The position numbers were made by a program, and so were the translations under genes. This document shows positions 1 through 64,000 of a DNA stretch of 64,000 nt, piece by piece. Below the pieces are notes generated by a model. That model did not search any database and was not told the DNA's origin. It saw only the letters and a program-made list of their open reading frames with translations. The stretch is taken from positions 248,001 to 312,000 of the forward strand of contig NZ_LMSS01000003.1 of assembly GCF_001429605.1 (NCBI RefSeq), given 5' to 3'. Numbering within the stretch: the stretch's first letter is position 1; every line of letters begins with the position of its first letter. The DNA comes from Phycicoccus sp. Soil802 (GTDB lineage Bacteria; Actinomycetota; Actinomycetes; Actinomycetales; Dermatophilaceae).

Positions 1-1
1 G

Positions 2-613
2 CAGAGTCGCTTTCGCGATGCCCTTGCCATCGCCGATGCCGCCCTGCGGGACGGGTTGGTCCAGTCGGAGGAGCTGCGGGAGATGCGGGCATTCCAAACG
101 CGGTGGCCTGGCATCCGGCTGGCGGAGGAGGGACTGGGCCTGGTCGATGGTCGGCGGGAGAGCTGGCTCGAGTCGGCTTCGGTGGCCGTGGCACATCGGC
201 GCGGCTACTCGGTACCGGAGAGCCAGATCCGCATCCACGACCTGGAAGGCGCGTTCGTGGGACGCGTCGACCACCTGTGGCGAGGAGCCGGGGTGATCGG
301 GGAGGCCGACGGCCTCGGCAAGTACCGCGGAGACCTGGCCGATGAAGAGGCCACAGCCGAGCAGATTTCAGAGGTCGTCCTGGCCGAGCGTGATCGCGAG
401 CGTGGCCTTGAATCCTTGGGCTTTGCCGTCGCCCGGTGGGGGACCGCTGACTTGCGCGACTACGGCGAGGGGCTCTGCCGGGCGTTGAGCGCTGCGCGCC
501 GTCGTGCTCGTCCGCAGTCGATCAGGTGTCTCTGGCGCAGCAACGACGACGAACCCCTGCAGCCGTGGAGCTGGCCTCCGGCCGAGTCGTCCGCGGCCTT
601 CCCGGCTGCCTGA
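2..613 (+). CDS. Partial hypothetical protein, PD-(D/E)XK nuclease-like C-terminus
   Basis: The reading frame is open from the left edge, so the start lies outside the window; about 203 residues are visible. The first visible residues (ALAIADAALRDGL) resemble the linker found in actinobacterial AbiEi/DUF559-type proteins. Further on, RVDHLW followed by GVIGEADGLGKY gives a D...ExD...K arrangement like a restriction-endonuclease fold core. Known proteins of this type are uncharacterised and often carry an N-terminal winged helix, which would be off the edge here. The C-terminal 50 residues are low complexity. The nuclease-like fold is inferred from motif spacing alone; activity is unknown. It reads toward the pst operon, with two palindromic repeats in between. 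Confidence 0.6.
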   Translation, partial: QSRFRDALAIADAALRDGLVQSEELREMRAFQTRWPGIRLAEEGLGLVDGRRESWLESASVAVAHRRGYSVPESQIRIHDLEGAFVGRVDHLWRGAGVIGEADGLGKYRGDLADEEATAEQISEVVLAERDRERGLESLGFAVARWGTADLRDYGEGLCRALSAARRRARPQSIRCLWRSNDDEPLQPWSWPPAESSAAFPAA

Positions 614-620
614 CTGACCC

Positions 621-700
621 CCCGCACTTCTGGCCGATGGTGTGGCTCCGAGACCCGGAAATCCAGGGCCGGTGTCGCATGGGTGGCCGGAACTCGGGAC
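621..700. repeat. Palindromic intergenic repeat family A, copy 1
   Basis: An approximately 80-bp unit. It begins with CGCACTTCTGGCC and ends with GGTGGCCGGAACTCGGG, so its ends are imperfect inverted repeats. A near-identical tandem copy follows immediately and a diverged copy lies at 13351-13427. It sits between the 3' end of the partial gene and the 3' end of pstB, where it may end transcription from both sides. Confidence 0.75.
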
Positions 701-702
701 AC

Positions 703-783
703 CCCCGCACTTCTGGCCGCTGGTGTGGCTCCGCGGCCCGGAAATCCAGGGCCGGTGCCGCATGGGTGGCCAGAAGTCGGGAC
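703..783. repeat. Palindromic intergenic repeat family A, copy 2
   Basis: This is a tandem neighbour of copy 1, sharing most positions, including GGTGTGGCTCCG, CCCGGAAATCCAGGGCCGG and CGCATGGGTGGCC. Its ends CACTTCTGGCC and GGCCAGAAGT are exact reverse complements apart from the outermost bases. The pattern resembles REP- or MITE-like elements that spread between genes; no coding potential is apparent inside. Confidence 0.75.
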
Positions 784-804
784 AGGCGGGGGAGCAGGGG
801 CGGG

Positions 805-1581
805 TCAGCCGAAGCGGCCGCTGATGTAGTCCTCGGTGGCCTTCACGCCCGGGTTGTTGAAGATCTTCTGGGTGTGGTCGACCTCGACCAGCTTGCCCGG
901 CTTGCCGGTGGCCGCGAGGTTGAAGAAGGCCGTCTGGTCGGAGACGCGGGCCGCCTGCTGCATGTTGTGCGTGACGATCACGATCGTGTACTTGCTCTTC
1001 AGCTCGGAGATCAGGTCCTCGATGGCGAGCGTCGAGATCGGGTCGAGGGCCGAGCACGGCTCGTCCATCAGCAGCACCTGCGGCTCCACCGCGATGGCCC
1101 GCGCGATGCAGAGTCGCTGCTGCTGACCACCCGACAGGCCGGCGCCGGGCTTGCTGAGCCGGTCCTTGACCTCGTTCCAGAGGTTGGCGCCGTTGAGCGA
1201 CTTCTCCACGACCTCGTCGAGCTTCTTCTTGCCCTTCACGCCGTTGAGCCGCAGGCCCGCCGCCACGTTGTCGTAGATCGACATCGTCGGGAACGGGTTG
1301 GGCCGCTGGAACACCATGCCGACGGTCCGCCGCACGGCCACCGGGTCGACGTTCGAGGCGTAGAGGTCCTGGTCGTCGAGCATGACCTTGCCCTCGACGC
1401 GGCCGCCGGGGATCACCTCGTGCATCCGGTTGAGGGTGCGCAGGAACGTCGACTTGCCGCAGCCGGACGGACCGATGAACGCGGTCACCGAGCGCGGTTC
1501 CACCGTCATCGTCACGCCTTCGACGGCCTTGAACGCGCCGTAGTAGACGTTCAGGTCACTGACGTCGATTCGCTTGGCCAT
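805..1581 (-). CDS. pstB: Phosphate ABC transporter ATP-binding protein PstB
   Basis: This is the ATPase that powers high-affinity phosphate import on the cytoplasmic face of the PstCA channel. The 258-residue protein has the Walker A motif GPSGCGKST near residue 40, the [22 protein letters not shown]-loop region typical of PstB, the signature LSGGQQQR and a Walker B LLMDEP. The length is normal for the family. It is the last gene of pstS-pstC-pstA-pstB, 87 bp downstream of pstA. The operon is probably under RegX3 control through the PHO box at 4922-4943. Identification is secure. Confidence 0.97.
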
Positions 1582-1668
1582 GGTGTGCTTTCGTCCTTCG
1601 GGATGGGTATGCCGTGCGGGCCGGCATCGGGTGGAGCGGAGTCTGGGGGCGGAGGCAGGGGGGTGGAG

Positions 1669-2580
1669 CTACTTCGTCACGGAGCCGAACCGGGCGATGA
1701 CCCGGCCGGCGAGGTTGAGGATCAGGACCAGGAGGATGAGGGTCAGGGCCGCGGCCCAGACCCGGTCGACGGCCGGCTGCAGGCTCTCGGTGCGGTCCTG
1801 GTTGATCATCGTGGGCAGGGTGGCCATGTAGCCACCGAACAGGTCGGTGGCGATCGACTTGGTGTACGGGCCGAGGATCAGCAGCGGCGCGGTCTCGCCC
1901 ATCACGCGGGCCAGGCCGAGCAGGACCCCGGTGATGATGCCGGAGAAGGCGGTCGGGAGGACGACCCGGACGATGGTCTTCCACTTCGGGACGCCGAGTG
2001 CGTAGGAGGCCTCGCGCAGCTCGTTGGGGACGAGCTTGAGCATCTCCTCGGTGGACCGCACGATGACCGGGATCATCAGCAGGACCAACGCCAGGCAGAC
2101 CGCGAAGCCGACCCGCTGGAACCCGAAGGTCGTGACCCACACCGCGTAGACGAACAGGCCGGCCACGATCGACGGGACACCGGTGAGGATGTCGACCATG
2201 AACGAGACCGCCTTCGCGAACTTCCCACGGCCGTACTCGACGAGGTAGATCGCGGTCATCACGCCGATCGGCACGGAGATCACCGAGGTGGTGACGCCCT
2301 GGATCAGGGTGCCCTGGATGGCGTGGACGGCGCCGCCTCCCTCGCGTCGGGAGGTGATGCCCTTCTGCGAGTTGGTCCACCACTGCGAGTCGAGCACGAG
2401 CCCGACGCCCTTGGACAGCACGGTCCACAGGATCCACACCAGCGGGATCAGGGCGATGAGGAAGGCCACCCACATGACCACGCGGGCCAGCTGGTCCCGG
2501 AACGCGCGCCCACGGGCGGGGTGTCCCAGCGCCGGGGGTGCGGCGCGCTCGGGAGCCTTGGCCACGGTGTCGGTGCTCAT
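1669..2580 (-). CDS. pstA: Phosphate ABC transporter permease PstA
   Basis: One of two membrane permeases forming the phosphate channel. It has 303 residues. The ATG at 2580 overlaps the pstC stop codon by 4 bp (ATGA), indicating translational coupling; a longer open frame upstream is a shadow of pstC. Several hydrophobic segments surround the binding-protein-dependent permease EAA-like loop (ELREASYALGVPKWKTIVRVVLP). Family identity is clear. The variable N-terminus carries a short basic region before the first membrane helix. Confidence 0.95.
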   Translation of the reverse strand: MSTDTVAKAPERAAPPALGHPARGRAFRDQLARVVMWVAFLIALIPLVWILWTVLSKGVGLVLDSQWWTNSQKGITSRREGGGAVHAIQGTLIQGVTTSVISVPIGVMTAIYLVEYGRGKFAKAVSFMVDILTGVPSIVAGLFVYAVWVTTFGFQRVGFAVCLALVLLMIPVIVRSTEEMLKLVPNELREASYALGVPKWKTIVRVVLPTAFSGIITGVLLGLARVMGETAPLLILGPYTKSIATDLFGGYMATLPTMINQDRTESLQPAVDRVWAAALTLILLVLILNLAGRVIARFGSVTK

Positions 2581-3584
2581 TCGGTGAAGGCCTTCCTGCG
2601 CTCGATGACGATGCGGGCGATCGCGTTGACGATGAAGGTCAGGACGAACAGCACCAGGCCCGCGGCGATGAAGGCCCCGGTCTTGGCGGGGGAGTCGAAC
2701 TCGCCGGCGTTGTTGGCGATCCGCGAGGCGAAGGTCTCGCCACCGTTGAGCAGCGACCAGGTCCACTTCGAGCCCTGCGGGAGGGTCGAGACGATGATGG
2801 TGACGGCGATGGTCTCGCCGAGCGCGCGGCCGAGGGCCAGCATCGCGGCGGAGATCACGCCGGGGCGCCCGAAGGGCAGCACCGCGGTGCGGATCATCTC
2901 CCACTTCGTGGCGCCGAGGGCGAGCGCGCCCTCCATGTGGGTCACCGGGGTCTGCGCGAAGACCTCACGCGACAGCGCCGTGACGATCGGCAGGATCATG
3001 ATGGAGAGCACGACGCCGATGAGCAGGATCGTGCCGCTGGTGCCCGTGCGCGAGAAGAGCGGGATCCACCCGAGGTGGTCGGACAGCCAGATCTGGAACG
3101 GGTCGAACCACGGGGTGAAGGTCTTCAGGCCCCAGAGGCCGTAGACGATCGACGGCACGGCCGCGAGCAGGTCGATGATGCTGGCCGCCGGGCGCGAGAG
3201 CCACCGCGGCGAGTACTGCGTGATGAACAGCGCGACCGCCACCCCGACCGGGACCGCGATCAGCATCGCGATGGTGGAGGCGGCGACGGTCGTCCAGAGC
3301 AGCTCGACGATGCCGAACCGCAGGTTGTCGCTGTCGCTGACCGACCACTCGCGCGAGGTCAGGAAGTTGACCTTGTCGTCGGCGATCGCGGGGATGGCCT
3401 GCCACAGCAGGAAGACACCGACCAGCGTGACGAGGCCGATGACCAGCGCGCCGGACCCCTTGGCCGCAGCGGCGAAGGCCTTGTCGCCCAGGCGACCGGT
3501 GCCTGCGTTGTCACCACTGAGGGGGCCTCGCCCGTCCGGGCCGGGCAGCTCGTCGGCGACGGAGACTCCGGTCACTGATGCCAC
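2577..3584 (-). CDS. pstC: Phosphate ABC transporter permease PstC
   Basis: The second channel subunit of the Pst importer, 335 residues, with a GTG start. It has a long N-terminal cytoplasmic stretch of about 45 residues, then at least six hydrophobic segments and an EAA-like loop (MEGALALGATKWEMIRTAVLP) that contacts PstB. It lies 107 bp downstream of pstS, and that gap contains a perfect hairpin, so expression is probably lower than that of pstS. A second in-frame GTG nine bases downstream is an alternative start. Confidence 0.95.
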   Translation of the reverse strand: MASVTGVSVADELPGPDGRGPLSGDNAGTGRLGDKAFAAAAKGSGALVIGLVTLVGVFLLWQAIPAIADDKVNFLTSREWSVSDSDNLRFGIVELLWTTVAASTIAMLIAVPVGVAVALFITQYSPRWLSRPAASIIDLLAAVPSIVYGLWGLKTFTPWFDPFQIWLSDHLGWIPLFSRTGTSGTILLIGVVLSIMILPIVTALSREVFAQTPVTHMEGALALGATKWEMIRTAVLPFGRPGVISAAMLALGRALGETIAVTIIVSTLPQGSKWTWSLLNGGETFASRIANNAGEFDSPAKTGAFIAAGLVLFVLTFIVNAIARIVIERRKAFTE

Positions 3585-3640
3585 GGGATGTGCCTCACGA
3601 TCGGGGGTGCAGGAGGGTGGGAGCAGGGAGTGGGGGAGCA

Positions 3641-3679
3641 GGTATGCCGCGGGGCTGGGAGCCAGCCCCGCGGCATACC
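3641..3679 (-). terminator. Perfect hairpin between pstS and pstC (partial terminator/processing site)
   Basis: Two 18-base arms (3641-3658 and 3662-3679) are exact reverse complements around a 3-base loop. The arms begin with GGTATGCCGCGG. No T-run follows on the minus strand, so it may be a partial terminator or an RNA-stabilising 3' end. Either would raise the level of binding protein PstS over the membrane subunits, a common pattern in ABC importer operons. Confidence 0.75.
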
Positions 3680-3691
3680 GGTGAACCTAGG

Positions 3692-4819
3692 TCAGGACAG
3701 GGCCTTGATGGCAGCCTCGACCTTGGTCTGGATCTCGGTCGGGAGCGGCGCGTAGCCGATGTCCTCGAGGCCCTTCTGGGTCTCGGCCGAGGCGAAGTGG
3801 GTGAGGAACGCCTTGGTCAGGGCCGCCTTCTTGGCGTCCTTGCCCTTGGAGCAGACGATCTCGTAGGTGACCAGGAGGATCGGGTAGGCACCGGCCTCCT
3901 TGGTGGCGTAGTCCAGCTTCAGGCGCAGGTCGTTGCCCTCGCCGTCAGCCTTGGCAGCCAGGACGGCCTTGCCGACCGACTCGGCGGTCAGCTCGACCGC
4001 GCCGCCACCGTTGTCGATCTGGGCGATGCCCAGCTGGTTGTCCTTGGCGTAGGACCACTCGGCGTAGGTGATGCCACCCTCGGTGGTCTTCACCGCACCG
4101 GCGACACCGTCGGACTTCTGCTTGCCCTCGCCCTTGCCGGTCCAGGCCTTGCCCGGCTCGGCGGTCCACTTGTCGGGAGCAGCAGCCTTGAGGTACTTGG
4201 TGAAGTTCTCGGTCGTGCCGGACTCGTCGGAGCGGAAGAAGACCTTGATCGGCTCGGACGGCAGGGTCACACCGGAGTTCAGGGCGGCGATCGCCTTGTC
4301 GTTCCAGGTGGTCACCTTGCCGTTGAAGATGTCGGCGGCGACCGCAGGGGTGAGGACGAGCTTGTCCACGCCCTTGACGTTGTAGGCGACGGCGATCGGG
4401 CCGGTCACCATCGGGAGGTTCCACGCGGGCGAGCCGCAGTAGGCGGCCGCGTCGTCAGCCTCGATCTTGCCGTCCTTCTCGGTGGTCTTGAGCGCCGAGT
4501 CGGAGCCGGCGAAGTCGACCTGGCCGGCGATGAACTGCTTGATGCCGGCGCCCGAACCAGTCGGGTTGTAGTTGATCGTGGTGCCCTCACAGGCGTCCTG
4601 GAACGACGCGATGGCCTCTTCGATGGCGTTCTTCTGAGCGGAGGAGCCCTCGGCGTTCAGCGTGCCGCCGCCCTCGGGGCAGTCGGACGCGCCGGCGGAG
4701 GCGCTCGAGCTGGACGAGCTGCCGTCGGAGCCGGTGTTGTTGTCGGAGCCGCACGCGGTGAGCGCGAGGGAGCCGACCAGGGCCACGCTGGCCAGGAGGC
4801 CGATGCGCTGGATCTTCAC
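3692..4819 (-). CDS. pstS: Phosphate-binding lipoprotein PstS
   Basis: The extracellular phosphate-binding subunit of the Pst importer. It has 375 residues from a GTG at 4819, chosen because GGAGAGG lies just upstream and because the frame then begins with a short basic segment and the lipoprotein signal LVGSLALTACGS, with Cys as the lipid anchor. A Ser/Gly-rich linker follows. Phosphate-binding loops are visible (GSSAQ near the start of the domain, NPTGSGAGIKQF, and FRSDESGTTENF). It is the first gene of the pst operon, about 100 bp downstream of a PHO box. Confidence 0.96.
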   Translation of the reverse strand: MKIQRIGLLASVALVGSLALTACGSDNNTGSDGSSSSSSASAGASDCPEGGGTLNAEGSSAQKNAIEEAIASFQDACEGTTINYNPTGSGAGIKQFIAGQVDFAGSDSALKTTEKDGKIEADDAAAYCGSPAWNLPMVTGPIAVAYNVKGVDKLVLTPAVAADIFNGKVTTWNDKAIAALNSGVTLPSEPIKVFFRSDESGTTENFTKYLKAAAPDKWTAEPGKAWTGKGEGKQKSDGVAGAVKTTEGGITYAEWSYAKDNQLGIAQIDNGGGAVELTAESVGKAVLAAKADGEGNDLRLKLDYATKEAGAYPILLVTYEIVCSKGKDAKKAALTKAFLTHFASAETQKGLEDIGYAPLPTEIQTKVEAAIKALS

Positions 4820-4921
4820 GGTGTCAAAACCTCTCCACAGGGGATCAGGGGTGGAAATCAGGGGCGGGCATTCGTACCCGACGCCCCGAAGGTAGGCAGG
4901 GAGAGTGACGCAGTGGCCCGT

Positions 4922-4943
4922 GCAGGGTGAACGCGCGGTGAAC
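4922..4943 (-). promoter_or_regulatory. PHO box upstream of pstS
   Basis: Read on the minus strand this is GTTCACCGCGC followed directly by GTTCACCCTGC, two 11-bp direct repeats matching the actinobacterial PhoP/RegX3 PHO box. A further GTTCACCCCC lies upstream near 4991. The position, about 100 bp before the pstS start, fits activation of the pst operon under phosphate starvation. Confidence 0.85.
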
Positions 4944-5015
4944 ACCAGTCAGACATTCGACGTCGCCGCACCGACCCCCCGGGATGCAGGGGGTGAACGA
5001 CTGGTCAGTGAGCGG

Positions 5016-5972
5016 TCAGGAGGGGGGCAGGTGGCGCTCGACGGCGACCAGCCTGGCCTGTGCGCCGCTGCCCGCGAGGTGGGCCACGAGGACCTCGCCC
5101 TTGCCCATCTTGTCGCGGGCGGCGGCCCGCAGTGCGGCGCCCGCGAGGTCGGCCTCGGGCTCGTCGGGGTCGACCAGCGCGAGCAGCGCCATCAGCAGCT
5201 CCGGCAGCACCGGGCCATGGCTGCAGATGGCCGCCGGGGTGCCTCTCTCGACCAACCGCCCGAGGTGGTGTGCGGCGCGAGCCGGCTGCGCGGCATACCC
5301 CTCCTCACTCAGGCCGTCCTTGGTCCGCAGGGCCGCGCCGAGGTGCGCCGCGTAGGGGCGCAGGGTGTCGGCGCAGCGCAGCGACGGTGAGCTCACCAGC
5401 CGCCGGATGCCGTATGCCGCGAGCAAGGGCGCGATGTCCGCGGCCCGGGCGCGGCCGACGTCGTCGAGGGGGCGCTTCTGGTCGTCAGCGGCCCACGACC
5501 CGCGCCCCACGGCATGGGCATGGCGCACCAGGGCGAGTGGCCAGGTGGTCAGCGTGCCGGCGTTGTCGGCGCGCACGATGGCGCGGAGCTGGTCGCGGTC
5601 CCGCGCGTAGTCGAGGCGGTCCGAGGCGGCGATGACGTCGAGCCAGCGGACCTCGTCGATCTCGTTCTCCAACGGCCCGGCCGGGCTGGTCGCCTCGGCG
5701 GCCCAGTAGCGGACCTCCTTGGTGGCCGGCTGCCCCGCGCCGTCGAGCACGGTGTACTCCGACCCCGGCAGCGGCCGGCCCAGGCCGACGGCGAGCGCCG
5801 TCTCCTCGCGGGTCTCCCGGACCGCTGCGACCGGCCAGTCCTCGCCGGGGTCGAGCTTGCCCTTGGCCCACGACCAGTCGTCGTACTTGGGACGGTGGAC
5901 CAGCGCGACCTCGAGCTGGCCCCGTCGCCGACGCCACGGGACGGTGCCCGCGGCAGGGATGGGCGCGGTCAA
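5016..5972 (-). CDS. mutT1: Nudix hydrolase fused to histidine phosphatase (MutT1-like)
   Basis: A two-domain nucleotide-cleaning enzyme of 318 residues. Residues 1-140 form a Nudix domain with the box [20 protein letters not shown]. Residues about 145-300 form a histidine phosphatase with the RHA motif (LVRHAHA) and a later ICSHGP. Mycobacterial MutT1 has this arrangement and hydrolyses oxidised guanine nucleotides and diadenosine polyphosphates. It is also next to ppk in mycobacteria, as here. The start used is a TTG overlapping the ppk stop (TTGA), so the two genes are translationally coupled. Confidence 0.9.
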
Positions 5973-8230
5973 CGCCGGCGGGCCTTGCGACGGCGCTTGG
6001 CGTGCATCTCGATCATCGCGCTCTGCAGGTCGGTGAGCGGCTCGCCGTCCTCGTCCAGGTACACGCGGGTCCAGCGGCCGTCACCGGTCAGTCGCCAGTG
6101 GGCGTAGTCGTTGCTCATCCCCCGGGCGAGCAGGGACTGCAGGTCGGCGACGTGCTTCGGGTCGGCGATCCGCACCAGCGCCTCGACGCGGCGGTCGAGG
6201 TTGCGGTGCATCATGTCGGCGCTCCCGATGTAGACCTCGGGCTCGCCACCGCCACCGAAGAGGAACACGCGGGAGTGCTCGAGGAACCGCCCCAGCACCG
6301 AGTGGACCTCGATGTTGTCGGACAGCCCCTTCACACCCGGGCGCAGGGCGCAGATGCCGCGGACCCAGATGTCCACGTGCACCCCGGCCTGCGAGGCGCG
6401 GTAGAGGGCGTCGATGAGCTGCTCGTCGACGATCGAGTTCACCTTGAGCTGGACGAGTCCACCGCGCCCGGCCTCGACGTGCTCGACCTCCCCCTCGATC
6501 CGCTCGAGCAGACCGGAGCGCACGGACCGGGGCGCGACGAGCAGACGCTTGAACTTCTGGCGCGGGGCGAAGCCGGAGAGCTGGTTGAACAACCGCGCGA
6601 GGTCGTCGCCCACCTGGGGGTCGGAGGTCAGCAGTCCGAAGTCCTCGTAGAGGCGGGCCGTCTTGCCGTTGTAGTTGCCGGTGCCGATGTGGCAGTAGCG
6701 CCGCAGGCTGCCGTCCTGCTCCTGGCGGACCACCATGCAGAGCTTGGCGTGGGTCTTGAGGCCGACGATGCCGTAGACGACGTGGACCCCAGCATGCTCC
6801 AGCTTGCGGGCCCAGGAGATGTTGTTCTTCTCGTCGAAGCGCGCCTTGATCTCGACGATCGCCAGCACCTGCTTGCCCGACTCGGCGGCGTCGATGAGGG
6901 CGTCGATGATGGGGGAGTCGCCGCTCGTGCGGTAGAGGGTCTGCTTGATCGCCAGCACGTTGGGGTCGGCCGCAGCCTGCTCGATGAACGCCTGCACCGA
7001 CGTCGAGAACGAGTCGTAGGGGTGCTGCAGCAACACGTCCTTGTCGCGGACGATCGGCAGGATCTCGGAGGGCTTGGAGCTCTCCGCGGGTGCGAGGTCG
7101 GGGTGCATCTGCCCGCGGAACGGCGCGTACCTCAGGTCTGAGCGCTCGAGGTCGGCGACGAGGTTGAGGCCGCGCAGGTCGAGCGGAGCGGGGAGCCGGT
7201 AGACCTCGCTGTCGTTGACACCGAGCTCGCGCACCAGCATGTCGAGCACGTGGTCGTCGATGGTCTCGTCGACCTCGAGGCGCACTGGCGGGCCGAACCG
7301 GCGGCGGGTCAGCTCCTTCTCCAGGGCGGTAAGGAGGTTCTCGGCGTCGTCCTCCTCGACCTCGAGGTCCTCGTTGCGGGTGACCCGGAAGGTGAAGTGC
7401 TCCTGCACCTCCATGCCGGGGAAGAGCATGTCGAGGTGGGCGGCGATGACGTCCTCGAGCGGCACGAACCGGGTGTTGAACAGGTCGGAGGTCGACGGCT
7501 CGCCGCTCTCGGGCTCGATGTGCAGCAGGCGCGGCAGCAGCGGTGGCACCTTGACGCGGGCGAAGTGCTCCTTGCCGGTCTTGGGGTTGACCAGCACCAC
7601 GGCGAGGTTGAGCGACAGGCCGGAGATGTAGGGGAACGGGTGCGCCGGGTCGACGGCCAACGGGGTCAGCACCGGGAAGACCCGCTCGGCGAAGAGCTCG
7701 GAGTGCAGGGCGCGCTCGGCGTCACTCAGCTCGTCCCAGCGGACGATGGAGATCCCCTCGTCCTCCAGCGCGGGCTGCACCCGGTCCTTGTAGACCGCCG
7801 TCTGCATGGCCTGCAGCTCGTGGGCGACGAGCGAGATCTGCTCGAGCACCTCGCGCGGCTCCAGCCCGGAGGCCGACCGGACCGCGAGACCGGTCGCGAT
7901 GCGACGCTTGAGACCTGCGACGCGGACCATGAAGAACTCGTCGAGGTTCGACGTGAAGATCGCGAGGAACCGGGCCCGCTCCAATAGCGGCACCGTGTCA
8001 TCGGCGGCGAGCTGGAGCACCCGCTCGTTGAACTGCAGCCACGAGATCTCGCGGTCGAGGAACCGGTCGGCCGGGAGGCCGCTGTCGTCCTGGCCACCCG
8101 CCGCGTGGACGATCCGCATGAAGCGCCCGTTCGAGGCCCGCGGCTGCGCGCTCGCGATCGAGATCTCGTGGCCGGCGTCGTCGCCGTCGAAGATCTCGCC
8201 CTCGTCCGTGGGGTGGGTCGTCACAGTCAT
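5969..8230 (-). CDS. ppk1: Polyphosphate kinase 1
   Basis: Makes inorganic polyphosphate from the terminal phosphate of ATP. The 753-residue protein has the N-terminal helical domain ([18 protein letters not shown]), the [23 protein letters not shown] segment and two phospholipase D-like catalytic domains. Family histidines lie in the region from [11 protein letters not shown] to [10 protein letters not shown]. The length is typical, with an added acidic N-terminal tail of about 50 residues. It is coupled to mutT1 and lies close to pst, consistent with phosphate storage. A single GTTCACC upstream (near 8270) is too weak to call a PHO box. Confidence 0.97.
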
Positions 8231-8285
8231 GCCGTCATCCTGACAGTGCTGGGTTAACAGATGGTGCTCGGTGAACCTGGGTGGA

Positions 8286-9278
8286 TCAAACAGCCAGCGC
8301 GTACATCACGTCCACCATGATGCTGCGGAAACCCAGCCCCGTGTAGGTGCGTATCGCCGCCTGGTTGTCGCCGTCGACGTAGAGCACCACCTCGGCCAGC
8401 CCCAGCCCGGCCAGGTGGGCCAGCCCGAGGGCCGTCACCGGCCGCCCCAACCCACGCCCTTGGTATGCCGGGTGCACCCCGACCACGTACACCTCACCGG
8501 CCGTCTTGGTCGGGTCCACGGACGAGCGCTGCTCGGGGTCGACCTTGGTCCAGTGGAAGGCCGCGACGTGCGGCGCAGGTATCCCTCCAATGGGAGAGAT
8601 ACCGGCAGCGTCGAGGACCGTCGCGTCCGCCTCCACGAGGATGAAGCCGGCCGCGTCGAACCACGGCTGCGCCATCCGCTCCTCGAGGTCGGCCAGCGTC
8701 AGCCGGCCCTGCTCCGGGTGGTGGGCGAAGGCGGCCGCGTTGGTCGCCAGCCAGGCCTGCTCGTCCCGACCGGGCTCGAAGGCGCGCGCGTGAAAGCCCT
8801 CGGGCAGTGCGGACGCGGCCGGTGCGAGGTCGGCCGCTCCGAGGGGGCGGGCCATCTTGTGCAGCTCGCGCACCGCCGCCAGCCCGGCGCTCGCCGCCAG
8901 GGCCTGCGCAGCGGGCAGGCGGCCATGCGCCCAGAGCCGGGCCCCGGGAGCGGCCTCGAACACGGCGTCGAGGAGGGCGCGTCCGGTGCCCTGCCGCCGG
9001 GCGGCCGGGTCGACGACGAGCTCGGCCGAGGCGTCGGGTCCGGTGGGGCCGTCCAGCTGGGCGTACCCGGTGAGCCGCTCCGCGGCATACCCGAGGAGGT
9101 GGCGGACCCGACCGCTCGGTGCATCGAGGGAGAGGAGCGGCTGCTCGGACAGCGGGCTGACCCCGTCGGCGGCGGTCGCCGCGGCCTGGATCTCGCGGAC
9201 GCGGGCGACCTCGGCGGACGTCAGGGTGTCGGCGAGGCGGACGGGAGATAACGGCACGAAAAGCATTGGACCATGCAT
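8286..9278 (-). CDS. mshD: Mycothiol synthase MshD
   Basis: The last step of mycothiol synthesis: acetylation of Cys-GlcN-Ins. The 330 residues form two tandem GNAT domains. The first has the acetyl-CoA loop [21 protein letters not shown]; the second has [24 protein letters not shown] and ends with the conserved [19 protein letters not shown] loop near residues 240-260 ([19 protein letters not shown]) looks longer than usual. ATG codons at 9278 and 9266 are both possible starts. mshA lies at 25638, so at least two mycothiol genes are in the window. Confidence 0.95.
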
Positions 9279-9357
9279 CTTCCCTCCGGGCCGATCCGCG
9301 TTTAGCCTGCACGGGTCCGGCTACCGCCGGTATCTCCTCCCGCACAAGGACGCATCC

Positions 9358-11241
9358 ATGACCTTTTCCCGCACTCGGCGCATCTCCAGCGTCGTGGCGG
9401 TGGCCGCCCTGGCAGCCACCGGCGCAGCGTTCACCGGTGGCAGCTCACAGGCCGCCTCCAACGGACCGCTGATCGACATCCAGCTCCTGTCGTTCAACGA
9501 CTTCCACGGCAACCTCGAGCCCCCGTCCGGCTCGAGTGGTCGCATCATCACCTCGGACACCTACACCGAGACGTCGACGACCAACCCGAACACTGGTGTC
9601 GTCACCTACACCGCGACGCCGCAGACGGTCAACGCCGGTGGCGTGGAGTACCTCGCCGGGCACCTGAAGGCCCTGCGTGCGGGTCACCCCTACACCGCGA
9701 CCGTCGCCGCCGGTGACATCGTCGGTGCGTCCCCGCTGCTGTCGGCCGCCTTCCACGACGAGCCCAGCATCGAGGCGATGAACAGCCTCGGCCTCGACGT
9801 CACGGCCGTGGGCAACCACGAGTTCGACGAGGGCTACAAGGAGCTCCAGCGACTGGCCGACGGCGGGTGCCTGCCCGACGGCAACGGTGCCGCGAACCAG
9901 GACTCCTGCCCCGGTGGCAAGACCTTCACGGGGGCGAACTTCCCGATCCTGGCCGCCAACGTGAAGTACAAGGCGACCGGCCAGACGATCCTCCCCGCCA
10001 CCTGGGTCAAGAACTTCAAGGGCGCCAAGATCGGCTTCATCGGCATGACGCTCAAGGACACCCCGAACATCGTGACCGCGTCGGGCATCGAGGGCCTGGA
10101 GTTCACCGACGAGGTGCAGACCGCGAACGCGCTCGTGCCCCAGCTCGAGGCCGAGGGCGTGAAGGCCATCGTCGTCCTCATCCACCAGGGCGGGGTGCCG
10201 GCTCGCACCGCCAGCACCGCCCACCTCAGCGGGCTCGAGAACAAGTACGACTCCGCCTGCCCGACGGGCACCAGCACCGGCCTGAACGTCCCGGCCAGCC
10301 CGATCATCCCGATCGCGCAGCAGCTTTCGCCGCAGATCGACGTGATCGTCAGCGGGCACACGCACACCCCCTACGTGTGCAGCATCCCCGACCCGGCCGG
10401 TCAGCCGCGCCTGGTCACCTCGGCCTCGTCCTTCGGGCGGCTGGTCACCGAGACCGACCTGACCTTCGACCGGCGCACCCAGGACATCGTGCGCAGCTCG
10501 GTCGCGGGCAGCAACGTCATCGTGACCCGTGACGCGCAGTTCAAGGACGCGGCGCAGACCAAGATCATCACCGACTACAAGCAGCTCATCGCGCCGGTCG
10601 CCAGCCGGGTCCTGGGCACCATCAGCGGCGACATCACCACGGCCGCCAACGCCGGTGGCGAGTCCAAGCTCGGCGACCTCATCGCCGACGCCCAGCTCGC
10701 CGACCCGTCGGTCGTGACCAACGGCGACGTCCCGACGATCGCGTTCATGAACCCGGGCGGCATCCGCACCAACCTGACCTATGCCAACTCCCCGTGGGGC
10801 GAGGCACCCGGTGCGGTCACCTACGAGGAGGCGTTCTCGGTCCAGCCGTTCAACAACTACCTCGTCTCGATGACGCTGACCGGCGCGCAGATCAAGGAGA
10901 TCCTGCTCGAGCAGTGGAACGGTGGCGCCAAGTCGTCGCCGAACACCATTGCCCGGCCGGTCATCCTCCAGGTGTCCAAGGGCTTCGCCTACAGCTACAG
11001 CGACGCCACCGGCAGCCGGGTCCTCGGCCCGGTCACGCTGAACGGCACCGCGATCAGCGACACGGCGACCTACCGGATCGTGACGAACAACTTCGTCGCA
11101 GACGGTGGCGACGGCCTCCCCGGCTTCCGGGACGGCACCGGCCGGTTCTTCGGTGGGCTCGACATCGACGCCTTCGCGAACTACCTGCAGGCGAACTCGC
11201 CGTACAGCCCGGTGGCCGAGACCCGGATCACCAAGAACTGA
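9358..11241 (+). CDS. Secreted bifunctional metallophosphatase/5'-nucleotidase
   Basis: Likely hydrolyses extracellular nucleotides to release phosphate and nucleoside. The 627-residue protein starts at ATG 9358 with a Sec signal (basic MTFSRTRRISS, hydrophobic stretch, SSQAAS cleavage region). The metallophosphoesterase domain shows LLSFNDFHGNLEP, AAGDIVGASP, GNHEFDEG and SGHTHTPY metal-binding blocks. The C-terminal 5'-nucleotidase domain has AFMNPGGIRTNL and VSMTLTGAQIKEILLEQW. A bidirectional terminator follows. A role in phosphate scavenging with pst and ppk is inferred; no PHO box was seen upstream. Confidence 0.93.
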   Translation: MTFSRTRRISSVVAVAALAATGAAFTGGSSQAASNGPLIDIQLLSFNDFHGNLEPPSGSSGRIITSDTYTETSTTNPNTGVVTYTATPQTVNAGGVEYLAGHLKALRAGHPYTATVAAGDIVGASPLLSAAFHDEPSIEAMNSLGLDVTAVGNHEFDEGYKELQRLADGGCLPDGNGAANQDSCPGGKTFTGANFPILAANVKYKATGQTILPATWVKNFKGAKIGFIGMTLKDTPNIVTASGIEGLEFTDEVQTANALVPQLEAEGVKAIVVLIHQGGVPARTASTAHLSGLENKYDSACPTGTSTGLNVPASPIIPIAQQLSPQIDVIVSGHTHTPYVCSIPDPAGQPRLVTSASSFGRLVTETDLTFDRRTQDIVRSSVAGSNVIVTRDAQFKDAAQTKIITDYKQLIAPVASRVLGTISGDITTAANAGGESKLGDLIADAQLADPSVVTNGDVPTIAFMNPGGIRTNLTYANSPWGEAPGAVTYEEAFSVQPFNNYLVSMTLTGAQIKEILLEQWNGGAKSSPNTIARPVILQVSKGFAYSYSDATGSRVLGPVTLNGTAISDTATYRIVTNNFVADGGDGLPGFRDGTGRFFGGLDIDAFANYLQANSPYSPVAETRITKN

Positions 11242-11276
11242 TCGTTCTGATCCGGTAGCCACACGGCATACACCGC

Positions 11277-11320
11277 AACAGAAGGCGCCCCTCCCGGAAA
11301 CGGGAGGGGCGCCTTCTGTT
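11277..11320. terminator. Bidirectional intrinsic terminator
   Basis: Two 20-base arms (11277-11296 and 11301-11320) are perfect reverse complements around a GAAA loop. They begin AACAGAAGGCGCC, so the hairpin is preceded by A-rich and followed by T-rich bases (TTCTGTT). It lies between the converging nucleotidase and glnR genes and can serve both. Confidence 0.9.
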
Positions 11321-11346
11321 GCTGGACAACGACTTTCGGTGTGACT

Positions 11347-12051
11347 TCAGGCGTCGGCGCCGACCTCGTCGGCGCGGGCTTCCTCGGCCGGGACGAAGCG
11401 GTAGCCGACGTTGCGCACGGTGCCGATCAGCACCTCGTGCTCGGAGCCGAGCTTGGCCCGCAGCCGGCGCACGTGCACGTCGACGGTGCGGGTGCCGCCG
11501 TAGTAGTCGTAGCCCCAGACCTCCTGGAGGAGCTGGGCGCGGCTGAACACGCGGCCCGGGTGCTGGGCGAGGTACTTGAGGAGCTCGAACTCCTTGTAGG
11601 TCAGGTCGAGCAGCCGGCCCCGGACCCGCGCCGAGTAGGTGGCCTCGTCGATGGTGACCTCGCCCGAGGTGATCTGGACGTCCTCGGGCTCCTGGTTGTC
11701 CTGGAGCCGACCGGCGGCCAGCCGCAACCGGGCCTCGACCTCGGCCGGGCCGGCGGACTCGAGCAGCACCTCGTCGACGCCCCACTCGGCGGTGATGCCG
11801 GCCAGCCCACCCTCGGTGAGGATGGCGATCAGCGGCACCGACATGCCCGTGGCGCGCAGGACGCGACACAGCGAGCGGGCCACTGCGAGGTCGCGCCGGG
11901 CGTCGAGCAGCACCGCGTCACACGGTGGAGCGTCGACCAGCGCGGTCGGCTCGGCGGGGATGATCCGCACCTGGTGGGTCAGCAGGCCCAGTGCTGGCAG
12001 CACCTCGGCGCTCGGCGCCAAGGCGTTGGTCAGCAGCAGCAGACGGGCCAT
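11347..12051 (-). CDS. glnR: Nitrogen regulator GlnR (orphan OmpR-family)
   Basis: DNA-binding regulator of nitrogen assimilation genes. It has 234 residues from ATG 12051, chosen because the conserved GlnR N-terminus ([24 protein letters not shown]) begins there; the longer frame upstream is not conserved-looking. The receiver domain is atypical and has no partner kinase nearby, as is known for GlnR. The C-terminal winged helix is complete ([54 protein letters not shown]). Identification rests on strong similarity throughout. Confidence 0.93.
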
Positions 12052-12165
12052 GCCTTGAAAGGATACGGCTGTGGGGCCCCTGCGGGGGGTGTGGACACAT
12101 GGTGAGACCCTTGTCTCAAAGGTGGGGCCCCACCGTCGGAGCCGTCCCGGGAGAGGAGCGTGGGT

Positions 12166-12426
12166 ATGCCGCGTGCGAACGACAGCGCCGTGGTCACGGT
12201 CCGTTACTGGGCCGGTGCCCGGGCCGCAGCAGGCGTGGAGTCCGACGTCGTCCGCGGCTGCCGGACCGTCGCGGACGCCATGGCCGTGGTCGACGGCTTG
12301 CACCCCGGTCTGTCGGCGGTGACCGCGGTCAGCACCCTGCTCCTCGACGGGCGCGCGACGCACCGCGACCACGACCTCCCGGACGGGTCGGTGCTGGAGG
12401 TCCTGCCTCCCTTCGCCGGGGGGTGA
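12166..12426 (+). CDS. MoaD/ThiS family sulfur-carrier protein
   Basis: A small ubiquitin-like protein of 86 residues ending in Gly-Gly (PPFAGG), the tail used for thiocarboxylation in molybdopterin or thiazole synthesis. The start at ATG 12166 is preferred over the GTG at 12160 because GAGAGGAG lies at a proper distance upstream. The hydrophobic pattern matches the beta-grasp fold ([33 protein letters not shown]). No moaE, thiG or activating enzyme is adjacent, so the pathway it serves is undetermined. Confidence 0.8.
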
Positions 12427-12433
12427 TGCGAGG

Positions 12434-13300
12434 ATGCCCCTTGTGTCCGACGTCCCCGAGCAGGCTCCCAGCCCTGCCGTCCCGCTGACCCGGAGAGAGC
12501 GCCGAGCCCACGCGCAGACCGTGAAGCCGGCCCTCCCGCGCCGCGCCCTGGTGGCGCGTCCGCTGTCGATCGCGGCGACCATCGCCTTCGCGGCACTGGT
12601 GGCGCTGACCGGCTACGCCAGCCCCCAGTTCGTCGCCCTGGCCGTCGCCCTCGCCGGGTTCGTGCTGGCCTGGGGATGGCCGCTGCTGCTCAGCCTGCCC
12701 AGCCCGCGCGGGACCACCGCCGTGCTCGCGATCGGCACCGTCCTGATGACCGGCACGGCCCTGGCGACCCGGGAGGACCCCTACCTCGAGTGGATGCCTG
12801 CTGCGCTCGCGGTGAGCGTGATCGTGGGGTTCCTCCACCAGCTGATGCGCCGTGACGGGCGGCCGCGTCTCACCGAGTCCGTCGCCGCCGTGACCTCCGG
12901 ACTGGCGATCATCTCGGCCGGCACCGCCCTCGCCCCGATCCCGCACGTCCTGCAGGGTGAGCACGCCCTCGCCGCCACGATGGCCGGGCTGGGCGTCGGC
13001 GCCCTGGCCGACCCCTGCGTCTCGATCCCCCGGCTGCGGCAGTGGGCGCTGTTCATCGCCATGCTGGTGGGGGGAGGGGCGGCCGTCGTCGTCGCGGTGC
13101 TCGCCGGTGACCTGCTGACCGGTCCGGCGGCCCTGCTCGGCCTGCTCGCGGCGGCGATCTCCCACGCGGCTCGACGGGTGCTGGCCCCCCTGCCCGCGAC
13201 CGCGATGCCGAGAGCCCAGCTGGCTGCGGCGGCCGCGTCGTCGCTCCTGATCGGCGTGGTGGCCTACGCCGTGGTGTCCTCCCCCTGGTTCACCCCCTGA
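12434..13300 (+). CDS. Conserved actinobacterial membrane protein
   Basis: A 288-residue integral membrane protein of unknown function. A basic cytoplasmic N-terminus ([14 protein letters not shown]) is followed by about seven hydrophobic segments. It starts seven bases after the MoaD-like gene and is probably cotranscribed with it. An alternative GTG start lies nine bases downstream. No catalytic motif was recognised. Confidence 0.75.
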
Positions 13301-13350
13301 TCCACGCCTGACCCACGCCTGACCCACCCCGTCACCGCCCGACCTCACCG

Positions 13351-13427
13351 CGCACTTCTGGCCACCGGTGTCGCTGCGGGGGCCCGATGGGGGGCGCCGG
13401 TGCCGCATGGGTGGCCCGAAGTCGGGG
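13351..13427. repeat. Palindromic intergenic repeat family A, copy 3
   Basis: A diverged copy of the repeats at 621-783. It begins CGCACTTCTGGCC and ends GGTGGCCCGAAGTCGGGG, with GGTGCCGCATGGGTGGCC shared exactly with copy 2. It lies between two converging genes (the membrane protein and the DsrE-like gene). Confidence 0.7.
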
Positions 13428-13434
13428 AGGGGGG

Positions 13435-13803
13435 TCAGTAGACGAGGGCCTGGGCGCCCTCGGCGGTGACTTCCTCCACGAAGGCCGCGGCCCCGCGGAT
13501 CACCACCCCGTCCACGAGATCAGCCCCGGTGAGGTCCCGACGGGCGGCGCACTGCCCGCACACCGTCACCGTCCCACCGGCGAGGACCGCGTCGCGCAGG
13601 TCGGCCAGATCGGCGGCGTGGGCGAGCTCGACCTCCTCGGCCCGGCCCGGCACCCCCATCCAGGCGGCCTCACCCGTGAGCCACAGGCTGACCCGCACCC
13701 CGCTCGCCACGGCGGTCGCCGCAACGGTGAAGGCCTGGTTGAGTCGTTCGAGCGACTCGGTGCCGCAGGTGACCTTGACGACGAGCGCGCGGGAGGCAGT
13801 CAT
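13435..13803 (-). CDS. DsrE/DsrF-like family protein
   Basis: A 122-residue protein starting at MTASRALVVKVTCGTESLERLNQAF. The pattern (small beta-alpha fold, LAGGTVTVCGQCAARRDL with two close cysteines, and a C-terminal AAAFVEEVTAEGAQALVY) matches DsrE-like proteins, some of which carry sulfur. The CGQC pair is where a sulfur-relay cysteine would sit. Substrate and partner are unknown. The 24-bp gap to the small plus-strand gene suggests divergent promoters. Confidence 0.75.
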   Translation of the reverse strand: MTASRALVVKVTCGTESLERLNQAFTVAATAVASGVRVSLWLTGEAAWMGVPGRAEEVELAHAADLADLRDAVLAGGTVTVCGQCAARRDLTGADLVDGVVIRGAAAFVEEVTAEGAQALVY

Positions 13804-13827
13804 GTGGCACAGGCTACGATCTGGCGG

Positions 13828-13926
13828 GTGCACACGTTCTACATCTCCCTCCTCGCCCTGACCGCCGTGGTGATCACCTGGTTCGCGGGATTCGTCGTCT
13901 ACCGCCTGGTCAAGACGCCCCGCTGA
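13828..13926 (+). CDS. Small single-span membrane protein
   Basis: A 32-residue frame from a GTG at 13828: VHTFYISLLALTAVVITWF, then a short basic tail ending KTPR. It is almost entirely one membrane helix. Its stop overlaps the ATG of the nitrobindin gene (TGATG), which supports real translation. Function unknown; it may anchor or be coupled to the downstream heme protein. Confidence 0.6.
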   Translation: MHTFYISLLALTAVVITWFAGFVVYRLVKTPR

Positions 13927-14423
13927 TGCAGTTCACCCTCGACCCCGACCTTCCCCGCGAGCTCGCCCCCCTGGCCTGGCTGATCGGCCGCTGGGAGGGC
14001 GCCGGCGTGGTCGGCTACCCCACCATCGAGTCGGCCAACTTCGGCCAGGAGCTGGTGGTGTCCCACGACGGTCGGCCGTTCCTCGAGTGGCACAGCCGCA
14101 CCTGGCTGCTCGACGACGCCGGCGAGAAGGTGCGCCCCCTGGCGACCGAGCTGGGTTTCTGGCGACCGTTCGAGGACGGCGAGGTCGAGCTGCTGCTGAC
14201 CCACCCGACCGGGATCGTGGAGCTCTACTACGGCAAGGCCGAGCCGGCCAAGATCGAGCTGCGCACCGATGGCGTCCTGCGCAGCCCGCACGCCAAGGAG
14301 TACAACGCCGCGAGCCGTCTCTACGGCCTGGTCAACTCGAACCTCATGTGGGCCATGGACATGGCCGCCGTCGGCCAGCCCCTGCAGAGCCACCTCTCGG
14401 CCGAGCTCAAGCGCGTCGGCTAG
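13926..14423 (+). CDS. Nitrobindin-like heme-binding beta-barrel protein
   Basis: A 165-residue FABP-like/DUF1794 protein. The hallmark N-terminal motif is present (LAWLIGRWEGAGVVGYPTI), as is the C-terminal segment around SHLSAELKRVG. Known members bind ferric heme and act on nitric oxide or peroxynitrite. Histidines late in the sequence (SPHAKEYN, QSHLS) could include the heme ligand; which one was not resolved. It is coupled to the small membrane protein upstream and lies 9 bp from the phosphatase gene. Confidence 0.88.
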   Translation: MQFTLDPDLPRELAPLAWLIGRWEGAGVVGYPTIESANFGQELVVSHDGRPFLEWHSRTWLLDDAGEKVRPLATELGFWRPFEDGEVELLLTHPTGIVELYYGKAEPAKIELRTDGVLRSPHAKEYNAASRLYGLVNSNLMWAMDMAAVGQPLQSHLSAELKRVG

Positions 14424-14432
14424 GTCCGGCCC

Positions 14433-15041
14433 ATGGCGCCGACCCTGGGGCGGGTCCTGACGGTCTGCACCGGCAACATCTGCCGCTCGCCGTTCCTCGA
14501 GCGCGCGCTCCAGTCCGAGCTGGACCGCTCGTGGGGTCGTGGCGCGATCGAGGTCGCCAGCGGTGGCACGGGGGCCCTGGCGGGCCATCCCATGGAGCCC
14601 CAGGCCCGGGCGCTCCTGGAAGCGCAGGGGTATGCCGCGGACGGCTTCGTCGCGCGCGACCTCACCACCGCGATGGTCGCCGACGCGGACCTCGTGCTCA
14701 CCGCCACCCGCGCCCACCGCGGCAAGGTGATGACCCTGCACCCCAAGGCGGTCCGCTACACCTTCACCTTCCGGGAGTTCGCCCACCTCGTGGCCGGGCT
14801 GACCGACGAGGAGTTGCGGAGCGATGGGGACCGGGGAGCCGAGGGAGGCGACCAGGCCCGGGACCACGTGGCGCGGGTGGTGACGCTGGCCGCCGGGCAG
14901 CGTGGGATGGGTGCTCCGCTCGCCGACGCCGATGCCGACGTGGTCGACCCCTACCGCCGACCCATCCAGGTCTTCGAGGAGATGACGGGGCAGATCATGG
15001 CCGCGCTGCCCGCCGTCGTGCGGGCGCTCGCCAGGCCCTGA
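14433..15041 (+). CDS. Low-molecular-weight protein tyrosine phosphatase
   Basis: A 202-residue phosphatase. The P-loop VCTGNICRSP carries the CX5R catalytic motif near residue 12, and the acid loop DADADVVDPYRRP carries the general-acid aspartate. An arginine-rich insertion (RSDGDRGAEGGDQARDH) sits in the second half. Such enzymes reverse bacterial tyrosine kinases or act in cell wall and exopolysaccharide control, but no kinase partner is adjacent. The gene ends inside a run of 15-bp tandem repeats. Confidence 0.88.
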   Translation: MAPTLGRVLTVCTGNICRSPFLERALQSELDRSWGRGAIEVASGGTGALAGHPMEPQARALLEAQGYAADGFVARDLTTAMVADADLVLTATRAHRGKVMTLHPKAVRYTFTFREFAHLVAGLTDEELRSDGDRGAEGGDQARDHVARVVTLAAGQRGMGAPLADADADVVDPYRRPIQVFEEMTGQIMAALPAVVRALARP

Positions 15042-15086
15042 ACCGCCAGGCCCTGGACCGCCAGGCCCTGAACCCCAGGCCCGAAC
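15030..15086. repeat. 15-bp tandem repeat at a convergent gene junction
   Basis: Three full copies and one partial copy of GCCAGGCCCTGAACC (second copy with GGACC). The first copy includes the stop codon of the phosphatase gene. It fills the junction with the converging LCP gene and looks like replication slippage. Confidence 0.8.
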
Positions 15087-15091
15087 CCGAA

Positions 15092-16114
15092 CTACGGCGT
15101 GTGCGTCTTGTCCTTGTAGGTGTCCATGGCGTCGTTCTGCAGCGCCTCGCCGAGCGTCTTCATCCCCGCGTCGTCCACGACGTCGATCGACGCGCCCCCC
15201 GGCGACGTGCCGAACCCGCTGAACGGGGCGGTCACGAAGGCGATGTCCTTGCCACGCAGGTTGCGCATCGAGATCGCCTCGCTGCGCATGTCGGCCACGC
15301 TGAACCCGTTGTCGACGGTGAGGTTGGAGGTGCCGGCGTCGACGAACTGCGCCAGCTTCACGGGGTTGGTCAGCACGTCCTTGCTCAGCGACTTGAGCAT
15401 CAGCGCCTTGATGAAGGCCTGCTGCCGCCGGCCCCGGGAGATGTCGCCCTCGCTGAGCTGCTTGCGCTCCCGGACGAAGGCCAGGGCGGCCGCACCGTCC
15501 ATCTGGTTGTACCCCTTGTGGAAGGAGTACCCGCGGCTGTTGCTGGCCTCCTCGGCGTAGACGTTCACGCCGCCGACCGCGTCGGTCATGTTCTTGAAGC
15601 CCTCGAAGTCGACGAGCGCGACGTGGTCGATCGGCACCCCGACGAGGTCCTGCAGCGTCCGCACGAGCAGCGGTGAGCCGCCGTACGCGAACGCCGCGTT
15701 GATCTTGTCCTTGCCGTGCCCCGGCACCGAGACCCAGAGGTCGCGGGGGAAGTGCACCAGCGTGACGGACTTGCGGTCGTCGGCGACGTGCATGAGCACG
15801 ATGACGTCGGACCGCGCGCCGGCCAGCCCCGAGCGCGCGTCCGAACCGATGACCAGGATGTTCTGGGCCTCCTTGGCCGCGGGGTTCTTGGTCGGGGCGT
15901 CGGAGGCACCGTCCACACCGGGCGTCGGGAGGAGTGCGTCGTGCTTCACGTTCTTGCTGACCGTGTGGTTCAGGAAGAGCACGTATGCCGCGGCCCCGCC
16001 GACGACCAGCAGCAGGACCAGAGCCAGGGTGATCGCCAGGGCCCGGCGCAGGCGGTGCCGTTTCTTCGGCTCGTCCTGGGCGACGACTTCGGTGGCTTCG
16101 AGTTGGTCTGGCAC
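15092..16114 (-). CDS. LytR-CpsA-Psr (LCP) family cell wall ligase
   Basis: Members transfer glycopolymers from lipid carriers to peptidoglycan. The 340-residue protein starts at GTG 16114, with a cytoplasmic basic segment (KKRHRLRRAL), one membrane helix and the extracellular LCP domain. Domain hallmarks are visible: SDVIVLMHVADDRKSVTLVHFPRDLWV, KINAAFAYGG, VDFEGFKNMTDAVGGV and LAFVRERKQLSEGDISRGRRQQAFI, with the pyrophosphate-binding arginines. The frame continues upstream without similarity, so the GTG start is preferred. Confidence 0.9.
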   Translation of the reverse strand: MPDQLEATEVVAQDEPKKRHRLRRALAITLALVLLLVVGGAAAYVLFLNHTVSKNVKHDALLPTPGVDGASDAPTKNPAAKEAQNILVIGSDARSGLAGARSDVIVLMHVADDRKSVTLVHFPRDLWVSVPGHGKDKINAAFAYGGSPLLVRTLQDLVGVPIDHVALVDFEGFKNMTDAVGGVNVYAEEASNSRGYSFHKGYNQMDGAAALAFVRERKQLSEGDISRGRRQQAFIKALMLKSLSKDVLTNPVKLAQFVDAGTSNLTVDNGFSVADMRSEAISMRNLRGKDIAFVTAPFSGFGTSPGGASIDVVDDAGMKTLGEALQNDAMDTYKDKTHTP

Positions 16115-16167
16115 CCGGACAGTGTAGGTATCGCCGATGTGGGATCGGCGCAGGACCGTACTCTGGG

Positions 16168-16587
16168 GTGGTGCAGGACGTCGGCGAGCGGTTGCGGGCA
16201 GAGGGACGTCGGATGACGCCCCAGCGCCAGCGGGTGCTCGACGCCGTGGCGCGACTTGGTCACGCGACCCCGGAGGACGTCGTCGCGGGCGTGGCCGGCG
16301 ACGGCGGTCAGGCGCTCGCACCCTCGACCGTCTACCGCGCCCTGGAGGCCCTCGAGTCGCTGGGGATCGTCGGTCACACGCACCTCGACCACCGGGCGCC
16401 CAGCTACCACCTGGCCGACCACGCCGACCACATCCACCTCGTGTGCCGGACCTGCGGCACCGTCCAGGAGTGCCCCAAGGAGTACGCCGAGGGCTTCGCG
16501 GGGAATGTTCTGGCCGGCTCGGGCTTTGTTGCTGACGTGACACACATGGCGATCCACGGAGAGTGCAGCACATGCGCGACGCGCTAG
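16168..16587 (+). CDS. Fur family transcriptional regulator
   Basis: A 139-residue metal-responsive repressor. It has an N-terminal winged helix (RRMTPQRQRVLDAVARLGHATPEDV, SLGIV near residue 67), the histidine-rich hinge (HTHLDHRAPSYHLADHADHIHLVCRTCG) and a C-terminal CSTC pair, giving the two CxxC structural zinc motifs. The metal sensed cannot be read from the sequence; Zur-, FurB- and FurA-like roles are all possible. It overlaps the ygfZ gene by 16 bp, so the two are cotranscribed. Confidence 0.88.
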   Translation: MVQDVGERLRAEGRRMTPQRQRVLDAVARLGHATPEDVVAGVAGDGGQALAPSTVYRALEALESLGIVGHTHLDHRAPSYHLADHADHIHLVCRTCGTVQECPKEYAEGFAGNVLAGSGFVADVTHMAIHGECSTCATR

Positions 16588-17630
16588 GCACGACGACCGA
16601 CCCGGGCGCGCCCGAGGTGGTCCGGTCCGCGCTGCTCGACCGGTCGGGCGCCGTCGAGGGTGACGGCCCGGACGCCGGTGTGGCGGCACACTACGGCGAC
16701 CCGCTCCGGGAGCAGCGCCTCATCACCGAAGGTTTGGCGGTCGTCGACCTCTCCCACCGAGGAGTCGTCACGGTCACCGGACCCGACCGACTCTCGTGGT
16801 TGCACTCGATCACCAGCCAGCAGCTGACCGGACTGCCCGCTCGCGAGTCGCGCGAGGCCCTGGTGCTGACACCCAAGGGTCACGTCGAGCACGACCTCCA
16901 CCTCGTCGACGACGGTGAGACCACCTGGATCACCACCGAGTCGGGACAGTCCCCGGCGCTCACGACCTGGCTCAACTCGATGCGGTTCATGCTCCGGGTC
17001 GAGGTCGCCGACGTGACGTCCGACTGGGCGGTCCTCGGTGAGCCCTCGGCGGCCGAGTCCCAACCGGGGGAGCCTCTCGCCTGGCGCGACCCGTGGCCCG
17101 ACCTGGTCGGTGACACCGCGGCATACGGACCGGTCGAAGGGCACCCGGCACTCGGGCGAGCCTGGCGCGAGGTGCTGGTGCCGCGCACGGCGCTGGCCGA
17201 CGCGGTCGGCGACCGCGACCTGGCCGGCACGTGGGCCAGCGAGGCGCTGCGCGTCGCGGCCTGGCGCCCTCGCCTCGGGTTCGAGACCGACCACCGCACC
17301 ATCGCCCACGAGGTCGACTGGCTCCGCACCGCCGTGCACCTGCACAAGGGCTGCTACCGCGGGCAGGAGACCGTCGCGCGGGTGCACAACCTCGGACGCC
17401 CGCCGCGGCGCCTGGTGTTCCTCCACCTCGACGGCTCCGGGCACACGCTCCCCGAGCGTGGGCATGCCGTGCTGGCAGGAGACCGGCAGGTGGGCCAGCT
17501 GACCTCCGTGGCGCGGCACTTCGAGGACGGCCCGATCGGTCTCGCACTGGTCAAGCGCAACACCCCCGTCGACGAGGTCCTCGATGTCGCGGGGGTCAGC
17601 GCCAGCCAGGTCGTGGTCGTCGCTCCGTAG
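16572..17630 (+). CDS. ygfZ: YgfZ/GcvT-family folate-binding protein
   Basis: A folate-dependent protein that supports iron-sulfur cluster enzymes. The 352-residue sequence has the defining motif KGCYRGQE near residue 260 and the N-terminal GcvT-like block (VVDLSHRGVVTVTGPDRLSWLHSITSQ). The start at ATG 16572 is chosen over GTG 16563 because GGAGAG lies 8 bp before it. Coupling to a Fur-family gene hints at metal or iron-sulfur homeostasis, but that is inference. Confidence 0.9.
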   Translation: MRDALGTTTDPGAPEVVRSALLDRSGAVEGDGPDAGVAAHYGDPLREQRLITEGLAVVDLSHRGVVTVTGPDRLSWLHSITSQQLTGLPARESREALVLTPKGHVEHDLHLVDDGETTWITTESGQSPALTTWLNSMRFMLRVEVADVTSDWAVLGEPSAAESQPGEPLAWRDPWPDLVGDTAAYGPVEGHPALGRAWREVLVPRTALADAVGDRDLAGTWASEALRVAAWRPRLGFETDHRTIAHEVDWLRTAVHLHKGCYRGQETVARVHNLGRPPRRLVFLHLDGSGHTLPERGHAVLAGDRQVGQLTSVARHFEDGPIGLALVKRNTPVDEVLDVAGVSASQVVVVAP

Positions 17631-17681
17631 CTGCGCTGACCCCGGTCCGTGCGGCGGCGGGCGGCTGCCATGATGTCGGCC

Positions 17682-18533
17682 ATGGCTCTTTCGAAAGGCT
17701 CCGTCGCCGGCACCCTCATCACCGTTGCGCCCACCGGCGCGGAGCTGGCCAAGGCGGACTTCCCGCAGCTGCCGACCACCCTCGACGAGCTGGTCGAGAC
17801 CGCGGTCTCCTGCGAGGCCGCCGGCGCCGCGATGATCCACCTGCACATCCGTGACGGCGAGCACCGCCCGACGCTCGACCCCGGCTACCTGAAGGCCGCG
17901 GTGGATGCGTTGCGCGAGCAGACCTCGCTGATCATCCAGCTGTCGACCGGAGGCAGCGTGCACGACCCGCTCGACCAGCGGTTGACCGTGCTCGACGCCG
18001 AGCCCGACTCGTGCAGCCTGACCTGCGGCACGACCAACTTCGGCGACGACGTCTTCCTCAACCCCTATGGGTTCATGTCCGACCTCTACGTCCAGGCGCA
18101 GGAGCGCGAGGTGGTGCCCGAGTTCGAGCTGTTCGACCTGGGGCACGTGGCGTCGCTGGCCCGGCTGGTCGACACGCACGGCCTGCCGTTCGGGGGCAAG
18201 GTGCACGTCGACTTCGTGACCGGGGTGCCGGGAGGTATGCCGGGTACGCCCGCCGCGCTGCTCGCCGGCGTCGCGCTGCTGCCGCCGGAGGTCACCTCCT
18301 GGTCGGCGACGGGCATCGGCCGCAGCCATCTCCCGGTGGCCGCCGCCTCGCTCGCCGCGGGTGGGCACCTGCGGGTCGGGATGGAGGACAACGTCGTCTA
18401 CGCCCGCGGGGTGCCGGTCGAGCACAACTCCCAGCTCGTCGAGCGGGCCGCCCACCTGGCCGAGGTGATGCAGCGCCCGGCGATGTCGACCGCCGACGCC
18501 CGCACCATGCTCGGGGTCAAGGACCGCGGCTGA
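17682..18533 (+). CDS. BKACE family (3-keto-5-aminohexanoate cleavage-like) enzyme
   Basis: A zinc-dependent beta-keto acid cleavage enzyme fold (formerly DUF849), 283 residues from ATG 17682. Family features include EAAGAAMIHLHIRD with the zinc-binding HxH, IQLSTGG, ELFDLGHV, and the C-terminal VGMEDNVVYARG. Family members condense acetyl-CoA with various beta-keto acids. No lysine-fermentation genes are nearby, so the substrate is open. Several in-frame ATGs just upstream make the exact start uncertain. Confidence 0.85.
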   Translation: MALSKGSVAGTLITVAPTGAELAKADFPQLPTTLDELVETAVSCEAAGAAMIHLHIRDGEHRPTLDPGYLKAAVDALREQTSLIIQLSTGGSVHDPLDQRLTVLDAEPDSCSLTCGTTNFGDDVFLNPYGFMSDLYVQAQEREVVPEFELFDLGHVASLARLVDTHGLPFGGKVHVDFVTGVPGGMPGTPAALLAGVALLPPEVTSWSATGIGRSHLPVAAASLAAGGHLRVGMEDNVVYARGVPVEHNSQLVERAAHLAEVMQRPAMSTADARTMLGVKDRG

Positions 18534-18548
18534 CCGCCCGCCAACCGT

Positions 18549-18638
18549 CCCACCTTTATCGGGTCTAGGGACAAAGGTCGCCTTCACCCGACAAAGGTTC
18601 CGGGGTGAAGTCGCCCTTTATCGGGTCACCCGATAAAG
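18549..18638. repeat. Palindromic repeat family C, left copy
   Basis: It begins with CCCACCTTTATCGGGTCTAG and ends with a perfect 23-bp palindrome, CTTTATCGGGT-C-ACCCGATAAAG (18616-18638). The first 24 bases recur in inverted orientation at 20031-20055, so the XRE-hbhA pair is bracketed by inverted copies. Two GGGGCGCGCC words follow at about 18641 and 18662. Confidence 0.8.
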
Positions 18639-18726
18639 CTGGGGCGCGCCAATGGACACCTGGGGCGCGCCGCTGGCGGTGGATGTATGCCGTGTGACCA
18701 CCCTCACGCTACCTTGAGTTTGCATT

Positions 18727-18742
18727 TTGCTAACTAGAGCAA
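18727..18742. promoter_or_regulatory. Palindromic operator upstream of the XRE gene
   Basis: TTGCT-AACTAG-AGCAA, a perfect 5-bp inverted repeat 13 bp before the start codon. It lies in the only AT-rich stretch of the intergenic region (TTGAGTTTGCATTTTGC), where the promoter must be. It is a good candidate autoregulatory site. Confidence 0.55.
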
Positions 18743-18755
18743 GCACACTGGGGGC

Positions 18756-19211
18756 ATGAGCCGAATTCCGTTGGGGCCGCTGGGCGGCAACAACCTGGGT
18801 GACTACCTGCGTGAGCAGCGTCAGTCCGCCCGGCTCTCGCTGCGCCAGCTCTCCGAGCTCGCCGGTGTGTCCAACCCCTACCTGTCCCAGATCGAGCGCG
18901 GCCTGAAGAAGCCCAGCGCCGAGATCCTCCAGCAGCTCGCCAAGGGCCTCGAGGTCTCGGCGGAGTCGCTCTACGTCCGGGCCGGGATCCTCGACGAGCG
19001 GCACGGCGATGCTTCGGCGTCGCACGGTGCAGCGCCCGACACCAGGGCCGTCATCGGCGCCGACCCACAGCTCACCGACCGCCAGAAGGCAGCGCTCCTC
19101 GACATCTACGACTCGTTCGTGGGCACCGAGGCTGCACCGCCCCGTCGGCGTTCGACCACGCAGTCACGTTCAAAGCAGTCCACCAAGACCCCTCGCACAC
19201 AAGGAGATTGA
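18756..19211 (+). CDS. XRE-family transcriptional regulator
   Basis: A 151-residue DNA-binding protein. The HTH occupies residues 12-70 (LGDYLREQRQSARLSLRQLSELAGVSNPYLSQIERGLKKPSAEILQQLAKGLEVSAESLYVRAG). The C-terminal half is a short helical region with a basic tail. In mycobacteria an equivalent regulator gene (Rv0474 in M. tuberculosis) precedes hbhA, and here it lies one base before the hbhA-like start codon, so the pair is conserved and cotranscribed. Confidence 0.9.
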   Translation: MSRIPLGPLGGNNLGDYLREQRQSARLSLRQLSELAGVSNPYLSQIERGLKKPSAEILQQLAKGLEVSAESLYVRAGILDERHGDASASHGAAPDTRAVIGADPQLTDRQKAALLDIYDSFVGTEAAPPRRRSTTQSRSKQSTKTPRTQGD

Positions 19212-19212
19212 C

Positions 19213-19899
19213 ATGGCACTCGTTGCCGACATCCGCAAGAACGTCATCGACACCACCCCCGTCTTCGCCGCAGTCGGCCTGACCGACCTCGCCATGGAGA
19301 AGGTCCGCGACGCGCGCGTCAAGGCCACCGCAGTGCGCATCGACCTCGACGCCACCAAGCTCCAGGCCAAGGCCCAGGCGCGCGTGACCGAGGCTGCCGA
19401 GCAGGCGCAGGAGCTCCCCGCTCTCGCCCTCAACCGCGGCCTCGAGATCGCCGGCAAGGCGCAGGAGACCTACGAGACCGTCGCCGCCCGTGGCGAGAAG
19501 CTCGTCAAGCGCGTCCGCACCCAGAAGTCGACCAAGGACCTGCTCGCGCAGGCCGAGGCCACCTTCGCCCTGGGCAAGGGTGCCGTCACGACGGTGCGCA
19601 AGTCCGCCACCGACATCCAGCGCTCGGCCAAGGCCACGCTGACCACTGGCCGCAAGCAGGCCGTCGTTGCTGCCGACGCCATCGCCGACTCCGTCGTCGA
19701 GGAGGCCACCGAGGCCACCGCGACCGTCACCAAGTCCGCAGCCGCGACCCGCACCGCCGCCAAGCGCACCGCGACCACCACCAAGAAGTCGGCTGCTGCG
19801 ACCAAGTCGGCCGCCAAGGGCGCGACCACCAGCGCGAAGAAGACCGCCACCGCCACCAAGAAGGCCAGCACCGCTGCCGCCAAGAAGGTCGGCGACTGA
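19213..19899 (+). CDS. HbhA-like histone-tailed coiled-coil protein
   Basis: A 228-residue protein with ADIRKNVIDTTPVFAAVGLTDLAMEKVRDARVKATAVRIDLDATK, the N-terminal helical region of the heparin-binding hemagglutinin family. It ends with about 75 residues of Ala/Lys/Thr repeats (KKSAAATKSAAKGATTSAKKTATATKK), a DNA- or glycan-binding tail. Mycobacterial HbhA is surface exposed and binds heparan sulfate. In a free-living actinobacterium the tail may instead bind DNA or cell wall. An AAGGAG ribosome site precedes the ATG. Confidence 0.85.
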   Translation: MALVADIRKNVIDTTPVFAAVGLTDLAMEKVRDARVKATAVRIDLDATKLQAKAQARVTEAAEQAQELPALALNRGLEIAGKAQETYETVAARGEKLVKRVRTQKSTKDLLAQAEATFALGKGAVTTVRKSATDIQRSAKATLTTGRKQAVVAADAIADSVVEEATEATATVTKSAAATRTAAKRTATTTKKSAAATKSAAKGATTSAKKTATATKKASTAAAKKVGD

Positions 19900-19919
19900 C
19901 GCTTCGCCCCCCAGCCATT

Positions 19920-19950
19920 CGGCCCTCTCCCGTGCACCGGGAGGGGGCCG
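19920..19950 (+). terminator. Intrinsic terminator after hbhA
   Basis: Thirteen-base arms (19920-19932 and 19938-19950) pair with a single G-U, around a short TGCAC loop, followed by TTTGCC. It ends the XRE-hbhA transcript. Confidence 0.75.
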
Positions 19951-19983
19951 TTTGCCTGCCCGGCGCGACCTGCTCCACCCCGG

Positions 19984-20055
19984 AAGGTTGACCTTCACCC
20001 CGGAACGGTTCCGGGGTGAAGGTCAACCTTGTCCCTAGACCCGATAAAGGTGGGG
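19984..20055. repeat. Palindromic repeat family C, right copy
   Basis: Two perfect 23-base arms (19984-20006 and 20008-20030) around a single G. They are followed by the inverted form of the left copy's opening segment (GTCCCTAGACCCGATAAAGG, then TGGGG). It lies between the hbhA terminator and the asparaginase gene. Confidence 0.85.
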
Positions 20056-20093
20056 CAGGGGAGGTGGGGTGTGGCGGTGGCTAGGCTCGGACG

Positions 20094-21074
20094 GTGAGCA
20101 CGCCGCATACCCTGACCCCGCCCGCCCTCGACCTGGCCCCGGTCCTCGCGCACTACGTGCGGGGTGGCTTCGTGGAGTCGGCCCACCGTGCCTCGGTGGT
20201 CGCGACCGCACCGGACGGGAGCCACCTGCTCGCCCTCGGCGCCGTCGACGACCCGATCTTCCCGCGGTCGTCCAACAAGCCGATCCAGACGCTGGCGATG
20301 GTGCGCGCTGGGCTGCGTATGCCGCCCGCCCACCTCGCACTCGCGTCGGCCAGCCACTCGGGCGAGGACTTCCACGTGGCCGCGGTGCGCGAGATGCTCG
20401 CCTCCGTCGGGCTGACCGAGGGTGCGCTCCAGAACACCCCGGACTACCCCGTGAACGAGGAGGCCCGTGAGGGGTTGCTGCGCGCCGGTGGCGGCAAGCT
20501 CCCGATCACCCAGAACTGCTCGGGCAAGCACGCCGCCATGCTGGCGACCTGCGTCGTCAACGGCTGGGACACCGCCACCTACCGCGACCCCGGACACCCG
20601 CTCCAGCAGGCCATCTCCCAGACCCTGGCCGAGCTGACCGGCGACGAGATCACGGCGGTCGCGGTCGACGGCTGTGGTGCGCCCGTCATGGCGGTGACCC
20701 TGGCCGGTCTCGCCCGCGCCTTCGGCCGGATGGCCGCCGCAGAGCCGGGCACGCCCGAAGCGGAGGTCGCCGACGCGATCCGGGGCAACCCGGCATACCT
20801 CGGCGGCACTGGACGCGACGTCACGGCCCTCATCGAGGCGACGCCCGGACTGATCGCCAAGGACGGCGCCGAGTCGGTGTATGCCGTGGGGCTGGCCGAC
20901 GGGCGCGGCGTCGCCGTCAAGGTCGCCGACGGCTACCCGCGGGCCAAGCCGGTCATCCTCGCGGCCGCCCTGCGGCGCCTCGGCGTCGAGTCGCCGGCGC
21001 TCGAGCAGCTCGAGCACTCCCCGGTGCTGGGCCACGGCGAACCTGTCGGTGCGATCGTCGCCGTCAACCTCTGA
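20094..21074 (+). CDS. L-asparaginase II family protein
   Basis: Deaminates asparagine to aspartate. The 326-residue protein matches the PF06089-type asparaginases common in actinobacteria and rhizobia, which differ from the E. coli enzyme. Conserved blocks include VESAHRASVVA, FPRSSNKPIQ, ASASHSGEDFHVAAVREML, QNCSGKHAAMLATC and the later VDGCGAPV and IRGNPAYLGGTGR. No signal peptide is present, so it should be cytoplasmic. The dtd gene begins 7 bp after it. Confidence 0.9.
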   Translation: MSTPHTLTPPALDLAPVLAHYVRGGFVESAHRASVVATAPDGSHLLALGAVDDPIFPRSSNKPIQTLAMVRAGLRMPPAHLALASASHSGEDFHVAAVREMLASVGLTEGALQNTPDYPVNEEAREGLLRAGGGKLPITQNCSGKHAAMLATCVVNGWDTATYRDPGHPLQQAISQTLAELTGDEITAVAVDGCGAPVMAVTLAGLARAFGRMAAAEPGTPEAEVADAIRGNPAYLGGTGRDVTALIEATPGLIAKDGAESVYAVGLADGRGVAVKVADGYPRAKPVILAAALRRLGVESPALEQLEHSPVLGHGEPVGAIVAVNL

Positions 21075-21080
21075 GCCACG

Positions 21081-21506
21081 GTGCGCGCCGTCCTGCAGCG
21101 GGTGACCAGCGCCTCGGTCACGGTCGAGGGTGAGGTCGTCGGGTCGATCGACCGCCCCGGGCTGCTGGCGCTGGTCGGGGTGACCCACGACGACGGTCCC
21201 GACCAGGCGGAGGCGCTCGCCCGCAAGATCGGCGACCTGCGGATCCTGCGCGACGAGCGGTCCGTGGTCGACGAGGGCGCCCCGGTGCTCGTGGTCAGCC
21301 AGTTCACGTTGTACGCCGACACGCGCAAGGGACGGCGCCCGTCGTGGGGCGCCGCGGCCCCCGGCCCGGTCGCCGAGCCGCTGGTCGAGGCGGTCGTGGC
21401 GGCGCTGCGCGGTCGCGGGATCGAGGTGGCGACCGGTCGCTTCGGGGCCATGATGGAGGTCATGCTCGTCAACGACGGTCCGGTCACGCTGGTCGTCGAG
21501 GTCTGA
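21081..21506 (+). CDS. dtd: D-aminoacyl-tRNA deacylase
   Basis: Removes D-amino acids wrongly attached to tRNA. The 141-residue protein has the N-terminal [23 protein letters not shown], the catalytic SQFTLYAD motif and the NDGPVTL block carrying the Gly-cisPro pair. The length is normal. The start is a GTG. It is probably cotranscribed with the asparaginase gene. Confidence 0.95.
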
Positions 21507-21541
21507 TCGTCCGGGTGTCTGCTGACCCTTAGGCTGTCCCC

Positions 21542-21877
21542 ATGTTCAACGGACTGTTCACCGCCCAGGGCATCGTCACCCTGCTGCTGGGGCTCGCCGC
21601 CTTCGCCGCCGAGGTGTTCGCCCTCGTCGACTGCGTGCGACACCGTCCGGACGCGTTCGTCGCGGCGGGCAAGCGCACCAAGCAGTTCTGGTCGATCGTC
21701 CTCGGGATCGCCGTCCTGCTCGGCTTCGTGTCGGTGGGGAGCCAGCTGACCTTCTCCATCGGCCTGATCGCCGTCGTGGCCGCAGGGATCTACCTCGCTG
21801 ACGTCCGGCCGGCGCTCCGGCAGGTCAGCGGTGGTCGCGGTGGGGGCCAGCACATGGGACCGTACGGACCGTGGTGA
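21542..21877 (+). CDS. DUF2516 family membrane protein
   Basis: A 111-residue protein with three hydrophobic segments (about residues 10-28, 50-65 and 70-85), separated by CVRHRPDAFVAAGKRTKQFW, characteristic of the actinobacterial DUF2516 family. Function unknown. The C-terminus is glycine-rich and ends in GPYGPW. Confidence 0.82.
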   Translation: MFNGLFTAQGIVTLLLGLAAFAAEVFALVDCVRHRPDAFVAAGKRTKQFWSIVLGIAVLLGFVSVGSQLTFSIGLIAVVAAGIYLADVRPALRQVSGGRGGGQHMGPYGPW

Positions 21878-21935
21878 CCGAGGGGTGCGGCGCCGGCCGG
21901 CCGGCCGGAATGGCAGAGATGACAGAGTGGCGAGC

Positions 21936-22325
21936 ATGACCGAGGGGACCGACGTGACCGAGATGCCCGATCCGCGCGACGGGATCTTCACGCAGCACCG
22001 GCCCTGGGGGCAGTTCCAGCAGTTCGTCTCCAACGAGCGGGTCACCGTCAAGATCATCACGGTCGAGCCGGGACACCGGCTGTCGCTGCAGACCCACGAC
22101 CACCGGGGCGAGTTCTGGCAGGTCCTCGACGTGCCGATCGTCGTGACGGTTGGGGAGCGCACCTGGACCGCACAACCCGGTGAGGCCGTCTGGGTGCCCT
22201 GCAATGCCGTGCACCGGATGGCCAACCAGGGTGAGCAGTCCGGTCGACTGCTGGAGATCGCGTACGGCGACTTCGACGAGGCCGACATCGTCCGCCTCGA
22301 GGACGACTACGCCCGCGACGCCTGA
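21936..22325 (+). CDS. Cupin, phosphomannose isomerase type II-like
   Basis: A 129-residue single-domain cupin. It matches the C-terminal isomerase domain of mannose-1-phosphate guanylyltransferase/phosphomannose isomerase proteins: RPWGQFQQF, ITVEPGHRLSLQTHDHRGEFWQVL with metal-binding His and Glu, and WVPCNAVHRMANQG. A free-standing domain may interconvert mannose- and fructose-6-phosphate or be a sugar-binding cupin. The start at ATG 21936 is inferred; a GTG lies nine bases upstream. Its end overlaps the converging methyltransferase gene by 19 bp. Confidence 0.8.
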   Translation: MTEGTDVTEMPDPRDGIFTQHRPWGQFQQFVSNERVTVKIITVEPGHRLSLQTHDHRGEFWQVLDVPIVVTVGERTWTAQPGEAVWVPCNAVHRMANQGEQSGRLLEIAYGDFDEADIVRLEDDYARDA

Positions 22326-23116
22326 CCCTCAGGGGCGACGGCCGACCAGTCGACCGTGACCTCGCCCAACCGCCAGCGGGCGGGCCCGTCGGCGACCGGC
22401 CAGCCCTCGGCACGAACCGTCTCCACGGCGGCCAGGAACCGCTGGCGCACCCCGAAGCTGGCCTGGTGCGCGGCCCGGAGCCAGGCCTCGTCGAGCGCTC
22501 GCAGCCAGTCGTGCACGGCCTCGCCCTCGACATTGCGGTGGATCAGCGACTTGGGCAGCCGCTCGGCGATGTCGGAGGGCCGGTCCAGCCCGCGCAGACG
22601 CCAGGACAGGCTGAGGGACACCGGACCCGACCGGTCGACGGCGATCCAGGCGCTGCGCCGACCGAGCTCGTCACAGGTGCCGTCGACGAGGAGCCCGTCG
22701 GGGGTCAGTCGGTGCTGCACGGTGGCCCAGGCCGCGGCCACTTCTGACTCGTCGTACTGCCGCAGCACGTTGAAGGCTCTGACCACGGTCGCCTGGCGAC
22801 CGTCCAGCGGCACCTCGAACCCGCCCAGCCGGAACGACAGGCCCTCGCGTTCGAGCGGCTGGCCGAGCGCGACCCGGTCGGGCTCGATCTCGATGCCCAC
22901 CACCTCGACGTCGCGCCGGACGCGCCTGAGCCGGTCGTGCAGCTCGACCGCCGTCACGGGGGAGGCGCCGTAGCCGAGGTCGACCACGACCGGCGCCGGT
23001 CCCGGTCGGCGGAGTCGCCACGCCTGCGGGCCGGCGAGCCAGCGGTCGACTCGTCGCAGCCGGTTGGGGTTGGTGGTGCCGCGGGTGATGGTGCCCACCG
23101 GGCGCTGCCGAGCCAC
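22307..23116 (-). CDS. Class I SAM-dependent methyltransferase-like protein
   Basis: A 269-residue protein with a SAM-binding motif I (VVVDLGYGASPVTAVELHDRLR) and acidic motif II (VVGIEIEPDRV), then AFNVLRQYDE in place of motif IV. The family is conserved in actinobacteria without a known substrate. It starts after an intergenic palindrome of family B. Confidence 0.75.
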   Translation of the reverse strand: MARQRPVGTITRGTTNPNRLRRVDRWLAGPQAWRLRRPGPAPVVVDLGYGASPVTAVELHDRLRRVRRDVEVVGIEIEPDRVALGQPLEREGLSFRLGGFEVPLDGRQATVVRAFNVLRQYDESEVAAAWATVQHRLTPDGLLVDGTCDELGRRSAWIAVDRSGPVSLSLSWRLRGLDRPSDIAERLPKSLIHRNVEGEAVHDWLRALDEAWLRAAHQASFGVRQRFLAAVETVRAEGWPVADGPARWRLGEVTVDWSAVAPEGQASRA

Positions 23117-23138
23117 CTCCGCAGCCTAGAGCCAGCCC

Positions 23139-23207
23139 ACTTGTTGCCACTGGTGCCTCACCAGGCCCCGCGATCGGGGAGTCCGTGAGGCACAGGTGGC
23201 AACAAGT
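23139..23207. repeat. Palindromic intergenic repeat family B, copy 1
   Basis: A 69-bp unit whose ends ACTTGTTGCCAC and GTGGCAACAAGT are exact reverse complements, with TGCCTCACCAGGCC and GTGAGGCAC making an inner pair. Two diverged copies occur at 53197-53265 and 53280-53348. It lies between two minus-strand genes. Confidence 0.85.
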
Positions 23208-23218
23208 CGGGGGTGTGG

Positions 23219-23980
23219 TCAGGCGATGCGGCCGCGACGCAGCCACAGGATCCGGCCGGCGAGGACGAGCAGCCAGACCGACCACGCGACGTACCCGATG
23301 AAGTTGACGGTGTCGGCGCCCGGGACGTCGAGGGGCACGAGGGCGCCGACCGCGATGGCGGCAGCACAGGCGACCCCGGCCCAGCGGAGGGCAGCGGGCA
23401 GGAGGGCGCGCGCGCCGAGGCAGAGCGTGACGGTCCACGCCGCCGTGAGGAGGTAGCCGGTGGTCTCGCCGAGCCCCGTGCCGAGGACGGTCGCCGCGAG
23501 GCGGTAGGTCTGCTCGTCGTCAGCGGTCGGGTGGTCGGCCAGGAACGGCACCAGCCACACCCACCGGCTCAGGCCGATCGCCTGCGCGATGGCTGCCGCG
23601 ACGCCCAGCACGACACTCGCGCGACGCCACCGGAGGTCGACCGCCGGTGCCAGGCCGAGGGCGATCGGGGCGATGAGGAGCGCGCCGGCGGTCAGCAGGG
23701 CGAACCACGTGACCACCTGGGTGCGGTGCGCGTCGACGAGGGCCAGCACGTCGGCGGCCGGCTCGGCGAGCACGTCGGGGTAGCCCAGGACGCTGCCCAG
23801 CACAGTGAAGGCGGCGTTGAGCATGACCGTCGCGGCCACGACGAGGACCGCGGTGCGCCGACGCGGCACGGCCACCAGGTCGGAGTCGACAGCCGAGGCG
23901 ACGGGCCGCGGTGAGGAGGGACCTGAGGAGGGGCCCGCGGCGGGGACTGACGGGAGGGAGGGAGCTGACTGGAGGGACAC
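23219..23980 (-). CDS. DUF4386-like membrane protein
   Basis: A 253-residue integral membrane protein with about six to seven hydrophobic segments, matching the DUF4386 family pattern (MLNAAFTVLGSVLGYPDVL, TWFALLTAGALLIAPIALGLAP, GTGLGETTGYLLTAAWTV). The start is taken as GTG 23980, preceded by AAAGGCGG; the frame upstream of it runs through the operators. It is divergent from the TetR gene and its promoter region contains two tandem palindromes, so it is probably the TetR target. Function unknown. Confidence 0.78.
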   Translation of the reverse strand: MSLQSAPSLPSVPAAGPSSGPSSPRPVASAVDSDLVAVPRRRTAVLVVAATVMLNAAFTVLGSVLGYPDVLAEPAADVLALVDAHRTQVVTWFALLTAGALLIAPIALGLAPAVDLRWRRASVVLGVAAAIAQAIGLSRWVWLVPFLADHPTADDEQTYRLAATVLGTGLGETTGYLLTAAWTVTLCLGARALLPAALRWAGVACAAAIAVGALVPLDVPGADTVNFIGYVAWSVWLLVLAGRILWLRRGRIA

Positions 23981-23995
23981 GGTGTCCGCCTTTCT

Positions 23996-24029
23996 CTGTA
24001 CGGTGTACAGCAGACTGTACGGTGTACAG
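23996..24029. promoter_or_regulatory. Tandem palindromic TetR operators
   Basis: CTGTACGGTGTACAG occurs twice, at 23996-24010 and 24015-24029, each a perfect 6-bp-arm palindrome. Their centres are 19 bp apart. They fill the 56-bp gap between the divergent DUF4386 and TetR genes, so one regulator can control both. Confidence 0.85.
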
Positions 24030-24036
24030 TAGCCGC

Positions 24037-24717
24037 ATGTCACCCCCTGCGCCGAAGAAACCTTCGACGCGCCGCGGGTTCAGCACCGAGCAGGTCGCCC
24101 TGACGGCCCTGCGGGTGCTGGACGAGCGAGGCGCGGCCGGGCTGTCCGTGCGCTCCGTGGCCACCGAGCTGGGCATCAACCCCAATGCGCTGTACACCTA
24201 CGTGCGCAGTCGGGAGGACCTCGAGCGCCTGGTCGTCGAGTCGGTGCTGGCCGAGGTCCCGCCCCGCGCGAGCCGTGGCACCTGGCAGTCGCGGATCCGC
24301 GGGCTGTGCCTCGACGTGCACGCGGCCCTGGTGCGGCACCCGGGGGCGGCCCAGCTGTTCATGAACGCGCCGATGGACGGACCGCAGGCGATGGAGCTCG
24401 GCGAGGGGCTGCTCCGCGAGCTGACCAAGGCCGGCCTGCCGCCCGCGCAGGCCAGCCGCGCCGCATACACCCTGATCGTCCAGGTGATCGGCTTCGCCGC
24501 CCTCGCCATGGCCGAGACGGACGGCACGGTGCCGCTCACGCCCGAGTCCGAGCGGATCGCCGGACGGCGCGCGGGACTGGAGTTCGTGCCGGCCGAGACG
24601 CACCCGCTGACCGCGGCCACCCGCGACACCGCGGCCGCGTGGGTGGGGGAGGCGCAGCTGCGCTGGTCGTTGGACCGTCTCCTCGAGGGCTTCGCCGCCC
24701 TGGCGGACGCGCCATGA
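24037..24717 (+). CDS. TetR family regulator
   Basis: A 226-residue repressor. The N-terminal HTH (residues about 15-60) contains FSTEQVALTALRVLDERGAAGLSVRSVATELGINPNALYTYVRSREDLERLV. The C-terminal ligand domain resembles the TetR_C class (PMDGPQAMELGEGLLRELTKAGL, AAYTLIVQVIGFAAL). The ATG at 24037 lies 7 bp after the second operator, pointing to autoregulation. Its stop overlaps the next ATG (ATGA). The effector is unknown. Confidence 0.9.
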   Translation: MSPPAPKKPSTRRGFSTEQVALTALRVLDERGAAGLSVRSVATELGINPNALYTYVRSREDLERLVVESVLAEVPPRASRGTWQSRIRGLCLDVHAALVRHPGAAQLFMNAPMDGPQAMELGEGLLRELTKAGLPPAQASRAAYTLIVQVIGFAALAMAETDGTVPLTPESERIAGRRAGLEFVPAETHPLTAATRDTAAAWVGEAQLRWSLDRLLEGFAALADAP

Positions 24718-25607
24718 CGCCGTCGAACCAGCCGTCGAACCAGCCGCCGTCGAACCAGCCGTCGAACCAGCCGTCGAACCACGCGGCGTCGACGAGGTGG
24801 TCGACCCCCAGGTGGCCCGAGCTGCACTGGCGAGAGCGCGACATCAGCCGCAGCATGGTCGCGCTCGTGGCCTCGCTGGCCGCGCTCGCCCTGCTGGGCC
24901 TGGCCACCAACGTGCCGGGCTGGATCGGCCGCGGGGAGGGCTTCGTCGACGTGCCGCCCGGCCTGCTCACGGTGAACGACGACGCCAAGGGGGTCGCCAC
25001 CCTGGGTGGTGGGGTCACCGTGTCGCTCTACTCCGACGGCCTGCGGGTCAGCCGCGACAACACGCTCCTGCTGCAGACCGTGATCGGCGGGTCGATGCTG
25101 TCCGCCGTCGAGGGCAGCGCCACGACCGGCGGCGACGGGCACACGCAGGAGCGGGTGACGCACCAGTTCGACAACGTCAGCATCACCGAGCTGGACTTCC
25201 TGCCCGGGCGGGCCACCTACTTCGGCACGGTCGGTGACGGGACCCGGACCCTCCCGTTGACCTTGCGCATCGAGGCCGGCGGTGGCGTGATCCGGATCGG
25301 CGCGTCGGTCAGCGGCGCCGACGGGGTCGTCTGGCACCTCAACCGCGAGCCGCTGACGGTCGGCATCCGGCCGGGCCTGCCAGCGGTGAACCTGCGCAAG
25401 ACCGCCAACTGGGTGGACCCCGACACGATCGAGGGGCGCGCGGTGTTCTCCACGCTGCTCGGCACGGACGTCGGGGTGGGTCCGCAACGGGTGGCCCGCG
25501 GCGTCGACATCCGCGAGGACGGGCGTACCGACATCCACGTCTGGACCGCAGCGTGCTTCCTCACGGTCTCCTCGCAGGCGCGCCCCGCACCGACCTCCAC
25601 CTCGTAG
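24714..25607 (+). CDS. Hypothetical membrane-anchored protein with SNQP repeats
   Basis: A 297-residue protein. The first 22 residues are SNQP/PSNQP repeats encoded by 12-bp tandem repeats (24720-24785). One membrane helix (MVALVASLAALALLGLATNVPG) follows, then an extracytoplasmic beta-rich domain of about 220 residues with WHLNREPLTVGIRP and an RGVDIREDGRTDIHVWTAAC segment. Translational coupling to the TetR gene puts it in the same regulon. No family was recognised. Confidence 0.7.
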   Translation: MTPSNQPSNQPPSNQPSNQPSNHAASTRWSTPRWPELHWRERDISRSMVALVASLAALALLGLATNVPGWIGRGEGFVDVPPGLLTVNDDAKGVATLGGGVTVSLYSDGLRVSRDNTLLLQTVIGGSMLSAVEGSATTGGDGHTQERVTHQFDNVSITELDFLPGRATYFGTVGDGTRTLPLTLRIEAGGGVIRIGASVSGADGVVWHLNREPLTVGIRPGLPAVNLRKTANWVDPDTIEGRAVFSTLLGTDVGVGPQRVARGVDIREDGRTDIHVWTAACFLTVSSQARPAPTSTS

Positions 25608-25637
25608 GCGTCCGGGGACGCGTGGCAGACTCGCGAC

Positions 25638-26951
25638 ATGGGCTGCTGCGAACGCATCGACCGCGTCGCGATGCTCAGCGTCCACACCTCCCCGCTGGAG
25701 CAGCCCGGCACCGGTGACGCCGGGGGCATGAACGTGTACGTCGTCGAGGTCGCCCACCAGCTGGCCAAGCGCGGCGTCGAGGTCGAGATCTTCACCCGCA
25801 CCACGACCGCGGACCTCCCGCCGACCGTCGAGATGGAGCCCGGCGTCACGGTGCGCCACGTGACGGCCGGGCCGTACGAAGGCCTCGGCAAGGACGACCT
25901 GCCGGGCCAGCTCTGCGCCTTCGCCGCCGGCGTGATGCGCACCGGCGCGCACGAGCCCGAGGGGCACTACAGCCTCGTCCACTCCCACTACTGGCTCTCG
26001 GGACAGGTCGGGTGGCTCGCCGCCGACCGCTGGCAGGTCCCCCTCGTCCACACCATGCACACCATGGCGCGGGTGAAGAACCAGCACCTCGCCGAAGGCG
26101 ACATCCCCGAACCCTCCGGCCGCGAGATCGGTGAGGTCCAGGTCGTGGAGGCGGCGGACCGCCTCATCGCCAACACCCTGGGTGAGCGCAACGAGCTGAT
26201 CGACCTGTATGCCGCGGAGCCCGACAAGGTGGTCGTGGTGCCTCCCGGGGTGGACCTGTCGCTGTTCTCACCGGGGGACCCGCGCGCGGCCCGTGCCGCG
26301 GTCGGGCTGCCGCAGGACGCCAAGGTGCTGCTCTTCGTCGGCCGGATCCAGCCGCTCAAGGCGCCTGAGGTGCTGGTCAAGGCGGCGGCGGAGCTGCTCG
26401 GTCGGCACCCCCAGTGGGCAGGCGAGCTCGTCGTCGCGGTGCTCGGCGGGCCGTCGGGGTCGGGCCTGGCCCACCCACGAGGGCTCGAGGAGCTCGCGGA
26501 GGGCCTTGGCATCAGCGCGCAGGTCCGGTTCGTGCCGCCGGTGCCGCGGGCCCAGCTGGCCGACTGGTACCGCGCTGCGGACCTCGTCGCGGTGCCCTCG
26601 CACTCGGAGTCGTTCGGGCTGGTCGCCGTCGAGGCGCAGGCGTGCGGCACCCCGGTGGTGGCCGCCGACGTGGGCGGCCTCCCCACCGCGGTCGGCGATG
26701 CCGGAGTGCTCGTCGACGGGCACGACCCCCACGTCTGGTCGCTGGCCCTCGAGGCGCTGTTGGTCGACCCGGAACGGCGAGAAGCCTTGAGCCGCAAGGC
26801 GATCCAGCATGCCGCGCTCTTCGGGTGGGACCGCACGACCGAACGTCTCTACGAGGTCTACGTCGAGGCCTGCCGGTCGCGCGCCTTCTCCAAGGACGCG
26901 CCCCCACCCAACGGCTCGCTGGCCGGCATCCCTGCGGCGGTGGTCCCGTGA
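25638..26951 (+). CDS. mshA: D-inositol-3-phosphate glycosyltransferase MshA
   Basis: The first step of mycothiol synthesis: transfer of GlcNAc from UDP-GlcNAc to inositol-3-phosphate. The 437-residue GT-B glycosyltransferase has the MshA N-terminus ([27 protein letters not shown]), the [18 protein letters not shown] block, [16 protein letters not shown] and the nucleotide-sugar site [28 protein letters not shown]. The length is typical. The GTGA overlap with the YbjN gene shows an operon. Confidence 0.96.
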
Positions 26952-27508
26952 CCGCGTCGAGCGCGGCCCGCGGGTCGAGCGGGTCGAGCGCGTCGAGCGG
27001 GCTGGCCGGGGTCGTCGAGGAGTTCCTCGCCGAGGCGCAGATCGAGTGGGAGGCGGGGGCCCGCGAGGGCGAGTTCGTCGTGACCCTGCCGGGGGAGAAG
27101 AAGCTCAAGACGGTCGTCTCGCTCGTCGCCGGGCACGACGCCCTGTCGGTGTCGGCCTTCGTCATGCGCAACCCCGACGAGAACCACGAGACCTTCTACC
27201 GGTACCTGCTGCGCAAGAACCTGCGGCTGCCCGGACTGGCCTACTCGGTCGACAAGGCAGGCGACGTCTACGTGACCGGACGCGTGCCCGCGCTCGGCGT
27301 CGACGCGGCATACCTCGACCGGGTGCTGGGGGTGGTCCTGGAAGCCGCGGACGCGCACTTCAACGAGCTGCTGGCGATCGGCTTCCTGTCCAGCATGAGG
27401 AAGGAGTGGGACTGGCGGGTGTCTCGCGGGGAGTCGCTGCGCAACCTCGAGGCGTTCCGCTCGATCCTCCAGCGCGACGGCGACCCGGCTCCGGAACCCA
27501 CGGGCTGA
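26948..27508 (+). CDS. YbjN domain-containing protein
   Basis: A 186-residue protein with GTG start overlapping the mshA stop. A Ser/Gly-rich N-terminus is followed by the YbjN fold ([60 protein letters not shown]). The family has a chaperone-like type III secretion fold and is regularly found beside mshA in actinobacteria. Function unknown. Confidence 0.85.
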
Positions 27509-27563
27509 CTCACCCGCTGAACGCCCGCCGACCCGGTCCCGGCGCGCTCGCTAGGCTGACGCC

Positions 27564-28298
27564 ATGGCCTACACGCTGATCCTGCTCCGTCATGGGCACT
27601 CCGACTGGAACGCCAAGAACCTCTTCACCGGGTGGGTCGACGTCGACCTCAACGACCAGGGACGTGAAGAAGCCGTCAACGGCGGAAACCTGTTGAAGGA
27701 CAAGGGAGTCCTGCCGACGGTCGTGCACACGTCGGTGCTGCGGCGCGCGATCACGACCGCGAACCTCGCGCTCGACGCCGCCGACCGGCACTGGATCCCG
27801 GTGCGTCGCGACTGGCGGCTGAACGAGCGGCACTACGGTGCGCTGCAGGGGCTGGACAAGGCCGCGACCCGGGACAAGTACGGCGACGAGCAGTTCATGC
27901 TGTGGCGCCGGTCGTTCGACACCCCGCCGCCGCCGATCGAGGTCGGGTCCGAGTACGACCAGAGCTCCGACCCGCGCTACGCCGGGATCGAGGTGCCGCG
28001 CACCGAGTGCCTCAAGGACGTGATCGAGCGGTTCATGCCCTACTGGGAGGGGCCGATCCAGGACGACCTGCGGGCCGGCGAGACGGTGCTCGTGACCGCC
28101 CACGGCAACAGCCTTCGCGGCCTGGTCAAGCACCTTGACGGGATCAGTGACGAGGACATCGCGGCCCTCAACATCCCCACCGGCCAGCCGCTGGTCTACA
28201 CCCTCGGTGACGACTTCATGCCGACCGAGCCTGCGCAGTACCTCGACCCGGAGGCGGCCGCCGAAGCCGCCGCCGCCGTCGCCAACCAGGGCCGGTAG
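27564..28298 (+). CDS. gpmA: 2,3-bisphosphoglycerate-dependent phosphoglycerate mutase
   Basis: Interconverts 3- and 2-phosphoglycerate in glycolysis. The 244-residue protein has the phospho-histidine motif [23 protein letters not shown], the [12 protein letters not shown] loop and the second catalytic histidine in [13 protein letters not shown]. It ends with an alanine-rich tail. The order mshA-ybjN-gpmA-phoU-senX3-regX3 is a known actinobacterial block. Confidence 0.97.
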
Positions 28299-28327
28299 AC
28301 CCCGGGGCCGTCAGCCAGGTTCTGGAG

Positions 28328-29017
28328 TCACCGCAGCTCGCTGGCGCGGTCCTCCTGCTCCTCGTGGTCCTCGGCGACATCCCACTCGCCGGTGACCAGG
28401 TAGACGACCCGGTGGGCGACCGACACGGCGTGGTCGGCGAAGCGCTCGTAGTAGCGGCCCACGAGGGTCATGTCGACGGCCGCCTCGGTGCCGTGCTTCC
28501 ACGTCCCGTCGATGAGGTGGCTGAAGAGCGTGCGGTGCAGCTCGTCCATCGCGTCGTCGTCGCGCTCGAGCGTCTTGGCGGCCTCGACGTCCTTGGCCGC
28601 GATGACCTGGCCGCACTTGGCGACGATCCGCTCGGCGACCTGACCCATCTGGAGGATGGTCGCGCGGATGTCGGCGGGCACGGCCGAGTCGGGGTAGCGG
28701 AGCCGGGCGACCTTCGCGACGTGGCGAGCGAGGTCGCCCATCCGCTCGAGGTCGGCGCTCATCCGCATCCCCGTGACCACCATGCGCAGGTCGGTCGCGA
28801 CCGGCTGCTGGCGGGCGAGCAGGTCGATCGACATGGCGTCGAGGTCCTCGCGGAGCCGGTCGAGCTCCTTGTCGGCCTCGATGACCGACTCGGCGAGCTT
28901 GATGTCGCCATCGAGGAGGGCCGTGGTGGCACGGGACATGGCGGATCCGGCCAGGCGGGTCATCTCGACCAGCTGCTCCGAGATGGTGTCCAGGTCCTCA
29001 TGGAATGCGTCGCGCAT
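28328..29017 (-). CDS. phoU: Phosphate signalling protein PhoU
   Basis: Couples the Pst transporter to the phosphate-sensing kinase. The 229 residues start at ATG 29017 (MRDAFHEDLDTISEQLVEMTRLAG). Two PhoU helical repeats are visible, each with the metal-binding ExxxD pattern (LERMGDLARHVAK; YERFADHAVSVAHRVVY). It is divergent from senX3, and the gap holds a PHO-like site. The longer open frame upstream overlaps this regulatory site and is not the gene start. Confidence 0.94.
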   Translation of the reverse strand: MRDAFHEDLDTISEQLVEMTRLAGSAMSRATTALLDGDIKLAESVIEADKELDRLREDLDAMSIDLLARQQPVATDLRMVVTGMRMSADLERMGDLARHVAKVARLRYPDSAVPADIRATILQMGQVAERIVAKCGQVIAAKDVEAAKTLERDDDAMDELHRTLFSHLIDGTWKHGTEAAVDMTLVGRYYERFADHAVSVAHRVVYLVTGEWDVAEDHEEQEDRASELR

Positions 29018-29082
29018 TGGTTCCCTATGGGTGTTGGCACGGGTGGGTGCGGTGGTGCGTGCGAGCCGAGGCTCCCACGAGG

Positions 29083-29112
29083 CAGTGAACGGTCGGGTGA
29101 CCTCAGGTGAAC
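29083..29112. promoter_or_regulatory. PHO-box-like repeats between phoU and senX3
   Basis: Read on the minus strand: GTTCACCTGAG, then GTCACCCGACC, then GTTCACTG, three successive 11-bp units of which the outer two match the PHO box GTTCACC. Placement between the divergent phoU and senX3 genes fits autoregulation by RegX3. Confidence 0.65.
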
Positions 29113-29184
29113 ATCTGGAGACGCCGTGCTCGTGGGGCCTCCTGGGTGCGCTGTCTCGTGCTCGGCGCACCGTACATTGATGGT

Positions 29185-30384
29185 GTGGATGCGACCAGTG
29201 CTGCCCTCCTGGCCGGGTTCGCCGGGTTGCTGACCGGCGCCCTGGCGGTGGTCGCCGTGCGCTACTCCGAGCGCCAGCAGACCAGTATGCCGCCGACCAC
29301 CTCCGTCACGCCCCTTCCGTCCGGGGTGGCCGACGTCCTCGCCGTGCTCCGCTCGAGTGCGATCGTCGTGGACTCCGCCGACGAGGTCATCAACAACTCA
29401 CCGTCCGCGACGGCCTACGGGCTGGTCAAGGGCCGGGAGCTGGTGCACGGGGAGCTGCGCCACCTCGCCAGGCAGGTGCGTCGCGACGGCGTGATCCGCG
29501 AGTCCCAGCTCGAGCTCGCCCGGGGTCCCCTCGGGCAGGGCCGTTCGATCATGCAGGCCCGCGTGGCGCCGCTGGGGAGCAGCCACGTGCTCCTCCTCGT
29601 CGAGGACCACACCCAGGCCCGGCGGGTCGAGGAGGTGCGGCGCGACTTCGTCGCCAACGTGAGCCACGAGCTCAAGACACCGGTGGGTGGGCTGGGCCTG
29701 CTCGCCGAGGCCATCCAGGACGCCAAGGACGACCCGGAGGCCGTCGAGCGGTTCGCCTCGCGCATGCAGATCGAGAGCCACCGGCTCGCGCAGCTGGTCA
29801 AGGAGATCGTCGACCTGTCCCGCCTGCAGGTGGCCGACACGCTCCACGAGCCCCGGCTGGTCGACGTGACAGCTGCCGTCCACGAGGCGATCGACTACTC
29901 GCGCGTGGGCGCCGACGCCAAGCAGATCGACATCGCCGAAGCCTGCGCCCCCGACCTCAAGGTCTTCGGTGACGAGGACCTCCTCGTGACCGCCGTGCGC
30001 AACCTGATCGGCAATGCCGTCGCCTACTCCGAGCCCGGCACCCGGGTGGCGGTCGGCGGCCGGATCGCCGACGAGATGGTCGAGATCACCGTCACCGACC
30101 AGGGCCAGGGCATCCCCGCGGCCGAACAGGGCCGGATCTTCGAGCGGTTCTACCGCGTCGACGACGCCCGGTCCCGCGCCACCGGTGGATCCGGCCTCGG
30201 GCTCGCCATCGTCAAGCACATCTGCGCCAACCACGGCGGCGACGTCGACGTGTGGAGCGAGGAGGGGCGGGGCTCGACCTTCACCATCCGGCTCCCCGCC
30301 GCCTCCGACCGCTCGCCGCAGCGCGCCTCCCAGACCTCGCCCGCACGACCATTTCCCTCCCAGAAGAGAGAACCCACCGCATGA
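29185..30384 (+). CDS. senX3: Phosphate-responsive sensor histidine kinase SenX3
   Basis: A membrane sensor kinase of 399 residues from GTG 29185. One or two N-terminal membrane segments (AALLAGFAGLLTGALAVVAV) are followed by a PAS-like region, the phospho-acceptor histidine in FVANVSHELKTPVGG and an ATPase domain (NLIGNAVAYSEPGT, DQGQGIP, GSGLGLAIVKHI). As in mycobacteria it is coupled to regX3 by an ATGA overlap. It regulates pst and related genes during phosphate limitation. Confidence 0.93.
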   Translation: MDATSAALLAGFAGLLTGALAVVAVRYSERQQTSMPPTTSVTPLPSGVADVLAVLRSSAIVVDSADEVINNSPSATAYGLVKGRELVHGELRHLARQVRRDGVIRESQLELARGPLGQGRSIMQARVAPLGSSHVLLLVEDHTQARRVEEVRRDFVANVSHELKTPVGGLGLLAEAIQDAKDDPEAVERFASRMQIESHRLAQLVKEIVDLSRLQVADTLHEPRLVDVTAAVHEAIDYSRVGADAKQIDIAEACAPDLKVFGDEDLLVTAVRNLIGNAVAYSEPGTRVAVGGRIADEMVEITVTDQGQGIPAAEQGRIFERFYRVDDARSRATGGSGLGLAIVKHICANHGGDVDVWSEEGRGSTFTIRLPAASDRSPQRASQTSPARPFPSQKREPTA

Positions 30385-31064
30385 CGCGCATCCTCGTCGT
30401 CGAGGACGAGATCTCGTTCTCGGACCCGTTGTCCTACCTGTTGCGCAAGGAGGGGTACGAGGTCGCCGTGGCCGAGACCGGTCCCGAGGCGCTGGAGGAC
30501 TTCGACCGGTCCGGTGCCGACCTCGTGCTGCTCGACCTCATGCTGCCCGGCCTCTCCGGCACCGAGGTGTGCCGCGCGATCCGGGCCCGCTCCAACGTGC
30601 CGGTCATCATGCTGACCGCCAAGGACAGCGAGATCGACAAGGTGGTCGGCCTGGAGATCGGCGCCGACGACTACGTCACGAAGCCCTACTCCTCGCGTGA
30701 GCTGCTCGCCCGCATCAAGGCGGTGCTGCGCCGCCTGGCCGAGCCGGAGGACCTGCTGCCGGCGACGATCGAGGCCGGGCCGGTCCGCATGGATGTCGAG
30801 CGGCACATCGTCACGGTGTCGGGTCAACCCACGGCCCTGCCGCTGAAGGAGTTCGAGCTGCTCGAGATGCTGCTGCGCAACACCGGGCGGGTGCTCACCC
30901 GGATGCAGCTCATCGACCGCGTCTGGGGCAGCGACTACGTCGGTGACACCAAGACGCTCGACGTCCACGTCAAGCGACTGCGGGCCAAGATCGAGCCCGA
31001 CCCGGCCGACCCGCGCCACATCGTGACCGTGCGCGGACTGGGCTACAAGTTCGAGTCCGACTGA
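30381..31064 (+). CDS. regX3: Response regulator RegX3
   Basis: The DNA-binding partner of SenX3, an OmpR-type regulator of 227 residues. The receiver domain begins TRILVVEDEISFSDPL, with phospho-acceptor Asp in LVLLDLMLPGLSG and conserved Lys in YVTKPYSSRELLARI. The winged helix carries LPLKEFELLEMLLRNTGRVLTR and GDTKTLDVHVKRLRAKIE. Its expected sites are the PHO boxes at 4922-4943 and 29083-29112. Confidence 0.95.
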   Translation: MTRILVVEDEISFSDPLSYLLRKEGYEVAVAETGPEALEDFDRSGADLVLLDLMLPGLSGTEVCRAIRARSNVPVIMLTAKDSEIDKVVGLEIGADDYVTKPYSSRELLARIKAVLRRLAEPEDLLPATIEAGPVRMDVERHIVTVSGQPTALPLKEFELLEMLLRNTGRVLTRMQLIDRVWGSDYVGDTKTLDVHVKRLRAKIEPDPADPRHIVTVRGLGYKFESD

Positions 31065-31093
31065 CCCGATGGGGCGGGGTCGAGGTCAGCCGG

Positions 31094-31642
31094 TCAGGGG
31101 GTCGCGGCTGCGGTGTCGGTCGGCGTCGGGGCGTTCGTCGGGGCCAGCGAGGCGTAGTAGCCAGCGGCCTTGAGGACGGGGACGACGACCACGACGGCCG
31201 GGGCAGTCGGCGTCTGGATGCTCAACGTCACGACGTCGCCCGCGTTGACCGGCACGCCCGGGAGCTGGACCTGGCTCTCGTCCGAGAGGCGACGTTCGGA
31301 GTAGGCCGGCGACTCGGCATACACCGGCTGTCCCTGGGGCAGGGAGAAGGAGATGCGCTGCGCGTCACCGCTGGTGTTGCTGACCGACGCGGACAGCACG
31401 CCGGGCTTGTCCTTGCCGCCGCTGATGACCACGAGGTCGCGCAGCTGGACCGACCCGAGGTCGACCGGCACGCCGTCGGCCGCAACGTAGGCGACGTCGG
31501 TCTGGATCGGTGACTGGGTCTGGCAGGCCGACAGCGCCAGGGCTGCGCCGGCCACGGCCACCGGGAGGAGGCGTCGCAGGGACGGTCGCGGGCTGGTGGA
31601 TCGGCCTCCGGAGCGCGGGGCCAGCGGGGTTCGGCGGGTCAC
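31094..31642 (-). CDS. Putative lipoprotein
   Basis: A 182-residue protein of unknown function. A basic N-terminus and hydrophobic stretch end in the lipobox ALALSACQ, so it is probably anchored outside the membrane. The mature part is beta-rich and ends in a Thr/Pro/Ala tail (NAPTPTDTAAATP). The start at GTG 31642 gives a normal-length signal; the frame extends further upstream without support. It converges on regX3. Confidence 0.7.
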   Translation of the reverse strand: MTRRTPLAPRSGGRSTSPRPSLRRLLPVAVAGAALALSACQTQSPIQTDVAYVAADGVPVDLGSVQLRDLVVISGGKDKPGVLSASVSNTSGDAQRISFSLPQGQPVYAESPAYSERRLSDESQVQLPGVPVNAGDVVTLSIQTPTAPAVVVVVPVLKAAGYYASLAPTNAPTPTDTAAATP

Positions 31643-31839
31643 GGGGGACAGCCTACCGGCCACCTTCACCGGAGCGCGCACCCGCACGCGTTGCACGGAA
31701 ATGGCCATTCTGTCAAGACCGAAATCGTTGCCCCCCAATGCCTTTCCGGGCCGCTGACCTGCGCAAACGCAATTGGCTCGGCTTTCCTGACGTCGGCGTG
31801 TCGTGATATTCTTAGGGTCGCGAAAGGGGAAAACAGCAC

Positions 31840-32322
31840 ATGGTTTTCAAGGTCGGCGAGACGGTCGTGTACCCCCACCACGGGGCTGCACTGATCGAAG
31901 AAATCAATACCCGCACGATCAAGGGCGAGGAGAAGATCTACCTCAAGCTCAAGGTGGCCCAGGGCGACCTGACGATCGAGGTTCCTGCAGACAACTGCGA
32001 GGACATCGGGGTCCGGGACGTCGTCGGACAGGAGGGTCTCGACAAGGTCTTCGCAGTCCTTCGCGCCCCCCACACCGAGGAGCCGACCAACTGGTCGCGC
32101 CGCTACAAGGCCAACCTCGAGAAGCTCGCCTCCGGCGATGTCATCAAGGTGGCCGAGGTCGTCCGCGACCTGTGGCGTCGTGACAAGGACCGTGGCCTGT
32201 CGGCCGGCGAGAAGCGCATGCTCGCCAAGGCTCGCCAGATCCTCGTCTCCGAGCTCGCGCTCGCAGAGAAGACGAACGAGGACAAGGCCGAGGCCATCCT
32301 CGACGAGGTGCTCGCCTCCTGA
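31840..32322 (+). CDS. carD: RNA polymerase-binding transcription regulator CarD
   Basis: Stabilises RNA polymerase open complexes at rRNA and housekeeping promoters. The 160-residue protein has the RNAP-interaction domain ([21 protein letters not shown]) and the DNA-binding helical C-terminus with [34 protein letters not shown], including the key tryptophan. The upstream 150 bp contain an AT-rich segment with GATATTCTTAGG, probably the -10 region. It overlaps ispD. Confidence 0.97.
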
Positions 32323-32996
32323 GCGTTGCCGTCGTCCTCGTCGCTGGAGGGCAAGGCACTCGGCTCGGCGCCACCCAGCCCAAGGCCTTTGTGGTCGTGG
32401 CGGGTATGCCGTTGCTCGAGCACGCTGTCCAGCGCGCCCTCACGGCGCCCGAGGTTTCCCACGTAGTCGTGGTCGCGCCCGCTTCCCACCTGAGGGAGGC
32501 GGGCGCGATCGCGTCCCGGAGCAGCCGGCCTGGCGACGTGGACGTGGTCGCCGGTGGCGCCGAGCGCACCGACTCAGTCGCCGCCGGCCTCGCGGCGCTG
32601 CGCCCCGACGACGGCATCGTGCTGGTCCACGACGCGGCCCGGGCGCTCGCCCCGGCCAGCCTGTTCTCCCGCCTGGTGCACGAGGTGCGGTCGGGTCACC
32701 CGGCCGTCGTCCCCGGCATACCCGTCACCGACACCGTCAAGGTGGTCGACGCCGTAGGTCGCGTGACCGGCACCCCCGACCGCTCCACGCTGCGGGCGAT
32801 CCAGACCCCGCAGGCCTTCCTGCGCGAGGTGCTGGTGCACGCCCACGCGTCCGGCGCGCAGGCCACCGACGACGCCGCGCTGGTCGAGCGGATGGGCGGC
32901 CACGTGCGGGTGGTCGACGGAGACCGGCTGGCCTTCAAGATCACGACGCCCGACGACCTGGCCACCGCCGAGCGCCACCTCACCGCCCCCTCCTAG
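32319..32996 (+). CDS. ispD: 2-C-methyl-D-erythritol 4-phosphate cytidylyltransferase
   Basis: The third step of the MEP isoprenoid pathway: CTP-dependent activation of methylerythritol phosphate. The N-terminal nucleotide-binding motif [15 protein letters not shown] is encoded from 32325, yet no ATG, GTG or TTG lies in frame between it and the preceding stop-free stretch. The only plausible start is a CTG at 32319 that overlaps the carD stop, with GAGG 10 bp upstream. That gives 225 residues, a normal length. Later motifs ([38 protein letters not shown]) are intact. Confidence 0.93.
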
Positions 32997-33598
32997 CGGG
33001 TCAGGGCGGCCACCACGTCGTCCCAGGGCGCGACCGGTTGCCGGTCGGCGTCCGCGTGGATGCTGCTGATCCAGCCGTCGACGATCCGGCCCCGCTCGAG
33101 CAGCAGGTCGGGCACGAAGACCGGCACCGGGAAGCCGGCCCGCCAGACCGCCTTCGCGCTGCCCCAGTTCCCCGCATGGGCCTGCCAGCGGACGGTCTGC
33201 CAGCCGAGGGTGTCGAAGACGTGGGCCACCACCAGCCGCACCGCCTCCGACATCACGCCCTGCCCACGGAAGGCCGGGTGCGTCACGTAGCCGAGGTCGC
33301 CGGCTCCGGCGTCGACGGGCAGCGAGCGCAGGTCGATCGTGCCGGCATACCGGCCGTCGACCTCGATCGCCCACGAGGCGCGCGCCGCCGACGGCTGGAG
33401 CAGCCCGGCGAGGTACTCCTGCGCCATCTCGCGGGTGTACTCCAGCGGGATCGTGGTGAACCGCTTGGTCAGCGGGTCGACGCAGCGCTCGAGGATGGGG
33501 TCGAGGTCGGCCTCGGTGTGCGGGCGGAGCGTCACCCGGGTGCCGGTGAGGACGGGCACGGCCAACGGTTCAGGCAGGGGTTCGGCAGGGTCGGTCAT
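32993..33598 (-). CDS. GNAT family N-acetyltransferase (RimJ/RimL type)
   Basis: A 201-residue acetyltransferase starting at MTDPAEPLPEPL. The domain shows TGTRVTLRPHTEADLD, LGYVTHPAFRGQGVMSEAVRLV (acetyl-CoA loop) and the C-terminal WQAHAGNWGSAKAVWRAGF in place of the usual NxxS. It overlaps the end of ispD by 4 bp, on the opposite strand. Its position between ispD and the sigma factor interrupts the usual ispD-ispF pair. Substrate unknown. Confidence 0.85.
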   Translation of the reverse strand: MTDPAEPLPEPLAVPVLTGTRVTLRPHTEADLDPILERCVDPLTKRFTTIPLEYTREMAQEYLAGLLQPSAARASWAIEVDGRYAGTIDLRSLPVDAGAGDLGYVTHPAFRGQGVMSEAVRLVVAHVFDTLGWQTVRWQAHAGNWGSAKAVWRAGFPVPVFVPDLLLERGRIVDGWISSIHADADRQPVAPWDDVVAALTR

Positions 33599-33766
33599 AC
33601 GCGCCAACGCTAGTGGGGCGTCCCGAGGTGCCCACGGGCACACCGCTCGCCCGGCGCTGCGGGCCGAGGTGCCGCACCTCTTCTGTACCCGCGATCCAAT
33701 GCCGGTTCCGATTCCGTACCGCTGGACCAAGAGCCACGCTGTCTGACCTCAGTAGCGTCGCGGGTC

Positions 33767-34351
33767 ATGCAGCCCACCGATGTCGAGGACGTCACCCTCT
33801 TCAGCGCGATCCGCTCCGGCGATGTGTCCGCGATGTCCGTGCTCTACGCCCGCCACCACGCGGCAGCGCTGCGGACCGCCCGGGCCATCGGCGGACCCGG
33901 CCTGGCCGACGACCTGGTCAGCGACGCGTTCACCCGGGTCCTCTCGTCCATCCTGAACGGGTCCGGTCCGGAGCACGCGTTCCGGCCCTACCTCGCGACG
34001 ACCATCCGCAACCTGTACGTGGACGGCCTGCGCAGGCGCGCCCGTGAGCTCCCGGTCGGCGACCCGGAGGTCCTGGACCGGCTCCAGGCCGACGGCAGTG
34101 ACGCAGTCCTGGGGGTGAACGAGGTCGTCGACGTGCTGTCGGCCCTGCCGCCGCGATGGCGGGAAGTCCTGTGGCGGACCCTGATCCTGGGCGAGCCGCT
34201 GTCCGTCGTCGGCGAGCGGCTGGGCCTGAGCGAGAACGCTGCTGCCGCCCTCGGTTTCCGGGCCCGCGGAGGTCTCCGCGCGGCATACCTCGCCCGCGCC
34301 CGCGCCGAGGACGGCGGTGCGAGCAGGCCGGCATCGGTGCAGCTCACCTGA
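33767..34351 (+). CDS. Sigma-70 family (ECF-like) RNA polymerase sigma factor
   Basis: A 194-residue protein. Region 2 spans about residues 10-95 (LFSAIRSGDVSAMSVLYARHHAAALRTARAI, LADDLVSDAFTRVL, YLATTIRNLYVDGLRRRARE). Region 4 spans about 110-175 (VLSALPPRWREVLWRTLILGEPLSVVGERLGLSENAAAALGFRARGGLRAAYL). No anti-sigma factor gene is adjacent, which is unusual for this group. The next gene on the strand is ispF, 51 bp on. Confidence 0.87.
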   Translation: MQPTDVEDVTLFSAIRSGDVSAMSVLYARHHAAALRTARAIGGPGLADDLVSDAFTRVLSSILNGSGPEHAFRPYLATTIRNLYVDGLRRRARELPVGDPEVLDRLQADGSDAVLGVNEVVDVLSALPPRWREVLWRTLILGEPLSVVGERLGLSENAAAALGFRARGGLRAAYLARARAEDGGASRPASVQLT

Positions 34352-34402
34352 CCGCGGGCACGCGGGGCCGAGGGCCCGGACGCGGATGGTTGGATGGGGC
34401 GC

Positions 34403-34897
34403 ATGGACCTTCCCGGTATGCCGCGCACCGGAGTCGGCGTCGATGTGCACGCGTTCGCGCCCGAGGGATCGGACCGCGAGCTGCGGGTGGCGGGGCTGGC
34501 CTGGCCCGGTGAACGCGGGCTCGACGGGCACTCCGACGCCGACGTCGCCTGCCACGCCGCGTGCGACGCGCTGTTCTCCGCTGCGGGCATCGGCGACCTC
34601 GGGCTGCACTTCGGCACGGACCGTCCTGAGCTCGCCGGGGCCTCGGGCCTCGCCCTGCTCGCCGAGGCGGCCCGTCTCGTGCGCGAAGCAGGATTCGAGA
34701 TCGGCAACGTCGCCGTCCAGGTGATCGGCACCCGTCCCAAGATCGGCACTCGTCGTGCGGAGGCGCAGGACGCCATGTCGGCCGCCCTCGGCGCTTCTGT
34801 GTCCTTGAGCGGCACGACCACGGACGGGCTCGGCCTGACCGGTCGCAGCGAGGGGATCGCGGCGATCGCGACCGCCCTCGTCGTCCCCACCTCCTGA
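34403..34897 (+). CDS. ispF: 2-C-methyl-D-erythritol 2,4-cyclodiphosphate synthase
   Basis: The fifth step of the MEP pathway. The 164-residue protein has the zinc-binding [11 protein letters not shown] motif, [30 protein letters not shown], and the C-terminal [28 protein letters not shown] 34403 is preferred over 34394 because a GGATGGGG stretch sits just before it. It is separated from ispD by an acetyltransferase and a sigma factor. Confidence 0.96.
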
Positions 34898-34949
34898 CCA
34901 ACCGCCCGGCCCAACCCACCCCCAGTCTCTCGAACGAGGAGCTCGCACC

Positions 34950-36035
34950 ATGCCGCAGACCGTCAAGGGAGTCATCGCCCGCAGCAAGGGGGCAGACGTC
35001 GAGCTGGTCGACGTCGTCGTGCCCGACCCCGGACCGGGTGAGGCCGTCGTGCAGGTGCAGTCCTGCGGCGTCTGCCACACGGACCTGCACTACCGCGAGG
35101 GCGGCATCAACGACGAGTTCCCCTTCCTGCTCGGTCACGAGGCCGCGGGCGTCGTGGAGTCCGTCGGTGCGGGCGTCACCGACGTGGCGCCGGGCGACTT
35201 CGTCATCCTCAACTGGCGGGCGGTCTGCGGCCAGTGCCGCGCCTGCGCCAAGGGCAAGCCGTGGTACTGCTTCAACACCCACAACGCGAAGCAGAAGATG
35301 ACCCTCACCGACGGCACCGAGCTCAGCCCGGCGCTCGGCATCGGGGCGTTCATCGAGAAGACCCTCGTCGCGGCTGGCCAGTGCACGAAGGTCGACGCCG
35401 ACGCCGACGCGGCCGCCGTGGGCCTGCTCGGCTGCGGGGTGATGGCCGGCTTCGGCGCCGCCGTCAACACCGGGGGCGTCGGCCGGGGCGACTCGATCGC
35501 CGTGATCGGGTGCGGCGGGGTCGGCAACGCCGCCATCGCGGGAGCCACCGTGGCCGGCGCGACGACGATCATCGCCGTCGACGTCGACGACCGGAAGCTC
35601 GCGGGCGCCAGGTCGTTCGGCGCGACCCACACGATCAACGGCAAGGACGAGGACGTCGTCGAGCGGATCCGCGAGCTCACCGGTGGCTTCGGGGCCGACG
35701 TCGTGGTCGAGGCGGTCGGCCGGCCGGAGACCTACGAGCAGGCGTTCTACGCGCGTGACCTCGCGGGCACCGTCGTCCTCGTCGGTGTCCCGACCCCCGA
35801 CCAGCAGGTCACGCTGCCGATGATCGAGATCTTCGGTCGCGGCGGTGCCCTGAAGTCCAGCTGGTACGGCGACTGCCTGCCCAGCCGCGACTTCCCGATG
35901 CTCGTCGACCTCTACCGGCAGGGGCGGTTCGACCTCGACGCCTTCGTGTCCGAGCGGATCGGCCTCGGCGACGTCGAGGCGGCGTTCGACAAGATGGAGC
36001 GTGGCGAGGTCCTGCGCTCGGTGGTGGTCCTCTGA
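34950..36035 (+). CDS. mscR: S-(hydroxymethyl)mycothiol dehydrogenase
   Basis: Oxidises the formaldehyde-mycothiol adduct to S-formylmycothiol with NAD. The 361-residue zinc-dependent alcohol dehydrogenase has the catalytic site [14 protein letters not shown] and GHEAAGVV, the structural-zinc cysteines in [15 protein letters not shown], and the Rossmann motif [11 protein letters not shown]. It matches the mycothiol-dependent class. It overlaps the next gene (TGATG) and the window carries mshA and mshD, so the cofactor should be available. Confidence 0.93.
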
Positions 36036-36718
36036 TGGGCGACAGCGACAAGGACAACGCCGGTATGCCGGTCATCGCGCCCTCCCCGGGTGGCGTGCGG
36101 GTGGACCGCGTGGTCACGTCCGGGGCGTTCGAGCTCGACGGCGGGAGCTGGGCGGTCGACAACAACGTCTGGGTCGTCGGCGACGACAAGGAGTGCGTCA
36201 TCATCGACGCCGCGCACGACGGGCGCACCATCGTGAAGTCGATCGACCTCGAGCGGCGGGTCGTCGCGGTCATCTCGACGCACGCCCACAACGACCACAT
36301 CAACGCGGTCGGTGAGGTCTGCGACGGCACCCGCGCCCCGGCATACCTGCATCCTGCGGACCGGATGCTCTGGGACGAGCTGTACCCCGTGACCCCGGAC
36401 CGCGAGCTGGCCGACGGCCAGGTCATCACCGTGGGCGACGTGGACCTGCACGTGATCCACACGCCCGGCCACACGCCGGGCTCGTGCTGCCTCTACGCCC
36501 CCGCGCTCGACGTCGTGTTCACCGGCGACACCCTCTTCAACGGTGGTCCCGGCGCGACCGGGCGGTCGTACAGCGACTTCCCGACCATCGTCGAGTCGAT
36601 CCGCGACCGGCTGCTCACCCTGCCCGACGAGACGGTGGTGCTGACCGGTCACGGCGACGCCACGGTCATCGCGGCGGAGGCCCCGCACCTCCAGGAGTGG
36701 CTCGACCGCGGCCACTGA
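36035..36718 (+). CDS. Metallo-beta-lactamase fold hydrolase
   Basis: A 227-residue zinc hydrolase with the HxHxDH motif (STHAHNDHINAV), the second ligand histidine in HTPGHTPGSCCLY, the bridging Asp in VFTGDTLF and a final GHGDATVI. It resembles glyoxalase II-type enzymes. Strict coupling to mscR suggests it hydrolyses S-formylmycothiol to formate and mycothiol, the step after the dehydrogenase. That role is inferred from position and fold. Confidence 0.88.
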   Translation: MGDSDKDNAGMPVIAPSPGGVRVDRVVTSGAFELDGGSWAVDNNVWVVGDDKECVIIDAAHDGRTIVKSIDLERRVVAVISTHAHNDHINAVGEVCDGTRAPAYLHPADRMLWDELYPVTPDRELADGQVITVGDVDLHVIHTPGHTPGSCCLYAPALDVVFTGDTLFNGGPGATGRSYSDFPTIVESIRDRLLTLPDETVVLTGHGDATVIAAEAPHLQEWLDRGH

Positions 36719-36787
36719 CGCAGCCCCCGGGTCGGGGTCACCGGCGACGGTTCGGGCTGGCCGCCGTGCGCAGGTAGCCTTGCGCGC

Positions 36788-38227
36788 GTGAGTCTTCGCC
36801 TGTACGACACCGCCGCGCGCGAGCTGCGCGACTTCACCCCCCTGGTTCCCGGTCGGGTGGGCATCTACATCTGTGGGCTCACGACCCAGGGCGCGCCCCA
36901 CATCGGGCACGTGCGCTTCGCGGTGGCGTTCGACGTCCTGCGGCGGTGGCTCGAGGGCCGCCACGGCTACGACGTCACCCTGGTGCGCAACGTCACCGAC
37001 ATCGACGACAAGATCCTCGCGAAGTCGGCCGAGGCCGGCGAGGAGTGGTTCGCGCTGTCCTACCGCAACGAGGTCGCCACCGCCGCGGCGCTGGACTCCC
37101 TCGCGGTGCTGGCCCCCACCTACGAGCCCCGCGCCACCGGGCACATCCCCGAGATGGTCTCGCTCATGGAGACCCTCGTCGACAAGGGCCACGCCTATGC
37201 GGCCACCGACGGCAGCGGTGACGTGTACTTCGACGTGAAGAGCTTCCCCGAGTACGGCTCGCTGACCCACCAGAAGATCGAGGACATGGAGGCGGCGCAG
37301 GACGCCGACCCGCGCGGCAAGCGCGACCCCCGTGACTTCGCGCTCTGGAAGGGACGCAAGGAGACGGAGCCGGCCACCGCTTCCTGGGCAACCCCGTTCG
37401 GCGTCGGCCGCCCCGGCTGGCACCTCGAGTGCTCGGCGATGGCGCGCAAGTACCTCGGCGACGCCTTCGACATCCACGGCGGCGGCGTGGACCTGCGCTT
37501 CCCGCACCACGAGAACGAGCAGGCGCAGTCCCACGCGGCCGGGCTCGGTTTCGCGACCTACTGGCTGCACAACGCCTGGGTGACCGTCGGCGGCGAGAAG
37601 ATGAGCAAGTCGCTGGGCAACAGCCTGGTCGTCTCCGAGGTCACCAAGGTGGCCCGCCCGCTGGCCGTCCGCTACTACCTCACGGCAGCGCACTACCGCT
37701 CGACGATCGAGTACCACGAGGGCTCGCTGCGCGAGGCCGAGGCGACGGTGGAGCGGATCGAGGGCTTCCTCACCCGGGCGCTGCGCGCCCTGCCCGAGGG
37801 CACGTCCACCTCCCCGGACCACACCACGATCCCCGATGCGTATGCCGCGGCGATGGACGACGACCTCAACGTGTCAGGTGCGCTCGCGGTCCTCCACGAC
37901 ACCGTCCGGGCCGGCAACACCGCCATCGACGACGGGGACGACGAGGGTCTCGCGACGGCCTTCGCGGCGGTCGTGGCGATGACCGACCTGCTGGGCGTCA
38001 ACCCGCTCGACCCGCACTGGGGCGACGGCAGCGACAACGGCTCGGGCGACGCGCAGGCGGCGCTCGACGCCTTGGTCCAGGTGCAGCTGGAGGCCCGGGC
38101 AGCCGCCCGCGCCGCCCGCGACTTTGCGACCGCCGATGCCATCCGCGACCAGCTGGGTGCGGTCGGCATCGTCATCGAAGACACGGCGTCGGGAGCGAAC
38201 TGGTCGCTCGCCCGCCGCGAGAGCTGA
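36788..38227 (+). CDS. cysS: Cysteinyl-tRNA synthetase
   Basis: Charges tRNA-Cys. The 479-residue class I enzyme has the zinc-site cysteine in [18 protein letters not shown] (HIGH motif), [15 protein letters not shown], the [15 protein letters not shown] block and KMSKS in [13 protein letters not shown]. The start is a GTG. It could be confused with the paralogue MshC, but the full length and motif set fit CysS. It is followed 11 bp later by rlmB, the common actinobacterial order. Confidence 0.97.
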
Positions 38228-38238
38228 GAGGAACACCC

Positions 38239-39210
38239 ATGGCTGGCAACTCCCAGCGACGTGGCGCCATCCGCAAGGGCGCGTCGAAGAAGGGCGCCAC
38301 CGTCGGGTCCGGCGGCCAGCGCCGTCGCGGCCTCGAGGGCAGGGGCCCGACCCCGAAGGCCGAGGACCGACCCAAGCACAAGGCCAACCGCATCGCCAAG
38401 GCCGTCGAGAAGCACGGCTCCAAGCCGGGCGCCCGGCCCAGCGCGAGCCGGGGCGGGTCGCGTCGCGGCAAGGCGTCCAGCGAGATCGTGGCGGGTCGCA
38501 ACTCCGTCGTGGAGGCACTGCGCGCCGACGTGCCGGTGACCACGATGTACGTGGCCGGCCGGATCGACTCGGACGACCGCGTCCGCGAGGCGCTCAAGAC
38601 CGCGACCGCCAAGGGCATCGCGATCCTCGAGACCCCGAGGGGCGAGCTCGACCGGCTCACCGACGGGGCGGTCCACCAGGGCCTGGCCCTGCAGGTCCCG
38701 CCCTACGAGTACGCGCACCCCAGCGACTTCATCGACCCGCAGGCACCCGGCATACCGCTCGTCGTGGCGCTCGACGGGATCACCGACCCGCGCAACCTCG
38801 GTGCCATCATCCGGTCCGTCGCGGCGTTCGGCGGGCACGGTGTGGTCGTCCCCGAGCGCCGGTCGGTCGGGATGACCGCGAGCGCGTGGAAGACGTCCGC
38901 AGGTGCCGCGGCCCGCGTCCCGGTCGCGCTCGCCGCGAACCTGACGCGCGCGCTGGAGGAGTACCGCAAGGCCGGGTTCTTCGTCCTCGGCCTCGACATG
39001 GACGGTGACGTCCAGCTGCCCGACCTGGCCCTGGCCACCGAACCGATCGTCATCGTGACCGGCTCGGAGGGCAAGGGGCTGTCGCGGCTGGTGCGCGAGA
39101 CCTGCGACCAGATCGTGTCGATCCCGATGTCATCGGCGGTCGAGTCGCTCAACGCCGGCATCGCCACCGGGGTGGCGCTGTACGAGGTGGCGCGACGCCG
39201 CGCGATCTGA
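38239..39210 (+). CDS. rlmB: 23S rRNA (guanosine-2'-O-)-methyltransferase RlmB
   Basis: Methylates 23S rRNA. The 323-residue SPOUT enzyme has a basic disordered N-terminus of about 75 residues (typical of actinobacterial TrmH-type proteins), the substrate-binding domain ([17 protein letters not shown]), and the knotted catalytic domain with [36 protein letters not shown] and [30 protein letters not shown] precedes the ATG. Confidence 0.95.
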
Positions 39211-39308
39211 GGGTCATCTGCGCCCCTTGACCTGCGCCGATCCGCTACCGTTTCGCGGAGTCGCCCCAAGGGGGAGCGACTCCCGCAACCTCGAAGGGAC
39301 CCACCAGC

Positions 39309-39620
39309 ATGTCTGACTACGGCACTCCGCCGCCGCCCCCGCCCGCCGCGCCCGGCTACAACCAGCCGACCGCGGGTGGCACGCCGCCGCCGAACTACCT
39401 CGTCTGGGCCATCCTGTCGACGATCTTCTGCTGCCTCCCGTTCGGCATCGCGTCGATCGTCTTCGCGGCCCAGGTCAACGGCAAGTACGCCTCGGGCGAC
39501 GTCGCCGGAGCCCAGGCCTCGTCGGAGAAGGCGAAGCGGTTCGCGATCATCGCGGCCATCGTCGGCGTCGTCGTCAACGGCCTCTACTTCGCGTTCGTCC
39601 TGCCGAACCTGAACAAGTAG
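39309..39620 (+). CDS. CD225/dispanin-like small membrane protein, copy 1
   Basis: A 103-residue protein with a Pro-rich N-terminus (MSDYGTPPPPPPAAPGY) and two hydrophobic segments, the first containing the family motif NYLVWAILSTIFCCLPFGIASIVFAAQV. A paralogue lies at 40260 and both share the start MSDYGTPPPPPP and the upstream CGAAGGGACCCACC. The 5' region holds a stem-loop (GAGTCGC...GCGACTC). Role unknown; eukaryotic relatives are interferon-induced membrane proteins. Confidence 0.85.
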   Translation: MSDYGTPPPPPPAAPGYNQPTAGGTPPPNYLVWAILSTIFCCLPFGIASIVFAAQVNGKYASGDVAGAQASSEKAKRFAIIAAIVGVVVNGLYFAFVLPNLNK

Positions 39621-39641
39621 GTCTCGGGCCCCGAGGGATCC

Positions 39642-40085
39642 ATGACCACCGTGGTACCGCAGCGCCCCGCACCACCCGTCGTTGCACGGGGGTACGGGGC
39701 GCTGCGCGTGCCCGGGCTGGTCCTGGCCGCAGCGGTGGCCGCGACATCCGTGGTCGCGACGGTCGACCCGAACCAGCCGGGTCACTACCCGACCTGCCCG
39801 TTCCTGGCGGTGACCGGCTACTACTGCCCCGGCTGCGGATCGTTGCGCGCCCTGCACGACCTCGCCCACGGCGATGTGGTCGGCGCCCTGGCCCGCAACC
39901 CCTTGATGGTGCTCGCCACCAGCGGCCTCCTCGTCGCCTTCGTGCTCTGGACGCGGCGCCGCTGGCGTGGCCTCCCCAGGACCTGGGCGGCACCTGCCTC
40001 GGTGCTCTACGGCTTGCTGGCCCTGGTGCTCGCGTTCTGGGTGCTGCGCAACGTGCCCGGGTGGACCTGGCTGTCCCCGGCCTGA
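39642..40085 (+). CDS. DUF2752 family membrane protein
   Basis: A 147-residue protein with about three hydrophobic segments and the hallmark CPFLAVTGYYCPGCGSLRALHDLAHGDVVGALARNPL, with clustered cysteines. The family is frequently encoded beside dispanin-like genes in actinobacteria, as here (22 bp downstream of copy 1). The cysteine cluster suggests metal or disulfide chemistry, but no function is known. Confidence 0.85.
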   Translation: MTTVVPQRPAPPVVARGYGALRVPGLVLAAAVAATSVVATVDPNQPGHYPTCPFLAVTGYYCPGCGSLRALHDLAHGDVVGALARNPLMVLATSGLLVAFVLWTRRRWRGLPRTWAAPASVLYGLLALVLAFWVLRNVPGWTWLSPA

Positions 40086-40259
40086 CCTCGCCGGCCCGAG
40101 CGCGCCCACTGAGGCCGCCAACCCGCACTCGAGCTCCGACCCATCCGTTCGGCTGCACCCTGCGCGAGTCCCGGCGCGACGCGGGCCCGGTCCGCTAGCG
40201 TTTCGCCCTGCCGCGCCCATTGGGGGGAGCGGCACGCGAACTCCGAAGGGACCCACCGC

Positions 40260-40604
40260 ATGTCTGACTACGGCACCCCGCCGCCGCCGCCACCCCCGCC
40301 GTACACGCCCGACTACTACTCCTCCGGTGCGGGCGGCGCCCCGCCGCCGAACTACCTGGTCTGGGCGATCCTCTCGACCGTCCTGTGCTGCCTGCCGCTC
40401 GGGGTCGTGTCCATCGTCTTCGCGGCCCAGGTCAACAGCAAGTGGGCTGCCGGTGATGTCGCCGGCGCGCGCGAGGCCTCGAACAAGGCCAAGAACTTCG
40501 CGATGTGGTCGGCCATCGCCGGTGTGGTCGCCGGGATCCTCTGGCTGGTCTTCGTCGTCGCGCTCGGCTCGTTCGGCTCCAGCTCGATGAGCAACGGTTA
40601 CTGA
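40260..40604 (+). CDS. CD225/dispanin-like small membrane protein, copy 2
   Basis: A 114-residue paralogue of the gene at 39309, with the same architecture (Pro/Tyr-rich N-terminus, NYLVWAILSTVLCCLPLGVVSIVFAAQV, second helix). It has its own 5' stem-loop (TGCCGC...GCGGCA) and shared ribosome-site context, so the duplication included the leader. A strong hairpin follows at 40625. Confidence 0.85.
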   Translation: MSDYGTPPPPPPPPYTPDYYSSGAGGAPPPNYLVWAILSTVLCCLPLGVVSIVFAAQVNSKWAAGDVAGAREASNKAKNFAMWSAIAGVVAGILWLVFVVALGSFGSSSMSNGY

Positions 40605-40624
40605 CCCGCTGGCCACTTGCGAGA

Positions 40625-40654
40625 GGCGCGGCTCCCCCCACGGGGTGCCGCGCC
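40625..40654. terminator. Hairpin between converging dispanin and RDD genes
   Basis: GGCGCGGC-T-CCCC pairs with GGGG-T-GCCGCGCC around a short C-rich loop, with one T-T mismatch. No T-run follows. It lies between two gene ends and probably acts on both transcripts. Confidence 0.65.
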
Positions 40655-40683
40655 GCTTGCGTGTCGGGGCTCGCGGGTGACCC

Positions 40684-41343
40684 TCAGGCCCTCGGGACCT
40701 CGACCACGACCGTGTTGAGGATCTTGTCGGCGAAGGTCTGGCGCTTGTCGTCCCAGAGCGGCCACAGGTAGCCGATGTAGACGGCGCCGTCGAGGGCGTG
40801 CGCGAGCTCGCGGACGAACGCCATCCCGGCGCCGATCGGCTGACCGGTGTGCTCGTCGATGAGTCGGATCCCCATCACCTTCTTGCCGATGCTCTGACCG
40901 GTCCGTCCCTGCTTGATCGAGCGGTTCCAGATCTGGATGCCGAGCGACATGAGGAAGCCGAGCACGACGAGCACGCCGCCGACCACCATGAGGCCGGTGT
41001 TGCCGGTGTCGGTGGGCGCGATCTCGAGCTGCGCCCCGGTGCTGTGGAGGCCGGGCTTGGGCACGCCCACGACGAACAGCAGGAGCCCTACGACGTAGGG
41101 GATCCCGCCGATGAGCTGCAGCGCGCCATCGACGAGGCTGGCGAGGACGCGAGTGCCCCACCCGGCCAGCGGCCCCCACGGTTCGCGCGGCCCCCACGGT
41201 TCGTGCGGCACCGGCGGCGAGGCGGCATACCCTGCGGGCGCGGGCTGGCCGGGCGCGGGCTGGCCGGGCGCGGGCTGGCCGGGCGCAGCGGCGCCGGGCG
41301 CCGGTGGGTGGGCGAACGGGTCGTGCGGTGGCTGCTGTGTCAT
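40684..41343 (-). CDS. RDD family membrane protein, copy 1
   Basis: A 219-residue protein with a Pro/Gly-rich N-terminus containing three PGQPA repeats, then the RDD domain: WGTRVLASLVDGALQLIGGIPYVVGLLLF, two further helices and GRTGQSIGKKVMGIRLIDEHTGQPIGAGMAFVREL. Members are membrane proteins of unclear, possibly transport, function. A shorter paralogue follows upstream at 41388, 44 bp away, so this looks like a tandem duplication. Confidence 0.88.
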   Translation of the reverse strand: MTQQPPHDPFAHPPAPGAAAPGQPAPGQPAPGQPAPAGYAASPPVPHEPWGPREPWGPLAGWGTRVLASLVDGALQLIGGIPYVVGLLLFVVGVPKPGLHSTGAQLEIAPTDTGNTGLMVVGGVLVVLGFLMSLGIQIWNRSIKQGRTGQSIGKKVMGIRLIDEHTGQPIGAGMAFVRELAHALDGAVYIGYLWPLWDDKRQTFADKILNTVVVEVPRA

Positions 41344-41387
41344 GGGTCCCCTCGGGTCGCCCGCAAACTAGCAGCCGGCTGTCGTGG

Positions 41388-41966
41388 TCAGCCCAGGGCG
41401 CGCTGGACCCAGGTCGCCTCGTCGGACTGGGCCGGGCGGACCTGGGTCACCATCGTCCCGACGACCTTGTCGGCCAGGGTCTGCTTGCGGACGTCCCACA
41501 GCGGCCAGAGGTAGCCGATGCAGAGGACGCCGTCGACGAGGTGGGCGATCTCGCGGGCGAGGGCGGAGGCCGCACCGACCGGCTTCCCGGTGGTGGTCGA
41601 GACGAGCACGATCCGCATGGCCGTCTTGCCGATGGTCTGACCCGTGCGCCCCTGGTGGACGACCCGGTTCCAGATCCAGATGACCAGGCTGAGGATGCCG
41701 CCCAGGCCCATCAGCCCGAGACCCGCGATGACGGTGACGTGGTCGGTCTGGCGACCGGGGTCGACCGACTGGTAGATGGTCGCACCCGAGCTCTGGAGCC
41801 CGAGCAGCATGACGAGGCCGACGACGTAGGGGAGCGTGCCGACCACCTGGACCAGGTCGTCGATCAGCCGGGCCGCGACCCGCGTCAACCAGCCGGCGGG
41901 CGGTGACCACGTGCCCCGCCCGAAGTCCTGGTGGTGGGCGGTGGAGGTGGCCTGGGCCTGGCTCAT
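41388..41966 (-). CDS. RDD family membrane protein, copy 2
   Basis: A 192-residue paralogue of the neighbouring gene. It has WLTRVAARLIDDLVQVVGTLPYVVGLVMLLG and GRTGQTIGKTAMRIVLVSTTTGKPVGAASALAREIAHLVDG. It lacks the PGQPA repeat tail. The C-terminal IGYLWPLWDVRKQTLADKVVGTMV is shared with copy 1. The 158 bp between it and the DUF4032 gene holds no recognised gene. Confidence 0.88.
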   Translation of the reverse strand: MSQAQATSTAHHQDFGRGTWSPPAGWLTRVAARLIDDLVQVVGTLPYVVGLVMLLGLQSSGATIYQSVDPGRQTDHVTVIAGLGLMGLGGILSLVIWIWNRVVHQGRTGQTIGKTAMRIVLVSTTTGKPVGAASALAREIAHLVDGVLCIGYLWPLWDVRKQTLADKVVGTMVTQVRPAQSDEATWVQRALG

Positions 41967-42124
41967 GAAGTTTCCCCTGGAGGCGGTGCTGCGGTGGTCA
42001 GCGCCACCGTATTGGCAGACTGGCGTCGCCTAGGTGCCGTTTGGGGCGGATATCATCCGAGTGGCCGATGCAAACGGCCAGATCCGCGCGTCTGAGCCGC
42101 GATTCGGTTGGTGGCTGCAGTGGC

Positions 42125-43375
42125 TCAGTCGTCGTCGAACATGGCGACGACCGGCATCTCGACCGTGTCGACCCCGACGACGGTGGCCTCGTCGGGCTTG
42201 CTCGGCAGCACCGTCTTGACGTAGTCGGCGATCGCGTCCTCGATCGGCATGTCGTGGCCGGCCCGCTCGGACAGGTACCACCGGTGCTCGAGCACCTCGT
42301 GGAACAGCTCGGCCGGCTCGAGCTTGCCGCCCAGCTCGCGGGGGACGGTGCGGGTGATGGGCTCGTAGATCCGCTGGAGCCAGTCGTGCGCGACGATCTC
42401 CTCGTCGTCGTTCTGCCGGTCGGTGCCGGCGCGGTAGGAGTCGAGGTCGTTGAGCAGCCGGCGGGCCTGGTTCTCCTCCACGTCGAGCCCGGTGAGCCGC
42501 AGGAGTCGGCGCGAGTGGTGGCCGGCGTCGACGACCTTGGGCTGGATCTGGATGGTGGTGCCGCCGATGTCGGTGGAGATGGCCAGCTCGTCGACGTCGA
42601 AGCCGAGCTCGTTGAGGCGCCGGATCCGCTCGTCGACGCGCCACCGGTCGCCGCGCTCGAAGCGCTCGAGCCCGGTCAGCTCCTGCCACAGCTCGGCATA
42701 GCGCTCGACGATCCGGTTCGACGTGTCGACCGCGTCGACCCCGGCCTCGAGGAAGCCGCCGGCCTCGAGGTCCATCAGCTCGCCGGCGATGTTGACCCGG
42801 GCGATGTCGAGGTCGTGCTCGCGCTGCCCAGCGGTCAGGGTCTGGTGCAGCTCACCGGTCTCCGCGTCGACGAGGTATGCCGCGAACGCGCCGGCGTCGC
42901 GCCGGAACAGCGTGTTGGACAGGGACACGTCACCCCACCAGAAGCCGACCAGGTGGACGCGCACGAGCAGCACGGCCAGGGCGTCGATGAGCCGGGTCGT
43001 GGTGTCGGGTCGCAGCGACTGGCTGAACAGCGCGCGGTAGGGCAGCGAGAACTGCAGGTGTCGGGTGATCAGGCAGGCGTCGAGCGGAGTCCCGTCGGCC
43101 GCAGTGCGACCGCTCACCACCCCGAACGGCTCGACGCACGGCAGGTCCAGCCGGTTGAGCATCCGCAGCAGCTGGTACTCACGGACGGCGATGTCGGCCT
43201 TGATCTCCTTGACCGCCAGCACCTTTCCGGAGAGCTTGACGAACCGCACGACGTGGCGCGAGATGCCGCGCGGCAGCGCGGCGAGGTGCTCCTCGGGCCA
43301 GGTCTCCAGTGGCAGCTCCCACGGCAGGTCGAGCATGGCCGGGTCGGGTCGTGCCGCAGTGATCTCGAGTGCCAC
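42125..43375 (-). CDS. DUF4032 family kinase-like protein
   Basis: A 416-residue cytoplasmic protein conserved in actinobacteria. The N-terminal half looks like a reduced kinase fold: LSGKVLAVKEIKADIAVREYQLLRML (lysine strand), LVRVHLVGFWWGDVSLSNTLFRRD (GD..LSN, a catalytic-loop-like motif) and AYLVDAETGEL (a possible metal Asp). The C-terminal half is the DUF4032 region. Activity and substrate are unknown. Confidence 0.82.
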   Translation of the reverse strand: MALEITAARPDPAMLDLPWELPLETWPEEHLAALPRGISRHVVRFVKLSGKVLAVKEIKADIAVREYQLLRMLNRLDLPCVEPFGVVSGRTAADGTPLDACLITRHLQFSLPYRALFSQSLRPDTTTRLIDALAVLLVRVHLVGFWWGDVSLSNTLFRRDAGAFAAYLVDAETGELHQTLTAGQREHDLDIARVNIAGELMDLEAGGFLEAGVDAVDTSNRIVERYAELWQELTGLERFERGDRWRVDERIRRLNELGFDVDELAISTDIGGTTIQIQPKVVDAGHHSRRLLRLTGLDVEENQARRLLNDLDSYRAGTDRQNDDEEIVAHDWLQRIYEPITRTVPRELGGKLEPAELFHEVLEHRWYLSERAGHDMPIEDAIADYVKTVLPSKPDEATVVGVDTVEMPVVAMFDDD

Positions 43376-43479
43376 GCTTGATCCTCCCAGCGACGCGAGG
43401 ACCGGGCATCACCCGGTCCGGGTCGGTTGCCAACATCGTTCCAATTGGAGGGTTGCTGACGGGGTCGGGGGCAAAGCCG

Positions 43480-43515
43480 GTGTGGCCGGCTCCCGTGAAG
43501 GGGAGCCGGCCACAC
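43480..43515 (-). terminator. Intrinsic terminator after the ABC ATPase gene
   Basis: Fifteen-base perfect arms (43480-43494 and 43501-43515) around GTGAAG. It lies 20 bp after the stop of the ABC ATPase gene on the minus strand. A CGGCATAC word abuts its right arm. Confidence 0.85.
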
Positions 43516-43535
43516 GGCATACGGTGCTGTTCGGG

Positions 43536-44645
<1,110 letters not shown>

Positions 44646-44797
44646 GGCTTCGTTGCCTTTCCTTCACCGGCAGGAACGTGCCGGACGATCCGTTGTAAAG
44701 GGTGGTGCTGCCGCCGACATCGGTGTCCGCGGTGGGCTCAGTCTGGCCCAGGGTGCGGCGTTGCGCCAGTGCTGGTCCACGTCTGGTGAGACGGTGT

Positions 44798-44891
44798 GAA
44801 AACGTTTGCGCCGGTCGCGCGCCGGTGGCGACGCAGCGGCATACCTGAAAAATCTTGCAGCGTGTGGTCGGTGAGGCCTGCAAGTTCTTGC
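44798..44891. promoter_or_regulatory. Candidate LacI-family operators between the ABC ATPase and lacI genes
   Basis: Three palindromic signals: GAAAACGTTTGC at 44798-44809, resembling the LacI/CcpA core; CTTGCAG (44854-44860) with CTGCAAG (44878-44884); and GCAAGTTCTTGC at 44880-44891, 13 bp before the lacI start. Any of these could be bound by the LacI protein to control both divergent genes. Confidence 0.55.
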
Positions 44892-44904
44892 TACCGTCAC
44901 CGCC

Positions 44905-45918
44905 ATGAAGGCGAGACTGGCTGACATCGCGGCGCACGCCGACGTCAGCGAGGCCACCGTCAGCCGGGTCCTCAACGACAAGCCCGGCGTGGCCGAGGCG
45001 ACGCGCGAGGCGGTCCTCACCTCGCTCGACATCCTCGGCTACGACCGGCCGTCCCGGCTGCGGCGCAAGACCGCGGACCTCGTCGGGCTGATCGTGCCGG
45101 AGCTGACCAACCCGATCTTCCCCGCGTTCGCGCAGATCATCGAGACGGCCCTGGCGCGGCACCAGTTCACGCCGGTGCTGTGCACCCAGACGCCCGGGGG
45201 AGTGCACGAGGACGAGTACGTCCAGATGCTGCTCGACCGAGGGGTCGCCGGCATCATCTACGTCTCCGGCCAGCACGCCGACGTCACGACCGATCCGGAG
45301 CGCTACACGAGCCTGCGGGAGCGGGAGCTGCCGATCGTGCTCGTCAACGGCTACCAGGAGGGCATCGACGCGCCGTTCATCTCCAACGACGACGTCGCCT
45401 CGATGGAGCTCGCGTTGACCCACCTGGTGCAGCTGGGGCACACCCAGATCGGGCTGGCGGTCGGGCCGGAGCGGTTCGTGCCGGTCATCCGCAAGATCGA
45501 CGGCTTCCGCACCTCGATGCGCACGCTGCTCGGCCGGGAGCACGTCGACGAGCTGATCGAGCGGACCATGTTCTCGGTCGAGGGTGGCGACACGGCGGCC
45601 GCGCGACTGATCGAGAAGGGCTGCACCGCGGTCGTCTGCGGCTCCGACCTGATGGCCCTCGGCGCGATCCGGGCGGCCCGGCGGGTGGGCAAGCAGGTGC
45701 CGGCCGACTTCTCGGTGGTCGGCTACGACGACTCACCACTGATCGCCTTCACCGACCCGCCGTTGACCACCGTGCGACAGAGCGTGCAGGCGATGGCCGA
45801 GGCCGCCGTGCGCGCGCTGCTGGACGAGATCGCCGGTGAGCCCGCGCCCCGCGCCGAGTACGTCTTCCGCCCCGAGCTCGTGGTGCGGGCCTCGACCGGA
45901 GCCGCTCCCGGCCGCTAG
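44905..45918 (+). CDS. LacI family transcriptional regulator
   Basis: A 337-residue sugar-responsive regulator. The N-terminal HTH reads ARLADIAAHADVSEATVSRVLNDKPGVAEATREAVLTSLDILGY with the LacI hinge (SRLRRKTADLVGLIVPELTNPIF). A periplasmic-binding-protein-like effector domain follows (VGPERFVPVIRKIDGFRTSM, VCGSDLMALGAIRAAR, YDDSPLIAFTDPPLTTV). Divergence from a MsiK-type ATPase and convergence with otsB suggest a glucoside or trehalose-type signal. The ligand is unknown. It converges on otsB with a 4-bp overlap. Confidence 0.92.
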   Translation: MKARLADIAAHADVSEATVSRVLNDKPGVAEATREAVLTSLDILGYDRPSRLRRKTADLVGLIVPELTNPIFPAFAQIIETALARHQFTPVLCTQTPGGVHEDEYVQMLLDRGVAGIIYVSGQHADVTTDPERYTSLRERELPIVLVNGYQEGIDAPFISNDDVASMELALTHLVQLGHTQIGLAVGPERFVPVIRKIDGFRTSMRTLLGREHVDELIERTMFSVEGGDTAAARLIEKGCTAVVCGSDLMALGAIRAARRVGKQVPADFSVVGYDDSPLIAFTDPPLTTVRQSVQAMAEAAVRALLDEIAGEPAPRAEYVFRPELVVRASTGAAPGR

Positions 45919-46694
45919 CCGGACGAGCGGGAGGTGCGCCGCTCCAGCAGGTGGGTCAGGGCCTCGGCGGCGTCCTCGGGGTGCTCGACCCGGAACCGGG
46001 CCGCCGTCTCCCCGTCGCCCACCTTGACGGTCACGTCGTCGGGTCCGAGCGCCCGGAACGCGTCCTCGTCGGTCACGTCGTCGCCGAAGTAGGCGACGGC
46101 CTCGGCGCCCACCTCGTCGCGCAGGGCCACCAGGGCGGTGCCCTTGTCGGCCCGGACCACCCCGACCTCGACCACCTGCTTGCCGTGCAGGACGTGCAGG
46201 CCGGTATGCCGCGTGGTCACCTCGAGCGCCGCGGCCTCCACGGCGTCGGCGGCCTCGCGGTCGGGCATCCGGCGGGTGTGCAGGACGACCGCGCTGGGCT
46301 TGGTCTCCAGGTAGACGCCCTCCGGCCGTCCCTCGGCCACGGTCTCCAGCTCGCGTGTCACCCGCTCCAACGTCTCCTGCTGCTCGGGGGTGAGGTCCAC
46401 TGCGGTGGCCCGGCTGGTCTGCGCCCCATGGGTGCCGATGCGGGTGACGGCGCTGTCGGCCAGGCCGGTGAGCGAGGTGAGGGTGTCGAGGTCGCGGCCG
46501 GAGACGACCGCGGCGTGCGTGCCGGGGAGGGCGGCGAGGCCCTCCAGCGCCTCGATGGTGCCGGGGAGGGCACGCGACTGCGAGGGGTCGAGGACGAGCG
46601 GGGCGAGCACACCGTCGAAGTCCGAGGCCACCAGCACACGCTGTCTCGCGGCCAGCTGGTCGAGGGCGGCCACCAGGTCGGGAGGCAGGGTCAT
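45915..46694 (-). CDS. otsB: Trehalose-6-phosphate phosphatase
   Basis: Dephosphorylates trehalose-6-phosphate. The 259-residue HAD-family enzyme has motif I VLVASDFDGVLAPL, motif II AVVSGRD, the conserved GTHGAQ and VEVGVVRADKGTALVAL, and motif IV AVAYFGDDVTDEDAFRAL. The ATG overlaps the otsA stop by 4 bp. The pair makes trehalose, an osmoprotectant. Confidence 0.94.
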   Translation of the reverse strand: MTLPPDLVAALDQLAARQRVLVASDFDGVLAPLVLDPSQSRALPGTIEALEGLAALPGTHAAVVSGRDLDTLTSLTGLADSAVTRIGTHGAQTSRATAVDLTPEQQETLERVTRELETVAEGRPEGVYLETKPSAVVLHTRRMPDREAADAVEAAALEVTTRHTGLHVLHGKQVVEVGVVRADKGTALVALRDEVGAEAVAYFGDDVTDEDAFRALGPDDVTVKVGDGETAARFRVEHPEDAAEALTHLLERRTSRSSG

Positions 46695-48229
46695 CGGGGC
46701 GTTGCCTTGGCCGCCGCTGCCTTGGCGGCCCTGGCATGGTGCAGCTCGCGCGCCGTGCGGTCGGCCCGGGCGTGCTCGTCGTCGGCCTTCTGCTCACGCG
46801 TCGAGCGCTGGGGCCGCTCGGGCGCGACCTCGAGGGCCTCGAGGAACCGGGAGGCCCAGCGCTGCACGTCGTGGTCGGCAACCCGGCGACGCATCGCCCG
46901 CATGAGCCGCCGCTTCTCCTTGTCGGGGGTCTCGATGGCTCGCATGATGGTCTGCTTCAGGCCCTCGATGTCGTGCGGGTTGCAGACGAACGCCTGGTGC
47001 AGCTCGTGGAAGGCCCCCGTGAACTCGGACAGCACCAGTGCACCGCCCTCGTCGTAGCGGCAGGTGACGTACTCCTTCGCCACGAGGTTCATGCCGTCGC
47101 GCAGCGGGGTCACCAGGACCACGTCGGCCGCGAGGTAGAGCGCGGCCATCTCCTGCCGCGGGTAGGAGTGGTGGAGGTACTGCACGGCGGGGGCGCCGAT
47201 CCGGCTGTGCTCGCCGTTGAGCCGCCCCACCTCACCCTCGATCTCGTGCCGCAGCTCGCGATAGGCGGCGACCCGCTCCCGGCTGGGGGTGGCCACCTGG
47301 ACGAAGACCTCGTTCGGTGGGGACACCCTGCCCTCCTCGAGCAGCTCGCCGTACGCCTTGATCCGGTGGCCGATCCCCTTGGTGTAGTCGAGCCGGTCGA
47401 CCCCGAGCAGCAGCGTGCGGGGGTTGCCGAGCGACTCCCGGATCTCCTGGGCGCGCTGCAGCGTCTCGGGCTGCTTGGCGACCGCCTCGAGGCCCACGTA
47501 GTCGATCGAGATCGGGACGGCGCTGGCCCGCACCCGTCGGCTGTCCTCGGCCCGCGACACCGAGACGGTGTCGCCCTTGGTCGGCAGCCCCAGCAGCTGG
47601 CGGCAGGCCCGCACGAAGTTCTGCCCGTCGGCGACCCGCTGGAAGCCGAGGTAGTCGGCACCGAGCAGCCCTTCCAGGACGGCGCGTCGCCAGGGCAGCT
47701 GGGCGAACAGCTCCACCGGCGGGAACGGGATGTGGTCGAACCAGCCGATCCGCACGTCGGGACGCAGCTCGCGCACCATCGCCGGCACCAGCTGCAGCTG
47801 GTAGTCGTGCACCCAGACCGTCGCACCCTTGGCGGCGACCTCGCAGACCGCCTCGGCGAACCGGCGGTTGACCGCCTCGTAGGCGGTGAACCAGTAGCGG
47901 TGGAACGTCGCAGGGACGATCACGTCGTGGTAGATCGGCCACAGGGTGTCGTTGCTGAAGCCCTCGTAGTAGTGCGCGACCTCGTCCTCCGACAGGGCCA
48001 CCGGGCGCAGGTACATGTCGTCCTCGACGAACGGTGCCGGTGCGTCCCCGGCCTCGCCGGCCCAGCCCACCCAGGCCCCCTCGCGACCCCGCATGACCGA
48101 CTCCATGGCCGTCACCAGACCCCCCGGGCTGGTCCGCCAGGACTCCTCCCCATCGGGTCCGACGACCCGGTCGACGGGCAGTCGGTTGGCGGCGATGACG
48201 AGGTCGAACTGCTTCTGGCTGCGAGGCAC
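46691..48229 (-). CDS. otsA: Trehalose-6-phosphate synthase
   Basis: Joins UDP- or GDP-glucose and glucose-6-phosphate. The 512-residue GT20 enzyme has the N-terminal IAANRLPVDRVV, TSPGGLVTAM, WVHDYQLQLVPAMVRELRPDVRIGWFDHIPFPP, the LGVDRLDYTKGI sugar-phosphate region and LRDGMNLVAKEYV. A Lys/Arg/Ala-rich tail of about 50 residues extends beyond the usual end. It forms an operon with otsB. Confidence 0.95.
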   Translation of the reverse strand: MPRSQKQFDLVIAANRLPVDRVVGPDGEESWRTSPGGLVTAMESVMRGREGAWVGWAGEAGDAPAPFVEDDMYLRPVALSEDEVAHYYEGFSNDTLWPIYHDVIVPATFHRYWFTAYEAVNRRFAEAVCEVAAKGATVWVHDYQLQLVPAMVRELRPDVRIGWFDHIPFPPVELFAQLPWRRAVLEGLLGADYLGFQRVADGQNFVRACRQLLGLPTKGDTVSVSRAEDSRRVRASAVPISIDYVGLEAVAKQPETLQRAQEIRESLGNPRTLLLGVDRLDYTKGIGHRIKAYGELLEEGRVSPPNEVFVQVATPSRERVAAYRELRHEIEGEVGRLNGEHSRIGAPAVQYLHHSYPRQEMAALYLAADVVLVTPLRDGMNLVAKEYVTCRYDEGGALVLSEFTGAFHELHQAFVCNPHDIEGLKQTIMRAIETPDKEKRRLMRAMRRRVADHDVQRWASRFLEALEVAPERPQRSTREQKADDEHARADRTARELHHARAAKAAAAKATPR

Positions 48230-48316
48230 AGGGAATCAACTCCACGGTTTCGTTGCGAAGGCAACCCTATGTCGGGGGCCTGCCCCGCGGCATACCCGCA
48301 TCCGTCCCGGCCCACT

Positions 48317-48351
48317 CGCAACCTGAGCACCCTGGGGGCGCCCAGGTTGCG
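48317..48351. repeat. Palindrome in the otsA-CBS intergenic region
   Basis: CGCAACCTG (48317-48325) and CAGGTTGCG (48343-48351) are perfect reverse complements, with an alternative inner pairing CCTGGG...CCCAGG. It lies between divergent genes. It may belong to another intergenic palindrome family or be a regulatory site; no second copy was found here. Confidence 0.6.
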
Positions 48352-48418
48352 GGGAGGTCGCTGTCCACCGCAGGTCGCTCCCCTAGCGGTGACCCTTCCA
48401 GCGGTCTACCGTCTGAAC

Positions 48419-48847
48419 ATGAGGATCTCGGATGTCGTGCGACGCAAGGGTGGCCAAGTGGTCACCATCCGCTCCGAAGAGACCGTGGAACGGCTGCTCG
48501 ACCTGCTCGCGGAGCACCGCATCGGTGCCCTCGTGGTGAGCGATGACGGTGAGAGCGTCACCGGCATCGTCAGCGAGCGCGACGTCGTGCGCCACCTCCA
48601 GAAGGACGGGGCCGCCGTGCTGCTGGCACCCGTGGGCTCGATCATGACGGCCGACGTGAAGACCTCGGGGCTCGACGTCCCGATCGAGGAGCTGGCCCGC
48701 ACGATGACCGAGATGCGGATCCGCCACGTGCCCGTCGTGGTCGACGGCAAGCTGCACGCGATCGTCAGCATCGGCGACATCGTCAAGCACCGGATCGACG
48801 AGCTGCAGTCCGAGCGTGACCAACTCGTTGGGTACATCCAGCAGTAG
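48419..48847 (+). CDS. CBS domain pair protein
   Basis: A 142-residue protein made of two CBS domains (residues about 5-65 and 75-130): TVERLLDLLAEHRIGALVVSDDGESVTGIVSERDVVRHL and MRIRHVPVVVDGKLHAIVSIGDIVKHRIDELQSERDQLVGYI. Such stand-alone pairs bind adenine nucleotides and are common in stress and dormancy regulons. No partner is evident. The frame extends far upstream across otsA but begins to match only at ATG 48419. Confidence 0.87.
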   Translation: MRISDVVRRKGGQVVTIRSEETVERLLDLLAEHRIGALVVSDDGESVTGIVSERDVVRHLQKDGAAVLLAPVGSIMTADVKTSGLDVPIEELARTMTEMRIRHVPVVVDGKLHAIVSIGDIVKHRIDELQSERDQLVGYIQQ

Positions 48848-48887
48848 CCTCACCCGTTTCACCGGGCCCCCCACGTACCGTGTAGGG

Positions 48888-50579
48888 GTGACCACGGAGG
48901 CGATCGAGGGGAGCGACGGGCGTTCCGCCGTGCCCGACGGCCCCCGGATCGGACCGTACCGGCTCATCCAGCAGCTCGGCGAAGGTGGCATGGGTGTGGT
49001 CCACCTGGCGCTCGACCCCAGCGGCCGGGCGGTGGCCCTCAAGCTGCTGCGCCCCCACGTCGCCCACGACCGCGACGCCCGCACCCGGCTGGCCCGCGAG
49101 GTGCAGGTGCTCAGCCGGATCCGCGACGACCGGGTCGCTGCGGTGATCGACGCTGACCTCGACGGCGACCGCCCGTACCTCGTCACGCGCTACGTCCCCG
49201 GCCCGGCGCTCGACGACGTGGTGAAGGAGTCGGGGCCCATCCGCGGCGAGGAGCTGCTCCGGCTGGGTCGCGGGCTCGCCGAGGCGCTCGACGCCATCCA
49301 CGGGGCCGACGTGATCCACCGCGACCTCAAGCCCGGCAACGTCCTGCTGCTCGACGGCGACCCGGTGCTCATCGACTTCGGGATCGCCCACGTGGCCGAC
49401 GACGTGCGGATCACCATGACCGGGCTGGTGATGGGCACGCCCGGCTACCTCTCGCCCGAGGTGGTCGAGGGAGCGCCCGTCACCGAGGCGACCGACTGGT
49501 GGGGCTGGGCGGCGACGCTGGCCTTCGCCGCGAGCGGCGCCCCGCCGTTCGGCCGTGGCCCGATGGACGTCGTCCTCTCGCGGGTCAGCCGCGGCGAGGC
49601 CGACCTCGCCGGCGTCGACCCGCGCCTCGCGCCGCTCCTGTATGCCGCGCTGTCGCCCGTGCCGCGCGAGCGCCCCGACGCCGACGAGGTCGTCGACGCG
49701 CTGGAGCGTTACGCCACCGGCCAGCCGGTGACGGAGGCACTCACGGCGCCGTCGCGGCATACCCAGGCCTTCGAGCACCGGCCCACCGCCCGCTGGGAGC
49801 GGCCCGCGGTCGCGCCTGCCCCGGTGGCCCGGCCGGTCGAGCCTGCCCCGGTCGCCGAGCCCGTCTGGTCGCCCGACCCCGAGGGCGAGCTCGTCCCGTG
49901 GGACGAGCCCGAGGGCGAGGTGTCGGAGTGGCAGGCCGCCTGGGAGGGTGGCGCCGGCCAGCCGGACCCGCGCATCGGACGGCCGACCCGCACCGGCACC
50001 CTGCTGGCGCTGCTGGCCGCAGTCGTCGCGGGGGTCGCGGGCTTCCCGGTGGTCGCGGCGATCTTCGTCGTGCTCTGGTCGTGGGCTGCCCGCACCGCCG
50101 ACCGCTCCGTCACCTCCCTCGTCCTGCGGCGGCACACCCGCGGACCGCGTCGGTCGGACGTGCCGGTGGCCGTCGTGGCGAGCCCCTGGCACCTGGTCGT
50201 GGGCGCGCTCGCCACCGTCGTCAGCGCGATCCTCCCGCTGGTCGTGGGCATCTGTGCCGTCTTCAGCACGGCGCTGGGCACCGTCGCCGTCTACGGCGGC
50301 CAGCCCCAGCCCAACTCCTCCGGGCCGCTCGCGGTCGGGGCGGCGGTCGCGGTCCTCATGGCGTGGTGGGGTCCTGGCGGCTCGGGCCTGCGCAGGGGCA
50401 CCCGCAGCATCGTCCGCGGCCTCAGCCCGGGGCCGCGTGGCACGAAGGTCGTCGTGGCGCTCGCCCTGGTGGTGGCCGTCGGGCTGGTCGTGGTGATCGT
50501 GCAGAACGGCGGCATCCCGCAGTGGTGGCCCAACGACCCACCCACGGCCGTGCTCCCCGGTGTGGGCCTGACCGGATGA
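48888..50579 (+). CDS. Membrane-anchored Ser/Thr protein kinase
   Basis: A 563-residue Hanks-type kinase from GTG 48888. The catalytic domain (residues about 20-285) has the P-loop LGEGGMGVVHLA, lysine in VALKLLRPH, HRDLKPGNVLLL, LIDFGIAH and the activation region MGTPGYLSPEVVEG. A Pro/Ala/Glu-rich linker leads to about four hydrophobic helices instead of the single helix and extracellular PASTA sensor of PknB. It is coupled by ATGA to the ThrE-type exporter gene, suggesting phosphorylation control of that exporter (inference). Confidence 0.9.
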   Translation: MTTEAIEGSDGRSAVPDGPRIGPYRLIQQLGEGGMGVVHLALDPSGRAVALKLLRPHVAHDRDARTRLAREVQVLSRIRDDRVAAVIDADLDGDRPYLVTRYVPGPALDDVVKESGPIRGEELLRLGRGLAEALDAIHGADVIHRDLKPGNVLLLDGDPVLIDFGIAHVADDVRITMTGLVMGTPGYLSPEVVEGAPVTEATDWWGWAATLAFAASGAPPFGRGPMDVVLSRVSRGEADLAGVDPRLAPLLYAALSPVPRERPDADEVVDALERYATGQPVTEALTAPSRHTQAFEHRPTARWERPAVAPAPVARPVEPAPVAEPVWSPDPEGELVPWDEPEGEVSEWQAAWEGGAGQPDPRIGRPTRTGTLLALLAAVVAGVAGFPVVAAIFVVLWSWAARTADRSVTSLVLRRHTRGPRRSDVPVAVVASPWHLVVGALATVVSAILPLVVGICAVFSTALGTVAVYGGQPQPNSSGPLAVGAAVAVLMAWWGPGGSGLRRGTRSIVRGLSPGPRGTKVVVALALVVAVGLVVVIVQNGGIPQWWPNDPPTAVLPGVGLTG

Positions 50580-52069
50580 CCGAGGGCGTCCCGGACAGAC
50601 CCGTTCGGCCTCCCGCCAGGCGTCGCCCGGTGCTGCGGCACAGCCGGATCTGGCGCGGCGAGGAGCTGACCGAGACCCTGCCGATGGTCGAGTCCCTGCG
50701 GCACACGCCCTACCGCAACCCGCGCGTGCGACAGGCGGCCGCCGAGGAGCGCGAGGCGCGGGCCTCGCTCGACCTCGCCCTGCGGGTCGGCGAGCTCATG
50801 CTGCGCTGCGGGGCCGGCGCTCCCCAGGTCGAGTCGTCGGTCGTGGCGGTGGCCGCGGCAGCCGGACTCGACAACCTCGAGGTCGACATCACGCTGCAGT
50901 CGCTGCTGGTGCAGTGCACCACCGGTTCCGGGGTGCCGATCACGATGCTGCGGGTGGTGCGGTCGTCGACGCGTGACTTCGCCCGGCTCACGGCCGTGCA
51001 CGAGTTCGTCGAGAACCTCGTCGCCGGGTCCTACGACCGCGAGGCCGCCGCCGCCCAGCTGCGCGAGATCCGCCGGGCTCCGCGGTTCTGGCCGAAGTGG
51101 ATGGTGCGAGGTGCGCTCGGCCTGCTGGCCGCCGCGATCGCGGTGATGCTCGGGGCCGGTGCGGTCGCCGCGCTCGTCGCCGGGTTGTCCGCCCTGCTGG
51201 TCGGGTATGCCGCGCGGACGCTCGGCAAGGGCGGCCTCCCGGACTTCTACCAGTGCGCCATCGGAGGGTTCCTCGCGACCGTGCTCGCGTGGGGCGCGTT
51301 CAGCCTCGGGGCGGCCGGCTGGCTGCCGGTCTCGTCGTCGGACTTCGCGTTCATCGTCGCGGGCGGGATCACGGTGCTCCTGCCCGGTCGGACGGTCGCC
51401 TCGGCGTTCGAGGACGCGATCTCCGGCTACTCCGTGACCGGTGCCGGGCGGATGTTCGCGGTGTTCCTCACGACCGCCGGGATCATCCTCGGGGTGGCGA
51501 CCGGGCTGCAGCTGACCCTCGCCCTGACCAGTGCCTTCGACCTCGACGTCGCCTCGCCCTCCATCGTGTCCACCCAGGCGCTGAACGCCCCGGTGCTGCT
51601 GGCGGTGGTCGGCGCCTTCGTCGTCGGGCTGGCGGGCGCGGTGTCGTTGCGCACCGGCCGGCTGCTGGTGGTGCCGAGCGGCGTGCTGTGTGCGGTGGGC
51701 GTGGCGGTCTCGCTGGCCGTCTCGAAGGTCGACGGGCTGGGCCAGCTGTCCGCCGCCGGACTGGCCGCGATCGTGCTGGGGTGTGCCGGACGCCTCCTGG
51801 CCCTGCGGATGGGCGCGCCGGCGATGGTGCTGGTGGTCCCGGCGTCCTACGGCCTGCTCCCGGGTCTGGCGATCTTCCGGGGCCTCTACGAGATGGTGAA
51901 CGGGTCGTCCGCCGACTCCGGGACCCTGTCGCTGCAGGGCGGGCTGACCACGCTGCTGGGGGCGATGGCAGTGCTCCTGGCGATCGCGGCGGGCAGCGTG
52001 CTGGGGGAGTTCATGGCGGCGCCGTTCGACCACCGGATGGTGCAGAAGCGCCGCGCTCGCCGCCGCTGA
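50576..52069 (+). CDS. ThrE-type threonine/serine exporter family protein
   Basis: A 497-residue membrane protein. The N-terminal DUF1212 domain carries GELMLRCGAGAPQVESSVVAVAAAAGLDNLEVDITLQSLLV, followed by about ten hydrophobic segments including the second ThrE-like domain (FAFIVAGGITVLLPGRTVASAFEDAISGYSVTGAGRMF). ThrE exports threonine and serine in corynebacteria; the substrate here is unproven. It starts inside the kinase stop codon. Confidence 0.87.
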   Translation: MTEGVPDRPVRPPARRRPVLRHSRIWRGEELTETLPMVESLRHTPYRNPRVRQAAAEEREARASLDLALRVGELMLRCGAGAPQVESSVVAVAAAAGLDNLEVDITLQSLLVQCTTGSGVPITMLRVVRSSTRDFARLTAVHEFVENLVAGSYDREAAAAQLREIRRAPRFWPKWMVRGALGLLAAAIAVMLGAGAVAALVAGLSALLVGYAARTLGKGGLPDFYQCAIGGFLATVLAWGAFSLGAAGWLPVSSSDFAFIVAGGITVLLPGRTVASAFEDAISGYSVTGAGRMFAVFLTTAGIILGVATGLQLTLALTSAFDLDVASPSIVSTQALNAPVLLAVVGAFVVGLAGAVSLRTGRLLVVPSGVLCAVGVAVSLAVSKVDGLGQLSAAGLAAIVLGCAGRLLALRMGAPAMVLVVPASYGLLPGLAIFRGLYEMVNGSSADSGTLSLQGGLTTLLGAMAVLLAIAAGSVLGEFMAAPFDHRMVQKRRARRR

Positions 52070-52205
52070 GCCCTCTGTCGGCGAACGAAATGTGGCGAAT
52101 TCTCGCCAATCGGTTGTCGCCCTGCCGACAGCCCCCTACCGTGTCTTACCTGCGCCAACGCGCGGTCACAACTGCACACGGCATACCCAGACAACCATGC
52201 ACACC

Positions 52206-52380
52206 CACCGCGCCGAGCCTCGTCAGGTGGGTGTCCCGCCGGAAGATCTCCGGGCAGACGAGGACGGGGGAACCCAACGCGGCCACCACGGTGGCCTTGG
52301 GGTGAAGCCGGCTCACGCCGGCCGGGCACCTGACAGCCCGAACCCGACAGCTAACCCCGCAGGCGCCGGTCAGGAGAGGA
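52206..52380 (+). ncRNA. ydaO/yuaA-type c-di-AMP riboswitch
   Basis: The 5' leader of the rpf-like gene contains the signature elements in order: CGCCGAGCC...GTCAGGTGGGTGTC, GGGGGAACCCAACG, a hairpin GGCCAC-CACG-GTGGCC (52281-52296), GGGGTGAAGCCGGC, GCACCTGACAGCCCG, CCCGACAGCTAACC and CGCAGGCG. In actinobacteria this RNA binds c-di-AMP and turns off resuscitation-promoting and cell wall hydrolase genes. It ends 12 bp before the start codon, and its AGGAGAGGA end supplies the ribosome site. The stretch before it (52070-52205) holds nested palindromes, including GGCGAATTCTCGCC, and no gene. Confidence 0.92.
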
Positions 52381-52392
52381 ACCCCCCCACCC

Positions 52393-53115
52393 ATGTTCTA
52401 TGCCCCGAAGCACTCTGCTCGGAAGGCCAACCCTGTTCGACGGCGCGTGACCGGTGTTGCCGTGGCCGGTGTCGCCACGGTCGCGGGTGGCATGGCCACG
52501 GCCAGCAGCGCGCAGGCCTCGACGGTCTGGGACCGCGTTGCTGCCTGCGAGAGCGGTGGCAACTGGTCGATCAACACGGGCAACGGCTACTACGGCGGCC
52601 TGCAGTTCTCCGACCGCACGTGGGACGGCTTCGGTGGCGAGCGCTACGCCCCGACCGCGAACCGCGCCACGAAGGCCCAGCAGATCACCATCGCCCAGAA
52701 GGTGCTCGCCTCCCAGGGCCCGGGCGCGTGGCCGACCTGTGGCGCCCGCGCCGGGCTGACCCGCGCCAACGGTGGCGCGGTCGACGCCGGCTCGACGACC
52801 AGCCGGGCCTCGCGCTCCACCACCCGCACGGCTCCCGCGGCCCACTCGACCACCGGCAAGCTCGTCGTCGACGGCATCCGTGGCCCGAAGACCAACGCCG
52901 CCATCGAGCGCTGGGTCGGTGGGTCGGTCAACGGCACGCTGTCCCGCACCGACGTGAAGGCGTTGCAGCGCAAGGTGGGCTCGGCCCCCGACGGCATCAT
53001 CGGGCCGAAGACGATGCGCGCCCTGCAGACCAGGATCGGCGCCCGCAAGAACGGCGCGCGCTACCTGGACCGCGCCACGGTCCGCACGCTGCAGACCTAC
53101 CTGAACGCCCGCTGA
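52393..53115 (+). CDS. Secreted Rpf-like muralytic transglycosylase with peptidoglycan-binding repeats
   Basis: A cell-wall hydrolase of 240 residues. A signal peptide (about residues 1-38, ending SSAQAST) is followed by a resuscitation-promoting-factor domain: [38 protein letters not shown], with the catalytic Glu in ACESGGNW. A Ser/Thr-rich linker leads to a C-terminal peptidoglycan-binding domain ([32 protein letters not shown]). Rpf proteins wake dormant cells. Control by c-di-AMP through the upstream riboswitch is expected. Confidence 0.93.
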
Positions 53116-53130
53116 CCCCGCTCTCCGCAC

Positions 53131-53171
53131 CGACGGCGGCCCGACACCTGCATGGTGCCGGGCCGCCGTCG
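53131..53171 (+). terminator. Intrinsic terminator after the Rpf gene
   Basis: GACGGCGGCCCG pairs perfectly with CGGGCCGCCGTC, with an inner CACC/GGTG stem and TGCA loop. It lies 16 bp after the stop codon. Confidence 0.8.
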
Positions 53172-53196
53172 TGTCCCCGTGGTTTCTGCTCCCGCG

Positions 53197-53265
53197 ACTT
53201 GTTGCCGCCTGTGGGGCACCGGGGGCCGGATCGGGGGGTCTGGTGAGGGATCCGTGGCAACAAGT
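53197..53265. repeat. Palindromic intergenic repeat family B, copy 2
   Basis: It starts ACTTGTTGCCGCC and ends GTGGCAACAAGT, with GGGGCCGGATCGGGGG inside. It is close to copy 1 at 23139 and followed 14 bp later by copy 3. It lies between the Rpf terminator and the tRNA gene. Confidence 0.85.
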
Positions 53266-53279
53266 GCGCGGGCTGCCTG

Positions 53280-53348
53280 ACTTGTTGCCACCTGTGCGGC
53301 ACGGGAGGCCGGATCCGGGGGACCGGTGAGGGATCAGTGGCAACAAGT
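53280..53348. repeat. Palindromic intergenic repeat family B, copy 3
   Basis: A tandem neighbour of copy 2: ACTTGTTGCCACC at the left, GTGGCAACAAGT at the right, ends exact reverse complements. Copies 2 and 3 share GGCCGGATC and GGTGAGGGATC. Together with the terminator they account for most of the 320 bp before the tRNA. Confidence 0.85.
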
Positions 53349-53437
53349 GCGCGAGTCGGTATGCCGCGTGGGCGCCCGGGATGCCCGTGGCTCGCCACGC
53401 CGCCGGTACGATCGTCGCCGTCTGCTACGGCAGACCG

Positions 53438-53510
53438 GCCGGCGTGGCGCAATTGGCAGCGCACTTGTCTTGTAAACAAGGGGTTAGGGGTTCAAGTCCC
53501 CTCGTCGGCT
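53438..53510 (+). tRNA. tRNA-Thr (anticodon UGU)
   Basis: A full cloverleaf of 73 bases: acceptor GCCGGCG pairs with CGTCGGC (one G-T); the anticodon stem CTTGT/ACAAG closes the loop CTTGTAA with anticodon TGT; the T arm AGGGG/CCCCT carries TTCAAGT. CCA is not encoded. The integrase gene ends 21 bp downstream, so this gene is the chromosomal attachment target of the element. Confidence 0.95.
53485..53510 (+). other. Putative attachment site (attL) within the tRNA 3' end
   Basis: The T-arm and acceptor end of tRNA-Thr (GGTTCAAGTCCCCTCGTCGG and the last bases) is the usual identity segment of tRNA-targeting integrases, which keep the tRNA intact. No second copy of AAGTCCCCTCGTCGG was found between here and the right edge, so attR is presumably beyond 64000. 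Confidence 0.55.
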
Positions 53511-53530
53511 CTCTGACCAGCATGTTTTCC

Positions 53531-54748
53531 TCAGGTCCCCTCGCCCTGGGCTACCGACCCACCGCTTTGCCCACCGCTTTCAAGGGTGAAGCGGCGTGGA
53601 TCGACGGCTTCCAGTGCGGCAAGGACTCGCGGGTCGACCGATCTGCGCCCGAGATAGAAGTCGAGAGACATCGACACCCGGGAGTGTCCGAGCTGGTCGG
53701 CGATCATTCGCGGAGAGGCACCTCCGCCGTCGAGGATGGTGGCCATGGTCTTACGCCACGTGTGCGAGGTGACCCACCCGAAGCCGAGTCGATCTCGGGC
53801 GTCAGCCAACTGCCGCGACACGTTCCGGGGATCGCGGAAGCGGCCATCAACGGTGGCGAAGATCGGTTCGTCCGGAGCGACGCCAACCTCGGACCTGCGC
53901 CGCAACATCGCCACGCACCAGGTCGGCAGCAATAGGGCGCGCTGACCCGCCTTTGACTTCGTCGTCTTGCGCAGCAGACCCTGTCCAGTAACCCGAATCA
54001 AGGTCGACGTCACCGTCAGGGCGCCGGTGTCCAGGTCGACTTCGGTCCAAAGTACCGCCAAGGCTTCACCGATCCTGAGGCCGGTGGCCAGAAGGAATGC
54101 CGAAAAGTCCACCAGGTCCTGACGGACGGCAACCTGGTCCCCTGTCATGCCCATAAACCACTTTGCCTGCTCTTCGCTGGTGAGCGCTCGGGGCTCCTTG
54201 GCCCGGGTCCCCTCGAGCCGTTCCAGCTCGCGCGCTGGGTTTGCTGCGATCGCGCCCTGGCGGACCGCGAGGCTCAGGGCGCCTGACACGATCGATCGGC
54301 AGGTGCGTGCGGTAGCGGCGCCGACGTCCTGGTAGACGTCGAGCACGAAACGATCCACGACGGGCGTTGTGAGTTCCCGAAGCCTCAGGCCACCGATCCG
54401 GGGGAGCACATGACCTTCGAGCTGACGTCCGTATGTCTCCACGGTGCCAGGCGATCGTTGCCCTAGGTCGGCCAACCGCTGGATGCGGCTGAGCCAGACC
54501 TCGGCTGCCTCAGAGAGGGTCGAGGCGCCAGTCAGCTGACCGCCAGATCCACGACGCTTCCGTTCCTCGAGCTCGGCCAACAAAGCCTGACGGGCGCCAC
54601 GAGGACTCGGCCCCCACCGCTCCACCTTTCGGACCTTGCCATCGAACCCGCGAAACCGGGCCCGCGCAACTACGGGGCTAGGCCCACCTTTCACGCGCTG
54701 GACCGACACGTCGCCCCACGCTCCCACCTCGAGTTCACGCCGGGCCAC
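53531..54748 (-). CDS. int: Tyrosine recombinase integrase of the element
   Basis: Catalyses insertion into and excision from tRNA-Thr. With the GTG at 54748 it has 405 residues. N-terminal SAM-like domain spans about residues 75-165 (TLSEAAEVWLSRIQRL onward). Catalytic residues are Arg 225 (ATGLRIGEAL), His 329 and Arg 332 (SHTWRKTMA), His 355 (LGHSRVS) and nucleophile Tyr 365 (DFYLGR). The start lies 1 base after the excisionase stop. An open frame runs 78 codons further upstream but reads through the excisionase gene, so it is not used. Confidence 0.93.
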   Translation of the reverse strand: MARRELEVGAWGDVSVQRVKGGPSPVVARARFRGFDGKVRKVERWGPSPRGARQALLAELEERKRRGSGGQLTGASTLSEAAEVWLSRIQRLADLGQRSPGTVETYGRQLEGHVLPRIGGLRLRELTTPVVDRFVLDVYQDVGAATARTCRSIVSGALSLAVRQGAIAANPARELERLEGTRAKEPRALTSEEQAKWFMGMTGDQVAVRQDLVDFSAFLLATGLRIGEALAVLWTEVDLDTGALTVTSTLIRVTGQGLLRKTTKSKAGQRALLLPTWCVAMLRRRSEVGVAPDEPIFATVDGRFRDPRNVSRQLADARDRLGFGWVTSHTWRKTMATILDGGGASPRMIADQLGHSRVSMSLDFYLGRRSVDPRVLAALEAVDPRRFTLESGGQSGGSVAQGEGT

Positions 54749-54749
54749 G

Positions 54750-54938
54750 TCACGCCACCGCGGTGTGACGCTCGAGCCACTCCATGACGGCGCTCTCGCG
54801 GTAGCGAAGGTGACGGCCGACCTTGAACACCGGCGGGCCAGTCCCCTTGAGCCGCCAGTCGTACAGCGTTTGCACTGGAACGCCGAGATACCGCGATACA
54901 TCGTCGACGGTCCACAGCGGGTCATGTCGCATGCACAT
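54750..54938 (-). CDS. xis: Excisionase / MerR-like HTH protein
   Basis: A 62-residue DNA-binding protein: PLWTVDDVSRYLGVPVQTLYDWRLKGTGPPVFKVGRHLRYRESAVMEWLERH, the classic short excisionase HTH of AICEs. AAGGAGGAG lies immediately upstream; ATG codons at 54938 and 54932 both fit, with spacings of 4 and 10 bases. It overlaps the end of the rep gene, so int, xis and rep are translated together. Confidence 0.9.
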   Translation of the reverse strand: MCMRHDPLWTVDDVSRYLGVPVQTLYDWRLKGTGPPVFKVGRHLRYRESAVMEWLERHTAVA

Positions 54939-56478
54939 TGCTCCTCCTTGGTCGTGTACTCCGCCGTTGCTGGGACTTCCATTGCGCGTACTCGCGTGCT
55001 CGGGCGGCCGCTGCCTTGGCCAGGGCGGCGTCACCCGCTGTTTCCCACCCCACGCCGGCGAAGCGCCAATCTCCGATGACAAGCGTGGTTTCGTCCTCGT
55101 CGTCGGCCATGAGCTCGGCTTCGAGCCCAGCCAGATCGACTCGCCTGCCTTCGCGGCGAGCAAGCGCGATGAGGGTCTGCGCGCGACGCCGCGCTCTGCG
55201 AAGTGCTCCGAGAGTGATGGAGTAGCGGCGGGACTTGGTCGCGAAGTGTCCACGGAAACCCAACATGTGGACCCAGTTGGCCATCCGTTCGTAGGCAACG
55301 TCGTGCTCGTCAAGGTCCGAGAGGTTGGCGGTGCTCTGCGCGCAGTCAGCGATGGCGGCCGCAACGGCTTGGATTCGCTGGAGGTGGGGGTTGCTACCGC
55401 CATCGGCGCTCTCCGTGGCCGACTTGGTGGCGTACTTGGCCAGGTAGCCGGCCACCTGCTCGGGTTGCAGAGCCCTTTCCGGGTCGTCCGTACGTCTGCT
55501 AGTTCGGACGCCTCGTGCGTCGACCTGTGATCCGAAACGCAGATCTCGCTCGAGGTTGTCGTCCAACGCTGATGGAGCGGTGAAGCTCACGGCTCGGGCC
55601 GCTTCCTCGATGAGCAGGGCCAACAGTGTCGGGTCGATGGAGGGCGGGCTCGGAGCAAAGCCGGCGTCGCGCTTGGGCCCATCGAGGCGTACGAGGGCGT
55701 GGAAGTGGACGATCCCACGCAGCTGGAACTCGGCGACTTTGGCGTACTGGAGCGTTGCGTGCTTGTTCAGGTCACGCGGCTTGACCCCCAACGTCTTGGC
55801 GATGAGCCGTCGCAGGGTGATCGTGAACCGTCGCCACAGCTCTGGAGCCCACCACTGCCAGACCACGTGGGAGGCGTAGTCGTAGCACTCCCAGCACAAG
55901 GGCTGGCCGAGACCTTGGTCAGTCGGCCGGTGCCGCAGCATGCAGGACATTGAGCGACCGTGCGGGCACTTCGACTTGGTCCCTGAGCGAGGGTGACATC
56001 GCCGTGAGCCGTCCCTCACGCCGTGAACGCTGCCGAATGATGGTGCGGTCAGCGTGGCGAAGACGAGAGGGTTCTCGGCGACCGTGTCCGGAACTCCTTT
56101 GCCGCCCGTGAGTCCGCAGCGGATGAGGTGAAAGGTGTCGGCTGCGTAGACGCGCGAGCAGGAGGGGCATACGTCGGCACGGCGGTTGCCGCAGCGGAGG
56201 TGGAGCACCCCGAACGCTTCATCCAGGGTGCTGAAGGTCTGAAGGGGTTGACCGGTGTCTCGATCGAACGAAGTGCTGCTCCCGCGAACCCGGATCGGGT
56301 TGGTGCAGTAGCCGACCCGAGCTGCCGTGCTCGCCCAGGCGTCGAAGGACCGGTTCGTCAGCCGACGGACGATGTGCTGCTCCTCGGCGACCGACAAGCC
56401 GTTGAGGTCGAGCGCGGCACCATCGCCGTGGCCGGGAAACCGTTCCCTGCCACGTCGTGAGGCCGGGTAGCGATCCAT
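54922..56478 (-). CDS. RepSA-like rolling-circle replication initiator
   Basis: A 518-residue replication initiator of the pSAM2 RepSA type. Cysteines at about 96, 104, 107 and 121, and at 195 and 198, suggest zinc ribbons. The metal-binding HUH-type motif is in GIVHFHALVRLD (His 258, His 260), and the nicking tyrosines are probably in YLAKYATK (345-352). Its start overlaps the WhiB stop by one base. This gene lets the element replicate autonomously after excision. Confidence 0.88.
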   Translation of the reverse strand: MDRYPASRRGRERFPGHGDGAALDLNGLSVAEEQHIVRRLTNRSFDAWASTAARVGYCTNPIRVRGSSTSFDRDTGQPLQTFSTLDEAFGVLHLRCGNRRADVCPSCSRVYAADTFHLIRCGLTGGKGVPDTVAENPLVFATLTAPSFGSVHGVRDGSRRCHPRSGTKSKCPHGRSMSCMLRHRPTDQGLGQPLCWECYDYASHVVWQWWAPELWRRFTITLRRLIAKTLGVKPRDLNKHATLQYAKVAEFQLRGIVHFHALVRLDGPKRDAGFAPSPPSIDPTLLALLIEEAARAVSFTAPSALDDNLERDLRFGSQVDARGVRTSRRTDDPERALQPEQVAGYLAKYATKSATESADGGSNPHLQRIQAVAAAIADCAQSTANLSDLDEHDVAYERMANWVHMLGFRGHFATKSRRYSITLGALRRARRRAQTLIALARREGRRVDLAGLEAELMADDEDETTLVIGDWRFAGVGWETAGDAALAKAAAARAREYAQWKSQQRRSTRPRRSNVHAT

Positions 56479-56858
56479 CAGGCAACCCTGGGGTCCCGGT
56501 GCTCGAGCACGTCGTCAAGGACCGCCCCGAGGCGTTCTCCAGAGGCAAGCCTCAGGAGCAAGGGCCGGCGCTTGCATGCGGGGACCCCTCCCCACACTCC
56601 GAACTCCTCGGCATACACCAGGGACGCGGCGAGACAGGTGCGCCGGACCGGACACGTCTCGCAGATCGTTTCGGCGCGACGAGTCTTGGGGCTGTTGGCG
56701 TCCTCGAACCACAGCCACGAGGAACTGCCGGCGCAAGAACCCTGCGGCTGCCAGCGACTCGCGTCGAGCTCACGGACTGAGAACTCCGGGCCCAGGTCGA
56801 TCCACGGCATTGGGCGTCCGTAACCAACATCTGGGTTTGATCTCGGCGTTCGACTCAT
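56478..56858 (-). CDS. WhiB-family iron-sulfur transcription factor
   Basis: A 126-residue protein with the four cluster-binding cysteines at positions 42, 66, 69 and 75 (QGSC, CETCPVRRTC) and the GVWGG turn at 87-91, followed by a basic tail (CKRRPLLLR). WhiB proteins bind a 4Fe-4S cluster and usually the principal sigma factor. A gene of this family between rep and tra in a coupled operon suggests the element senses redox or physiological state (inference). Confidence 0.9.
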   Translation of the reverse strand: MSRTPRSNPDVGYGRPMPWIDLGPEFSVRELDASRWQPQGSCAGSSSWLWFEDANSPKTRRAETICETCPVRRTCLAASLVYAEEFGVWGGVPACKRRPLLLRLASGERLGAVLDDVLEHRDPRVA

Positions 56859-58303
56859 GCGACTTCTCCTCCCTCGACGGCCGCGACGGCAGCCAAACGG
56901 ACCGGTGTGGGTCTAGGCCAACTGGTGGCGAGTTCGGCGATGTCCGCGTCGGTCAGGTACGACGCGCGCACCCGCCGTTGAGCACGGGTTCCCTCCACCC
57001 GCACGTACGCGACTCCCGGAGTCAGCTCGCTGATGTGATCGGCGGTTGCACCGAGGTCTCGAGCGCCGTCTCCCAGGACCATGTCGACCTGAATCGGGTT
57101 GTCCAAGCGCATGGCAATCCGGGTGGGGAACAGGTCCCGCCAGACGACGACGTCCTTGCCGGGATCTTGAACGGCTGCCAGCACCGTGATGCCGCAGGCT
57201 CGGCCTTGCGTGAGGAGAAGTCCGAGCGCCTGCTCGATGCGTCGAACGATGGCGCGCTCAGCGAAGGCCGTCAATGTGGCCAGCTCGTCGACGAGGAGGA
57301 GAATGTGGGGCGATGCCGGAGTTGCAGCGTGGGTGCGCACCCCCAGCTCCGCCAACTCCCTCGCCCGGACGTCCTTGAGGGTCACGAGGTGTTCCAGTGC
57401 CAGGCACATCTGCTCGGCGCTGCCGTCTTCGAAACGCGCGAACAGAGGGAGTCCAGGACGCAGTTCCATGCCGCCCTTGGGGTCGATGGCCCAGACCTGC
57501 AATGACCCGGCCGCGATCGCAGGGGCTGTGCCGTTGAGGAGGGACCAAAGTACGGATCCCTTACCGGCGCCCGTTGCCCCCGCGACTAGTACATGGGTGC
57601 CGAGCAAGCGCAGGTACCAAACCTCCCCGTCCTCGTGTCGACCTACTGCGACGGCCGCCAGGTCGACCTGCCCCTCGGGTGCCGAAGGACGGATCACCGG
57701 TGCAAGCACATCCCGGCGGTGCAACTCGAGGAAGACTCGGCCCGGGCGGTCCTCAACGACTCTTGCTTCTCGACACCTAAGGGCATGCGCGAGGCCATCG
57801 CACTGTGCAGCCACGTGCGAGGGGGTGAGCCCAGCGGGGAGGCTGAGCTGCAGGGTGTGCACTCCCGCCCTCGTGACGCGGACCCGCCGGATCCTCGGCA
57901 GCCGAGACTGGGCTGCGCGGTGGCGGTTGAACTGGTGGTCATAGGCAACCAGTCCGTTGCGTGACGCGGCCTTGGCCCATCTTGAGCGGTACCAAGGTGC
58001 GGCGGCGACCGAGGCGAGTCGCGGGTGCGCGATGTTGGCGAATGACCTCGGCGCCGCGAGTCGCCACGTGATCAGCGCCAGCAGGACTCCGATTGCCGTC
58101 CAGATGAGGAACCGCGATCCCAGAACGTATCCCTCGGTTGCGAGCCCCACGGCGATGATCGCCGGCACTGGGTTTCGGGTTGCAGCGAGGAGGATGGCGC
58201 CGATGGCGCGAACGAGCGCCCAGCCGAGTCGGACGATCGCCTCGAGAACGATCGACAGAGGATCGTCACTGTCGAACATGGGACGAGAGGGGGAGTGATC
58301 CAT
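56855..58303 (-). CDS. FtsK/SpoIIIE-type DNA transfer ATPase (TraSA/TraB-like)
   Basis: Moves double-stranded DNA between mycelial or paired cells. It has 482 residues from ATG 58303. Two N-terminal membrane segments (about residues 45-80) precede the FtsK domain, with Walker A GATGAGKGS at 242-250, IDPKGGMEL, and Walker B HILLLVDELATL. ATGA overlap couples it to whiB. This single-protein transfer system is the hallmark of AICEs and differs from type IV secretion. Confidence 0.9.
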   Translation of the reverse strand: MDHSPSRPMFDSDDPLSIVLEAIVRLGWALVRAIGAILLAATRNPVPAIIAVGLATEGYVLGSRFLIWTAIGVLLALITWRLAAPRSFANIAHPRLASVAAAPWYRSRWAKAASRNGLVAYDHQFNRHRAAQSRLPRIRRVRVTRAGVHTLQLSLPAGLTPSHVAAQCDGLAHALRCREARVVEDRPGRVFLELHRRDVLAPVIRPSAPEGQVDLAAVAVGRHEDGEVWYLRLLGTHVLVAGATGAGKGSVLWSLLNGTAPAIAAGSLQVWAIDPKGGMELRPGLPLFARFEDGSAEQMCLALEHLVTLKDVRARELAELGVRTHAATPASPHILLLVDELATLTAFAERAIVRRIEQALGLLLTQGRACGITVLAAVQDPGKDVVVWRDLFPTRIAMRLDNPIQVDMVLGDGARDLGATADHISELTPGVAYVRVEGTRAQRRVRASYLTDADIAELATSWPRPTPVRLAAVAAVEGGEVA

Positions 58304-58304
58304 G

Positions 58305-58556
58305 TCAGGACCCCGCGCCCGCGACACTCGCCACCGCGTTGCCGATGAGCATGGCGGCCTCGCCCATGTGACGCTCGACCTGAAGGAGGTGTTCGTCGAG
58401 GTCTCGATCGGGGCAGCTGTGGAGCTGATCCCTCAGCCTGGACTGCCGACCGTAGAGATCTTCCTGCTCGCGCCACAGCGACTGAAGCCGCCGATGTACC
58501 TCGTCGGGCGCGACTCCGACCGCATTGGACCACTGCCTCGCCTGCCCGCCGCGCAC
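58305..58556 (-). CDS. Small element protein A
   Basis: An 83-residue helical protein of unknown function (VHRRLQSLWREQEDLYGRQSRLRDQLHSCPDRDLDEHLLQVERHMGEAAMLIG). GTG start 1 base after the upstream stop; stop 1 base before the tra ATG. Position matches the small spd-like genes of AICEs, but similarity was not recognised. Confidence 0.7.
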   Translation of the reverse strand: MRGGQARQWSNAVGVAPDEVHRRLQSLWREQEDLYGRQSRLRDQLHSCPDRDLDEHLLQVERHMGEAAMLIGNAVASVAGAGS

Positions 58557-58557
58557 C

Positions 58558-58806
58558 TCACCTCTCCCTTCTCATGTCGGAGAGCGCCTCGGTCAGCCGG
58601 TCCCCCGCTGCACCGAGGGCACGACTGGCGGAGCTGATCGAGGCGAGCATTCCTTCGTCTGGAGCATCGGAGAGGCTCACGCGCAGCTTCGTCAGTTCCG
58701 CGTGAAGCTCCTCCACAAGACGGACCCGTGACGAGAGTGCCCATGGCAGCTCAAGTTCCCCAACGCCGAGGGCTTCCGCCCACGCAACCATGTCGATGGG
58801 GCGCAC
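58558..58806 (-). CDS. Small element protein B
   Basis: An 82-residue acidic helical protein (AEALGVGELELPWALSSRVRLVEELHAELTKLRVSL...). GTG start 1 base after the stop of the Pra-like gene. Function unknown; part of the coupled operon. Confidence 0.7.
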   Translation of the reverse strand: MRPIDMVAWAEALGVGELELPWALSSRVRLVEELHAELTKLRVSLSDAPDEGMLASISSASRALGAAGDRLTEALSDMRRER

Positions 58807-58807
58807 G

Positions 58808-59233
58808 TCAGGCAGCCTTAGTCGGGCTCTGCTGGGCTGTGGAGCCGGACTTCACCGGTCCCATTGCGTCTGCGCGGTAGGACCAAGCGATTCGCGAGAA
58901 GTCCTCGTTGACCTTCTCGACGTAGGGGAGGGCGGACAGGCCGTGGAACATCACGGGAGTGATGGGTCCGCCGCTCTCGTTGGCCGGCGGCACTGGCTGG
59001 ACTTTGGCCAGGAACTTCACCGTGACGGTCCGTGCATTCTTTGACGCGTCCGGATCCAGGTCGAGCACGTCGACCTGCCAGATCGGGAGGCCCGAGTCGA
59101 CGTCAACCTGCTGCACCTTGTTCTCCCGTGTCGACCGCTCGAAGTCCGAAACCGGGGTCACGGGCGAGACGATGAAGGCCCCGTGGGGGAACACCTCGTC
59201 GTGGGAGATCTTGAAGCGCTTCGCGATGGCCAT
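58808..59233 (-). CDS. Pra-like activator of element replication, integration and excision
   Basis: A 141-residue protein from ATG 59233, with GGAAGGAACG just upstream. Its sequence (FPHGAFIVSPVTPVSDFERSTRENKVQQVDVDSGLPIWQVDVLDLDPDASKNARTVTVKFLAKVQPVPP, then PVMFHGLSALPYV and RIAWSYRADAM) follows the pattern of actinomycete element proteins annotated as replication, integration and excision activators. It is the first gene of the operon behind two operators. The assignment rests on remembered family pattern, not a search. Confidence 0.7.
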   Translation of the reverse strand: MAIAKRFKISHDEVFPHGAFIVSPVTPVSDFERSTRENKVQQVDVDSGLPIWQVDVLDLDPDASKNARTVTVKFLAKVQPVPPANESGGPITPVMFHGLSALPYVEKVNEDFSRIAWSYRADAMGPVKSGSTAQQSPTKAA

Positions 59234-59266
59234 GATCGTTCCTTCCGTATTCGCAAACAGCGCCTT

Positions 59267-59305
59267 ATGCACTGCTGCATGACTTTACTATGCATTAGTG
59301 CATAG
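59267..59305. promoter_or_regulatory. Paired palindromic operators at the Pra operon promoter
   Basis: ATGCA-CTGC-TGCAT (59267-59280) and CTATGCA-TTAG-TGCATAG (59288-59305) are both perfect inverted repeats with 4-bp spacers; centres are 23 bp apart. They lie in an AT-rich stretch before the Pra-like gene and just before a small plus-strand frame. In pSAM2 the pra promoter is repressed by KorSA; no such repressor gene is visible here. Confidence 0.75.
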
Positions 59306-59308
59306 GAC

Positions 59309-59569
59309 ATGTCCACCCTTTGTGCCTTGCACTGCAGCCGATGGCCAGATCAGCCACAGCGGCGGCGGTGGTCCCAGGCGAACTCACCAGCTGCCGAGCT
59401 GGAGGGCGACTTGCTGCCGTGGGCTGACCGCAAACAGCTGAAGGCGATCCAGAAACGCGTACGCCACTACCACCAACTGTTCGCCGGTTGGTGGGAGAAG
59501 AACCACGGACAGTCGTCACCTTGCTCGCGTGAGACGGCGTCTGGGCGAGACGGACGCGGCGCGCTGTGA
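59309..59569 (+). CDS. Possible small gene divergent from the Pra operon
   Basis: An 86-residue frame with a protein-like centre (ELEGDLLPWADRKQLKAIQKRVRHYHQLFAGWWEKNHGQ) and plausible codon use there; its ends look random. TAGGAC precedes the ATG by few bases. It lies in the otherwise gene-free 59234-59752 interval and could be a small divergent regulator or a gene remnant. Confidence 0.35.
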   Translation: MSTLCALHCSRWPDQPQRRRWSQANSPAAELEGDLLPWADRKQLKAIQKRVRHYHQLFAGWWEKNHGQSSPCSRETASGRDGRGAL

Positions 59570-59687
59570 CGCACCTTCCGAGGAGTTCTGACGGCGCCGC
59601 GGCCGCGACGTGCTGTAAGAGGGATCCTCAAGGCGGGAATGCTCCGGTACGCGTCTTGAACTCGAGGAGTCCACGCCCGCCCTTCCC

Positions 59688-59738
59688 TTGACTCATCCGT
59701 GGACAGCATTCACACTAGCAATGTGAACGTCATTCACA
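59688..59738 (+). promoter_or_regulatory. Promoter and TTCACA/TGTGAA operator array before parA
   Basis: TTGACT at 59688-59693 resembles a -35 element. Over the expected -10 position lie three alternating half sites: TTCACA (59709), TGTGAA (59722) and TTCACA (59733), forming two overlapping inverted repeats. They probably bind the HTH of the downstream HTH-ParA protein, giving autoregulation, or serve as a centromere. Confidence 0.6.
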
Positions 59739-59752
59739 GATCAGGAGGGGCA

Positions 59753-60796
59753 GTGGAAACCGAGCTTGTCGGGCTCTACGAGGTGGCGGAGATGGCCCGG
59801 GTGAGCCGGACCGTCGTGTCGAACTGGCGGGCCCGCGACCCCGTGTTCCCCGCGCCGGTGGCCGACCTGAAGTCGGGTCCAGTTTTCAACGCCGAGCAGG
59901 TGCAGCGGTACCTCAAGAGACGAAGGAAAGGTTCTATGGCGCACGTTATCTCGACAATCAACCTCAAGGGGGGAGTCGGCAAGACCACCATCACGATGGC
60001 CTTGGCGGAGATCCTGTCCGGCGAGTTCCGCAAGTCAGTCCTTGTGGTGGATCTGGACCCCCAGACCAACTTGACCACCGCAATGATCGGTGAGAAAGCC
60101 TGGCTCAAGCTGAATGCCAATGGTCACACCCTCGCGACACTGTTTGAGGACGCACTGCGACCTGCCCACGAACCGGCAGAATTCGACCTCGACCTCACTC
60201 GGCAAAAGAACGCGTCTTCGGTGAGCGACGTGCGCCGGCTCGACCTGCTGCCGGGCTCGCTGGACCTCATCGCGGTCCAGGACCGGCTGGGCACCATGTC
60301 CTCCGGCCGCTTCCACTCAGCGACCCCCACCGCTCTGCTCCGGCGAGCGGTCAGCCCGATCATTGACGAGTACGACTACGTCCTAATCGACTGCCCGCCC
60401 AACCTCGGTCTGGTCACCCTTAACGGCCTGCGGATGTCCGATGGCTACATCATTCCGACGATCCCGGACGTGATGTCGACCTACGGCATTGACCAGATCC
60501 AGCGACATATCGCGGAGTTTGCCGACGACATCGACCAGACGATAGCCGAGCTCGGGATCATCGTCTCGAAATTCCAGGCCAACTCCACCGTGCACGTCAA
60601 CACGGTGAACCGTCTGCGCCGGAAGAAGGCGTATCCGCCGGTCTTTTCGACGGTTATCCCGCAGTCGAACGCTATCGCCGAGGCCGCCGACTCCGTCAAA
60701 CGAGGAACTCTCCGCCAGAAGTGGGGCTACCAGGGCCAGTTCAACGCATTGCTCGACCTCACCAAGGAGTTCAAGGCAGCAGTGGAGGCAGCATGA
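59753..60796 (+). CDS. HTH-ParA fusion partition/regulatory ATPase
   Basis: A 347-residue protein from GTG 59753 (AGGAGGGG upstream). Residues 1-58 form a MerR/excisionase-like HTH (LVGLYEVAEMARVSRTVVSNWRARDPVFPAPV, AEQVQRYLKRRRKG). Residues 62-347 form a complete ParA ATPase with deviant Walker A LKGGVGKTT (72-79), VLVVDLDPQTNLT and VLIDCPPNLG. An internal ATG at 59936 (residue 62) has its own AAGGAAAGG ribosome site 5 bp upstream, so ParA alone may also be made. It should stabilise the element or regulate it. Confidence 0.9.
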   Translation: METELVGLYEVAEMARVSRTVVSNWRARDPVFPAPVADLKSGPVFNAEQVQRYLKRRRKGSMAHVISTINLKGGVGKTTITMALAEILSGEFRKSVLVVDLDPQTNLTTAMIGEKAWLKLNANGHTLATLFEDALRPAHEPAEFDLDLTRQKNASSVSDVRRLDLLPGSLDLIAVQDRLGTMSSGRFHSATPTALLRRAVSPIIDEYDYVLIDCPPNLGLVTLNGLRMSDGYIIPTIPDVMSTYGIDQIQRHIAEFADDIDQTIAELGIIVSKFQANSTVHVNTVNRLRRKKAYPPVFSTVIPQSNAIAEAADSVKRGTLRQKWGYQGQFNALLDLTKEFKAAVEAA

Positions 60797-61377
60797 GCCC
60801 CGCTCGGAAACGCAACGTGCATCCGACGGCGAAGGACGTGACCTCGCATGTTGCCGCAGCCGGACAGTCACTGCTCCACCTCGCCGCCCGAGACCAGGTC
60901 CTCGCCGGCCAGTTCTCGCGTCTGGTTCAGGCCGTGGCGGACGAGGCTGCCCGCTCCCCCCGCTTCGCGCGCGCTCTCGCAGCCGCCGTGGCCCCGGACG
61001 CTCAGACCGGCAACGGCAGCGATGGGGGGACTGACCCGCTTGAAGTGCGCGGCGACGAGAACCCACCGAAGCAGCGCAGCGTGCGCAGCCCTACCCGGGC
61101 GGCACGATCGGGGCGTCGAAGCCCCGGGCCACTCGACCCGTTCGCCGTCTACGCGGACACGGGCGAGAGTGGGCTGAGACAGGCGCTGGCCACGCTCGAC
61201 CTAGAGCAGCTGCGCGACGTAGTCGCCGAGCACGGCATGGACCATGACCGCCTCGCCATGAAGTGGAAGAGCCCCGGCAGAGTGATCGGACGCATCGTTG
61301 AGCGGGTGGAGGCCGTGTCAAGCAAGGGCTTTGCTTTCCGAAGTGGCGCCGAGGACTCGCCAGAAGGGAGCGGATAA
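60793..61377 (+). CDS. ParA-coupled partner protein
   Basis: A 194-residue protein whose ATG overlaps the parA stop (ATGA). The N-terminal part is basic and helical; a disordered middle (about 70-110) is rich in Arg, Ser and Pro. The C-terminal 65 residues (LRQALATLDLEQLRDVVAEHGMDHDRLAMKWKSPGRVIGRIVERVEAVSSKGFAF) form a compact domain that I associate with ParA-linked genes in actinobacterial plasmids and islands. It occupies the ParB position but lacks a recognisable ParB motif. Confidence 0.75.
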   Translation: MSPARKRNVHPTAKDVTSHVAAAGQSLLHLAARDQVLAGQFSRLVQAVADEAARSPRFARALAAAVAPDAQTGNGSDGGTDPLEVRGDENPPKQRSVRSPTRAARSGRRSPGPLDPFAVYADTGESGLRQALATLDLEQLRDVVAEHGMDHDRLAMKWKSPGRVIGRIVERVEAVSSKGFAFRSGAEDSPEGSG

Positions 61378-61464
61378 GCCAGGTCCCGCTTCGCGGCGGC
61401 GCGCGCCGGCGGGGAATCCGCCAAGCGGAAGACGGCCGTCGGTCGCCAGCCATAACATCGACGC

Positions 61465-62202
61465 ATGGGAGCACCGATGCCAGCCAGCGCGTTTCCGACG
61501 ATCGTTCAGCCGAACTTGATTCTGCCATTGGACATCCAGGCACGCATCGACGCTGGTGAGCTGTACCGAATTGGAGGCGTCGTCCGCGACATCGCGACCA
61601 AGCAGATCGCGGCTCTTCTGGACGAGGCGCCCGATCTCGAGTTGGTTGCCGAGGATGTAGGCAAGAAACTCTTGAAGGTGAGCCTCCCTAAGTTCGAGGT
61701 GTCGAAGCTAAACCTCTCGCAGGTTGACCTGAAGAAGGCTGGCGGTGTTGTTGCGGGCGCGGCGCTCCTCGGCATCGGCATCTCCTGGGGCTACGCCAAG
61801 TGGAGGCGGGCTGCCAAGTGGGCAGTCCCGGGTGACGTCAAAGCCGAAGAACTGGTCGTGGCGTCCGTTGAGGTGCCGGAGTCCATGACCAACTTCGGGA
61901 GGTCGCTTGAGGCGTACCTGACCGCCGCTCGCGAAGCTCGTTTGAGTCCGGAGATCATCGAGCAACTTGCTTCCGATCTGACTGCGGTTCAGGCGTATTC
62001 GGAGGAGGGTAACGCCGTCTCGTTCACGCTCGACGAGCTGCTGCCGTTCTTCGAGGTCGTGACGGCCCACACGCTGAACCTGGCCACGGCCTACTCGGTC
62101 GAGCTAGATGACCTGGACGATCAGGATTCCGACGAGGGAGTCGTCCTTAACCTGCGCCGGCACCTCGAAACCCAAAGGCAGATCCTCGCTAACGTCGCGT
62201 GA
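61465..62202 (+). CDS. Hypothetical single-span protein of the element
   Basis: A 245-residue protein of unknown function. It has a hydrophobic stretch at about residues 92-110 (GGVVAGAALLGIGISWGYAKWRR), an N-terminal domain before it with repeated amphipathic strands (LLKVSLPKFEVSKLNLSQVDLKK), and a helical C-terminal half. Codon use is less GC-rich than the chromosome. It is likely cargo. Confidence 0.7.
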   Translation: MGAPMPASAFPTIVQPNLILPLDIQARIDAGELYRIGGVVRDIATKQIAALLDEAPDLELVAEDVGKKLLKVSLPKFEVSKLNLSQVDLKKAGGVVAGAALLGIGISWGYAKWRRAAKWAVPGDVKAEELVVASVEVPESMTNFGRSLEAYLTAAREARLSPEIIEQLASDLTAVQAYSEEGNAVSFTLDELLPFFEVVTAHTLNLATAYSVELDDLDDQDSDEGVVLNLRRHLETQRQILANVA

Positions 62203-62465
62203 GACTGCTCCCCACGTGGACGGTCGACACTTTGCACAGCGTATCGACCCCCCGGCTCGGCGCGGTGCGTCCTGCTGGCTGGCGGAAAAACTCATCATGA
62301 CTGCACGCACCTGAAGGCTGGCCATCTCAGGACGTTGGCGGCTAACCTTCTCATGTCAGACGGAGACATACATGCTCCGAATCGGGCCGAGCGCCTTCAG
62401 TCGCGAACCCACAGTGCCGGGCTGGATGTGAGCCAGCTGAGCACGCGCCTTGAGGAACGGTCGCG

Positions 62466-62678
62466 GTGCTCAATTGCTCGAAGAAGTCCTATCCAAGCCA
62501 GTGGACCGCGGAACGTGCCTTACACGCGATCCAAGAGTCCTGCCGGTCACGTGATCGGCGGGCTCCGACGGGGTCCTACTGGTGCAGCTCCTGCAGAGCT
62601 TGGCACTTGACCTCAAAGTCGAAGAGCCGCACTCCGCCCTGGCGCAAGGCAAGACGAGCTCCGGGCCTCCTGGGTTGA
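62466..62678 (+). CDS. Small zinc-ribbon protein
   Basis: A 70-residue protein from a GTG: CSKKSYPSQWTAERALHAIQ, then YWCSSCRAWHLTSKSKSRTP. The spacing C...K..Y...A..A...Y.C..C..WHLTS is a pattern seen in many small phage and plasmid proteins of actinobacteria, with cysteines and histidine likely binding zinc. GAGGAA precedes the start. The 263 bp between this and the preceding gene hold no convincing gene. Confidence 0.65.
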   Translation: MLNCSKKSYPSQWTAERALHAIQESCRSRDRRAPTGSYWCSSCRAWHLTSKSKSRTPPWRKARRAPGLLG

Positions 62679-62749
62679 GCAGTCGCGCCGGCCGGCGGAT
62701 CAGCCCCTCGGTGGTTTGCCATCGGCAGGAAAGGCAAATGCCGAGTCGG

Positions 62750-63991
62750 CTAGCTAGGCCGAACCTGCGGCCTAGATCGTCCGCTGTGTCGAATGCCGAA
62801 GAAGAACGCAGATGACACGAGGGCGCTGACCAGAGCAATGACGAGAGGTGCACCGAGTCCGGCCATGCTGCCGGCCAGTCCGCCTAGGAGTGCACCGGCC
62901 CCAGCGGAGCCAAGCCCAAGGGTTCTTGTGCCAGCGCTGACACGGCCCAAGAGATCGTCCGGAGTGAGGACCTGCCGCGCTGACGCACCGATGACGGTGA
63001 CCGCCATGCTAGCCAGCCCAATTAGCACGAGAGCGGCGCCGGCGAGCCAACGGCTTGGCCATAGCCACATGGCGCCCCACGCGATTCCCTGCGCAAGTAG
63101 GCCGAAGGCGTAGGCGTGAGTGCTCGTCACGCGTCGCTGGATACGCGGAGACAGCCAAGCCCCGAGCAGACCGCCAATTGCGATCATGGCGAGGAGCAGG
63201 CCAAAGCCGCGGTCGCCCAGATGGAGGCGTTCCTGAGCGAAGAGAACCAAAGGCGCGAAGGCGATGTTGTACGTCAGGTTGAAACTGGCCATCCCGAGGG
63301 TCAGTGCCCGGAGCTCGCGATGCCTCCACAGGAACCGCACACCCTCCCTCATGGAGGCGCCCACTCCCGCAGGGACAGCTGATCGGCCCTCGGCACGGTC
63401 GATGCCACCCAACCCCGCCAGCAGGAGAGCAGACACCACGAAGGTGAGGGCATTGCCGGCGAATGGCAACACCATGGCCAGCGCGAAGAGGGCAGCCCCG
63501 AGGGGCGGTCCTATCAGGGACCGACCGACGAGGTCGAGTGACCACAGGCGGCTATTTGCTCGCGCGAGAACACCCGGTTCGCGACCGACCACCTGGGGGA
63601 TAGCTGCCTGCGCCGCGGGATCAAAGAAGCAACTGGCTACTCCGATCGCGAAGACAACTAGGACGAGCATCAACAGCGATGCGACATCAAGAGCCACAGC
63701 GATCGCGAGCCCAGCCAACAACATCGCTCTTGCGACATCGGCCAGCACCATGGTTCTTCGCCGCGGCCACCGGTCCACGAGTGCTCCTGCGGGCAGACCC
63801 ACGGCTAGCCACGCGGCATACCCGGCTGCGACGGTCAGGGAGACCCCCACGGGGTTCCGGGTGAGTGATGCGGCTAGCAGGGGCACGGCAGCCAGCACCA
63901 TCCCTTGGCCTGCGATGGATACCCCCGTGGACGCGAGCAGCCTGCCGAGACCGCCGACTCCGGGGGTCTCGACAGGCTGACGCATCTCCAC
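62750..63991 (-). CDS. MFS transporter (EntS-like multidrug/siderophore exporter)
   Basis: An integral membrane exporter of about 413 residues with roughly twelve hydrophobic segments. The MFS loop motif LVDRWPRRRTMVLADVARA lies between helices 2 and 3, and CFFDPAAQAAIPQVVG is typical of the EntS/MFS_3 group. Start uncertain: GTG 63991 and ATG 63985 are available and the frame is open to the right edge. It may be element cargo or flanking chromosome; the GCGGCATACC word at 63816 suggests chromosome-like DNA. Confidence 0.85.
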   Translation of the reverse strand: MEMRQPVETPGVGGLGRLLASTGVSIAGQGMVLAAVPLLAASLTRNPVGVSLTVAAGYAAWLAVGLPAGALVDRWPRRRTMVLADVARAMLLAGLAIAVALDVASLLMLVLVVFAIGVASCFFDPAAQAAIPQVVGREPGVLARANSRLWSLDLVGRSLIGPPLGAALFALAMVLPFAGNALTFVVSALLLAGLGGIDRAEGRSAVPAGVGASMREGVRFLWRHRELRALTLGMASFNLTYNIAFAPLVLFAQERLHLGDRGFGLLLAMIAIGGLLGAWLSPRIQRRVTSTHAYAFGLLAQGIAWGAMWLWPSRWLAGAALVLIGLASMAVTVIGASARQVLTPDDLLGRVSAGTRTLGLGSAGAGALLGGLAGSMAGLGAPLVIALVSALVSSAFFFGIRHSGRSRPQVRPS

Positions 63992-64000
63992 AGGATTGCT

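Follow-up and report, generated by a model that had tools for sequence, protein, structure and literature searches.

Why does an integrative element carry a gene for a WhiB-type (Wbl) protein inside its mobility operon, between the genes for DNA transfer and replication? The question is raised by a stretch of 64,000 nucleotides from Phycicoccus sp. Soil802, hereafter the window (positions 248001-312000 of contig NZ_LMSS01000003.1; G000:C3:248001-312000 in our numbering). The element resembles AICEs of the pSAM2 and pMR2 kind and the Frankia family, which have a tyrosine integrase at a tRNA 3' end, xis, a RepSA-type rep, an FtsK-type tra and pra, as outlined in the relevant part of PMC3218068. 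Unlike those elements, it has whiB between tra and rep, and two small paralogous genes. A sequence-only reading of the window had remarked that WhiB is not part of the described pSAM2 core, and had proposed that it could tie excision or transfer to redox state or sigma factor occupancy. The remark is borne out, yet in the genomes sampled from the host's family the gene is often found at this position.

The integrative element sits at tRNA-Thr, and eight genes make up its mobility operon (Table 1). All are on the minus strand, between 53531 and 59233, in the order pra, s1, s2, tra, whiB, rep, xis and int, and they run toward the tRNA gene. Both the direction and the close succession of the genes, as described earlier, were confirmed by gene calls and by reading of the junctions: neighbours overlap or lie 1 base apart. 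One-base gaps are found at pra/s1, s1/s2 and xis/int. Genes s2 and tra overlap by 23 nt, or are separated by 1 base if tra begins at its inner ATG. The tra/whiB junction is a 4-nt ATGA, whiB and rep share 1 nt, and rep and xis share 17 nt. The gene order is identical in Pedococcus bigeumensis (L007), whose operon proteins are 91-98% identical, and a 4-nt overlap between a start codon and the end of tra is present in 26 of 42 loci (21 ATGA, four GTGA and one TTGA), namely in 20 loci with a type A and six with a type C Wbl gene, types that are described below. Because the order recurs in P. bigeumensis and the 4-nt overlap in so many loci, the packing of the operon is not due to chance. The tight packing and a single recognisable promoter before pra also speak for the single transcript that the sequence-only reading had proposed, and it is from these that we infer it.

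Table 1 Features of the mobility operon and its surroundings (window positions; C3 denotes contig coordinates).
Feature	Position	Strand	Basis or remark
tRNA-Thr (TGT), integration site	53438-53511	+	3' 38 bases (53474-53511) repeated at C3:340997-341034
int, tyrosine integrase	53531-54748	-	Phage_integrase PF00589; GTG start chosen by us, alignment with L007 begins there
xis, excisionase-like	54750-54938	-	HTH_17 PF12728, TIGR01764
rep, RepSA-type replication initiator	54922-56478	-	PF20199 E 2e-151; PF23343 E 8e-6, below its cut-off
whiB, Wbl protein, type A	56478-56858	-	Whib PF02467 E 1e-16
tra, FtsK/SpoIIIE-type translocase	56855-58327 (inner ATG 58303)	-	FtsK_SpoIIIE PF01580 E 9e-11
s2, small gene, paralogue of s1 (26% identical)	58305-58556	-	
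s1, small gene, predicted helical hairpin	58558-58806	-	
pra-like activator gene, first in operon	58808-59233	-	tblastn against annotated plasmids
Candidate operator dyad TATGCA-N4-TGCATA, 1 mismatch	59266-59281		
Sigma-70-like promoter TGGACA-17-CATAGT	59287-59315	-	Promoter scan; aligned with 5 relatives
Candidate operator dyad TATGCA-N4-TGCATA, perfect	59289-59304		In promoter spacer and over -10
ParA-type ATPase, N-terminal HTH, divergent, in island	59699-60796	+	PF13614; weak match to Xis profile

The N-terminus of Tra has two hydrophobic segments, and the match of the protein to a 'DNA translocase coupling protein' in the PDB (E 7e-4) is surpassed by its match to FtsK (E 4e-9). Relatives of Rep occur in Pedococcus, Terrabacter, Intrasporangium and Phycicoccus, among others. 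Pra gave no match in Pfam, NCBIfam or PHROG; by tblastn it matches, at 38.7% identity and E 1e-16, a plasmid gene labelled 'plasmid replication, integration and excision activator', and at 36.7% a 'transcriptional regulator' of the Micromonospora rosaria plasmid NC_006910. The predicted structure of Pra is poor (pLDDT 43). The helical hairpin model of s1 is confident (pLDDT 92), yet it has no PDB match at E up to 0.001. The number of s1/s2 copies varies from 0 to 3 among relatives.

The operon is contained in a larger island. A second copy of the 3' 38 bases of the tRNA-Thr gene, differing at 3 positions, lies at a distance of 39.5 kb and outside the window (92997-93034 on the window scale). 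The two copies, at C3:301474 and C3:340997, are the only ones in the segment 299000-371000 at up to 9 mismatches, and they bound an island of 39.5 kb. The sequence downstream of tRNA-Thr in the relative G004 continues right after the repeat in G006; the right border in Soil802 is placed by the repeat alone, because there the same sequence resumes only at about C3:368.5 kb. Besides the operon, the island carries ParA, an MFS transporter, an XRE-DUF5753 gene, a VirB4-type cluster, and genes of the DNA-modification, restriction-like, sugar and nucleoside kinds. Tandem repeats as a transfer site were considered and set aside, three short arrays being all that a search returned.

The VirB4-type ATPase, encoded in the island outside the window, matches PF12846 (E 6e-24) and, under the cut-off, NCBIfam TcpF (E 7e-20). 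Its neighbours are an NlpC/P60 hydrolase and small or multi-segment membrane proteins. Only VirB4 and NlpC/P60 have family matches in this T4SS-like cluster, the other parts being assigned by order and hydrophobicity. By the criteria of PMC3218068, a T4SS-type ICE has, besides a VirB4-type ATPase, a MOBF relaxase and a VirD4-type coupling protein; neither of these two was found among the island proteins scanned, a subset of the island ORFs. In a search of 62 chosen genomes for VirB4, 19 whiB-bearing elements of the family, this one included, have the ATPase gene on the strand of rep and about 9-18 kb upstream of it (15 of type A or A-like and 4 of type B; positions compared by eye). Other results speak against a strict association of VirB4 with whiB. 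No VirB4 gene turned up in the vicinity of type C elements, and 10 type A elements have no VirB4 match nearby. Two tra loci without whiB may have a VirB4 gene: L085 (in G069, at 22 kb) and, in the order sample, L220 (G586:C7; at 19 kb, on the same strand). In the stretches read for VirB4 neighbours, the set is complete in G006 and partial in L013 (the place of L074), L097, L126 and L141.

Since the island has this cluster, and VirB4 lies near 18 further whiB elements, the name AICE covers only part of the element. The earlier label 'AICE-like' thus holds for the core and is incomplete for an island that, unlike pSAM2 and pMR2, includes a VirB4-type cluster. ICEs of the ICEBs1/Tn916 type and the clostridial Tcp systems share with it an FtsK-like protein, a VirB4-type ATPase, an NlpC/P60 hydrolase and small membrane proteins, and serve here as a lead for comparison; unlike them, the island shows no dedicated relaxase among the proteins scanned, and its other T4SS parts lack Pfam support. 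It is conceivable, if unlikely, that such elements form a class in which RepSA would act as the relaxase and the FtsK-like Tra as the coupling protein for a VirB4-type T4SS, with an element-specific Wbl protein, made together with Tra, resetting sigma-A transcription in the transferring cell.

How regularly whiB occupies its slot was determined in 149 genomes of the host's family, 51 of which have RepSA matches. These gave 94 RepSA places, 75 and 19 in two reading rounds; a contig-end fragment (G123:C219) and a place below the cut-off (G128:C1) were omitted. Our own iterated profile detects a WhiB-type gene in the tra-rep slot at 44 of the 55 places that have tra; two of these 44 (L256, L269) were scored as tra-bearing from a tra fragment that runs off the contig start. 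By the Pfam Whib cut-off the count is 36 of 55, as eight places depend on copies under that cut-off (L103, L107, L109, L111, L112, L133, L256 and L269). Eleven tra-bearing places have no whiB. All 39 tra-less places lack it; in seven of them the contig breaks off close to rep (L082, L084, L120, L254, L255, L257 and L272). Outside the family, where 40 places each were taken for an order and a phylum sample and weaker or contig-edge rows were left out, whiB was present in 3 of 33 and 0 of 34 tra-bearing places, respectively; two of the three are in one genome, both under the Pfam cut-off (L190, L191). All these places are counted without phylogenetic independence.

The comparison of relatives that the sequence-only reading had called for therefore finds whiB between rep and tra to be common in the family and rare outside it. 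Because rep-xis-int elements without tra have no whiB, the gene is tied to transfer rather than to excision, and the proposed control of excision by WhiB is disfavoured. Close relatives without whiB, which had been named as informative for excision, do exist (L073, L088 and L135, with a Tra of the same clade as that of whiB-bearing elements); from sequence alone they are uninformative on that point. The recurrence of a WhiB-type gene in the tra-rep slot suggests a role serving DNA transfer.

The WhiB protein of the element has four cysteines and the motif EEF-GVWGG, which agrees with the G[V/I]WGG signature of the family. Its relatives in the PDB are WhiB3, WhiB7, WhiB, WhiB4 and WhiB1. Any link to redox state would be read from the four cysteines alone. 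Alignment separates the Wbl proteins of the slot into type A (24 loci, including this element), type B (7), type C (12 copies, with a G[WF]WAG-like motif rather than GVWGG) and one more in L098. Pfam Whib matches all 24 type A proteins at E up to 1e-5 and all 7 of type B over its cut-off; the 12 type C copies divide into 4 over, 6 under and 2 unmatched (L107, L109). Among the 45 profile hits, which include one outside the slot (in L096), 44 preserve the cysteine spacing and the first copy of L134 does not. Tandem pairs of Wbl genes occur in L098, L134 and L265, and two copies, in L107 and L124, look degenerate. Purifying selection acts on whiB, with dN/dS of 0.02-0.17 in 7 pairs, beside 0.08-0.17 for rep in 6 pairs; dS exceeds 1 in two pairs.

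In the genome of Soil802, five Wbl genes are chromosomal and two belong to such elements. In a tree with few columns and many open forks, from which rows L079, L107, L124, L096 and the chromosomal L235 were left out, none of 41 AICE rows falls inside the chromosomal clades that we take, from their motifs, to be WhiB1, 2, 3, 4 and 7. The AICE rows form more than one clade; type B and one L098 copy are placed among the chromosomal classes, inside none of them. Wbl genes are also frequent on phages and plasmids. The plasmid protein of highest identity is from Corynebacterium occultum (48.5% over half of the query), and neither tra nor rep adjoins its gene.

The history of whiB does not follow that of one partner gene. 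Its presence changes 10 times on the tra tree and 12 times on the rep tree, with 7 changes forced in both (111 of the 116 tra-bearing places); the difference is slight. Type A is found with both deep Rep clades, and one Rep clade holds type A (L101/L105) together with type B (L093/L094). Divergence of type A WhiB, in 22 of 24 loci and four Mantel comparisons in all, correlates with that of Pra (0.314, reached by 16 of 2000 permutations); there is no tracking of Tra (0.124, 310), Rep (0.044, 483) or Int (0.047, 484). A co-diverging tra-whiB module within type A, which we had considered, is unsupported by this comparison.

The upstream region of pra offers a candidate for the switch of the operon. 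The promoter is the only sigma-70-like one in 53400-59900 (0.3 expected), and the two dyads are the only such sites of the window at up to 2 mismatches; two sites appeared in 0 of 100 shuffles. Paired dyads, 23-25 bases apart, also precede pra in 5 relatives, and an alignment of the six promoters shows a distinct TTGAC-like -35 in each except L125. Among the 116 tra-bearing loci, dyads at up to 1 mismatch number 12 before pra and 2 beside an XRE gene (L068, L140), with no others. The XRE-DUF5753 gene of this element (C3:312243-313127, just past the window) has an adjoining dyad too. In all three elements for which the 5' end of XRE was read, the dyad lies ahead of the gene if an inner start that we chose is used, and within it if the longest ORF is taken. 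Of the VirB4-bearing whiB elements, XRE-DUF5753 is present in 6 of 6 that have the paired dyads and in 0 of 13 that lack them (3.7e-5 by an exact test that assumes independence). The XRE genes of G094 and G136 were recovered by a targeted XRE search, and the G152 frame has one in-frame stop.

The link between dyads and XRE is a correlation. Because the XRE gene co-occurs with the promoter dyads, XRE-DUF5753 explains promoter control better than WhiB does, and the switch of the operon is more likely this protein, which probably silences it. The corresponding regulator of pSAM2 is different, the GntR protein KorSA. Some dyad-less elements have divergent regulators of other kinds, named by eye: GntR-like in L073, L093 and L103, and HTH and NUDIX genes in L071 and L074. 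Type A WhiB thus accompanies different promoter modules, either TATGCA dyads with XRE or divergent HTH and NUDIX genes. With one WhiB type beside different operator modules, WhiB as the operator-binding switch is not our leading idea.

We tentatively favour, at a little less than even confidence, the following account of an XRE-silenced operon at tRNA-Thr. XRE-DUF5753 would bind the two dyads of the pra promoter and the one beside its own gene, and so keep the operon off. Once repression is lifted, a single transcript would supply, all at once, Pra, Tra, WhiB, Rep, Xis and Int. Translation of whiB would be coupled to that of tra, which would make WhiB an effector of the transfer state and not the switch of the operon. 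WhiB probably binds region 4 of the primary sigma factor, as the pertinent section of PMC6282962 describes for WhiB1, WhiB3 and WhiB7; WhiB5, in the same section, seemingly does not bind SigA. The bound protein would shift transcription in the transferring cell, at host promoters more likely than at those of the element, a leaning that we take from the lack of correspondence between WhiB type and promoter module. Several observations run counter to this account: 11 of the 55 tra-bearing family elements have no whiB, the divergence of type A WhiB tracks that of Pra alone, and the triplet before GVWGG is EEF, not the EPW or EPY of WhiB7 and WhiB3.

The correlation with Pra, which runs against a host target, is at home in a different reading, in which WhiB is an internal feedback regulator that acts with Pra and sigma-A to switch the pra promoter or the T4SS-like operon on or off. 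The co-divergence of WhiB and Pra may favour such an internal role, whiB is encoded within the operon that it would regulate, and Wbl proteins are thought to require partners for site specificity, according to the part of PMC6282962 on this subject. We nevertheless consider it the less probable reading: one WhiB type occurs with differing promoter and repressor modules, and type C elements retain WhiB with no VirB4 seen nearby.

Among mobile elements with Wbl proteins is a phage whose WhiBTM4 reduces whiB2 expression and, when overexpressed, has an effect that resembles whiB2 depletion; the account in PMC6282962 that reports this also includes the Wbls of the plasmid SCP1. As a comparable factor for host takeover or exclusion, the WhiB of the element could disturb WhiB2-type septation control in the donor or the recipient. 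The EEF triplet is similar to the ERF of WhiB2, and 395 phage records have WhiB relatives. We regard such a factor as improbable, as the tree keeps the Wbls of AICEs apart from chromosomal WhiB2, and the 30 phage rows among the matches listed are 31-38% identical. Unlike WhiBTM4 and the SCP1 Wbls, moreover, the gene described here recurrently overlaps tra. It could also be accidental cargo, given how widespread Wbl genes are on phages and plasmids, the two degenerate-looking copies, and a WhiB-like factor in one Frankia AICE, FeuI6863, mentioned in the section of PMC3218068 on that element. A slot conserved across most tra-bearing places of the family and filled by several Wbl lineages, the 4-nt overlap with tra and purifying selection make accidental insertion very improbable indeed. 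FeuI6863 and the present element have a WhiB in an AICE in common; that section gives neither the place of the gene in FeuI6863 nor its conservation. Within a limited search, the link between WhiB and AICEs appeared in PMC3218068 and not in the portions consulted of PMC6282962, PMC13118837, PMC9513070, PMC8190616 and PMC9739823, the last of which has the terms in its reference list alone.

With a VirB4-type cluster next to an AICE core, one may ask whether a T4SS serves the transfer of some elements now classed as AICEs, and the pairing of XRE with the dyads offers a tangible starting point for studying how such elements are turned on. Wbl proteins have been described as regulators in the host, and their genes on phages and plasmids; here, one recurrently overlaps a conjugation gene. 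Elements with tra and whiB, with tra alone and with neither form a natural series in which the role of Wbl proteins in transfer may be studied.

The AICE core and a T4SS-like cluster share one repeat-bounded island on contig C3 of the host genome (G000). The cluster is composed of genes for a VirB4/TcpF-type ATPase, an NlpC/P60 hydrolase, and membrane proteins, both small and multi-segment. Among the PADLOC models matched in the island's DNA modification and restriction-like genes are those for methyltransferase and Vsr, as well as NsnA and type IV restriction models. A stretch of about 27 kb (G000:C3:341035-368511) separates the island's repeat from the point where sequence shared with a relative genome, G004, restarts.

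Features of G000:C3, with positions in the stretch read past the window (L005)
Feature	G000:C3	L005	Location
T4SS-like cluster	313132-320648	2133-9649	outside window
C5 DNA methylase, Vsr, Mrr-helicase, HATPase, GmrSD-type protein genes	321883-330778	10884-19779	

Within the operon, the small genes s1 and s2 (window 58305-58806) are a paralogous pair, whose copy number ranges from 0 to 3 in relatives. The structure of s1 is predicted to be a helical hairpin, and this model had no significant match in the PDB. Two different Wbl genes stand in tandem in the tra-rep interval of loci L098, L134, and L265. Near the operon in L071, L074, and L088, NUDIX-type genes, identified by eye, are found upstream of pra and resemble Pif, the NUDIX protein of pSAM2.

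The host genome has three additional RepSA places. Those at C7:125533 and C6:228105 have neither tra nor whiB; the third, at C2:295737, carries both, with a VirB4 gene located 14 kb off.
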